Assembly: GCA_009841255.1 (NCBI GenBank)
Contig: VXMD01000059.1
Span: 1-40,287, forward strand
DNA from: Candidatus Poribacteria bacterium
GTDB taxonomy: Bacteria > Poribacteria > WGA-4E > WGA-3G
Length of the DNA: 40,287 nt
Reading direction: 5' to 3'
The notes beneath the pieces are model-generated. The model had not been told where the DNA came from. It saw only the letters and a program-made list of their open reading frames with translations, and searched no databases. Below, piece by piece: positions 1 through 40,287 of this stretch (position 1 is the first letter of the stretch; every line of letters begins with the position of its first letter). The translations under genes were made by a program, and so were the position numbers.

Positions 1-50
1 TCTTGAAGATATTATACAGATGTATAAGTAATTAATGAATCCACTATATT
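1..50. repeat. Left copy of 50-bp terminal inverted repeat
   Basis: Bases 1-50 are the exact reverse complement of 40234-40283, and the match stops abruptly at base 51. The repeat contains a small palindrome, TATACA-n2-TGTATA in the right-hand copy. Identical inverted ends on a metagenomic contig usually mean that assembly stopped inside a repeated element. A real terminal inverted repeat of a mobile unit is the alternative. Confidence 0.9.
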
Positions 51-128
51 TACACGCTAAATCAACCAAAGAACTTGACTTTTTCCCAACTATCAGATAT
101 CATAGTCCATCAAGTAGGCAGATTTTAG

Positions 129-293
129 TCTGTTGGGTTGGCATGGAAAGTAAGAACCGCCTATTCGTTTTGGCCGGAATACGTTCAATTTTGTCGGGAC
201 ATTGCGAATCGTAACGGCGTTTCAATGCGACACCTCAACAGGGCTTTGTGGAGATTTTCATTCGACTCCAGAAACAAGGAACGCGCGTGTTGA
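129..293 (+). pseudogene. C-terminal remnant of an HhH glycosylase-like gene
   Basis: Reading in frame from 129 to the TGA at 291-293 gives about 54 residues that align closely with the C-terminus of the HhH protein at 18809-19348. Shared signatures are SVG..WK.RT.Y.FW.EY.QFC.DIA.RN.VSMR.L.RALW. The codon just before 129 is TAG at the position where the intact gene has TGG (Trp), and alignment decays upstream. This is therefore a diverged, broken second copy rather than a gene cut by the contig edge. It sits directly upstream of a nuclease-like gene, as the intact copy sits among nuclease and helicase genes. Confidence 0.75.
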
Positions 294-353
294 TGTTGTG
301 GGGGCGCGATAGATGGTAGAGAAGGCAACGTTTATGAAAGGAATCGTTATAGG

Positions 354-1343
354 ATGTGTCAAAATCTCAAACAACTAACGTCTGTCGATCTCAACGAGGT
401 TTGGGAAAACGAACCCCAGCACTTTACCCCGTGGCTTGCACGAGAGGAAAATCTAACGCTTTTAGGTGAAACGTTGGGGATAGACCTCGAACTGGAGGAA
501 CAGGAGATAAATATTGGGAGTTTCCGAGCCGACCTGCTTTGCAAGAATACAGTCGATGGCTCGTGGGTGCTTATTGAAAACCAATTAGCCCCAACCGACC
601 ATACGCATGTAGGACAACTGCTCACATACGCCTCAGGCTTAAGTGCGTCTACAGTTATCTGGATCGCTCAGACCTTCCGGAGCGAGCACCAGGCGATGGT
701 GGACTGGCTGAATCGGATCACCGATGAACGCTATCGTTTCTTTGGGATTGAGGTGAAGGTCTGGCAGATTGAAGATTCCGCCCGCGCCGTACAATTTGAG
801 GTCGTTTCGAGTCCCAATGACTGGAGCCGCGGTGTGAGTCGGGACATCCGACGCGCCGCGAATCAAGAACTCTCTGAAACAGACAAATTGCATCTCAGAT
901 TCTGGACGGGTTTGCGTGAATACATGCAAGACAAAGCAAGCCGCCTGAATTGCCCCGCCCCTAGGCCGTGGAGATACATCGTCTTCAGTATAGGACGGGC
1001 AGGCTTCAGTATAGAAACACATCTGGCCCCTACCCGTAATGAAATAAGTATTCGGCTCTGTATCGATTATGATAACGTCGAGGCATACTTCTATTTGCTT
1101 CAGGAACAACAGGAGGCGATTGAAAAGGCATTTGGCGAACCGCTTGAATGGAATGAACTCCCCGGAAATAAAAGGAGTCGGATTTCCCTAACGAAGGTAG
1201 ACACCGACCCCTTAGACGAAAACGATTGGTCCCATCAGTACGAATGGTTTACCGCCAAATTGGAATTGTTTGATAAAGTTTTCCAGGAACGCATTCGAAG
1301 ACTTGATGCTGCTGACTGGATACCAGAGAATGATGACCCATAA
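354..1343 (+). CDS. DUF4268-type protein with PD-(D/E)XK-like N-terminus
   Basis: A 329-residue protein. The N-terminal half has the layout of a restriction-type nuclease fold: F-x-PWLA near 24-29, an Asp in GSFRADLL (D60), then VLIENQL with E75 and Q77, followed by H-x-GQLLTYASGL and a vWIA..F..EH..a..WLN segment to about 120. This order is typical of proteins annotated as DUF4268. The C-terminal half (about 180-320) has a conserved FW..L..Y segment and a W..QYEWF...L..F...F.ERI tail. DUF4268 proteins often occur in defence islands, and the role as a DNA-acting nuclease is inferred. The ATG at 354 follows GAAAGG about 13 nt upstream, which is a weak ribosome binding site. The gene appears to stand alone. 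Confidence 0.75.
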   Translation: MCQNLKQLTSVDLNEVWENEPQHFTPWLAREENLTLLGETLGIDLELEEQEINIGSFRADLLCKNTVDGSWVLIENQLAPTDHTHVGQLLTYASGLSASTVIWIAQTFRSEHQAMVDWLNRITDERYRFFGIEVKVWQIEDSARAVQFEVVSSPNDWSRGVSRDIRRAANQELSETDKLHLRFWTGLREYMQDKASRLNCPAPRPWRYIVFSIGRAGFSIETHLAPTRNEISIRLCIDYDNVEAYFYLLQEQQEAIEKAFGEPLEWNELPGNKRSRISLTKVDTDPLDENDWSHQYEWFTAKLELFDKVFQERIRRLDAADWIPENDDP

Positions 1344-1499
1344 TTTCTATAGGTTTTCGAACGGAGGCAAACGTAAAAGCATCGCTGTTAGCGGATGCAA
1401 ATCAGTTATCGACATCTCACTCTAAATACGAAGCCACCCGACAGCAGATAGAGAATGCAGCGTACGAACCCTTCACACTGCGTGAGGGAGACTTCAACG

Positions 1500-1844
1500 A
1501 TGATCCACACGCTACAAGACTATATCCAAAGGCTGAAAGGCTTACAGAACGGAAAGCGAGCACCTCACAAACCGTTTTTCTTGTTAATCATCATGGAGAT
1601 GCTTGAAAGCGGCGAACTCTCCGAAAATCGTATCTCTTTTAGAGAAATCGAAGAGAAGAAACCTTTCTTTGCAGAGTTGATAGCGGTTTTCAATAGCGGA
1701 AACGCAAAGAGATGGCAACCGACCCACCAGCTGCTCAAGGTGGGCAATACGCTCCGCTGCCTCGATAGACTGCTGATCCGTCACAATCTTGTTTTAGAGG
1801 GTGGCCCGAATTTTCGATGGCATTACAATTTTTATATCACATAA
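1500..1844 (+). CDS. N-terminal domain of an HNH-family restriction protein, truncated
   Basis: A 114-residue protein from the ATG at 1500, chosen over an in-frame ATG at 1455 because GAGGGAG lies 8-10 nt upstream of it. The sequence has the start typical of large HNH restriction proteins: a helix ending in LQNGKRAPHKPFFLL, then ELSENRISF and a short W-containing helix. In that family (HNH_2-type restriction endonucleases) an APHKPxLLL segment precedes a distal HNH nuclease domain. No H, N or C cluster is present here, and the frame stops soon after. It may be a broken gene whose nuclease half is lost, or a stand-alone N-terminal domain. Confidence 0.55.
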   Translation: MIHTLQDYIQRLKGLQNGKRAPHKPFFLLIIMEMLESGELSENRISFREIEEKKPFFAELIAVFNSGNAKRWQPTHQLLKVGNTLRCLDRLLIRHNLVLEGGPNFRWHYNFYIT

Positions 1845-1864
1845 CCCCTTCATGAAAAAGGGTT
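1843..1864 (+). terminator. Possible terminator hairpin
   Basis: AACCCCTT and AAGGGTT can pair around a 7-nt loop directly over the stop codon of the preceding gene, with one bulged base. The run of T that follows is poor, so termination is only possible, not shown. Confidence 0.3.
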
Positions 1865-1968
1865 TATCAAACTTTCTAACAACTTTTTGCAAGTCCAAAA
1901 CGACTAATTCCGAACAGGATTGTGAGGACGAGTAGTCGTTCAATGTTGGGTTTGTATGTCAATTCTCC

Positions 1969-1992
1969 GTAGGGGCGAGGTCTCCTCGCCCG
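1969..1992. repeat. Palindromic intergenic repeat (GGGGCGAGG type)
   Basis: The hairpin GGGCGAGG-TCT-CCTCGCCC is preceded by GTA. It has the same design as the GTAGGGGCAGG...CCTGCC repeats at 30949 and 30994, so it belongs to a family of short intergenic palindromes. Confidence 0.6.
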
Positions 1993-2032
1993 TATAGCTC
2001 AAAGTTGATGTAATACGAGAGGAGCGAACTGA

Positions 2033-3079
2033 GTGAAGTGGTTGAGTGAAGCAAGGCAATCGATAAAACAATTAAAAAGAAGAGCGATCGACGGTTCAAC
2101 AGAGAAACTGGGTGAAACTAAACAAGTTGTACGTGAAAGACTTTTGGAAACTACAACTATGGTAAAGCAGGGAACTAACAGAATTGACTGCATAAGGAAG
2201 GAAAAATTACCAGAAATTGTGGCTGGGACCCTGAAGGAGGCACGAAAAGTAGCCGATGCAGCTGAGAAAAAATTGTCTCATCTGAATCTCAGAAAGACAG
2301 AATGGATTTTGCGTTCACAGGTGGTAGGGTCAGTAACCACAGCCATACCACTCACCTTGAAGGAACTGCCAGCTGTTGCACAATCTTTAGCCAATAGAGC
2401 TGGCCGCGTAGCTCCGGACAAACTGTTTGACTTAATACCCACCGGAGTGAAACTGTCAGAAGAGAGTATTATGGCGTTTTTAAAGACTCACGACGTAAGC
2501 CATCGGATTTCAATCAAGAATGACCCAACAAAAGCAGGTGATATTAACAACGTTATCTTTGAGCCTTCTTCAGTAAACCGCGCGCGTGGATCACAGAATA
2601 TGTCTCACACTGAATTTCGGAAGGCACAATCCGACATGGCTATCAAAGGCATAAAGTATGGTATCAAAAACACTGTAGGTGCCGTAACCAGAGGTATGTT
2701 GTTCGGGGCTTTATTAGAGCTTCCTATAACTGTTATTGAAAACACTTTGCACGTCAAAAACAATGGCAAAGCAATGAAAACAGCTTCTGTGGATGCAGTG
2801 AAAGATGTAGGGAAAAACGCTCTGTTAGGAGGAGCATCTGCTGCGGCTTTAACGGGGTTGAGTTTACTTGGTGTGACACTAGGACCGGCTGCTATACCCT
2901 TAGCTATTGTTGGTGGTGTTATGTATACTTGGTCAGCAGCGGATAGGATTTGGCAAGCATTAGATGATGAAAGAAAAAAAGAGTTAACGGATTCCGAGCC
3001 CGTTTTGTTCCTGGCATCAGTTGCTCGGTGTGGGAACAACCAAGACTATATTTCATCGCTAAAAATGTTGCCTAATTAA
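2033..3079 (+). CDS. Putative H-N-N nuclease-like protein with hydrophobic tail
   Basis: A 348-residue protein with a GTG start at 2033, supported by GAGAGGAG about 8 nt upstream. Residues 1-95 are charged and helical, probably coiled coil. Residues 151-186 contain THDVSHRIS, then NNVIFEPSSVNRARG. H157, N173 and N182 are spaced x15 and x8, which is the spacing of an HNH/beta-beta-alpha-metal nuclease, with Asn at the third position and NRARG resembling the usual N.R.KG end. Residues 216-240 and 264-300 are hydrophobic and glycine-rich, the latter containing LLGVTLGPAAIPLAIVGG, and could insert in a membrane. I do not recognise a named family. A membrane-associated nuclease effector is my inference. 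The start of the MITE at 3083 lies just after the stop codon. Confidence 0.6.
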   Translation: MKWLSEARQSIKQLKRRAIDGSTEKLGETKQVVRERLLETTTMVKQGTNRIDCIRKEKLPEIVAGTLKEARKVADAAEKKLSHLNLRKTEWILRSQVVGSVTTAIPLTLKELPAVAQSLANRAGRVAPDKLFDLIPTGVKLSEESIMAFLKTHDVSHRISIKNDPTKAGDINNVIFEPSSVNRARGSQNMSHTEFRKAQSDMAIKGIKYGIKNTVGAVTRGMLFGALLELPITVIENTLHVKNNGKAMKTASVDAVKDVGKNALLGGASAAALTGLSLLGVTLGPAAIPLAIVGGVMYTWSAADRIWQALDDERKKELTDSEPVLFLASVARCGNNQDYISSLKMLPN

Positions 3080-3082
3080 TAA

Positions 3083-3248
3083 TAACCCAAGTTGCTACCT
3101 AATGGGTTCTGAGTGTTTAAACACAGATTTTTCGAGGAAAGGTGCCTCTTTACACCCCGTAGGGGGGATATGTCTATAGAAAAACGGTTTTCCAATCCCC
3201 CGCACCCCGTCGGGGTGCTATGAAAATAAAAAGTGGCAACTTGGGTTA
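3083..3248. mobile_element. 166-bp MITE-like element, copy A
   Basis: Near-perfect 16-bp terminal inverted repeats, TAACCCAAGTTGCTAC (3083-3098) and GTGGCAACTTGGGTTA (3233-3248), flank a non-coding interior with two CACCCCGT-(a/c)GGGGTG palindromes. Copy B at 11235-11400 is exactly the same length and very similar in sequence. There is no transposase inside. Ends beginning TA suggest insertion at TA, but the family of the parent transposon is unknown. Confidence 0.8.
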
Positions 3249-3286
3249 CTATAATAATGTGAGTTTGAAAAAAGAAACCGGTTCTT

Positions 3287-3519
3287 GTAGGTTGGGTTGA
3301 ACGAGAACGAACTCAAGACGGCACAAAACAGAAAATTGGCAATCAACAGATAGCAATCTGAGACGACCAAGTTCCGAGTGAAACCCAACGTATTCTTAGA
3401 CCTATCGCACTTAACATGTTGGGTTTCGCTATGCCTATCTTCAAAAATGGGGATTGACAATCGGCATTCTTGGTTTAAACCATACGACTTTTGGTCCTTT
3501 ACCGCTCAACCCAACCTAC
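3287..3519. repeat. 233-bp palindromic AACCCAACC element
   Basis: The ends are 14-bp perfect inverted repeats: GTAGGTTGGGTTGA (3287-3300) and TCAACCCAACCTAC (3506-3519). A nested pair, GAAACCCAAC (3380-3389) and GTTGGGTTTC (3418-3427), lies inside. The element is non-coding and the short ORF crossing it is fortuitous. This layout resembles the GTAGGTTGGGTT repeats seen in many bacterial genomes rich in MITEs. Confidence 0.7.
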
Positions 3520-3781
3520 GTTTACATTTCAATTTTTATTCCCAAACTCACGTTATGATAAATCCTAAAAATATATGGACATCTTGTAGGCGGTTTTGCT
3601 TGGGTGTTTCCTCTAGGTCTTGTGCCTGCCCAGAAACTCACCCTTCACAATGTCCAATTAATTCTAAGATCTACCATAATAAAAAATAAAAGATGGAATA
3701 TGCCAAGGTCCTTCAGTTTTCCTTTTTTCCCACCCATAGCAACGAATCTATAGCCATAAAAAGACAGAAACCTCAACAGTT

Positions 3782-3880
3782 CCAGCCCCGTAGGGGTGAT
3801 ATGTCTATAGAAAACGGTGTATTCCAATGATTGCACCCCGTAGGGGTGCTATGTCTATAAATAAGTGGCAACTTGCGTTA
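3782..3880. mobile_element. Decayed partial copy C of the 166-bp MITE
   Basis: Two palindromic units CCCCGTAGGGGTG with ATGTCTATA tails (3782-3810 and 3833-3860) are followed by the right-end repeat GTGGCAACTTGCGTTA (3865-3880), which has one mismatch to copies A and B. No matching left end is visible, so this is a partial or degraded copy. Confidence 0.65.
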
Positions 3881-3884
3881 CTAA

Positions 3885-4041
3885 TAACCTAAATTGCCAG
3901 TTGTAGCATAAGAGACCGTTAGTCTGAGCATAAATGAGCGCAACCTAACAGAATACGCTACAAAACACCGCAGATAATGAACTGTTTTGACCGAAAACCC
4001 TACTGGCATGCTCAAAATCCTGTAACTAGCAACTTGGGTTA
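3885..4041. mobile_element. MITE-like element D with a different core
   Basis: The ends TAACCTAAATTGCCAG (3885-3900) and CTAGCAACTTGGGTTA (4026-4041) match the terminal repeats of copies A and B. The interior instead carries an imperfect palindrome from TGTAGC (3902) to GCTACA (3962). A closely similar palindrome occupies the centre of the element at 40111-40234, so ends and cores appear to be shuffled between elements. Confidence 0.6.
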
Positions 4042-4129
4042 TAATAGAAATAGCACCGTGCAGTTTCTCTGAGCGGTTGCGACAATTTATGCACCATTCG
4101 CCTCCTTAAATGCATGTTATATTTTTTTT

Positions 4130-4158
4130 TTGACATTTTTTCATATTTCCTGTATCCT
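4130..4158 (+). promoter_or_regulatory. Sigma70-type promoter for the helicase/RM locus
   Basis: TTGACA at 4130-4135 and TATCCT at 4153-4158 are separated by 17 bp, preceded by an A/T run. It is the best promoter match seen upstream of the helicase and points into a leader of about 320 nt. Confidence 0.5.
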
Positions 4159-4188
4159 TTTAAGTGGCAGCCTCCTTTTTTCGAGGTG

Positions 4189-4218
4189 CGTCGATGGTGG
4201 TACCAACACCGATCGACG
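4189..4218 (+). promoter_or_regulatory. Leader hairpin downstream of the promoter
   Basis: CGTCGATGGTG (4189-4199) can pair with CACCGATCGACG (4207-4218), giving a strong stem about 30 nt after the proposed transcription start. It could be an operator or a leader RNA structure; nothing in the sequence identifies the ligand or protein. Confidence 0.35.
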
Positions 4219-4247
4219 CGGCACTGCCATAAGTTGGGTATGACAGC

Positions 4248-4301
4248 GCTAACCTAATTGTAACATAAAATCCCTTTATTTTGTGAGACTTTTAGGTTAG
4301 C
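4248..4301. repeat. 54-bp inverted repeat in the helicase leader
   Basis: Perfect 10-bp arms GCTAACCTAA (4248-4257) and TTAGGTTAGC (4292-4301) enclose an A/T-rich interior. The remaining leader up to 4487 has no gene that I can support. The element may be a small mobile palindrome or an operator. Confidence 0.4.
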
Positions 4302-4487
4302 ACCTTATACACAAAAGGATTGCCAAGAACGCACACCTTACCGTTTGCCTTCCCAAAGCAATCTCCAAAAAATGAAGCAGAAAAACTGGTTTATAGTGGC
4401 ACGTTGATCGTTTCTTCGGTTTTGTCAGGCCAGCCCTTCGCGCTTTAGGGCTCTTGGCCGACAATACACCTTGAAGGACATTGTCGG

Positions 4488-7436
4488 TTGAGCACGAAAA
4501 TTCGATCTTCGCCATATTCAACCAACTTCCATGCTTCGGGGTATAAAGATTTTCCAGTATTAGCCATGAAACAAAAACCTACCTCAGGACCCAACTCACA
4601 ACAACAAGAAGCCATCCATATAACAGAAGGTCCCCTACTCATCATCGCGGGACCCGGCTCTGGCAAGACCTTCACCCTCGTAGAACGGATCTACCATCTA
4701 ATCTCCGAGAAGAATATCCAACCCGAACAGCTATTCGTCTCAACCTTCACAGAGAAAGCCGCCGCTGAACTCATCACCCGAGTTTCGTCAAGACTGGCTG
4801 CCGATAACATTGCAGTCAACCTCAACGAGATGTATATTGGCACATTCCATTCAATCTGCCTCCGCTTCCTTGAGGAGAATCGTGAATTTACCCGTTTGAA
4901 GCGAAGTTTTACTTTGTTGGATCAGTTCGATCAACAGTATTTTCTCTATCAGAAGCTCTCTGAATATCAGAATATTGAGGGGAGCGAATACATTTTGGAA
5001 AATACCAGAGGGTGGTGGGCAGCAGAGAAACTCATGATGTGGGTGAATAAGGTGAGCGAGGAAGCACTGGATCCTAAAGTTCTTCTGAACGCCCTTGAAC
5101 CTGAAGTTCAGGCGTTGGGACGCTGTTATCAACAGTATCAGAAACATCTGGAAGAGGAGAACTATCTCGACTTCTCCACCATCCAGCTCGAAGCGTTGCG
5201 TCTGCTTGAGGGACACCCAGAGATACTTAACGAAATCCGTGAGAAGATTCAATATTTGATGGTTGATGAGTATCAGGACACTAATACCATCCAAGAGCGG
5301 ATACTGTTCACATTGGCGAAACCCGATTTTAATCTTTGTGTCGTCGGTGATGACGATCAGGGGCTTTACCGGTTTCGGGGTGCGACGATACGGAACATCC
5401 TTGAATTTCCACAGCAGTTTCCATCCGATGTCTGCAAGCAGGTCAGTCTCACCACGAATTACCGTTCCCATCCGGATATCATTGAGTTCTATGACAAGTG
5501 GATGGAAACCCTTGACTGGACAGCAGATGGCAAGATCTTTCGTTACGAAAAGGAGATTGTTCCAGACGCTGAAGCAGATTTCACAGATATGCCTACTACC
5601 CTAAAAGTTACCGGTAACAATCCAAAGAATTGGCACAAAGAAGTTCTTGCCTTTCTTTACCGTCTCAGGGATAGCGGCGCATTGACAGATTGGAATCAAG
5701 TCGCTTTCCTCTTTCGGTCCGTGAAAAGTCAGAAGGCCGTTGCACTTGCTGAAGCGTTAGAGGCAGATGGTATCCCCGTCTACTCACCACGCTCAAATCT
5801 TTTCTTTGACCGCACAGAAATTCGACTGATGATCGGTGCTTTGATTTTCCTGTTTCCGCAGTTTCCAGAGGTGCGGCAGTGGAACAAGAACGTTTGGTTT
5901 GACATCTGGGACTATTATGATAATGACTGTTTTCAGGAGTTTACGACTGAGCTCCGCAAGCCGGAGAATCAGCCCCTGCTCGAGTGGTGCCGCAGGCAAG
6001 CAAGAGTGCATCGCACGCTGACAGAAGGGACAGACTACGCCTTCTCTGGGTTGTTCTATGTGTTGTTGCAGTTCCCGCTATTCAGTCAATACCTTGGGGA
6101 TGTAACACAGGGAGATGTGATTGGCAGTCGTCCTGCACGAAACTTAGCGATCTTCTCGCAGATGCTCAATAAATATGAGTATATCCATCGTATAAACGTT
6201 CTAACTCCCAACAATCTTGATAGAAACCTCCAGCGATTGTTCAACCAGTTTTTCCGTTTTCTCAAGGAAGGTAACATCTTTGAATACGAAGACGCATCCG
6301 AATACGCGCCGAGCGGTTGTGTCTCTTTTATGACGATTCACCAGTCGAAGGGCTTGGAATTCCCTGTTGTGATTGTCGGATCGATGGAAGTCACTCCTTG
6401 GGAACGGTCCAACGATCTCGATGCCTTGCTTCAACGGAAATACTACAGTAAAAAGCCGTTTGAGCCCCTGGATCAGACCAAAAACTATGATTTCTGGAGA
6501 CTGTTTTATACAGCGTTTTCCAGAGCACAGAATCTCCTAATCCTCACTTGTCAGGAACAGGTAAGCGGACGGCGGGTCCCGTCAAAATATTTTAAGTCGG
6601 TCTATGATTTACTACCACCTTGGCGGACTGCGTCGTTTCAACCCGAAAATCTCACACTCGAAACGATCAAGGATGTAGATCTGAAGAATGAATATTCCTT
6701 CACATCACACATCACTGTTTTTGAGAATTGCGCCAGACAGTACAAGTTCTACCGAGATATTGGTTTCGCCCCGATCCGTCGGAACCCGATTCTCTTTGGG
6801 ACATTAGTCCATCAGACGATTGAGGACATCCACAAAGCCGTTCTGCGCGGCGAAGAACATATTGTAACCGATGACCAGATTGAGAATTGGTTTGAGACGA
6901 ACTATACACATCTCTCCCGTCAGGAACGGCTTTATCTAAGACAAGAGGCGCAAGATGCAGCGTTGGATCATGTCTTGAGATATGTGGACCGTGAGCGATC
7001 CACTTGGAATAGGATTCGTGAGACAGAGGTCGAAGTCTCGCTTGTCAAAGATTTGTATATTCTCAAGGGGCATGTGGATCTGATTCGGGGTGAAGATGGC
7101 ACAGTGGAGATTGTCGACTTCAAGTCTGAAAAGAAACCCGACCTCGTGAGCGAGTGGGAGAAAGTAGAGCGTTACCGTCGTCAACTGGAGGTGTATGCAC
7201 ACATCATTGAGGGGCGCACGGAACACACAATTAGCAAGATGCATCTCTACTACACAGGCGAAGACGACGGCAATCCGTATGTCAGTTTCGACAAGGATAC
7301 GCGTTCCATTGAGCAAACGGTGGCGACATTTGATGGTATTGTGGCGCGTATTGAGAACAAAGACTTCGAGATCGCTGCCCGTCCAGATAGGCTATGTCGG
7401 AACTGTGATATGAAGGCATACTGTGACGCGATGTAA
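4488..7436 (+). CDS. UvrD-family helicase fused to an Fe-S PD-(D/E)XK nuclease
   Basis: A 982-residue superfamily 1 helicase of the UvrD/AddA type. Visible motifs are Q-motif NSQQQEAI, Walker A GPGSGKT (55-61), motif II VDEYQDTN, motif III VGDDDQGLYRFRGA, motif IV NYRSHPDI, motif V TIHQSKGLEF and motif VI YTAFSRA. The C-terminal third is a RecB/Cas4-like nuclease: GTLVHQTIED, GHVDLI (D864), VDFKSEK (D877, K879) and QLEVYA. C748 pairs with C970-x2-C973-x5-C979, the layout that holds a 4Fe-4S cluster in AddB and Cas4. It probably unwinds and degrades DNA. The gene is 47 nt ahead of mod and likely co-transcribed with the restriction locus. A TTG start at 4488 has AAGGA 9 nt upstream; the ATG at 4566 is an alternative that loses only non-conserved residues. 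Confidence 0.9.
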   Translation: MSTKIRSSPYSTNFHASGYKDFPVLAMKQKPTSGPNSQQQEAIHITEGPLLIIAGPGSGKTFTLVERIYHLISEKNIQPEQLFVSTFTEKAAAELITRVSSRLAADNIAVNLNEMYIGTFHSICLRFLEENREFTRLKRSFTLLDQFDQQYFLYQKLSEYQNIEGSEYILENTRGWWAAEKLMMWVNKVSEEALDPKVLLNALEPEVQALGRCYQQYQKHLEEENYLDFSTIQLEALRLLEGHPEILNEIREKIQYLMVDEYQDTNTIQERILFTLAKPDFNLCVVGDDDQGLYRFRGATIRNILEFPQQFPSDVCKQVSLTTNYRSHPDIIEFYDKWMETLDWTADGKIFRYEKEIVPDAEADFTDMPTTLKVTGNNPKNWHKEVLAFLYRLRDSGALTDWNQVAFLFRSVKSQKAVALAEALEADGIPVYSPRSNLFFDRTEIRLMIGALIFLFPQFPEVRQWNKNVWFDIWDYYDNDCFQEFTTELRKPENQPLLEWCRRQARVHRTLTEGTDYAFSGLFYVLLQFPLFSQYLGDVTQGDVIGSRPARNLAIFSQMLNKYEYIHRINVLTPNNLDRNLQRLFNQFFRFLKEGNIFEYEDASEYAPSGCVSFMTIHQSKGLEFPVVIVGSMEVTPWERSNDLDALLQRKYYSKKPFEPLDQTKNYDFWRLFYTAFSRAQNLLILTCQEQVSGRRVPSKYFKSVYDLLPPWRTASFQPENLTLETIKDVDLKNEYSFTSHITVFENCARQYKFYRDIGFAPIRRNPILFGTLVHQTIEDIHKAVLRGEEHIVTDDQIENWFETNYTHLSRQERLYLRQEAQDAALDHVLRYVDRERSTWNRIRETEVEVSLVKDLYILKGHVDLIRGEDGTVEIVDFKSEKKPDLVSEWEKVERYRRQLEVYAHIIEGRTEHTISKMHLYYTGEDDGNPYVSFDKDTRSIEQTVATFDGIVARIENKDFEIAARPDRLCRNCDMKAYCDAM

Positions 7437-7483
7437 CCAAACTGGACGATTAACAAGTTGTCCGCAAAACAAGGAGTTATCTC

Positions 7484-8728
7484 TTGGCGACACAAACTGA
7501 AATCAATACTTCTGAATCTGTAGAATCCGTTGAAACCTATGAATTCGAGCCTATTCAGGGCTATCCGATGCTCAACTGGAAAGGCAAACGTCCATTTGAG
7601 TCTACGCAATACTATCCTGCCCAACTCAAAGAAACCTATGGCGAGGAAGTTGACGATTGGCGAAACAAAATCTACTGGGGCGACAACTTGCAGGTGATGA
7701 GTCATCTTCTCAAGACCTATCGCGGCAAGATTAACCTGATTTACATTGATCCGCCATTTGACTCGAAGGCGGACTACAAGAAGAAGATAGAGTTGAAGGG
7801 TAAAAAGGTAGAGAACGATCGGACTGCGTTTGAAGAGAAGCAGTATACCGACATCTGGACGAATGATGAATATATACAATTCATGTATGAGCGGCTAATT
7901 TTAATGAAGGAACTGTTAGCAGATAATGGCTCAATCTACGTACATTGTGACTGGCGGATGAATAGTTACCTCCAATTAGTTTTAGATGAGGTGTTTGGGA
8001 AAAGTAATTTTCTTAACTTGGTAACATGGAGGCGACAAATTGTCCGAGGAATGAAAACGCATGCCCAATTCATGCCGTTTAGTTCGGATTATATTTATCT
8101 CTATACAAAAAACAAGGACAATGCAATTTGGAACAAAATAGAAAAGATTAATGCTATCTCATTGGAAGAGGCGGAACGAAAATACAAAAAGGATGATAAA
8201 GATTTCTTCGCAACTTCCGACCCAGGGACATACTCTGACGAGAGCATCATTAAACTCTATGAAGAAGGACGCATTTATGTCACACGCGGTGGAAAACTTT
8301 TGATTAAGGATGGCAAGGTGTCGGTAACAGTAGGTAAAATCAGGATCAAGTATCACCGAGAAACTGTTGGTGATAAAGTTCTTGAGAAGACAGTTGTTGA
8401 TAATATATGGGATGATATTCCTGGGTTAGGTGTTAATCCGAACGAATATCTTGATTATCCCACCCAGAAGCCAGAAGCCCTGCTTGAACGCATTATCAAA
8501 GCCTCATCCAATCCGGGTGCCCTCGTCTTCGACTGTTTTATGGGCAGTGGCACCACACAAGCGGTTGCGATGAAGTTGGGGCGTCGTTTCATCGGAGCGG
8601 ATATCAACCTCGGAGCGATGGAAATTACCTCGAAACGTCTCAAACATCTCAGCACAGAAATTTTGGAGGATAATACTTATCGTTTGTCAAGCGAGGGGGG
8701 GGCAACCTCTTGTCTATACAGGCTTTGA
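7484..8728 (+). CDS. mod: Type III DNA-adenine methyltransferase Mod, first copy (N-terminal part)
   Basis: Beta-class N6-adenine methyltransferase of a Type III system. Catalytic motif IV DPPF is at 89-92 and the SAM-binding motif [10 protein letters not shown] at about 350-358, in the beta-class order, with a variable target-recognition region between (about 185-325). The TTG start at 7484 is fixed by AAGGAG 8 nt upstream and by the parallel TTG start of the second mod. The frame ends at 8726-8728, 24 nt after a G8 run; the same protein continues in the next frame (8703-9407). With seven G the frame would read straight through to give about 640 residues, comparable to the intact 592-residue second copy. 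This is either an OFF phase of a switchable gene or a sequencing slip. Confidence 0.9.
8695..8702 (+). promoter_or_regulatory. G8 homopolymer at the mod frameshift (putative phase switch)
   Basis: Eight consecutive G lie exactly where the first mod changes frame. Removing one G (or adding two) joins the two frames, giving [12 protein letters not shown], which lines up with the same position in the second mod (...CYTGFE). Slipped-strand variation at homopolymers is a known way of switching Type III mod genes. Confidence 0.65.
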
Positions 8729-9407
8729 GGTTTACAACGTCAACCACTATGACGTATTCCGCAATCCTGTTGAAGCGAAGAAACTCCTCATCGAAGCTTT
8801 GGAGATTCAGGAGTTTCCTGCGGGTGGGATCTACGATGGCGAAAAAGATGGTCGCATGGTCAAGATCATGCCGATCAATCGGATTGCAACCCGTGCAGAT
8901 CTCAACGAGTTGATTGCTGGCTTTAACTATAGGGCATTTCAGAAGCGTCAGGAGGAACACCCCACGCGTCCGGTTGAAAAGTTATTGCTCGTCTGTATGG
9001 GACACGAACCCGACCTCGCTGCTGCCCTGCAAAACGAAGTGTCTCATAAACTTGACATAGAAGTGATGGACATCCTGCGGGATAAATCCCAATTGGAGTT
9101 CAAGCGCGAGTCCGAAGCGAGGATCGTCCGCCGCGATGGACAATTGGTCATAGAGCAGTTCTACCCGATGAACCTGCTCCAGAAGTTGAGCCTGATGCAG
9201 GAGAACGTTGAGGATTGGCGAGAGTTAGTCGAGTCCGTGAAAGTCGACTTTAACTACGACGGTGCCGTGTTGAACCCGTCAGAGGTCGATCTACCGGAGG
9301 ATGATGAATTCGTCAAGGGGGTGTACCCGATCCCCGAAGACGCCGGCACAATTCGGGTAAAAATCACAGATCTGTTGTCGGAATCTTTGGAGGTGACAGT
9401 GAAATAA
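8703..9407 (+). CDS. mod: Type III Mod, first copy (C-terminal part, shifted frame)
   Basis: Continuation of the first Mod in the +1 frame after the G8 tract. It starts with [22 protein letters not shown] and runs to VTVK and a TAA. It aligns residue for residue with the last 220 or so residues of the second Mod, sharing [27 protein letters not shown] and [19 protein letters not shown]. An ATG at 8799 lies inside it, but no good ribosome binding site precedes that ATG, so independent translation is doubtful. The C-terminal domain of Type III Mod normally contacts Res and the partner Mod subunit, so loss of this part should prevent complex assembly. Confidence 0.85.
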
Positions 9408-9458
9408 CCCCTCAGATGAAGATAATCAATTGGTCTGTGCAAAATATGGAGGTATCTT

Positions 9459-11237
9459 TTGACAACACAGACCGATGAGACCTATGAATTCGATCCGATT
9501 CGGGGTTATCCGATGCTCAACTGGAAGGGCAAACGCCCATTCCAGTCTACGCAATACCATCCCGCTCAGTTAAAAGAGACGTATGGTGAGGAAGTAGAGG
9601 GGTGGAACAACAAAATCTACTGGGGTGATAACTTGCAGGTGATGAGTCATCTGCTCAAGACGTATCGACGCAAAATTGACTTGATTTACATTGATCCCCC
9701 GTTTGACTCGAAGGCGGAGTATAAGAAAGGGATAGCACTGGGGGGTGAAGAAATAGAGAACGATCGGACGGCTTTTGAAGAGAAACAGTATACCGACATC
9801 TGGACGAATGATGAGTATCTGCAGTTCATGTATGAGCGGCTGGTTTTGATGAAGGAACTGTTAGCGGATGATGGCTCAATTTACCTTCACTGTGACCCAA
9901 ATAAGAGCCATTACCTGAAGGTGCTCATGGATACTGAGATATTTAATAAAGATCTATTTCGGAATGAGGTTGTATGGTTTAAAGGTTATCGTGGAACACC
10001 AAGAAGAAATAGGTATCAACAGGAGCACGATATCATTCTTTTTTACTCTAAAAGCAAGGATTACGTATGGAACGACATATATGGTGAATATAAAGATACT
10101 AATCTAAAACGATATAACAAAGTTGATGAGGAAGGTAAGCGATATGCCCTCATCAAAAGGGTGAGAACAACTGGAGAGGTTTATTATGGAAAGACTTATC
10201 CGAAAGGGAAACTTCAAGGAGATGTTATTGAAATACCGGTTATGGCTTCAACAGACTCAGAGCGTCTCGACTACCCTACCCAAAAACCCGAAACCCTCAT
10301 AGAACGTATCATCAAAGCCTCATCCAATCCAGGGGACCTGGTTTTCGACTGTTTCATGGGGAGTGGTACGACGCAGGCGGTTGCGATGAAATTAGGTCGC
10401 CGTTTCATCGGAGCAGACATCAACCTTGGAGCAGTGGAAACCACTACGAAACGTCTCCTCAGTCTTGCAGCTGAGGTTCAAAAAGCAAGGGCTCAATCTG
10501 AAATTAGCAGCCAAGAGGAGGGGTCAGCAGATTCTCAGACCTGCTATACAGGTTTTGAAGTCTATAACGTCAACCACTACGATGTATTCCGAAATCCCGT
10601 TGAGGCAGAAGCACTGCTCATAGAGGCATTAGAGATTCAACCGCTTCCCACCGGTAGCATTTACGACGGCGAAAAAGAGGGTCGCATGGTGAAACTCATG
10701 CCGATCAACCGGATTGCGACCCGTGCGGACCTCAATGACCTTATCTTTGGTTTTGACAATAAAGTATTTCAGCGGCGGGAAGAAGAACACCCGACGCGTC
10801 CGGTTGAAAAACTGTTGCTTGTCTGCATGGGACATGAACCCGACCTCGCCGCTGCCCTGCAAAACGAAGTCGCGTTCGCTCTTGACATAGAAGTGATAGA
10901 CATCCTACGGGACAAGTCCAATTTAGAGTTCAGACGCGAATCCGAAGCGGAGATCGTCCGCCGCAACGGGCAACTGATTATAGAGCAGTTCTACCCAATG
11001 AACCTGCTCCAAAAGTTGAGCCTGATGAAAGAGAACGTTGAAAACTGGAAAGAGTTAGTCGAGTCCGTGAAGATTGACTTCAACTACGACGGTGCCGTGT
11101 TGAACCCGTCGCTGGTCGATCTGTCGGATGGCGATAAATTCGTTAAAGGCACTTATCCGATACCAACGGATGCCGGGGCAACCCGAGTGAAAATCACGGA
11201 TCTGCTGTCGGAGTCTTTAGAAATGACAGTAGAATAA
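9459..11237 (+). CDS. mod: Type III DNA-adenine methyltransferase Mod, second copy (intact)
   Basis: A 592-residue beta-class adenine methyltransferase. DPPF lies at 79-82 and DCFMGSGTT at about 297-305. A TTG start at 9459 is preceded by GGAGG 6 nt upstream. The first 180 and last 330 residues closely match the first mod at protein and DNA level, while the central region (about 175-285) differs, so the two enzymes should recognise different target sites. It provides the DNA-recognition and protective methylation subunit for the Res protein downstream. Its TAA stop codon is also the first three bases of the MITE at 11235-11400, so that element inserted at, or replaced, the gene's end. Confidence 0.92.
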   Translation: MTTQTDETYEFDPIRGYPMLNWKGKRPFQSTQYHPAQLKETYGEEVEGWNNKIYWGDNLQVMSHLLKTYRRKIDLIYIDPPFDSKAEYKKGIALGGEEIENDRTAFEEKQYTDIWTNDEYLQFMYERLVLMKELLADDGSIYLHCDPNKSHYLKVLMDTEIFNKDLFRNEVVWFKGYRGTPRRNRYQQEHDIILFYSKSKDYVWNDIYGEYKDTNLKRYNKVDEEGKRYALIKRVRTTGEVYYGKTYPKGKLQGDVIEIPVMASTDSERLDYPTQKPETLIERIIKASSNPGDLVFDCFMGSGTTQAVAMKLGRRFIGADINLGAVETTTKRLLSLAAEVQKARAQSEISSQEEGSADSQTCYTGFEVYNVNHYDVFRNPVEAEALLIEALEIQPLPTGSIYDGEKEGRMVKLMPINRIATRADLNDLIFGFDNKVFQRREEEHPTRPVEKLLLVCMGHEPDLAAALQNEVAFALDIEVIDILRDKSNLEFRRESEAEIVRRNGQLIIEQFYPMNLLQKLSLMKENVENWKELVESVKIDFNYDGAVLNPSLVDLSDGDKFVKGTYPIPTDAGATRVKITDLLSESLEMTVE

Positions 11238-11400
11238 CCTAAGTTGCTACCCAATCGGTCTTGGATGTTTAAACACAGATTTTTCGAGTAAAACTTCTCT
11301 TTACACCCCGTAGGGGTGTTATGTCTATAGAAAATAGAGCATTCAAGAAGCCGCACCCCGTAGGGGTGCTATATAAATAAAAAAGTGGCAACTTGGGTTA
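11235..11400. mobile_element. 166-bp MITE-like element, copy B
   Basis: The terminal repeats TAACCTAAGTTGCTAC (11235-11250) and GTGGCAACTTGGGTTA (11385-11400) enclose two CACCCCGTAGGGGTG palindromes, one followed by ATGTCTATAG. The element fills the gap between mod and res and would sit in their shared transcript. Copy A at 3083 has the same length. Confidence 0.8.
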
Positions 11401-11424
11401 AAATAATAAGTCAGAGGAGAGAAA

Positions 11425-14124
11425 ATGGCGCGAACAAAACGAAACCGAATTAACCTCGATTTTGCTTTTTTTACCTACCTCCGCATCTTTTATGCCGAGA
11501 ATCGCGGTCGGATTCGCAACCATTTCCGGGATCTGTCCAAGAAATTCCTCGATTTCAACGATCCAGAGTCAGGCGCGTTTTTGCGGAAGCCGCAGTTTGA
11601 AGCGTTAGAGATGTACGTCTTCCTCAAGGAATACCTGAACAATCGGTACGTTCACCAAATATTCACCGACTGGCATGAAAAGCAAAACGGGTTTGAAGCT
11701 CGGTCGAATCTCGGTGTCGAGCAACTTGGGTTGTTCGGCGATCTGGATGAGACACAATATCGACAAGTCTTCAATTATATCCGCCAATCGGGAGTGCGCA
11801 GTTACCCAAACTACATCTTCGCGCTCCCGATGGGAACCGGTAAAACGATTCTCATGGCGACCTGTATCTTCTACGAGTTCCTGCTCGCCAACAAGTTCCC
11901 AAAAGACCCGAAGTATTGCCATAATGCCTTGGTATTCGCGCCCGATAAAACCGTCTTGCAATCGCTCAAAGAGATCCAGACCTTTGACATGGGGCGTGTC
12001 GTGCCGTCTGAATACGTCAGTTTCCTATCAAGTCATATCCGGTTCCACTTCCTTGATGAAGCAGGGACTGCCCTCTCAACGATGGACCGTTCGCTGTTTA
12101 ACGTCATCATCTCCAACACCCAGAAGATTATCCTCAAAAAGCAGCACACCGAGAGAAGCGCGAGTGAGCGCCTGTTTCAGAGCGGACAGCCGACCTATGA
12201 ACCCGGGAGCGTCTATGACGAAGCCGCCGACCTCTATGGCTTTGATACGCCTGAAGACGAGATCGAATTGACGACCAACCAGCGTTTCCAAAAATTGACG
12301 CGACTTGAGCAACTCGGTATCTTCGTTGATGAGGCACATCACGCCTTCGGTAGCAAGTTAGCAACCGACATGGGACTTAAGAAATCAAAGACCAGTCTCC
12401 GGCTTACGATTGATGAACTGGCAACCAGTTTGAAACGCGCCGGAACCCGTGTCTGTGCTTGCTATAATTTTACAGGCACGCCTTACGTTGGGCAGCAGGT
12501 GCTCCCTGAAGTCGTCTACGGCTATGAATTGAAAGAAGCGATCGACAAAGCGTTCCTCAAAAAAGTGATGCTCCACAGTTACACCAACCCGCGAAGTGCG
12601 GAGTTTGTCAAACTAACTGTTAAGCATTTCTGGGAGAACCATGGCGAGCAGCGTCACGAAGGCATGCTGCCGAAACTCGCCCTCTTTGCCGCGACAATCG
12701 ACGAGTTACAAAACGAACTCCGTCCTGCCGTCGAATCCGCATTGAGCGATCTCGGTGTCCCAACCTCTCGTATCCTCGTCAATGTCGGTAATGACAAGTT
12801 GACTACCAACGATGACCTGCGTGAGTTCATCAACTTGGATACCGCCAGATCCGAGAAACAGTTTATCCTCTTAGTGAATAAAGGGAAGGAGGGATGGAAC
12901 TGTCGATCGCTGTTTGGTGTAGCACTTTACCGCAAGCCGAGATCGAAAATCTTTGTCTTACAAGCGAGTATGCGATGTTTACGTCAGATTGGCGAGGGAC
13001 AGCAGACAGGACACATCTACCTCTCAAAAGAAAACACAGAGATTCTAGATGACGAGCTGCAACAGAACTTCCGCGTCAGTCTTGAGGAGGTCCGCAATAT
13101 CGGTGTAGAGAAACGCGATTACGAAGTGCGGGTCAAAAAGCCTCCGATAAAAGTGAAGCTCCAGCGTGTCCGAAGAATGTATCAACTGGTGGAAAAGCCC
13201 CCGCAAGACGGTCTCTGTTTAGAGCTCGATCAGGCAGACACAGAGAAATATCGTATTGAATATGAGCAACGCGAAGGGCTCTCCGCGTCGCAGTCGGTTT
13301 CAACGGAAGATGTAACCGCGTACAGAGAAAAACGCGAATTCAGTCAGTTGACGCTATGTGCGGAGATCGCCCGCTACCTGAATCACTCGCCCTTAGAAAT
13401 AGAGGGTATCCTGACGAACACACAGGAAGGGATGGCGAAGATCCTCCAGCACGTCAACGCCTTCAATGAACTGATCTATGACTGGATTGTTCCGCGTCTT
13501 TTTGAGACCCTGTATGATCTGAGGGAATTTGAACACCATGAGCCTGAGGAGATTGAACTCGTCAAAGAACCAGAAGATGGATATTATCAAGTTCGAGCAA
13601 CCGAGAACCCAGTAGCCAATGAATCTCAACACCACGCATCTGAGAGTACCGGACTCATCAGAGAGGCAGAAGGCGAATTCTACCAAGTTGGAGCAACCCA
13701 GAACTTAGTGGCTAAAGAGACCGATACCGAATGGCGCAATTACAGACACAAGAGTTTTCATCTGGATACCTATGTTTTTGACTCCCAGCCTGAACGCAAA
13801 TTGTTCTGGTATCTGTTGAGGGAAGAGAACGTAAAAGAGATTTATTTCACAGGGATGCTAACGCATGGACAATCGGATTTCTACATCCAGTATATTGACC
13901 CAGAATCCCACTCCGTCAGACGATATTATCCTGATTTCCTGATGCAGAGAGAGGATGACTCGTGGGTAATTGTGGAGGTGAAGGGCGATAACATGATCGA
14001 TGATCAGATAGTGCAAGCAAAAGCAGCAGCCACGGAGCAAAAAGCAAACGCCAGTGATATGTCATATAAGATTATCAAAGGCAGCGACGCACAGGCGGGA
14101 CGGTATCAAGCATTATTGGAGTAA
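11425..14124 (+). CDS. res: Type III restriction enzyme Res subunit (helicase-nuclease)
   Basis: An 899-residue superfamily 2 translocase-nuclease. Walker A PMGTGKT is at 135-141, motif II DEAH at 302-305, FTGTPYVG (motif III) near 350 and a helicase C-terminal segment with KGKEGWNCRSLFGVAL and QASMRCLRQIGEG. The C-terminal nuclease carries YYPDF (P836-D837) and E851-V-K853, a PD-(D/E)XK site. Res cuts DNA after translocation when Mod finds unmodified sites. The ATG at 11425 has AGGAG about 7 nt upstream. Between helicase and nuclease lies a duplicated segment, EPEDGYYQVRATENPVA followed about 45 residues later by EAEGEFYQVGATQNLVA, which may be a duplicated linker. It is separated from mod by MITE copy B. 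Confidence 0.93.
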   Translation: MARTKRNRINLDFAFFTYLRIFYAENRGRIRNHFRDLSKKFLDFNDPESGAFLRKPQFEALEMYVFLKEYLNNRYVHQIFTDWHEKQNGFEARSNLGVEQLGLFGDLDETQYRQVFNYIRQSGVRSYPNYIFALPMGTGKTILMATCIFYEFLLANKFPKDPKYCHNALVFAPDKTVLQSLKEIQTFDMGRVVPSEYVSFLSSHIRFHFLDEAGTALSTMDRSLFNVIISNTQKIILKKQHTERSASERLFQSGQPTYEPGSVYDEAADLYGFDTPEDEIELTTNQRFQKLTRLEQLGIFVDEAHHAFGSKLATDMGLKKSKTSLRLTIDELATSLKRAGTRVCACYNFTGTPYVGQQVLPEVVYGYELKEAIDKAFLKKVMLHSYTNPRSAEFVKLTVKHFWENHGEQRHEGMLPKLALFAATIDELQNELRPAVESALSDLGVPTSRILVNVGNDKLTTNDDLREFINLDTARSEKQFILLVNKGKEGWNCRSLFGVALYRKPRSKIFVLQASMRCLRQIGEGQQTGHIYLSKENTEILDDELQQNFRVSLEEVRNIGVEKRDYEVRVKKPPIKVKLQRVRRMYQLVEKPPQDGLCLELDQADTEKYRIEYEQREGLSASQSVSTEDVTAYREKREFSQLTLCAEIARYLNHSPLEIEGILTNTQEGMAKILQHVNAFNELIYDWIVPRLFETLYDLREFEHHEPEEIELVKEPEDGYYQVRATENPVANESQHHASESTGLIREAEGEFYQVGATQNLVAKETDTEWRNYRHKSFHLDTYVFDSQPERKLFWYLLREENVKEIYFTGMLTHGQSDFYIQYIDPESHSVRRYYPDFLMQREDDSWVIVEVKGDNMIDDQIVQAKAAATEQKANASDMSYKIIKGSDAQAGRYQALLE

Positions 14125-14191
14125 GTGTATCGCTATCTTACGTTGTTGGGAGTAGAGCAATCTGAAGTTCAGCTTGAAAAGAAGATTGAAA

Positions 14192-15211
14192 ATGAAACAC
14201 TATATACTATATTTGAGTTGTATGAGTTTGTTCCTTGTTAGTGGTATTGTCTACGCGCACTCAGGTGGGACGGATGCGAATGGTGGACACTTCAATCATA
14301 AAACAGGAGAGTATCATTCTCACGACTCAGGGGGTATAGAGTTTTTTTTGGTTCTACTCGGGATTGTTATTCTATTTGTTGTAATTCAGTTTTTGAAGGA
14401 ATCTAACGGTAAGAGGCAAGGACCACCACAACATAGATCGTCTCGCTCACAGTCAACACTTAATCTACCACAGCGATCCTCGACATTGCCTGTCAACACA
14501 CCTGAGTTGCATTCTGCCCCGGTGTCACCGATCCCTCGCGTGGAGTCTCAACCCTTCAATTATCAGGCAAGATGGTGGCGAGAACGTTCGGAGTGGTATC
14601 GGAATGAAAAAGGCTGGACGTGTGAAGAATGTCAGATTTGTTTAGAGTCCGATCCACAATACTTGCATACACATCACATTCACGGCACCCAACATAACGA
14701 TCCCAAATATCTGAAGGCACTCTGTATTGGTTGCCATTCAGAGCAACCGGGGAATCACGGACGCTTGAAACAGGAACCGGACTATCACAAGTTTATGCGG
14801 AAGTACGGACAAGAATGGAGGTTGTCAACGAGCAAAAGAGATAATGTTCAGTGGGCAGATAATACCGTTTCTCATAGGCATCCTCTTTACCCGCCTCAGT
14901 CAAACAGATCGAAAAAGCCAAATGAGGTATTGCTTTCTAAAGAAAAATATCAATTTGAAGGAAAACCTCTCACATCAGACATCGTAGAAAATATCCTCTT
15001 TCGGTGCTCGGAGCGAGAAGATTCCCCTTACTTTACCATACGAGAATGGTCAGAATATGTGAGAACTTACCATGAAGAACGCGGCGGATTACCTATGCGG
15101 GGGAATTTACCCAACATCGTAGGCACATCTCTCATTTCTTTGAATAGAAAAGGTCGCGCGCGTCAAAAATTTTCACCGCGTAATTCGAGTGGTGTATGGA
15201 AAATATTTTAG
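14192..15211 (+). CDS. Membrane-tethered YHYH-motif HNH endonuclease
   Basis: A 339-residue protein from the ATG at 14192; a TTG at 14174 would hide the signal peptide. Residues 1-22 form a signal peptide ending VYA. Residues 23-44 (HSGGTDANGGH...GEYHSH) match the small His-rich YHYH-type domain. Residues 49-68 form a transmembrane helix, then a basic/Pro-rich linker. Residues 126-205 are a zinc-type HNH nuclease: CEEC (144-147), LHTHHIHG and LKALCIGCHSEQ (C178, C181, H182). The predicted topology is a periplasmic His-rich domain with the HNH in the cytoplasm. The HNH core closely resembles that of the ZorE-type protein at 17944-18774. The gene ends 43 nt before zorA, suggesting one operon. 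A conserved helical tail (about 255-339) is of unknown role. Confidence 0.8.
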   Translation: MKHYILYLSCMSLFLVSGIVYAHSGGTDANGGHFNHKTGEYHSHDSGGIEFFLVLLGIVILFVVIQFLKESNGKRQGPPQHRSSRSQSTLNLPQRSSTLPVNTPELHSAPVSPIPRVESQPFNYQARWWRERSEWYRNEKGWTCEECQICLESDPQYLHTHHIHGTQHNDPKYLKALCIGCHSEQPGNHGRLKQEPDYHKFMRKYGQEWRLSTSKRDNVQWADNTVSHRHPLYPPQSNRSKKPNEVLLSKEKYQFEGKPLTSDIVENILFRCSEREDSPYFTIREWSEYVRTYHEERGGLPMRGNLPNIVGTSLISLNRKGRARQKFSPRNSSGVWKIF

Positions 15212-15254
15212 ATTTCTGTTCAGATAGAATGTGAGTACTACCTAAAGGGGGTTT

Positions 15255-17156
15255 ATGCGGAAAAATATCTTGAGCATTTTGGTGCCGTCAGGCACTGCTA
15301 TTCTTTTTGTTTTGATAGCTTGGTTTTGGATTCCGGATTCTTTTCAAGAGGGATATGAGTTTACACGTGGATATGTCGTTTCCCAGATTATTGTGGGTGG
15401 GTTTGCCTTTGGTATTTTATGGAGGATTCAAGGTTGGTATACACATACCAATACGGTTGCTTCAATTTTAACGATTATCGGTGTTTTTGGAACTTTTCTG
15501 GGGATTTTCATCGGGCTCCAGGCTTTCGATATCCAGAATATTGAAGCGAGTATTTCAAAGTTATTAGAGGCACTCAAACTTGCTTTCTTGACCTCGCTTG
15601 TGGGAATCGGATCAGCCGTTCTTTTGAAAGGTCTGGTAGCACCACTATTTCAGATGTTTCAAAAAGGTAGAAACCCGATCGAAGTAGAACGCGATCAGTT
15701 TATGAACGCTTTAAGGAGCATAGAAACATCTGGAGAAATGAACCTTCGCGCACAATTGCTGAAATTAGATACAACAGTCAAAAACGAAGGGAGCGCAACG
15801 CGGGAAACTTTGAGCAACATTGGAACACATCTTGCTGGTATTCATGTCTCTCTTACCGAAGAAGACGGCACGACACTTAAACAACTGCATCATTTAACAG
15901 CAACCTTTTCAAACAAATATGATGAATTGATTCAATTACAAACGCAGCAGAACCGTCAAATTCAGGAGAGACTCAATGGTATACGGGAGGCACTCATCGG
16001 CGAAGATGAAAGCACGGTTTTTACGCAGTTGCAGGAATTGACTTCAACTGTTTCCGAGAAAGTTGGTGAAATTGCAGCAAAAGTGGGAGAAGTTGCCACT
16101 GGGCAACTGATTGAGGCACTTAGGGAGGTTATCAGGGATTTCAATAAGAATCTCACCGAGCAATTTGGTGAAAACTTCAAACAGTTAAACGAAGCGGTTG
16201 GAAAAACTGTAGAGTGGCAGGAACAATACCGTCAACAGATGGATGAACTTGCCAAAGAATTTAGGATAGCAGCCGAAAGCGTTGAGCAGTCGCGCATCGC
16301 GTTAGCCTCAGTCGCCCAGTCATTAATGACGATTGAGGATCAAAGTGAAAGTCTCGTTTCTATTGCTGAAAAACTGGATCCGATCCTTCATACTTTAAAT
16401 GATCAGTTAGAGGCATTCAGCGAGTTGCATCAGAAAGCACATGAAGCATTTCCACTTATCGAGGATCGCTTGAACGATCTCACTATTGGATTTTCGGATA
16501 CAGTGAAGACAGTAATTGCCGATTCTCATGCCAGTATGGAAGCACAACGCGCTGCCTTAGAAACACAAGTAGAGCAGCTTCAGAAGAGCACACGCGATAC
16601 TAACCAACACGTTATCGAGCTGACAGCGAATTTTTCAGATACCGTCAAAACATCTATTGATGCGTCTCAGGATAGCATGCGTCAACAACGTGAGATATTA
16701 ACGAACCAATTACAGCAGCTGCAAACTGCGATGGTGACCTCTAATCAGCAAGTCCACCAGACGATAGATAATATCAGAGATCGTCTTGATGATGTGTTTG
16801 AGAGAAGCGCGAATCATATTGTCCAGGTAACAACAAGTTTCACCCAAAATCTTACCCAGGACATGCAAAATATTTTAAAGAATCAGGCACTTGAACTTAG
16901 CAACATAGTTGAAAGGAACAGGGAGGATATAGAAAATCATATCAACGCCTTGCATAGTGATCTTCGGAAAGAAGTTAATATGCTGAATGAGTCTCTGGAG
17001 AAAGAATTGACGACTTCCTTACAAACGCTTTCAGGTCATTTTGAAAGCCTTTCTAACGGTTTTGTTAATAATTATGGGGAATTAACTGGGTCTTACACCC
17101 AAGTACTTACAGCGCTTCAACAGCTTGTTGAAGCGAGCCGTCCAGGGCTTAGATAG
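15255..17156 (+). CDS. zorA: ZorA-like MotA/ExbB-family channel with long coiled-coil tail
   Basis: A 633-residue protein with predicted membrane helices at about 8-26, 41-58, 68-88 and 107-130. The MotA/TolQ/ExbB signature is seen as GVFGTFLGIFIGL followed by LKLAFLTSLVGIGSAVLL. The remaining 490 or so residues are a helical, Gln/Glu-rich coiled coil. This combination, next to a MotB/OmpA partner, is the hallmark of ZorA of the Zorya anti-phage system, where ZorA5ZorB2 forms a proton-driven inner-membrane motor with an intracellular tail. AGGGGG is positioned about 6 nt upstream of the ATG. The assignment rests on architecture and neighbours; ordinary MotA and ExbB lack such a tail. Confidence 0.85.
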   Translation: MRKNILSILVPSGTAILFVLIAWFWIPDSFQEGYEFTRGYVVSQIIVGGFAFGILWRIQGWYTHTNTVASILTIIGVFGTFLGIFIGLQAFDIQNIEASISKLLEALKLAFLTSLVGIGSAVLLKGLVAPLFQMFQKGRNPIEVERDQFMNALRSIETSGEMNLRAQLLKLDTTVKNEGSATRETLSNIGTHLAGIHVSLTEEDGTTLKQLHHLTATFSNKYDELIQLQTQQNRQIQERLNGIREALIGEDESTVFTQLQELTSTVSEKVGEIAAKVGEVATGQLIEALREVIRDFNKNLTEQFGENFKQLNEAVGKTVEWQEQYRQQMDELAKEFRIAAESVEQSRIALASVAQSLMTIEDQSESLVSIAEKLDPILHTLNDQLEAFSELHQKAHEAFPLIEDRLNDLTIGFSDTVKTVIADSHASMEAQRAALETQVEQLQKSTRDTNQHVIELTANFSDTVKTSIDASQDSMRQQREILTNQLQQLQTAMVTSNQQVHQTIDNIRDRLDDVFERSANHIVQVTTSFTQNLTQDMQNILKNQALELSNIVERNREDIENHINALHSDLRKEVNMLNESLEKELTTSLQTLSGHFESLSNGFVNNYGELTGSYTQVLTALQQLVEASRPGLR

Positions 17157-17173
17157 ATGGAAGGGCTTGATAG

Positions 17174-17947
17174 GTGTTAGGAAACTTATTTCGTGCGAAA
17201 GAGCGGGAAACTGAAGAACATTGGGTTTCTATATCCGATGTGATGGCTGGTTTGATGGTCATCTTTCTCTTTATTGCCATCAGTTACATGTTAAATGTTC
17301 GCCTCAAGAACGATGAAATTATTGTCTATAAAGAGGAGGTTGAGAAACTGCTTGGTGCTTACAAAAATTTGCAGTCCGCTTTATACGAAGAATTGGTCAC
17401 AGAATTTGAGGGATCTCGCGCCAAAAAGACACAGTTTAGGACTGTGTGGCGCGGATATTTGGATAGGGAAACTATCCGTTTCAAGAAGCCCTTTCGGCAA
17501 GGGGATGACACTGTTCCAACCGCCTTTAAAAACGTTTTGCGTAATTTTTTCCCGCGGTACATTGTAATCCTGACGAAGCCTGAATATAAGAATGAGATTG
17601 CTGAAATTCGCATTGAAGGGCACACCTCCAGTGAATGGTTTGATGCAGTTGGCGTAGATGTCGCTTACTATAATAATATGGAGTTATCACAGGATAGAGC
17701 TCGGAACGTCCTCAAATACGTGCTTGAAATTAGAGATCCGAGAATAATGAAGCATAAGAAGTGGATTAAGAAATATTTGACAGCGAATGGCTTGTCTTCC
17801 AGTAAACTCATTTTTCATTCCAGTGGAAATCAGAACAGAGAAGCATCTCGCCGAGTCGAGTTTCGAGTTGTCACAAAATCCGAAAAACTTATCAGCGAGA
17901 TTGAGGAACTTATGAAACGATTCAATAAGTCCGAGGGAGTCAATTGA
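17174..17947 (+). CDS. zorB: ZorB-like MotB/OmpA-family stator protein
   Basis: A 257-residue protein. One N-terminal membrane helix (SISDVMAGLMVIFLFIA, 19-35) contains D22, which corresponds to the proton-carrying Asp of MotB and ZorB. The periplasmic part carries an OmpA-like peptidoglycan-binding domain: EIRIEGHTSS, then LSQDRARNVLKYV and RRVEFRVV. The GTG start at 17174 follows GAAGGG 9 nt upstream and lies 17 nt after zorA. The 3' end overlaps the next gene by 4 nt (TTGA). The pair zorA-zorB is expected to span inner membrane and cell wall and to sense envelope disturbance during phage infection. Confidence 0.88.
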   Translation: MLGNLFRAKERETEEHWVSISDVMAGLMVIFLFIAISYMLNVRLKNDEIIVYKEEVEKLLGAYKNLQSALYEELVTEFEGSRAKKTQFRTVWRGYLDRETIRFKKPFRQGDDTVPTAFKNVLRNFFPRYIVILTKPEYKNEIAEIRIEGHTSSEWFDAVGVDVAYYNNMELSQDRARNVLKYVLEIRDPRIMKHKKWIKKYLTANGLSSSKLIFHSSGNQNREASRRVEFRVVTKSEKLISEIEELMKRFNKSEGVN

Positions 17948-18774
17948 AGTTACCAAAAGATTTTCCAAATTTAGATGCCTTACTTGAAAAAATGGGGATT
18001 CCATTCCAACCGTTTATAGCCCCGGAAATAAAGAAATTAATAACGACACAAGGCATCACGGTAGAATCTGATGATATTAAAGTTGCTCTGAACGGAACTC
18101 TTGAATACCAAGGACGAAAGGTTGTTCTCTATATTCGGGATGTCATGGGGAGTTTACCGAAGTATCACGTTGTAGATTGTCAAACCCTTAGAGGCATGCG
18201 AAACGCGGGGAGATATAAACGTTATGTGGTGACGAGGCGGACAGATGGAGAGTTCCTCCTCAATTTTGCCGACAATCTTTTGCGCGACGATCCGGAAACA
18301 CACAGATTGGATATTTGTAAATATTGTTTGTGGCAAGAATTGAATCTAAGGTATATCTCTCCTGATGCTTTTCCATTAGCAGATTGGTTTAATGCGATCG
18401 ATCCGGGTTATGCGCCCCCTCCGACAGATGCTCTTTATGGTCCTAAAATTACGCCAGTAACGCGTCCGACCTCAAATTATCCGCCGGATTGGAATTTGCG
18501 TTCGCTACAGTGTCGCAAGAATGCGGAGTGGAAATGTGAAGAATGTGGCATAGACCTCAGACTCGCCCCTAAATTTCTCCATGCCCACCATCTAAGAGGC
18601 ACTGGATATAATCAATCCACAGACCTGAAAGCACTCTGTATTGGTTGCCATGCGGAACAACCCAGACATCACATGAAACATTTGCCGGATTATCTGGAAT
18701 TCATGGAGTTATACGGGGATATCTGGAAACAATTACAGCGACTGGTAGAGCCGCTGTTCCGGAAATCGTCGTAG
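17944..18774 (+). CDS. zorE: HNH endonuclease, ZorE-type effector
   Basis: A 276-residue protein, translationally coupled to zorB by a TTGA overlap (TTG start). Residues 1-175 are a conserved unknown domain with an extra CxxC (C125, C128). Residues 185-260 form a zinc-type HNH nuclease: WKCEEC (C198, C201), FLHAHHLRG, LKALCIGCHAEQ (C232, C235, H236) and PDYLEFMELYG. Type II Zorya systems carry an HNH protein, ZorE, directly after ZorAB, and this position and domain fit that type. It would nick or cut DNA once activated by the motor. No membrane segment is visible, unlike the related HNH protein upstream of zorA. Confidence 0.78.
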   Translation: MKLPKDFPNLDALLEKMGIPFQPFIAPEIKKLITTQGITVESDDIKVALNGTLEYQGRKVVLYIRDVMGSLPKYHVVDCQTLRGMRNAGRYKRYVVTRRTDGEFLLNFADNLLRDDPETHRLDICKYCLWQELNLRYISPDAFPLADWFNAIDPGYAPPPTDALYGPKITPVTRPTSNYPPDWNLRSLQCRKNAEWKCEECGIDLRLAPKFLHAHHLRGTGYNQSTDLKALCIGCHAEQPRHHMKHLPDYLEFMELYGDIWKQLQRLVEPLFRKSS

Positions 18775-18808
18775 ATTCTTCTTAGAAAAAAATGACGGGA
18801 AGATAGAA

Positions 18809-19348
18809 ATGAAACTACGCTTTTGCGAGTCCGAAATCAACCACTGGGCACACCGATACACGGAGCGCCAGGAAGAAGAAAACCGCATGAGAGAACAGTA
18901 CCTGATTGACCTCAGATGCGACGTTCTGGATCGCGGCTACCTTACGAAACAAGAATTGCATATAATCTCACGTTGGAAATCACCCAGACGTGCAGCCCTT
19001 ACCTTAGGGAATACCGACGACTTCATAAAAGAGATCACGGAAGAGGCGTTCACAGCCACAGACAACTGGACGAAATTGCTAACGTTGACTCAGGTACAAG
19101 GTATCGGGCAGCCGACAGCTTCTGCAATCCTACACCTCTACGATCAAGGAGATTACCCCATCCTTGATATACACGCACTTTGGTCTGTCGGACGACCGTG
19201 GAAAAAAAGAACCTCGTATCCGTTCTGGTTAGAATACATTCAGTTTTGCTGCGACATCGCGGACCGGAACAACGTTTCAATGCGAGAACTTGATAGAGCG
19301 TTGTGGAAGTATTCAGCCGACTACGGTAGACAGGGGTTTCCGCGGTAA
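18809..19348 (+). CDS. HhH DNA-glycosylase-like protein
   Basis: A 179-residue protein, 34 nt after the ZorE-type gene and probably in the same operon; GGGAAGA lies about 8 nt before the ATG. It holds a helix-hairpin-helix, LTLTQVQGIGQPTASAIL (about 91-108), followed by YPILDIHALWSVG, which resembles the P-x-D-x-H segment carrying the catalytic Asp of HhH-GPD base-excision glycosylases. The Lys found in bifunctional glycosylases at the GxGxxTA loop is absent. The Cys residues of an EndoIII Fe-S cluster are also absent. A DNA-binding or base-removing role is inferred. A broken second copy lies at 129-293, so the gene has been duplicated in this island. Confidence 0.65.
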   Translation: MKLRFCESEINHWAHRYTERQEEENRMREQYLIDLRCDVLDRGYLTKQELHIISRWKSPRRAALTLGNTDDFIKEITEEAFTATDNWTKLLTLTQVQGIGQPTASAILHLYDQGDYPILDIHALWSVGRPWKKRTSYPFWLEYIQFCCDIADRNNVSMRELDRALWKYSADYGRQGFPR

Positions 19349-19386
19349 CATAGTAATTTCTCTACGCTAAGCATAGGAGGCTTCTT

Positions 19387-21099
19387 ATGCAACAACGTAT
19401 TATAGATCCACCTGAAGACCAATGGAACAGACTGCCAACGCCGCTTACACCGGGCGAACGCGAAGTCTTTGAACTGTTTAAAGAGGTGCTTCCTCTTGAA
19501 TGGGAAATGTACATACAGCCTCATCTCAATGGATTAAGGCCTGACCTTGTACTCCTCAATCCGTATGCCGGAATAGCTGTATTTGAAATTAAGGATTGGA
19601 GTTTAAATACCCTCCAATATTCAATTAGATATAATTGGAAAACCCAAAGTCCTATCAACCAGATAAAACTTTATGAAGAGGAAATATTCAATCTTTATTG
19701 TCCACGCCTTGATGACCGTTATGGAAAGGCGGTAATTAGTGCTGGACTCATTTTTACGCGGATACCTCAGGCAGAAGTTGATCGCCTGTTGAACCCTTTC
19801 CGAGATGGAAGTATGAGAAAATACCAAGAGCGATATCCGCTCTCAGGTTCAAAACATGTTGCACAAAGCAATGTTGATGCTCTGTTTCCAGAGTACAAAA
19901 AGTGGGGCAAGCAAAGGCAATCTCGTACTATGTCAGAGAATACTGCAAACGATCTTCGAGGATGGCTCAAAGAACCTGCTTTCAGTAAAGAACAACGGGA
20001 ACCACTTGGATTGAATGATCGCCAGTTCAGGATCGCGACGGAGCCTACACAGGGGCGTTATCGTAAAGTTAGAGGGCCTGCTGGATCAGGTAAAAGTCAA
20101 GCTCTCGCTGCTCGCGCAGCTGTGCTTGCTAGCGAAGGCAAGCGAGTGCTTGTGTGCACGTTCAACATTACACTAATGAATTATCTTCGAGATATAGTGG
20201 CTCGACATGCGCGTGAACTCGCGACGCAATCAGGTGAAAGTCCAAGATTTATCAGACAACAGGTTGAATTTCGTCACTTTCATGGTTGGTGTAAGCGAAT
20301 CTGTACGCTCTCGGGACGTGAAAATGATTATTTTCAACTTTGGAGACGATTCTCTGAAGAAGCGGTGCTGGACGAGCAGATGGCAAAACTGGTATTGCAA
20401 ATCTATGCTGATCCATCAGTTCTTGATGTCCTACCGATCTACGACGCTATTCTGGTTGACGAAGGACAGGACTACAACAAAGACTGGTGGCAAACACTGC
20501 GAGCAGCGGTTGAACCAGATGGAGAAATGCTTCTCGTTGCAGACAAGACACAGAATATATATGGAACTGACGTGACTTGGCTAGATGGCTCATTAAGGGG
20601 AACAGGAATTAGTTCTAGCTGGTATAATTTAGAAACAAGTTACCGACTGCCTCCCGAAATCGTCCCTATTTTGGAGGATTTTGCTAACCATTTCCTTGTG
20701 CCTTCCGGTGTAGAAGTTGACATTCCTAAACAAGTAGAGCTAGGTTTCAATCCACCGATTGAGTTGCGGTGGGTGCAAGTATCTTCTGTAAGTTCAATAG
20801 CAGAAATCTGTTTTGTGGAAGCCCGTGAGCAAATGAAATGCTTGGGGAATGATACTGCAATTCCTGATATTATTTTTCTTACACCGAGGAATGATACAGG
20901 CATTGTGTTCGTCGAGAAGTGTGAAGAAAAGAGGGTCCGTGTTCTCTCCACATTCGGTCAAAAGGATCAGGAACTTGACCCATTGAGGCAAAGGGATAGA
21001 AAATTACACAAGTATGAGAATTCCCGTCGTAAAAAATTGGCATTTTTTCTGGGGGATGCTAGAATTAAAGCGACAACGCTACATAGTTTTAAAGGTTAG
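19387..21099 (+). CDS. NERD-domain UvrD-like helicase, ended early by an amber codon
   Basis: A 570-residue open frame. Residues 1-130 are a NERD nuclease-related domain: GLRPDLVLLN and AVFEIKDW (D and E-x-K). The rest is a superfamily 1 helicase with Walker A GPAGSGKS (230-237), VDEGQD (357-362), VADKTQNIYG and YRLPPEIV. It stops at TAG (21097-21099) in the middle of motif V: the frame gives TLHSFKG, then TAG, then EGRHLIL, where TGG (Trp) is usual. Motif VI therefore lies beyond the stop. AGGAGG 7 nt before the ATG is a strong ribosome binding site. Unless the codon is read through, the protein lacks motifs needed for ATP-driven unwinding. Confidence 0.85.
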   Translation: MQQRIIDPPEDQWNRLPTPLTPGEREVFELFKEVLPLEWEMYIQPHLNGLRPDLVLLNPYAGIAVFEIKDWSLNTLQYSIRYNWKTQSPINQIKLYEEEIFNLYCPRLDDRYGKAVISAGLIFTRIPQAEVDRLLNPFRDGSMRKYQERYPLSGSKHVAQSNVDALFPEYKKWGKQRQSRTMSENTANDLRGWLKEPAFSKEQREPLGLNDRQFRIATEPTQGRYRKVRGPAGSGKSQALAARAAVLASEGKRVLVCTFNITLMNYLRDIVARHARELATQSGESPRFIRQQVEFRHFHGWCKRICTLSGRENDYFQLWRRFSEEAVLDEQMAKLVLQIYADPSVLDVLPIYDAILVDEGQDYNKDWWQTLRAAVEPDGEMLLVADKTQNIYGTDVTWLDGSLRGTGISSSWYNLETSYRLPPEIVPILEDFANHFLVPSGVEVDIPKQVELGFNPPIELRWVQVSSVSSIAEICFVEAREQMKCLGNDTAIPDIIFLTPRNDTGIVFVEKCEEKRVRVLSTFGQKDQELDPLRQRDRKLHKYENSRRKKLAFFLGDARIKATTLHSFKG

Positions 21100-21285
21100 G
21101 AAGGTAGGCACCTGATCCTGTATGTCAGCCGTGCTGTGAGTGCCGAGGATCGTGCCTTATTCTATACAGCTCTTACTCGCCTGAAGAAACACCCTAACGG
21201 TAGTATGCTTACTGTTGTTTCGTCTTGCCCTCAGCTCTATAACTTTGGTAAAAGAAACTTTTCTCCGAATTTTTTCATCCGTTAG
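21100..21285 (+). pseudogene. C-terminal part of the NERD-helicase beyond the amber codon
   Basis: Continuing in the same frame after the TAG gives about 61 clean residues to a TAG at 21283-21285. These include EGRHLILYVSRA and LFYTALTRLKK, which are the end of motif V and motif VI of UvrD-type helicases. The frame is otherwise intact, so the nonsense change is probably recent, or is a sequence error. Confidence 0.8.
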
Positions 21286-21547
21286 AAATAGAACCTATAT
21301 CAAATGTACTGCCATCAGAAATTCGGGCCACTCTCTAAATCAAAATGATGAGTGCGTTTCAACGAATAATGGTAGAATGTAAGTTCAATTCTTACTCGGT
21401 TGAACCTAACAACCGCATATCCTACTCTAACTGTGTTGCTGGAAACAGCAAGATAGGAAGCAAAAGGAAATGGCACATGTCTGCGGACATAGGCGAAACT
21501 CATAAGAGTGTAGTGCATACGCTTATTTAGACTACAATTTCGCAAAG

Positions 21548-21831
21548 TTAAGATAAGTTTTTTCGTTGAAATTCCATAGGCGTCAAATATCCTAACGCCG
21601 AATGTGGGCGTTTCTGATTATAGATGTCTGTGATAAAATGCCCGATATGTTCTCTCGCTTCGTGGATGTCGTGATAGTCGTTGAGATGAACTTCTTCTTC
21701 CTTAAGGGTGCGGATGAGTCTTTCAGCATATCCGTTCTCCCCAGGGCGTCCGCGCTGTGCCACGGAAATCTCAACACCATACAGGCGGAGGATTTCAGAA
21801 CATTCTTTGAAGAAAATTCTCGTTGGTTTAC
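21548..21831 (-). pseudogene. IS3-type transposase (OrfB) C-terminal fragment
   Basis: On the minus strand the frame reads ...IFFKECSEILRLYG, then VAQRGRPGENGYAERLIRT and YNQKRPHSALGYLTPMEF. This is the end of an rve integrase domain with the third catalytic acid (E in YAERL). The D-D part and OrfA are missing. Upstream coding signal fades near 21830-21850, where an unrelated plus-strand gene remnant begins. It is therefore a truncated insertion-sequence relic. Confidence 0.85.
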
Positions 21832-21867
21832 GAATAAACCAACCACTACGGTTTGTAAGGGCCGTGG

Positions 21868-22114
21868 GGTCTCAGTCTATACAGAGTTACAAGACATCAA
21901 GCGACTCAAAGGTAGATATAAGCGGAAATTCGGTAAACATAAAATAGCTGAAGGTGAACTTGATACAAAGTTTGGCATGATTCAAAATACACCGTCAAAG
22001 GAAGTATCCCATCATACTTGGTGGGTGCCTGTTAGCGCAGAGCCTTGGACCGTTTTTAACATAATAGGTGAATCAAAAGAACAATCATTCAGAAAGGACA
22101 CGGAAGATGGCTGA
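21868..22114 (+). pseudogene. 3' remnant of an unknown gene paired with the DUF6575-like gene
   Basis: The frame ending at 22114 gives about 80 residues of protein-like sequence (RLKGRYKRKFGKHKIAEG, FGMIQNTPSKE, HHTWWVPVSAEPWTVF). It overlaps the next start codon by ATGGCTGA, as in a coupled operon. Upstream the frame runs into the IS3 relic on the other strand, so the 5' part seems lost. I do not recognise the family. The start given here is where protein-like sequence begins, not a real start codon. Confidence 0.5.
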
Positions 22115-22562
22115 TATACTCAATATTCCAGATTTAGGCAGACTTGAAATCATAGAAATCTACGATTACTACGACCAACCTATCCTTTTTGCCTGTAAAA
22201 ATGCTGTAGGTCATCTTCACCTTGTCGTTGCTGCGGATGAAAATGACCAACACGAAACTTGGCTTTACGTCAGAGTTTCTGCTGAACGCCTCAACCTCAT
22301 CCGATCCGGTGCCATTGATCTTCACGATGCATTCGCTGATCCTGAAGATGGCCGCTTATTTCAGGTAAAGTTTCCTTATGACAATTCAACTTCCCCCCAG
22401 ATTGAATACCTTGAATCAAATCAGATCCCCGAAGATATGCTTCCAACTCTGGGTGAATGTCTTGATCTTGAAACTGAAACGCTCACGATGGTTCGCACAA
22501 CTGAACCAATGCCAAAACATAACCCAACCGTAACGATGAAGAACAGAGACCTGGTGAACTGA
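22107..22562 (+). CDS. DUF6575-like protein
   Basis: A 151-residue acidic protein from the ATG at 22107, with AAGGA about 9 nt upstream; a longer frame from 22068 lacks such a site. The N-terminal 90 residues (LGRLEIIEIYDYYDQPILFACKNA, WLYVRVSAERL, IRSGAIDLHDAFADPE) resemble the DUF6575 family. Function is unknown. No catalytic motif, signal peptide or membrane helix is visible. Start/stop overlap with the truncated gene before it suggests that the two proteins worked together. Confidence 0.65.
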   Translation: MADILNIPDLGRLEIIEIYDYYDQPILFACKNAVGHLHLVVAADENDQHETWLYVRVSAERLNLIRSGAIDLHDAFADPEDGRLFQVKFPYDNSTSPQIEYLESNQIPEDMLPTLGECLDLETETLTMVRTTEPMPKHNPTVTMKNRDLVN

Positions 22563-22703
22563 ACAAATCTGATTGGCTAAAATTGTTAAAAGATACAGAT
22601 TAAATAGGACTATAGACATACCGCATATACTATTATTTTCCCGTTTTTGCCGTCTAATTCTCGTTTTATTGAACTCCATTATCGTGGAGGTGGCAGCATT
22701 GAT

Positions 22704-23846
22704 ATGTTCAGAATCTTCTCTATATTAATGGCAAGTTTTCTTGTTGTTTACAGCAACGGCTGTGATGCTGAGGAAGTAGAAGTCGAAAAAGAGATGCCCG
22801 TAAATCTGGTGAGCGTAATTCCGTCACCCGGTTTGGATAACGAAATTGAGCCAAATGCTACCATCACGCTTAGTTTTGATGGCACACCGACCGATGTTAC
22901 ATCGACTGCCGGTAAGGTTACTATTTCGGACAAAACAGTCTTGATTGATGGACCCTTCACGCCGGGTCCTCTTGAAATTACGGTCACATGGGCAGATGGT
23001 ACTCAGAAGTTGAACTACACTGTATTTGTTCCCGCTGTCCCCCAAGGCATGGTGCTAATTCCTGCTGGAGAATTTCAAATGGGCAGCAACGACGCAAAGG
23101 CGAATGTAGATGAACAACCCGTGCATACTGTCTATGTTGACGCTTTTTATATGGATGAGACGGAAGTCACCAATGCCGAATATCAAAAGTTTGTCCTTGA
23201 AAATCCGGACTGGCAAAAAGGGCGTGTTCTGATTAAGTTCCAAAACCTTCCCGTTAGATTCCAAGACACACTTTATCTTAAACTTTGGGATGGCAATGAT
23301 TACCCAAGCGATAAAGGCGACCATCCCGTGACGTATATCAACTGGTATGCGGCGGTTGCCTATGCTAAATGGGCAGGCAAACGTTTGCCGACAGAGGCGG
23401 AATGGGAACGAGCCGCACGAGGCGGGTTAGTCGGTAAAAAGTATCCACATGGCGATACCCTGACGCTCACGGATGCTAACTACCTTGAAGGAGGATTTGA
23501 CACGGCACTTGGCACAACACCTGTAGGGACCTATCCACCCAATGCTTACGGATTGTACGATATGGCAGGGAACGTTTGGGAATGGTGTCTTGATAAGTAT
23601 GATGCCGAGTTTTATGCTTCGCTGCCGAACAACGCGACGGCTCAAAATCCGTTCTCTGACGAAAATACTGTGGAGTGGGTCATGAATAATTTCGAGGACG
23701 TGTTCGCACCTCGAGTATGGCGGGGTGGTTCATGGCGCCATCCAGCATTGCTCGTGCGAGGCACCTATCGCGGCTGGATCGCACCATCGCTTCCGATCGT
23801 AGCCGGCTTCAGTGGATTTCGATGCGTCAAGGATCTCCCAAGATAA
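22704..23846 (+). CDS. FGE/SUMF1-domain lipoprotein with Ig-like domain
   Basis: A 380-residue exported protein. The ATG at 22704 was chosen because it gives a signal peptide ending in a lipobox-like YSNGC (Cys 19), with GGAGG about 14 nt upstream. Residues 30-125 look like a bacterial Ig-like domain. From about 130 the formylglycine-generating-enzyme/SUMF1 fold runs: MVLIPAGEFQMGSN, TEVTNAEYQKF, HPVTYINWYAAVAYAKWAGKRLPTEAEWE (in parts), YGLYDMAGNVWEW, WRGGSW and GFRCVK. The two active-site Cys of true sulfatase activators are not evident, so it is probably a structural or binding version. Such lipoproteins are numerous in Poribacteria and Planctomycetes. Confidence 0.88.
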   Translation: MFRIFSILMASFLVVYSNGCDAEEVEVEKEMPVNLVSVIPSPGLDNEIEPNATITLSFDGTPTDVTSTAGKVTISDKTVLIDGPFTPGPLEITVTWADGTQKLNYTVFVPAVPQGMVLIPAGEFQMGSNDAKANVDEQPVHTVYVDAFYMDETEVTNAEYQKFVLENPDWQKGRVLIKFQNLPVRFQDTLYLKLWDGNDYPSDKGDHPVTYINWYAAVAYAKWAGKRLPTEAEWERAARGGLVGKKYPHGDTLTLTDANYLEGGFDTALGTTPVGTYPPNAYGLYDMAGNVWEWCLDKYDAEFYASLPNNATAQNPFSDENTVEWVMNNFEDVFAPRVWRGGSWRHPALLVRGTYRGWIAPSLPIVAGFSGFRCVKDLPR

Positions 23847-24030
23847 AACACCACCGCTTTCAACACGTTCTTCACCCCCGCGCTATTCAGCGATTTTCAA
23901 ATTAGATTTCTTTGGGGGCGTGGTGGCTGGTTCCGCCGGTATGGGAATTCGTATCGGAAATTTGAGAGTGTAAGCGGAAACGGGAGTCGGAAACTATTTA
24001 TGACCGACTTGATAGTACGTCGGCTATACA

Positions 24031-24885
24031 TTAATCGTCAGCGATGCCTGCAGTGATCTCGAAACGTCCTTTATTTATCCAAATGCTTTCAATGTAGAGT
24101 GTGAAGGTATAAACCTGATTATTATGGTATTTTTGAAGGTTTATAGCACCGAAGGGACCCATATCATCTATAACCCAGAAAACCACATTTCTATTATGAG
24201 TGGAAAGTGTCAGCCTACCGTCTTTAAGCATTAACAATTCAAGATATGCATCTGTATCACCCATATCTGCCGGATAGCCTTCCACCTCATGTAGTATATC
24301 AAGTGAAACGGTCGCTTGAAGACGCACTGTTTTCCCAACGTAGTTTCCACTACCTGCGGATACATCGGCAACAACCTCTTCGAGTGTCGTGTTGACGACT
24401 TCAATATCAGCTTGTTCGATGTGCTCAGGGACATCAGCCCAGATAGTAAAGAAACGCGTTCCTCTTGCGGTTGTGTTTTCGGAAATGTCTTGTATAGAAA
24501 GTATAAAGGTGTAAGTTGTGTGCGGGCGGATATGCGCCAGATCACTTTTCATGTACGCAAAATAATAATTACCCATATCCAGCGCAGCATCAAATTCTGA
24601 GTCCTCAATAAAAAAACGAACTTTATCATTATGTGTGAACAATTCTATCGCGGGATTAAGCGTTAAAGCAGTGAATTGACCAGCGATTCTGCCAGCCGCG
24701 GTAATCGTAACCTTCTGTCCTTTATATTTTGAGTTGGTGCCGTGTGCTTCAACATCGTTGACAATATCCGTAAGGGGGACGATAAGAGGGACGGATTCAA
24801 CGACATCGGTATCCGGATCAGATTCTGCACATCCGCCAAAGATAAGAATAGCGAAGCAAGTACTTAAGGTTGTAAGAAGTTTCAT
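24031..24885 (-). CDS. Exported lipoprotein with two OB-like repeats
   Basis: A 284-residue protein. The signal peptide ends in the lipobox IFGGC (Cys 19), followed by an acidic spacer. Two similar modules follow, about 35-150 and 160-284. Each starts with a (D/E)-x-V-x-x-V-x-A segment and a (Y)KGQKVTITA / YVGKTVRLQA strand. Each ends with a TYTF.LSI / VYTFTLYIESI strand, suggesting a duplicated beta-barrel of OB type. AAAGG lies about 8 nt upstream of the ATG. The family is not recognised and the function is unknown. The gene converges with the FGE lipoprotein gene, and no clear terminator lies between them. Confidence 0.75.
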   Translation of the reverse strand: MKLLTTLSTCFAILIFGGCAESDPDTDVVESVPLIVPLTDIVNDVEAHGTNSKYKGQKVTITAAGRIAGQFTALTLNPAIELFTHNDKVRFFIEDSEFDAALDMGNYYFAYMKSDLAHIRPHTTYTFILSIQDISENTTARGTRFFTIWADVPEHIEQADIEVVNTTLEEVVADVSAGSGNYVGKTVRLQATVSLDILHEVEGYPADMGDTDAYLELLMLKDGRLTLSTHNRNVVFWVIDDMGPFGAINLQKYHNNQVYTFTLYIESIWINKGRFEITAGIADD

Positions 24886-25355
24886 CTAAGACGCCTTTCG
24901 GGACGATTTTCGCCAAGAAGTCCTCTGGCGAATCTGAACCATAATTATATTCTAACCGATTTTCGCAATGGCTCTCAAGCCTTTTTTCCCACTCGCAGCC
25001 ATATCGAGGCATCAGAAAAATAAATTTGCATTTTTAAACTGGACATATTATTATATATAATGTAAATACAGATTAGTAGTATAGATTAGATGCACTCCCG
25101 TGAAAATCATAAGCATTAACGGATACGGAACCGACTGTCCAACAAAGGAGGCTAAATACACAGAGATCCCAAAAATCCGAGAAATCTGTGAAATCCGAGA
25201 TTCAGACAATACGGACATGACATCACCTCAGCAGGAACATTGGAAAAAATGTTACACTTTCCGCCAAATTATTTTTTTCCAAAACGGAGAGATGCAGAAA
25301 AAGGGCTATAAACCCTTACGGCCACTGGGTTTTCTTCAGGTAGCCGTTATCCACC

Positions 25356-25379
25356 AAATGTTACACTGGTGTAACATTT
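25356..25379. promoter_or_regulatory. Palindrome AAATGTTACAC-TG-GTGTAACATTT
   Basis: Perfect 11-bp arms around a 2-bp centre resemble a dimeric repressor operator. A second half-site, AATGTTACAC, lies at about 25247. It sits about 480 bp before the glycosidase-like gene, and no bound regulator is identifiable. Confidence 0.4.
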
Positions 25380-25526
25380 TAACGTGATTATTTATTAATA
25401 TGTTATAGTTATATCAACAAAACAATAGTTTCACAGTAACCCAGAAAATCACGAAATTCCCAAAGTGGTTCTAAACCCACATCCTGACTGGATTTATGAG
25501 CAATCGGACCGAGTCATCATTTTTAC

Positions 25527-25641
25527 AATTTCACAGTAAACGCCAAAAAATGCGATGTCCTCTAAACCGCTCTCATCCCATACCACACCTACGTTTTGAG
25601 CGGGTCACATAGACCTTTTCTCAAATGCTTACTGTGAAATT
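25527..25641. repeat. 115-bp element with 13-bp inverted ends
   Basis: AATTTCACAGTAA (25527-25539) and TTACTGTGAAATT (25629-25641) are perfect inverted repeats. A third copy, TTTCACAGTAA, lies at 25429-25439, exactly 100 bp before the first. The interior is non-coding. It may be a small MITE or a spaced regulatory site. Confidence 0.5.
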
Positions 25642-25854
25642 TTCATATCTCTCTCACAGGGTCCTACTGTACTTCACTCCCACCACATCCGAGAGGTATT
25701 TGATGTTCCCATACAGGTTCCCATCACTCCATTCTTCCAACACGCCGCCGAAAGCTGAATGCCTCTGGGGAATACACTCCTTATGATTGACGTATCTTCA
25801 CAGCCGTGATAACATATCCGCACGGAAGATACGAAATCTCTAAGGAGCCTCCGC

Positions 25855-27246
25855 ATGAAACATCGCTATCTTTTCCTCGACCTACATCACGTCACCCGAA
25901 TCGAAGGATTGTACCGCCGAATGCACCAACCGCAACGGCATCCCGAGAACCCCGTCTTGCGCGGCGAGCATCCGTGGGAGAGTGTCGCATCCCTCTACGG
26001 CACAGTCCTCTACGACCCGCAGGATTCGCTCTTCAAAATGTGGTATCTCACAGGACCTTACGTGGATGGGATGGTAAAAATCCGTCAACGGAACGCCCTC
26101 GGTAATGTGACGCTCCTCGCTTATGCCACTTCAACCGATGGCGTGCAGTGGGAAAAACCGATCTTAAATCAAGTCGATTTTGAAGGAAGCACCGCCAATA
26201 ATCTTGTAGATGTCGGACGCACGAACTGCGAAGGCATGGCTGTTATCTACGACGCACACGAAACGGATCCTGCCCGTCGTTACAAAGGCTTTTATTGGGA
26301 ACACGGCGGGATCGACACCTTCATCCAGCACGAAGGACGCACCATCTGGGGACATGGGGATGGAGACGGTATGTGGATGTCTTTTTCACCCGATGGTGTT
26401 CACTGGACGAACTGCGAAACCAATCCCGTTATTCCGCTGGGTAGCGATACAACCCAATCCTTGGTGTGGGATCCCAGCATACAGAAATACGTTGTCTTTG
26501 GGCGATTCGGGGCAGGTGGACGCAAAACCGCTCGTGCCGAGAGCCAGGACGCCGTTCACTTCAGCGAACCGGAACGCGTGTTTGAATGTGACGAGGTTGA
26601 TGAGAAAGGCACACAAATTTACGGCATGCCCATCAATCTCTACGAAGGCATCTATCTCGGCATGATCTGGGTGTATCGTGAAGGCGTTGATGGCACGATT
26701 GACACATCCCTCGCCATGAGCCGTAATGGTATCAATTGGCAACGCGTCTTAGACCGTCAAACGTTCCTATCGCTCGGACGGGAGGGTAGTTGGGAAGACG
26801 GGATGGTGAGAATCAGCCAGAATTTCGTCACACGCGACGATCGCATCTATTTCTATTACGGCGGCGTGAATGGACCCCACACCGGCAGGAAATTCAAGCA
26901 GGTCGAACGGAAGCACAAATCCATGCTCGGCTTGGCGACATTGCGACGTGACGGGTTCGTCTCCCTCGATGCAGGTGAAACCGAGGGATCCATGTTGACA
27001 AAACCGTTGACGCTCAATGGTGAAGAATTGCATCTCAACGTCGATGCGAGTCAAGGCTATGTTATCGTTTCGGTCACCGATGATACGGGTGTGCCTTTAG
27101 AAAATTACACCTCTCAACAAATCGTTGGAAATCAATTGGACGCGGCGGTTAAATTTAACCGTTCACTGGAAGCACTCAAAGGAAAGGAACTCCGACTCCA
27201 GTTTCAAATCAGGAACGCGAGTCTATATTCCTATTGGTTCGCTTAG
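25855..27246 (+). CDS. Glycosidase-like five-bladed beta-propeller protein
   Basis: A 463-residue protein without a signal peptide. Repeated blade signatures are present: LYDPQDSLFKMWYLTG, YATSTDGVQWEKP, KGFYWEHGG, SFSPDGVHWT, SLVWDPSIQKYVVFGRF and AMSRNGINWQRV. This pattern of S.DG..W at blade edges is typical of the GH32/43/68-like propeller fold in exo-acting glycosidases or binding proteins. The C-terminal 100 residues (LTLNGEELHLNVDAS, LKGKELRLQFQIRNASLYSYWF) form a beta-sandwich. AAGGAG lies 8-9 nt before the ATG. The substrate cannot be read from the sequence. A truncated HAD gene follows 14 nt downstream, so a second operon gene was probably lost. Confidence 0.75.
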   Translation: MKHRYLFLDLHHVTRIEGLYRRMHQPQRHPENPVLRGEHPWESVASLYGTVLYDPQDSLFKMWYLTGPYVDGMVKIRQRNALGNVTLLAYATSTDGVQWEKPILNQVDFEGSTANNLVDVGRTNCEGMAVIYDAHETDPARRYKGFYWEHGGIDTFIQHEGRTIWGHGDGDGMWMSFSPDGVHWTNCETNPVIPLGSDTTQSLVWDPSIQKYVVFGRFGAGGRKTARAESQDAVHFSEPERVFECDEVDEKGTQIYGMPINLYEGIYLGMIWVYREGVDGTIDTSLAMSRNGINWQRVLDRQTFLSLGREGSWEDGMVRISQNFVTRDDRIYFYYGGVNGPHTGRKFKQVERKHKSMLGLATLRRDGFVSLDAGETEGSMLTKPLTLNGEELHLNVDASQGYVIVSVTDDTGVPLENYTSQQIVGNQLDAAVKFNRSLEALKGKELRLQFQIRNASLYSYWFA

Positions 27247-27260
27247 AGGGGGCATAATTT

Positions 27261-27341
27261 GTGGCGATTAGAAATATCCTATTCGATCTCGACGATACAC
27301 TTATAATAGAGTATGCCTCCGCGGATGCCCCAACATCGTAA
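27261..27341 (+). pseudogene. Truncated HAD-superfamily hydrolase (5' end only)
   Basis: A GTG start, 14 nt after the preceding stop, opens a frame of 26 codons with IRNILFDLDDTLI. This is HAD motif I (DxDxT) at the usual N-terminal place. The frame ends with TAA at 27339-27341, and a 63-bp repeat that also occurs at 40049 begins at 27342. The rest of the gene (normally about 200 residues or more) is absent. Confidence 0.7.
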
Positions 27342-27404
27342 ATCACCATCTGATAAAATTCTTTTTCACGTGATGTAACGTTTTATCTAAAAATTGTGTC
27401 TTTA
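27342..27404 (+). repeat. 63-bp repeat, copy 1
   Basis: From ATCACCATCTGATAAAATTC to ATTGTGTCTTTA this matches 40049-40112 with few differences. Both copies follow the end of a gene and both are followed by a MITE-type end (27411 and 40111). It may be a breakpoint or part of a larger mobile unit. Confidence 0.75.
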
Positions 27405-27923
27405 ATATTTTAACCCAAGTTGCTACTTACAAATTCTGGGGTGTTTTTGCTTGGGGTCTTTGATAGGGGTTTTTGCTTGGGCATTTCTGCGTATTTCTGC
27501 GTATTTCTGCGTATTTCCATAGGATTTTTTCAGATGCTGTTCTCACCCCGTATGAAGATTAAGAATTTAAACGGGTAATTCGAGACGTTCTATCAATAGT
27601 TTCCGATGATAGGTAGCGTTCCGTTCGTAGTAGTGCGATTCATCGCACGTTCTGTAGTCCAAGATTACCCAATTTATTTTTTAAACCCCATTAAGCGACA
27701 TTAAATAATAAATTATCAATTTCTCATGTTTCCATTGGATGTGGCCCCCGTAGGGTGTTTTTGCTTGGGTGTTTCCCCTAGGGTTTCCCCGCCCGTCATC
27801 GTTGGACAATGTGCATATTTAATACTGAAAATTGCTTACGGGTGATATCTCTGTAGAATCTGACACGATATATCATATCCATCTTTACATGAATACTCTC
27901 GAAAAATAAGAAAGAATGTTCCG
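27405..27923. other. Non-coding repeat-rich spacer before the WD40 gene
   Basis: A single MITE end, TAACCCAAGTTGCTAC, lies at 27411-27426 and matches copies A and B. A decamer tandem repeat, ATTTCTGCGT, occurs about three times at 27483-27517. A perfect hairpin, GTGCGAT-TC-ATCGCAC, lies at 27633-27648. Recurring TTTTTGCTTGGG stretches occur near 27446, 27471 and 27758 and also near 3597. No gene is supported here. Confidence 0.6.
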
Positions 27924-30287
27924 ATGAGAAGCAAATTGTGCTCGATTTTAGCTACCCTTTTAGCAGTACTTGCTTTTGCACTAAACGCCTACGCCCAAGA
28001 TTACACGCACTTGGGTTTACCCGAAGGCGCAAAAGCGCGTCTCGGTAAAGGCTTAATAACGGATGTTCAATATTCCCCAGATGGTTCACGTGTGGCGGTT
28101 GCGAGTTCTATCGGGATCTGGCTCTATGATGTCCAAACAGGTGAAGAACTTGACCGGCTCACGGGGTATACGGGTTGGGTGAATAGTGTGTCGTTTAGTC
28201 CCGATGGTCAGATGTTAGCGATCGGGAGTAATGACATAGCTGTTCGTTTATGGTCCATTGAGACAGGCACTTTGCGCATGCTCACGGAGCATACGGGTTG
28301 GGTGAATAGTGTGTCGTTTAGTCCGGATGGTGAGACACTAGCAAGTGGGAGTGGGGACAGTACGGTCGGTTTATGGGACGTTCATACAGGCACACGCCTC
28401 CGTACGCTCAGGGGACATACAGGTTGGGTGAACAGTGTGTCGTTTAGTCCGGATGGTGAGAAGCTGGCAAGTGGAAGTAAGGATGAGACGATCCGTTTAT
28501 GGTCTGTAGGAAAAGGTGTTTCCCTGTGCACGCTTGAGGAGCAGACGGATTGGGTCGAGAACGTATCGTTTAGTCCGGATGGTGAGACGTTGGCAAGTGG
28601 AAGTTCAGATGGGACGGTTCGTTTATATTCTGTAGGAACAGGTGCTCCGCTGCGCACGTTTGAGGGACATACGGGTTGGGTCAGGGGTGTATCGTTTAGT
28701 CCGGATGGAGAGACACTGGCAAGTGGAAGTTCAGACGGTACGGTGCGTTTATGGTCTGTCGGGACAGGCACGACCCTTCGCATGCTCACGGGGCATACAA
28801 GTTGGATTTATAGTATATCGTTTAGTCCGGATGGAGAGACACTGGCAATTGCGGGTGATAACGATGCCATCCGTTTATGGTCTGTTAAGACCGGCGCACT
28901 CGTCCGCACGTTTGAGGGACATACGAGTTGGGTCAGGGGTGTATCTTTTAGTCCGGATGGTGAGACGCTGGCAAGTGCGAGTAATGACGGGACAGCGCGT
29001 TTATGGTCTGTTGAGACAGGTGCTTCCCTGCACACGCTCGAGGGGCATACGAGTTGGGTCGCAAGCGTGTCGTTTAGTCCTGATGGTCGAACGTTGGCGA
29101 GTGGAAGTGGTGGGGACGGTACAGTTCGTTTATGGTCTGTTAGCACAGGCGCACTCGTCCGCACGTTCAAAGGAAATAGGCATTCGGGCGACAACGTATC
29201 GTTTAGTCCGGATGGTGAGACGCTCGCACGTGGGGATGATGACAGTACCATTCGTCTATGGTCTGTTAGCACGGGCGATCTCCTTCACACGCTCGAGGGG
29301 CATAGGGATTGGGTCGAAGGTGTATCGTTTAGTCCGGATGGAGAGACGCTGGCAAGTGGAAGTGGGGACGGTACCGTGCGTTTATGGTCTGTTAAGACCG
29401 GCGCACTCGTCCGCACGCTCGAGGGGCATGCGGATCGGGTATGGAGCGTATCGTTTAGTCCGGATGGTCAGATGCTGGCAAGTGCAGGGGATGACGAGAC
29501 AGTGCGTTTATGGACTGTTAGTACAGGTACCCCGCTTCGCACGTTCAGAGGGCATACGAATCGGATCGAAAGTGTGTCGTTTAGTCCGGATGGTAGGACG
29601 TTGGCAAGTGGGAGTGGGGACGGTACCGTGCTACTGTGGGAGCTTGTCCCCGTACCCTCGAAAACGGAAAAAATCGCAGCGGATGTCAATAGTGATGGGA
29701 TCGTTGATATAACGGATTTGGTGTTGATCGCCTCTAACTTCGGAAAAATGGGAGAAAATGTGGCGGATGTCAATGATAATGGTGTTGTTAATATCGTAGA
29801 TTTGGTGTTCGCTGCTGCGGCGATGGGCGATGCTGCGGCGACACCACTGGCGTGGCATCGTGCTCTGGAGTTCGCTCACACACGAGTCGAAGTGGAACAG
29901 TGGGTGCATCAAGCGCGGCAGCTAAACGTGACAGAGCCAATCCTTCAACGTGGGATTCTAATGCTGGAGCTGCTTCTCGCCGCATTGACCCCGATACAGA
30001 CAGCACTTTTGCCAAATTATCCGAATCCATTTAACCCAGAGACGTGGATCCCGTATCAGTTGGCGGAGCCTGCTGATGTTAATATTTCCATCTATTCCAC
30101 GGATGGGCGACTGGTTTGGACCTTGGCAGTAGGGCATCAACCTGTGGGTATCTATAAATCTCATAGTCGTGCGGCGTATTGGGATGGCAGAAATACGCAG
30201 GGTGAGTCAGTGGCGAGTGGCGTATATTTCTATACATTAACGGCAGATAATTTCACTACCACGCGGAAGATGTTGATTCTGCGGTAA
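27924..30287 (+). CDS. Secreted WD40-repeat protein with dockerin-like and FlgD-like C-terminus
   Basis: A 787-residue exported protein; the signal peptide ends AYAQ (about 25). Thirteen WD40 units (about 50-575) carry the core SVSFSPDGETLASGS...TVRLWSV, each about 42 residues, enough for two stacked seven-bladed propellers. The units are nearly identical in DNA (GTTTAGTCCGGATGG recurs), indicating recent internal amplification. Residues of about 590-640 hold two dockerin-type calcium loops, DVNSDGIVDITDLV and DVNDNGVVNIVDLV. The C-terminus has PNYPNPFNPETWIPYQL and SGVYFYTL, a FlgD-like/sorting-type module found in secreted proteins. It is probably a surface-bound scaffold; the partner is unknown. 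No strong ribosome binding site is visible. Confidence 0.9.
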   Translation: MRSKLCSILATLLAVLAFALNAYAQDYTHLGLPEGAKARLGKGLITDVQYSPDGSRVAVASSIGIWLYDVQTGEELDRLTGYTGWVNSVSFSPDGQMLAIGSNDIAVRLWSIETGTLRMLTEHTGWVNSVSFSPDGETLASGSGDSTVGLWDVHTGTRLRTLRGHTGWVNSVSFSPDGEKLASGSKDETIRLWSVGKGVSLCTLEEQTDWVENVSFSPDGETLASGSSDGTVRLYSVGTGAPLRTFEGHTGWVRGVSFSPDGETLASGSSDGTVRLWSVGTGTTLRMLTGHTSWIYSISFSPDGETLAIAGDNDAIRLWSVKTGALVRTFEGHTSWVRGVSFSPDGETLASASNDGTARLWSVETGASLHTLEGHTSWVASVSFSPDGRTLASGSGGDGTVRLWSVSTGALVRTFKGNRHSGDNVSFSPDGETLARGDDDSTIRLWSVSTGDLLHTLEGHRDWVEGVSFSPDGETLASGSGDGTVRLWSVKTGALVRTLEGHADRVWSVSFSPDGQMLASAGDDETVRLWTVSTGTPLRTFRGHTNRIESVSFSPDGRTLASGSGDGTVLLWELVPVPSKTEKIAADVNSDGIVDITDLVLIASNFGKMGENVADVNDNGVVNIVDLVFAAAAMGDAAATPLAWHRALEFAHTRVEVEQWVHQARQLNVTEPILQRGILMLELLLAALTPIQTALLPNYPNPFNPETWIPYQLAEPADVNISIYSTDGRLVWTLAVGHQPVGIYKSHSRAAYWDGRNTQGESVASGVYFYTLTADNFTTTRKMLILR

Positions 30288-30317
30288 TCCTTTCTATGGT
30301 TTGTAGTAGCGCAATAG

Positions 30318-30340
30318 CGCAAGTCGCGTGTGGACTTGCG
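30318..30340. terminator. Hairpin after the WD40 gene
   Basis: CGCAAGTC and GACTTGCG pair around a 7-nt loop 30 nt after the stop codon. No T-run follows, so it may be an intergenic palindrome rather than a true terminator. Confidence 0.35.
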
Positions 30341-30391
30341 GGACAATGCGCCTTGCGTAAGTCCTGATTGATGAAAAGGAGAAAAATTTTG

Positions 30392-30889
30392 ATGACACAA
30401 TTTTACACTGTCTCTCTCGCATTGTGCTACCTATTGGTGTTTCTCGGCTGTGCCACAGACCCCGATATAGACGGCAAAACAGTCTTCGTTTCGTCTGCGG
30501 ATGTGTTGCCCGATGACACACCACTCTGGGGCGAAGTAATATTCGCGAACCCAACACGCAACGCCTGGGGAACAGATGATTATGTCGTCAACACACCGCC
30601 ATCAATAACGAACGATGTGCTAACGCTAAATGTCTCCTACAGCGGAGGGTGCAAGGCACACGAGTTTACGCTTATCACATCGGGCGCATTTCTGGAGTCG
30701 AACCCCGTCCAACTCCAAGCGGTTCTCGCCCATGACGCCAACCGGGATAGTTGTGAAGCATGGGTAACCGAGACTTACCACTTCAATGTGTCGGCTCTCA
30801 AAACACGGTATCAGAAGGCTTACCGCACAGAAACAGGGACGATTGTTTTGAATATCAAAGGCATTCCCGCCCTGGTGTATACGTTTTGA
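30392..30889 (+). CDS. Small exported lipoprotein
   Basis: A 165-residue protein. The ATG at 30392 follows AAGGAG by 10 nt and gives a signal peptide ending in the lipobox VFLGC; starts at 30368 and 30371 only add basic residues before it. The mature part is rich in beta strands with GGCKAHEFTLITSGAF and RDSCEAWVTETYHFNVSAL, whose two Cys could form a disulfide. I recognise no named family. No partner is obvious; the cupin gene downstream is separated by two palindromic repeats. Confidence 0.75.
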   Translation: MTQFYTVSLALCYLLVFLGCATDPDIDGKTVFVSSADVLPDDTPLWGEVIFANPTRNAWGTDDYVVNTPPSITNDVLTLNVSYSGGCKAHEFTLITSGAFLESNPVQLQAVLAHDANRDSCEAWVTETYHFNVSALKTRYQKAYRTETGTIVLNIKGIPALVYTF

Positions 30890-30948
30890 AAGTTTTTCAG
30901 GTTGAAATATAAAATTTATGGTGAATTATCAAAATATGCAAACCTCGT

Positions 30949-30973
30949 GTAGGGGCAGGTCTTGTGCCTGCCT
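30949..30973. repeat. GTAGGGGCAGG palindromic repeat, copy 1
   Basis: GTAGGGGCAGG-TCTTGTG-CCTGCC forms a hairpin. The same 24-bp unit recurs at 30994, 21 bp later. Confidence 0.65.
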
Positions 30974-30993
30974 ACAGATACACTAATGACATT

Positions 30994-31018
30994 GTAGGGG
31001 CAGGTCTTGTGCCTGCCC
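30994..31018. repeat. GTAGGGGCAGG palindromic repeat, copy 2
   Basis: Identical over 24 bases to the copy at 30949. It lies just before the ribosome binding site of the cupin gene, where it could influence mRNA folding. Confidence 0.65.
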
Positions 31019-31043
31019 ACTACCATAATCTTGGAGGAAAAAG

Positions 31044-31463
31044 ATGAAACATATCTATCACAAAGAGGACGCCGAAGTCGTCCGAATCGAAGGCGAGGCA
31101 CCACGCACACTATATACACTCGTTGAGCCGAATACCGTTGGCACTGAACACTTCTCTATGGGGTTAGAAGAAATTGATCCACATAGTGAAATTCCGCTCC
31201 ACTCGCACAGTGAATCCGAAGAAATTATTTTTGTCTATGGCGGACAGGGCAAAGCATTTGTCGGTGATGAAGTTGCTGATCTGAAACCCGGTACGGTCAT
31301 CTATCTCCCACCCAACGTCGAGCACCGCTTTGTTAACACAGGCGATGAACCGCTCTGGATTACATGGACACTCTCACCCCCCGGTTTTGAGAAACAAATC
31401 CGTAAGATCGCGGACGGTTCCGCTGGCATGGAAGTCTTTCGCGAATCTGAGGATAGTTCCTAA
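31044..31463 (+). CDS. Single-domain cupin protein
   Basis: A 139-residue protein with the two cupin motifs: HSEIPLHSHSESEEIIFVYGGQG (motif 1, with HxH and a later Glu) and LPPNVEHRFVNTG (motif 2, with His). These residues bind one metal ion in the beta-barrel. The C-terminus is WTLSPPGFEKQI. GGAGG lies 7 nt before the ATG. The family covers dioxygenases, isomerases and sensors, and the substrate cannot be told. It has no operon partner on either side. Confidence 0.85.
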   Translation: MKHIYHKEDAEVVRIEGEAPRTLYTLVEPNTVGTEHFSMGLEEIDPHSEIPLHSHSESEEIIFVYGGQGKAFVGDEVADLKPGTVIYLPPNVEHRFVNTGDEPLWITWTLSPPGFEKQIRKIADGSAGMEVFRESEDSS

Positions 31464-31493
31464 ATTATGTAGGATTGATAAGATCCTTCAAGC

Positions 31494-31673
31494 ATGTTTG
31501 AGAAAGTTTATATCGGTCTAACGTGTATTTCACACGTGGTCGTTGCAGGATTTTTGGTATTTTTATGCTTCCGAACGCGATCAAGGGGTCTGATACTCAT
31601 CACCGCGCGCTTCGTCACTACCTCTTACAGAAAACCCACCTTTCACTATCCTTTCTCTGGGACATGTTTCTAA
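31494..31673 (+). CDS. Small membrane protein, diverged paralogue
   Basis: A 59-codon frame with a hydrophobic stretch and FLVFLCFRTRSRGLILIT. This matches GLLGFLCFRTRSKGLILIS of the small membrane protein at 31833 at both DNA and protein level. The C-terminal third differs and loses hydrophobicity, suggesting decay or frameshift after duplication. No strong ribosome binding site is seen. Confidence 0.4.
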   Translation: MFEKVYIGLTCISHVVVAGFLVFLCFRTRSRGLILITARFVTTSYRKPTFHYPFSGTCF

Positions 31674-31832
31674 TAGGCAAAGCGGGGTATTTCATACATA
31701 CTTGCTGAGGACATGCAGTCGTTTGATATCTTGGTCACCCGTTTAAACAGGAATTAAGATAGGGTTCATGATATGGGTTTCTTAAGGGAAATCGGACTGC
31801 AATTAGACTTTACGTTTGAAGGAGGTTTGACA

Positions 31833-32048
31833 ATGCTGAGTGGTATTCTTTACGGGCTGAATATTATTGTATGGTTGGCTTTTGCGGGACTGCTGGGGTT
31901 CTTATGTTTCCGAACAAGGTCAAAGGGGTTGATACTTATTAGTGCGATACTCCTTACCAGTGGAATCTTTGATTGGGGTTTTGAACAAGTGAGTCAGTTA
32001 TATGTGGATCAGTCGATAGCAAGTGAAATGAGCGGTGAGGGGACGTAG
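31833..32048 (+). CDS. Small two-helix membrane protein
   Basis: A 71-residue protein. The ATG at 31833 follows GGAGG by 8 nt; a longer frame from 31773 lacks such a site. Two hydrophobic helices (about 6-26 and 34-48) are separated by the basic loop CFRTRSKG, followed by an acidic tail. The family is not recognised. A partial duplicate lies upstream at 31494, and another small membrane gene starts 3 nt after its stop codon. Confidence 0.6.
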   Translation: MLSGILYGLNIIVWLAFAGLLGFLCFRTRSKGLILISAILLTSGIFDWGFEQVSQLYVDQSIASEMSGEGT

Positions 32049-32051
32049 GAT

Positions 32052-32207
32052 ATGAGAGTCGGGGAGTTCCTACTGACGCTTTCACTTATACAACATCTGC
32101 TATACAATTGTTTATGTTTGCTTGGGGGTTTTCTTATTTTTAGAGAATGGCAACAGGGAAAATTTCACCAACCCCAGCCTGAACCCGTAGAAGCACCCAA
32201 GGCATGA
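32052..32207 (+). CDS. 51-residue membrane protein
   Basis: A short frame directly behind the previous small gene (3-nt gap). One hydrophobic helix (LSLIQHLLYNCLCLLGGFLIF) is followed by a polar, Pro/Glu-rich tail. Tight coupling with the preceding gene supports it as real, but no family is recognised. Confidence 0.5.
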   Translation: MRVGEFLLTLSLIQHLLYNCLCLLGGFLIFREWQQGKFHQPQPEPVEAPKA

Positions 32208-32406
32208 AGGAATAAAATAAGCCTTTTCGATGGAAAAAGTGCCTTTTTTGCAAGTGGGACATCAAGGACACAATGATTCCGATTTTTCTGACGGATTCTG
32301 TTGACATGCTACCATGGAATATGTTACTATAATGATTAACATGTATTGCGAAATCTGCAAATTAATATATCTCAAAACCTGGCGTTGAGGTCCGGGAGGT
32401 GACAAC

Positions 32407-33738
32407 ATGAGCATTACCCAATTCACAATGGAAGAAGTCCGCTGTTTTGGCGAACGCCAGACGTTTGAAATTCGTCCTCTGACTTTTTTTGTCGGAGAAA
32501 ACAGCACCGGTAAAACGACAGCACTTGCCTGTTTCCATGTACTGGCAGATTATTTACGCGGTAGGGGAGTTGTTTTCAATGGATTGTCCTCGACAGATTC
32601 ACATCCTTATTCAATGGGAACCTTTAGAGATATTGTTAGAAGTAGTCGGAAAAAGGAGAAGGCTTTTAAACTTGGATTTGTGTCAAAACATGCTGATGAA
32701 GATATTCAATGGACAATTGAGTTTGTTGAGAAAACGGAAGGGATAGAACCAGTTGTTAGTTCGATAACGATAGAATTTGCTGATGGTACAATTGTCATTA
32801 AAACTGAAGATAAAATTGATGTAGGGGCACGTTTAGATTCCTATGATGAAAAGCAGAATCAATACCGGATGGTTTGTGAGTTTGATATCTTAAACAGCAT
32901 TCCCCCTTTCCTTATCCTGTCTGCTTTTAATAGACAAGATAGGGAAAAAGATGCCTTCTCAAAATATTTGGAGAAAAAAAGTGAAACGTTTGAGGAAAAC
33001 AAGCATCAACTTTGGAGTATTTGGGACACCATATCTGTGTTTAGTACGTCGCCAGTTCGCTCACGTCCTAAACGAACCTATGATCCGACGAGGGAATTTA
33101 ATGATCCTGAGGGTAGTGATATTCCTATGTATTTAACGCGGATTGAAGCAACCCAAAAAGAGAATTGGGAGATGTTAAAGGAGCAATTGATCGACTTTGG
33201 TAAGAGTTCAGGATTATTTCAGAACATAAAAATAAAGAAACTTGGACGATCCTTGGGTGCCCCATTCCAGTTGCAATTCAAAGTGAGAGGACCTACTTCT
33301 AATATTATTGATGTTGGTTACGGTGTCAGTCAAATTTTGCCAATTTTGGTGCAGATTTTAAGTTCTGATGTTTCTCGGAACACTCGAGGTATATCTAGGC
33401 GGTCGACTTTTTCCTTCTTGCAACAACCTGAAGTTCATTTGCATCCAAAGGCACAAGCGGAATTCTCTTCTTTATTAATTAAATTGGCAAGTAGGGGTCA
33501 CCAGTCGTTCATCGTTGAAACCCACAGCGACTATATGATTGACCGCGCGCGCGTTGACATTATGAGGGGTAACATCCGTCCCGAAGATGTTTCCCTGATT
33601 TATTTTGAACCAAAGGGACGCGTTGTTAAGGTACACAATATTAGTTTTGATAAAATGGCAAATTTGATCGGTGCTCCGACGAATTATAGGGAATTTTTTC
33701 TGAAAGAGTCCAAGCGACTCATGGGGTTTAAGGATTAA
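32407..33738 (+). CDS. AAA/OLD-like ATPase of a two-gene defence-type pair
   Basis: A 443-residue SMC/ABC-like AAA ATPase. Walker A FVGENSTGKTT is at 28-38, a signature-like DVGYGVSQILPIL lies near 300, Walker B FLQQPEVHLHP near 340 and a switch region IVETHSDYMIDR near 370. Gln replaces the first acidic residue that often precedes PE in this family. The layout fits overcoming-lysogenization-defect-like and AAA_15/AAA_21 ATPases, which often sit in defence pairs. GGGAGG lies 9 nt before the ATG. The gene is followed after 3 nt by a PIN-like nuclease gene, so the ATPase probably controls that nuclease. Confidence 0.85.
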   Translation: MSITQFTMEEVRCFGERQTFEIRPLTFFVGENSTGKTTALACFHVLADYLRGRGVVFNGLSSTDSHPYSMGTFRDIVRSSRKKEKAFKLGFVSKHADEDIQWTIEFVEKTEGIEPVVSSITIEFADGTIVIKTEDKIDVGARLDSYDEKQNQYRMVCEFDILNSIPPFLILSAFNRQDREKDAFSKYLEKKSETFEENKHQLWSIWDTISVFSTSPVRSRPKRTYDPTREFNDPEGSDIPMYLTRIEATQKENWEMLKEQLIDFGKSSGLFQNIKIKKLGRSLGAPFQLQFKVRGPTSNIIDVGYGVSQILPILVQILSSDVSRNTRGISRRSTFSFLQQPEVHLHPKAQAEFSSLLIKLASRGHQSFIVETHSDYMIDRARVDIMRGNIRPEDVSLIYFEPKGRVVKVHNISFDKMANLIGAPTNYREFFLKESKRLMGFKD

Positions 33739-33741
33739 GTA

Positions 33742-34173
33742 ATGTGTATTATTGTCGATACGAACACGTTTCATAAATTCAAGGAACCGGACAATGAAGA
33801 TATGGAACCTGTGTGGACTTGGTTAGAGAAAAGAGATGGCAAAATCGCTTATGCTAGCACAGAGAAATTGGAAGATGAATGGGATAACGGAGGAATGCAG
33901 AACTTGAGAAACCAATTAAGACAAGCAGGTAAACTCAAAGTGGTATCCTTCGAAGATGTACAAGAAAAAGCAGATGAACTGAAAGGCGTGATATCATCAG
34001 ATGATGAGCATATTATCGCGTTGGCTCTGATAGCCGATGTAAAAGTCTTGGTATCGTACCGAGAGGGCGACGGAGATTTGTTCGCAGATTTTAAGAATCG
34101 TGAGTTAGTCGGAGGCAAAGTGTATACGAGAAAGCAGCATGTACATTTACTGACTAAGGACACCTGCCCTTAA
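33742..34173 (+). CDS. PIN-like nuclease paired with the AAA ATPase
   Basis: A 143-residue protein. The N-terminal strand CIIVDTN carries D6; E41/E44 lie in STEKLEDEW; D87 and D88 in ISSDDEHIIALALIADVKVLVS; and D110/D112 in REGDGDLFADF. This is the acidic-residue order of a PIN-domain ribonuclease. The gene starts 3 nt after the ATPase stop, with AAGGA inside the upstream gene's end, so the two are translated together. An RNA-cutting effector held in check by the ATPase is the inferred role. No small antitoxin gene is visible. Confidence 0.7.
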   Translation: MCIIVDTNTFHKFKEPDNEDMEPVWTWLEKRDGKIAYASTEKLEDEWDNGGMQNLRNQLRQAGKLKVVSFEDVQEKADELKGVISSDDEHIIALALIADVKVLVSYREGDGDLFADFKNRELVGGKVYTRKQHVHLLTKDTCP

Positions 34174-34183
34174 AATATGGGCG

Positions 34184-34207
34184 GTGCGAGGCACGGTGAC
34201 CTCGCAC
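34184..34207. terminator. Bidirectional terminator hairpin between convergent genes
   Basis: GTGCGAGG and CCTCGCAC form a perfect 8-bp stem with an 8-nt loop. It lies 10 nt after the PIN-like gene and 17 nt from the end of the opposing TPP-enzyme gene. Confidence 0.5.
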
Positions 34208-34224
34208 TACCGTATAATTCATCT

Positions 34225-35898
34225 CTATGAAGGCATCCACGTCCGTGGCGCAATCCCTTCCACATGCGTTTTCACATCAACAACCGCAGGTCTCCCCGAA
34301 TCGAGTGCCTGATCCAGGGCACCCGCGAGTTCACTCGGTTTATTGACTGTAATCCCAAGACATCCCATTGATTCTGCCATCTTCGCAAAATCCGCATCTG
34401 GGAACAGCCAAAGTTCATCGGAACCCGAAGTCCGTCCACCGTAGACCGACTCAACGCCCCCCTGCTCTTGGTTCAATGAATGGTTGTTGTTCACAACGAT
34501 GACAGCATTAATCCCGGACTTCATCGCCGTATCGAGTTCAGTCATGTGATACCAGATACCACCGTCGCCTGTGAAACAGATCACCGGTCTATCCGGTTGT
34601 GCGCACTTCGCACCCATCGCCGCAGGGAGTCCCCATCCCAACGAGCCTGAACAACGGATGAAACTCTGATCGGGATGTTTAAAATCGATCATCGTGCCCG
34701 TCCAGATGCCTGAATGCCCCGTGTCGGAGACGAGGATCGCGTCTGACGGGAGATAGTCTGTCAGTTCACGACAAAGTCGTTCGGGTAGCATCGGCAACCG
34801 TTCCGAGTTCACCTTCTCGCTAACATCGTCTTTCCAGTTTTTCACCAATTCTTGGACGCGGCTAACCCATTCGGTCCGCGGCTCCGCAGCGTCTGACGCT
34901 TCAAGCATCCGGCGTAGTGTGTTCCGTACATCTCCCTGCATCCCTAACTGGATAGGATAATTCCGTCCGAGTTCATCTGGGTTAATGTCGAGTTGTATAA
35001 CCGGTGTGCCTTGTGGCGGGATCTTGTATCCGTTGGTTACCTGTCCGCCGGTATGGCTGCCAATGAAGAAGACGAGGTCCGCTTCGCAGACGGCTTGGTT
35101 GGTGCATGCCCGCGAGTATGAACCGGGGGTCCCGACTGCCAGTGGATGGTCACTGGGGAACATCGCCTTTGCGTTCAGAGAGGTCGCCACTGGAATCGAG
35201 AGTTTCTCTGCCAATGTGACGAGTTCTGCACGTGCGTCTGACGCCGTTACGCCACCCCCTGCCACAATGATGGGACGTTTCGCGTTAGAGAGGATTCTAA
35301 GGGCTTCCGTCACCTTTTCTGCTTCTGCTTCCGGTCGAAACGGCGGTAATTGGGTGAACGCCTCTTCAATGATAATCTCAAGTTCACCCTCCCGATCAAT
35401 AACCGATGTTCCAGCGATGCCTTCAAAATCGAGATGTGCAGGTCCGGGGGTCCCTGTCGTCGCCGCACGGAAGGCTTGACGTAAATAGAAGGGCAGTTGC
35501 TCCGGTGTCGCGACATAAGCACTGTACTTCGTGACAGCGGAAAATGGGTTGACGTGGTCTACCTCTTGGTAAGCGTGCCGTTGTTGATTGATTTGGTTTT
35601 CCTTGCCGGTAATCGCAATTACTGGTGCGCAAGCGAGGTAGGCATCTTGTAGTCCCGCTGCGAGGTTCACCGCTCCGACCGATTGTGCCATACAGAGACT
35701 GGGAGCACGGTTCACACGGGCGTAGGCGTCAGCCATATATGCTGCTGCTTTCTCACCGTGCGTCTGCACTCGCTTGATCCCGAGACTTTCCATCTCCATT
35801 AAAGTCCGCGGGCCGATATACGGCATAAAAAAAACGTGGGTAATCCCATAGCCGTGGACGGTATCAGCAATAAATTTAGCACCTGTCATTTTCGGCAT
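34225..35898 (-). CDS. Thiamine-pyrophosphate enzyme, acetolactate synthase-like
   Basis: A 557-residue protein with the three-domain layout of acetolactate synthase and related TPP enzymes. The N-terminal PYR domain has THGEKAAAYMADAYAR with the catalytic Glu (E49). The central domain has RPIIVAGGGVTASDA. The C-terminal PP domain has GSLGWGLPAAMGAK and a TPP-binding motif from GDGGIWYHMTELDTA to VVNNN. No FAD-specific hallmark can be judged by eye. The substrate could be pyruvate or another 2-keto acid. GGGAG lies upstream of the ATG. There is no small regulatory subunit nearby, which argues against a biosynthetic IlvB role. Confidence 0.88.
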   Translation of the reverse strand: MPKMTGAKFIADTVHGYGITHVFFMPYIGPRTLMEMESLGIKRVQTHGEKAAAYMADAYARVNRAPSLCMAQSVGAVNLAAGLQDAYLACAPVIAITGKENQINQQRHAYQEVDHVNPFSAVTKYSAYVATPEQLPFYLRQAFRAATTGTPGPAHLDFEGIAGTSVIDREGELEIIIEEAFTQLPPFRPEAEAEKVTEALRILSNAKRPIIVAGGGVTASDARAELVTLAEKLSIPVATSLNAKAMFPSDHPLAVGTPGSYSRACTNQAVCEADLVFFIGSHTGGQVTNGYKIPPQGTPVIQLDINPDELGRNYPIQLGMQGDVRNTLRRMLEASDAAEPRTEWVSRVQELVKNWKDDVSEKVNSERLPMLPERLCRELTDYLPSDAILVSDTGHSGIWTGTMIDFKHPDQSFIRCSGSLGWGLPAAMGAKCAQPDRPVICFTGDGGIWYHMTELDTAMKSGINAVIVVNNNHSLNQEQGGVESVYGGRTSGSDELWLFPDADFAKMAESMGCLGITVNKPSELAGALDQALDSGRPAVVDVKTHVEGIAPRTWMPS

Positions 35899-35950
35899 AG
35901 TTCTTTCTTCTCCCTTTTCACATAGCTCGCAAGCAAAAACTTGCTATAAT

Positions 35951-36010
35951 CACAGTCCATCACAGTAAGTCATAGTCCATCACAGTAAATCACGGTAAAT
36001 CACAGTGTGG
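35951..36010. repeat. Six 10-bp tandem repeats (CACAGTAAAT type)
   Basis: Six decamers follow one another with exact 10-bp period: CACAGTCCAT, CACAGTAAGT, CATAGTCCAT, CACAGTAAAT, CACGGTAAAT and CACAGTGTGG. They lie in the divergent space between the TPP-enzyme gene and the LamG gene. The one-turn spacing would put every unit on the same DNA face. The rest of this 317-bp gap shows no gene. Confidence 0.7.
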
Positions 36011-36215
36011 CTTTCAACACGATGTGGGATCCATTTTACCAGTTTTCGGTGTAACGTGCAAGCGTGAACTTAGCATCCGAATAAATTTGGTAAGAAATCG
36101 TCAGAGGTGCTATAATTGTCTCACCGATTTTAAATGCAAGTTTTGGAAATCTTGAACCACACCAGAAATTTTCCATAGGTGTGGAAATAAACCCACTTTC
36201 GCAAGGGGAAGTACC

Positions 36216-37058
36216 ATGAAAAGGCTAAACTATCTCCTCTTATTCACGTTAACGATCGCTATATTTTCCTACAATGTGTATGCAGCAACCGTAGTGACAG
36301 ATGGACTCGTGAGTTATTGGACGTTTGATCGGCAAGACATTGCCGGTGGCACAGTCAAAGATGTCTGGGGTGAGAATGACGGCACTATAGTCGGTGCGCC
36401 GAAAATCGTCGATGGACAGGTCGGAGAAGCCCTCGAATTTGACGGGAGCGACGATTATGTCAACTTGACAAACCTCGGCAATTTTGGGGAGAATGTCGGG
36501 ACATCTACCTTTGAAGCCTGGGTTAAAACAGATTTCAAAAAGGATTGGACGACACTTTTCAAAGTGCTCGATCAGGGATGCAATATGGCGTGGGCGATTG
36601 ATGTCAATCGGAGCGCAAAAGCGGGTTTTCCGCTTGCTGAAGATATTGTCCACTATTACGTCCGCCAGAAATCGCCAGCCGGATGCAACGCCATCGCTGT
36701 TGAGATCGAGTTCGCCTTGTCGGATGGCAAATGGCACCACATCGTTTTCGCAATTGTAGACGCCGGTAAGTCCGAGGTCGGCATCTATATGGACGGTGAA
36801 CCACAGGAGGTTATCGAAGGGGCTGTAAAAGATCTTGACACGTTTATCCCGTTTGTGGAGCCTGTCTATATCGGTGCCGCAAACAATCGCGGGAACGTTG
36901 AGCGGTTTTTCCCCGGCGTCATTGATGAAGTCCGCATATACGATCGACCCCTCACCGCCGCCGAAGTGACCCGGAATTTTGAATCGAAAATCGGATTGTC
37001 CGTTCAACCCGCTGAGAAACTCCCTATCGTCTGGGCGACCCTCAAGACAGTAAGGTAA
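36216..37058 (+). CDS. Exported LamG (concanavalin A-like) protein
   Basis: A 280-residue protein. The signal peptide ends VYAA (about 24). One laminin-G/concanavalin-like domain follows: GLVSYWTFD, ALEFDGSDDYVNL, FEAWVKTD, KWHHIVFAIVD, IYMDGEPQEV, VYIGAANNRG and GVIDEVRIYDRPLTAAEV. This is the usual LamG core that binds carbohydrate or protein. The gene is a stand-alone LamG secreted protein, a common type in Poribacteria-like genomes. It is only 11 nt before the PhyH gene and probably co-transcribed with it. Confidence 0.88.
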   Translation: MKRLNYLLLFTLTIAIFSYNVYAATVVTDGLVSYWTFDRQDIAGGTVKDVWGENDGTIVGAPKIVDGQVGEALEFDGSDDYVNLTNLGNFGENVGTSTFEAWVKTDFKKDWTTLFKVLDQGCNMAWAIDVNRSAKAGFPLAEDIVHYYVRQKSPAGCNAIAVEIEFALSDGKWHHIVFAIVDAGKSEVGIYMDGEPQEVIEGAVKDLDTFIPFVEPVYIGAANNRGNVERFFPGVIDEVRIYDRPLTAAEVTRNFESKIGLSVQPAEKLPIVWATLKTVR

Positions 37059-37069
37059 CACCACAAAAA

Positions 37070-37861
37070 ATGGATATACTCACGCCTGAAGAAAAATGGT
37101 TCTTTGATCACCACGGATTCATTATCCTCCGCAAAGTCGTGCCGCCCGAAGATATCGAGCGAATGATTCAGCTCGGCAACCAATGGCACGACACCCCTTT
37201 GGATGAACTGCCACCACCGCTCACCTCTACCTCCCGAACGGGTAATCATTCTCCGACGATTGCACATTGGATTAATCATATCCAATACGGCGATCCCGTC
37301 TTCCAACGGCTTGTGCTGAACCGAGAGATTATGCGGGTGATTATTGCCCTCACGCGGGGGACTCCGTGCCTCGTTGATTGCGCCTTGACCAAGAATTACA
37401 AAACCTCCAATGATATCCACTTCCATGCCGCCGGTCAAGACTACAGTGTTGACGCGTCAGGACCGCGTGCGGGTTTCCTCAACGCTGGCACCTCCTTGGT
37501 AGATGTGCCACCAGGGACGGGGTTCGTCTGTCTACCCGGAAGCCATAAGCGCAACTTTGAACCCCCCGATAACCTTTCCATCTACGATGGGCCGCCCACG
37601 ATTATCAACGTCCCTGTCAATGCAGGCGATTGTGTCGTCTTTACAGAGGCACTCTATCACGGCGGAAGACGCTGGACAGAATCCTATCCACGCTTCACTA
37701 TTTTTAACCGCTATATTGATAACGCATCACACAATTCCCTTCCCATTGAAAGCCATAAACACCTGATTCCCGATGAGGTCTATGAATTAGAACAGCCTGC
37801 GATCCAAGGACAGCGAAAACGGGTCGTAGGACGCATCTTGAGTGAATTGGACGCACATTGA
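37070..37861 (+). CDS. Phytanoyl-CoA dioxygenase (PhyH) family protein
   Basis: A 263-residue protein of the Fe(II)/2-oxoglutarate PhyH family. Visible features are FFDHHGFIILRKVVPPEDIERM at the N-terminus, a central NDIHFHAAGQDY that supplies the first metal His region, VPPGTGFVCLPGSHK, and AGDCVVFTEALYHGGRRW with the second His and a following Arg (SYPRFTIFNRY) for 2-oxoglutarate. The exact metal triad should be confirmed by alignment, since HxD is not obvious. The substrate is unknown. It is followed after 9 nt by the TIM-barrel gene, so the two may act on related substrates. Confidence 0.82.
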   Translation: MDILTPEEKWFFDHHGFIILRKVVPPEDIERMIQLGNQWHDTPLDELPPPLTSTSRTGNHSPTIAHWINHIQYGDPVFQRLVLNREIMRVIIALTRGTPCLVDCALTKNYKTSNDIHFHAAGQDYSVDASGPRAGFLNAGTSLVDVPPGTGFVCLPGSHKRNFEPPDNLSIYDGPPTIINVPVNAGDCVVFTEALYHGGRRWTESYPRFTIFNRYIDNASHNSLPIESHKHLIPDEVYELEQPAIQGQRKRVVGRILSELDAH

Positions 37862-37870
37862 GGTGTTACG

Positions 37871-40012
37871 ATGCAAAAGCGTGAGACCATCGAACATAAG
37901 TCGTATCCACTTGGTGAACCAGGACAGATAGCGACGTATCAGCATAAAAGTGAAGGATCGCTACCGAACGCCGTTGTGGAGACGTTGACCGTAGCAATCG
38001 GTTCGATTGAAGAAAAGGCGGATGTGCCGCATCAGTGGATGGGTCTTCGTGCGACAAAAGTATCCGATGAAAAATTCGCAGTCTGGTTGCTGAGTGAAGG
38101 CATCCCGTCCGAAGATCTGGAAGTAGCCCGCGCAACCACATCTCGATACATCCTACAGATCGGAGACGATATTCCCTTGGAATTCCGAGATAGGTTCACT
38201 GGGGAACCTGTCCTACCCAGTCTCGGTGCATGGCAATATCTGTTCCCAAAACCTGTGGACAAAACGGAGCAAAGTAATCTCTTCCCACAAACGGTAAAAT
38301 ATCTCGGACACACCTATCGGCTTACGCATATATCCAATTCAGGTGAATCTGCCACACCGCCGGAAGACACCCGACTCCTGTCTCTCCGTTCCAATGTCCT
38401 TGTTGGACCTCCCAGCAATACGAGACAAAAAGACGAAACCCGTCGCTATGACATGTCTGATTATGAACTCATCCCACTTGTCGAAGCCGATTACGACGAG
38501 ATGATTGCGGCGGGGATTAACTGTGTTCGCGTTGATACCGAGCAGGTGGAATGGGTTAAAAATCGAGACGTTTTTTACTGGGGAATCGACGCCGCAGCAC
38601 TCGGTTATCCTGAATGTTTATACCGAAGTAACTACCTCGGTCCTGCTATTTTCATGGACGAACCCGCTGTCTGCACGCGGGACCATGTGCTTAGACCCAA
38701 GTTGGAAGCAGACCCTAACTTTCGGAAAGCAGTAACCCCGCAACTCGCGTTTGAGGCGTTTCAAGACTACTTCCACACCGCTAAATACGATGGTGCACCC
38801 ACGCGGTTATGCAAAGGTTTAGAAGCACATCCGGACGTAGATTTGGAGGACATGGCATTTCTTCAGGAGAATCTGTATACGTGGGACACGATCATCAGTT
38901 CGGCAGCGTATCAACTCTCAGAAGGGGACACGAGAGTTCCCGTTGCGATAGTCTTTGAGCCGCCCGGCAGAGTTGGGACGATGAGAACGCTGCCCGAAAT
39001 GAATATGACGTATGGTTGCCAGATTCCGATAGACACTCCGAAGAATCTTGCGAGTATCCTCTACGGATTCCTACGGGGTGCCGCCCGACAAACCGATAAA
39101 GGGTGGGGCATGAGTATCTACGGACAGGTACACCGTGCCGACGCCTTCTGGCTCCAAACACACGCTTACGATTTGGGAGCGCGGCATTTTCATTACTGGG
39201 ACAACTATCAACTCGCCTGTGTGCCTTACGGTGAAATCCTCGCACTTTCACGAAATTTAAGTGCCCATGTCGAAAGCCATCCCGATAGGAATCTTGCCGA
39301 ACTCCGCAACGCCGCGGAAATGGTTATCCTCCTACCGCCCGGCTACAATCTCGGACATGTTGAGATGGGCAGGGGCAATCTCTGGGGTGTAGGAGAACTC
39401 AATTTAGAGCGACGTAATAGAGAAGGCGTCAAATACCGCACCGTGATGCACAATTTTTTCACCGAAGTTGAAAGAGCGATGCGACTCGGTGTTGCTTTCG
39501 ACCTTCTCTGGGATTTGGCAGGGCTTAGGTTATCCGACTATCGGGAAGTCGTCCGCATTCGGGAGGACGGTAGCGTTGAAGTTCATGAAGGCAATGAGAT
39601 GGTTTTACACGACGGTGCGCGGATACCAACCCGCCCAACCGGCACGCCTCCGACATTGACTGTTGATACTTCTATACTGCAAACCGCTGCCGCATTTGAA
39701 GTGCGTGCTTGTGCCACTGTAACCAAAGGATCTGCCTCCGTTTACTACACCCAGGGTGCAGACGAAAACGGTATCTACAATAACGAGATGGTACTCTGGG
39801 AGCTGTTCGGTCCAGCGGAGGAAGATTACCGGTTTCTGAACAGAGAGTGCTTCGAAATTCGCATTGATCAAACAAAATCGGTAGCCGAGGTAGAGATTAG
39901 CTTTACTCTTAATCGCCCTGGGAATTACCGGCTCCGAGCCGCAACTGTTGACATAGCGGGCCGCACAGCCGTCGCATGGGAAACTATTACTGCATCCAGT
40001 CAGGAAGCCTAA
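37871..40012 (+). CDS. Large TIM-barrel glycoside-hydrolase-like protein
   Basis: A 713-residue protein without an obvious signal peptide. The centre (about 190-480) looks like a glycosidase TIM barrel. It has YDEMIAAGINCVRVD, FMDEPAVCTRDH (possible acid Glu), VAIVFEPPGRVGTM, GMSIYGQVHRADAFWLQ and GARHFHYWDNYQLACV. The C-terminal 110 residues form a beta-sandwich (VYYTQGADENGIYNNEMVLW, RPGNYRLRAATVDIAGR). I recognise no exact family, and GH42-like is only a suggestion. GAGGTG lies 7 nt before the ATG, 9 nt behind the PhyH gene. It is the last gene of the LamG-PhyH-barrel cluster. Confidence 0.65.
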   Translation: MQKRETIEHKSYPLGEPGQIATYQHKSEGSLPNAVVETLTVAIGSIEEKADVPHQWMGLRATKVSDEKFAVWLLSEGIPSEDLEVARATTSRYILQIGDDIPLEFRDRFTGEPVLPSLGAWQYLFPKPVDKTEQSNLFPQTVKYLGHTYRLTHISNSGESATPPEDTRLLSLRSNVLVGPPSNTRQKDETRRYDMSDYELIPLVEADYDEMIAAGINCVRVDTEQVEWVKNRDVFYWGIDAAALGYPECLYRSNYLGPAIFMDEPAVCTRDHVLRPKLEADPNFRKAVTPQLAFEAFQDYFHTAKYDGAPTRLCKGLEAHPDVDLEDMAFLQENLYTWDTIISSAAYQLSEGDTRVPVAIVFEPPGRVGTMRTLPEMNMTYGCQIPIDTPKNLASILYGFLRGAARQTDKGWGMSIYGQVHRADAFWLQTHAYDLGARHFHYWDNYQLACVPYGEILALSRNLSAHVESHPDRNLAELRNAAEMVILLPPGYNLGHVEMGRGNLWGVGELNLERRNREGVKYRTVMHNFFTEVERAMRLGVAFDLLWDLAGLRLSDYREVVRIREDGSVEVHEGNEMVLHDGARIPTRPTGTPPTLTVDTSILQTAAAFEVRACATVTKGSASVYYTQGADENGIYNNEMVLWELFGPAEEDYRFLNRECFEIRIDQTKSVAEVEISFTLNRPGNYRLRAATVDIAGRTAVAWETITASSQEA

Positions 40013-40048
40013 ATTTTTCTATTGGCGGCATCCCTTCCTTACAAGCAT

Positions 40049-40112
40049 ATCACCCTCTGATAAAATTCTTTTTTCATCTGATGTAACGTTTTCCCTAAAA
40101 ATTGTGTCTTTA
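40049..40112 (+). repeat. 63-bp repeat, copy 2
   Basis: It matches 27342-27404 over its whole length with a few changes (ATCACCCTCTGATAAAATTC ... ATTGTGTCTTTA). It lies 36 nt after the stop codon of the barrel gene and abuts the MITE-like element beginning at 40111. Confidence 0.75.
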
Positions 40113-40234
40113 TAGTAAAGTCGAAAAATAAGTTGACGGATGTAGCATAAATTGTTAGTTTGTGCCTCTTTAGCACGCAGACGAACAGTCTACGCTATAA
40201 TAAAAGTGTTCACGCAATTATGGACTTTACTATA
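40111..40234. mobile_element. 124-bp MITE-like element
   Basis: Perfect 12-bp ends TATAGTAAAGTC (40111-40122) and GACTTTACTATA (40223-40234). An imperfect palindrome, TGTAGC (40141) to GCTATA (40199), lies in the centre and is similar to the core of element D at 3902-3962. No coding sequence. The right end touches the contig's 50-bp inverted repeat. Confidence 0.75.
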
Positions 40235-40283
40235 ATATAGTGGATTCATTAATTACTTATACATCTGTATAATATCTTCAAGA
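40234..40283. repeat. Right copy of 50-bp terminal inverted repeat
   Basis: The exact reverse complement of bases 1-50. Four further bases (40284-40287) follow it to the end of the window. Confidence 0.9.
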
Positions 40284-40287
40284 GCTT

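Follow-up and report, generated by a model that had tools for sequence, protein, structure and literature searches.

We identified a two-gene unit in which a gene for an ABC-type ATPase directly precedes a gene for a small PIN-like protein, in a window of 40,287 nucleotides (the whole stretch of DNA analysed). By computation, this unit is characterized by strict pairing of its genes, conserved ATPase motifs and PIN acidic residues, presence-absence variation among genomes, reassortment of the two halves, and an ATPase C-terminus that is inherited together with the PIN gene. The interpretation that we favor, and to which we give an about even chance, is that the two genes form a conflict module, most probably directed against phages, in which the ATPase detects infection and either restrains or triggers a growth-stopping PIN ribonuclease. 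The locus comprises the following features:

32395..32402, + strand: Shine-Dalgarno-like sequence GGAGGTGA ahead of the ATPase gene, where the conserved two-gene block also begins
32407..33738, + strand: gene for the ABC-type (AAA_15/AAA_21) ATPase, 443 aa, the proposed sensor and restraint
32494..32520, + strand: GENSTGKTT, ATPase residues 30-38, which we take to be Walker A; G30, K36 and T37 invariant in 38/38 orthologs
32767..33006, + strand: hypervariable ATPase centre by column entropy, residues 121-200, a candidate sensing surface
33430..33525, + strand: E342 (presumably Walker B) to H373 (presumably the H-loop), QQPEVHLHP ... ETHSD, both invariant in 38/38 orthologs
33577..33735, + strand: ATPase C-terminal segment, residues 391-443, a candidate for docking that varies in step with PIN
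33742..34173, + strand: gene for the PIN-like protein, 143 aa, the proposed nuclease effector
33757..33759, + strand: D6 of the PIN-like protein, putative catalytic acid (35/36 orthologs)
33877..33879, + strand: E46 of the PIN-like protein, putative catalytic acid (36/36 orthologs)
34003..34005, + strand: D88 of the PIN-like protein, putative catalytic acid (36/36 orthologs)
34069..34071, + strand: D110 of the PIN-like protein, putative catalytic acid (36/36 orthologs)

The gap between the two genes is 3 nt (GTA); the initial annotation had both this gap and the gene coordinates exactly right. The ribosome-binding site of the ATPase gene is strong, and the AAGGA of the PIN-like gene lies within the 3′ end of the ATPase gene, which suggests that translation of the small gene is coupled to that of the ATPase. 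A 91-aa membrane-type ORF upstream (31773-32048) was considered as a third component and rejected, given that its relatives occur at sites lacking the pair and are in some cases multicopy.

The small protein is present in 50 of 84 Poribacteria genomes (39 of 55 among the good-quality genomes), and the ATPase gene is located directly upstream, on the same strand, in all 50, which rules out chance adjacency. The spacing is 5-11 nt including the stop codon in 48 of the 50 genomes, and -1 and 63 nt in the other two, which hold damaged copies. The initial annotation had called for a check of whether the pair is conserved and would have given up its proposal if the genes were rarely adjacent elsewhere; the 50/50 adjacency confirms a genuine conserved two-gene ATPase-PIN unit. 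Three genomes contain an ATPase match without a PIN gene, one at a contig end (G067), one degraded (G044), and one with a distant ATPase (G009; L101:6861-8195, 33% by tblastn) that has no detectable PIN neighbour. In G051 and G054, just the first 39 and 52 ATPase residues are found, at contig ends, so that 50 genomes is a lower bound. A scan of genome contigs for short-peptide patterns, which reaches close relatives only, recovered 3 loci, all from Poribacteria, and sequence searches detected no copy of the PIN protein on plasmids, phages or viral contigs.

Comparison of the window ATPase with Pfam yields matches to AAA_15 (8.3 × 10−21) and AAA_21 (4.6 × 10−17) that cover nearly its whole length, with AAA_15 reaching residue 378, and no match to a TOPRIM domain. 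The best PADLOC models are PDC-M55A (5 × 10−40), NsnB of Menshen (1.3 × 10−39), AriA (8.3 × 10−24) and HEC-03B (2.2 × 10−20); the OLD and GajA models score lower than the first three. Of the earlier description of this protein as an AAA_15- or OLD-like ATPase, the former part is thus upheld, whereas the latter yields to better-matching models. The only PDB matches of the ATPase profile are an OLD-family ATPase (2.1 × 10−9) and PtuA-type ATPases (0.0045-0.0095, over the Walker B region). All counted motif positions (Walker A, Walker B and H-loop) are invariant in the 38 aligned orthologs, and Walker A has a mean column entropy of 0.08, vs. 1.9-2.4 bits per 20-residue block across residues 121-200; block 321-340 is likewise variable (2.1 bits). 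Judging from the alignment, the variable centre is a candidate for the sensing surface. The predicted ATPase structure (pLDDT 36.5) is too low in confidence to interpret.

The small protein of the window has, by itself, no significant family match in Pfam, PADLOC and further family searches (the top Pfam match is DUF4411 at E = 0.19, with no PIN model above noise), so that the PIN call cannot be confirmed from this single sequence, and the assignment is made because the orthologs match PIN. Among the 36 orthologs, 16 match the PIN model PF01850 at E ≤ 1 (best 6.6 × 10−5), 15 match DUF4411, 5 match PDC-M11A of PADLOC, and a few have matches to further PIN models; one (L099) passes the PF01850 cut-off, at 23.9 vs. 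23.6 bits, over residues 44-109. E46, D88 and D110 are conserved in all 36 aligned orthologs and D6 in 35, the G033 protein (L085) having lost D6 to G; the four residues are plausibly equivalent to the PIN catalytic set. The initial annotation had read the small protein as PIN-like with all acidic residues in place and had named a different fold as the finding that would overturn it; the acidic residues and, through the orthologs, the PIN assignment stand, but the window sequence alone does not carry it. A structural model of the small protein, built from four sequences only, is poor (pLDDT 50.4, pTM 0.51), and a Foldseek search with it gave nothing significant, with a VapC toxin in the top row (E = 0.37). 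When the Foldseek candidates were re-aligned to this model, rows 1-17 were all PIN toxins or PIN-domain proteins (Z 3.6-5.0), with VapC- or FitB-type proteins in the top rows, vs. Z 3.3 for the first non-PIN row. Searching the PDB with a profile of the PIN alignment gave matches at E ≥ 0.01 to coiled-coil and otherwise unrelated chains, which we took as noise, and comparison of the alignment with six other PIN-matching proteins from the same genome was weak (E = 0.0094, probability 4%, 30 columns). Taken together, a PIN fold of the small protein is likely but not proven, and we count the lack of a significant match for the window protein, the poor model and the weak PIN-set profile comparisons against the anti-phage module. 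Two cysteines of the PIN protein, Cys2 (33745-33747) and Cys142 (34165-34167), are invariant in 36/36 orthologs, and its KDTCP tail is well conserved.

To compare genomic sites, we took 40 flanked regions and set aside L101, L102 and L103 as distant or degraded; the remaining 37 contain the pair (two with a damaged PIN gene) and, with the window, make up 38 loci. Classified by the first shared downstream neighbour, these loci fall into 11 contexts: 19 loci have a TPP enzyme, 5 have cluster 40, 3 have cluster 71, 2 each have cluster 115, 133 or 175, and the remaining 5 each have a gene of their own. The home site common to 19 of the 38 loci looks partly vertical. At this site, G073 lacks the pair and has the cupin and TPP-enzyme genes together, with ~770 bp between the aligned ends; the G049 site is also empty (the two genes ~855 bp apart), the G049 pair being located elsewhere. 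Comparison of the window with L065 by blastn shows a block that aligns over 32395-34173, beginning at the ribosome-binding site and ending with the final stop codon, with flanks that differ directly beyond it. The neighbours in the window are a WD40 protein, the cupin, the TPP enzyme, a laminin-G-like protein and a PhyH-like protein, with no defence genes among the named neighbours of the pair (8 scanned, 27924-40012). The placement of the pair outside the main defence island, made from the first inspection, proved correct, as the pair sits among metabolic and structural genes ~11 kb from the defence-type genes of the window. Those genes form a separate cluster at 4488-21099, with a UvrD-like helicase, two DNA methyltransferases, a ZorA-like gene and a NERD-UvrD gene. 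The non-defence neighbours, the partly vertical home site and the lack of mobile-element carriage all count against an anti-phage module.

Both genes are subject to purifying selection in close pairs, with dN/dS of 0.12-0.23 for the ATPase (11 chosen pairs) and 0.07-0.29 for PIN (10 pairs, the value for the eleventh, L082/L087, being saturated and dropped). Full-length ATPase matches within the genus are 63-74% identical to the window, compared to 91-97% for the adjacent TPP enzyme, and the two genes of a pair can diverge to very different extents: the window and L065 share 72% identity in the ATPase and 92% in PIN, and L083 and L086 share 85% and 57%, respectively. Tree tests on 36 loci reject a 7-row PIN clade when run on the ATPase data (p-AU = 4.6 × 10−13) and a 9-row ATPase clade when run on the PIN data (p-AU = 1.1 × 10−13); two two-row groups gave p-AU = 0.033 and 0.0039, and the fifth test, in which L083 and L086 were held together in the PIN tree, gave no rejection (p-AU = 0.168), all groups having been picked post hoc, with the trees already seen. 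By these computations, the ATPase and PIN halves have reassorted. Empty sites, the 11 contexts, fast change of the ATPase and reassortment fit a pair that evolves like a conflict locus. The phylum-wide spread (50 of 84 genomes, and 39 of the 55 of good quality), the purifying selection, the non-defence neighbours and the absence of mobile-element matches would also be accounted for by a lineage-specific role in housekeeping or RNA processing, like that of the archaeal OLD ATPase Cran1; Cran1 is reported to be essential and apparently not antiviral in the available text of PMC12796447, and shows that OLD-type ATPases can be domesticated. However, the pair is missing or broken in close relatives, its sites differ and its halves reassort, and we consider the housekeeping role distinctly improbable.

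The two halves do not vary independently along their whole length. Identity in ATPase residues 391-443 correlates with PIN identity given the remaining ATPase (partial rank correlation 0.50, with 0/2000 permutations as high), and the remaining ATPase still correlates with PIN given the tail (0.33). PIN-tracking within the ATPase changes by a jump near residue 391, and the correlation with the ATPase C-terminus is higher for PIN residues 1-70 (0.49) than for residues 71-143 (0.38). This co-inheritance could reflect either docking or physical linkage.

Of the 50 pairs, 44 have both genes open (one of these pairs being truncated at a contig end), 4 combine a broken PIN gene with an open ATPase gene (G028, G045, G056 and G082), and 2 have both genes broken (G029 and G035); a broken ATPase gene with an open PIN gene was found in none of the 50. 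If breaks followed gene length (1332 vs. 432 nt), the chance that 4/4 single breaks hit PIN would be ~0.004 by our own calculation, which is based on few breaks; MAG errors may have contributed some of them, although such errors should also follow length. This PIN-only breakage agrees with a harmful effector that cannot be left behind once its partner is lost. It also favors a toxin-antitoxin-like addiction or stress module with PIN as the toxin, the ATPase as the antitoxin and no dedicated phage trigger, as does the finding that VapC-type PIN toxins are the nearest folds. We regard such a module as unlikely, given that the partner is a 443-aa ATPase rather than a small DNA-binding antitoxin, that the pair is cleanly absent from sites in close relatives, which argues against strong addiction, and that the variable ATPase centre and the reassortment are more easily explained by sensing. 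In G028, the second half of the PIN gene has been swapped for an unrelated tail (L080:7388-7765), with the ATPase still open.

For the anti-phage module, we propose a mechanism based on the PARIS proteins AriA and AriB, where, in the available text of PMC12409363, an AriA hexamer sequesters AriB, a TOPRIM tRNase that cuts tRNA, and frees it on sensing phage proteins. The window ATPase would likewise act as an ABC-type oligomer, with its C-terminal segment binding the PIN protein and holding it inactive. A phage product or infection damage would be read mainly by the variable central region of the ATPase, upon which the PIN protein would be released or activated. The PIN protein would then cut RNA (tRNA or mRNA, a target suggested by its family only), and this cutting would stop growth of the infected cell.

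The initial annotation had read the pair as a candidate abortive-infection module, a reading that our results support in part, and had compared it to PARIS and Gabija. The PARIS half of this comparison holds in part, through the AriA match and the shared sensor-effector logic of a separate ABC-type ATPase and a small nuclease; however, AriB is a TOPRIM protein, whereas the window partner is PIN-like, with no TOPRIM or AriB match in Pfam and PADLOC and with PIN affinity among its orthologs. Gabija and classical OLD proteins contain a C-terminal TOPRIM domain within the ATPase protein, which the window ATPase lacks. The NsnB model of Menshen matches ATPase residues 3-438, but Menshen has a DUF262 gene (available text of PMC10952713), and no DUF262 match was found in the ATPase, the PIN protein or the 8 neighbours at 27924-40012. 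PDC-M55A is the best ATPase model, but the 315-position PDC-M55B model has no match to the 143-aa window PIN at E 10. In VapBC, the partner is a small DNA-binding antitoxin gene, whereas here the upstream gene encodes an ATPase in 50/50 genomes. Membership in Menshen, PARIS, Gabija, VapBC and PDC-M55 was rejected, as the window pair lacks a defining feature of each. Septu (PtuA and PtuB) and the retron effector PtuA also combine an ATPase with a small nuclease, and PtuA chains are among the PDB matches; this match is weak and confined to the Walker B region, and the effector of Septu is PtuB, an HNH nuclease, vs. a PIN-like partner in the window.

The nearest described two-gene analogue is HEC-03, a PADLOC candidate that the initial annotation did not name. 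HEC-03 resembles the window pair in broad ATPase type, in gene order and in the PIN-like start of its small partner (VIDTNV). HEC-03B scores 71.1 bits against the window ATPase (best stretch residues 250-427), compared to 444.6 bits against an Aeromonas ATPase, and HEC-03A matches neither the window PIN at E 10 nor any of the 36 orthologs at E 1; HEC-03A-type proteins themselves have no Pfam PIN match. We identified five HEC-03-like plasmid loci (Aeromonas, Acinetobacter, Azotobacter, Tistrella and Rhodococcus), in which the gene after the ATPase gene encodes a protein of the HEC-03A type with IDTN at its start, and the HEC-03A model of PADLOC matched both plasmid proteins scanned. The gene that comes next carries an RNA ligase annotation in 4 of the 5 loci, with a PF09414 match at 5.7 × 10−33 for the one in Tistrella; in Acinetobacter it is an HNH gene. 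The window pair has no such ligase. The order ATPase, PIN-like protein, RNA ligase in L108, L170, L171 and L172 suggests RNA cut-and-repair. These loci bear on the possibility that the window pair is a DNA-directed anti-invader nuclease, with the ATPase loading PIN onto foreign DNA in a Gabija-like manner. DNA-cleaving enzymes exist among PIN-like folds, and the PDB matches of the ATPase profile, solely OLD-family and PtuA-type, are compatible with this role; but the top structural rows for the small protein are VapC- or FitB-type, which act mostly on RNA, and the ligase hints at RNA damage in the related pair. To a DNA-directed nuclease we assign a low probability.

In the preferred anti-phage interpretation, the pair would, as far as sequence comparison reveals, unite an ATPase with a PIN-type nuclease in an immune-type pair and form a new branch of a known immunity style. 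Poribacteria are largely uncultured sponge symbionts, so that the pair also gives insight into immunity in organisms for which there is no phage assay. The natural recombinants are a ready test of modularity, in which the ATPase tail should set the accepted PIN and the centre what is sensed. ATPase-nuclease immune pairs known in detail have other effectors, such as TOPRIM in PARIS (available text of PMC12409363), and a PIN effector, if true, would add to the list of interchangeable warheads and tie immune ATPases to the VapC toxin enzyme family. PIN effectors in defence have precedent in DS-3 and DS-5, one-protein and two-protein PIN systems that are reported to protect against phage and to need their catalytic residues, and that are not paired with such an ATPase in the available text of PMC13092281. 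Within the open-access literature, subscription papers being mostly outside its scope, we found no description of the present pair or of HEC-03A as PIN.

The genome of the window contains a second ATPase/PIN-like pair (L111, contig C73; ATPase 5474-6778, 177-aa protein 6775-7308), which has the same gene order and a similar acidic pattern. It differs from the window pair in that local ATPase identity is 27.5% over 240 columns and the PIN families are not significantly alignable. The L111-type partner is found in 49 of 84 genomes, with the ATPase directly upstream in 30/30 loci examined, out of 53 matches listed. The window, L111 and HEC-03 families match each other weakly (E 0.015-0.052), so that their common PIN nature rests on the motif pattern and is partly inferred. 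It is possible, if rather doubtful, that ATPase-PIN pairs constitute an unrecognised sensor-effector immunity class with at least these three effector families, in which a cassette of PIN and docking tail is swapped between sensor bodies and the HEC-03-adjacent RNA ligase repairs PIN-cut RNA. Two L111-type proteins, in L164 and L168 (about 1483-2043), have VVNAS in place of the usual VIDTD/VIDAD, such that the first acidic residue is absent. The window genome also contains a third ATPase of the broad type (530 aa; L110:1295-3879, contig C58), followed by a 344-aa protein that has no PADLOC match and a Pfam match at chance level only.
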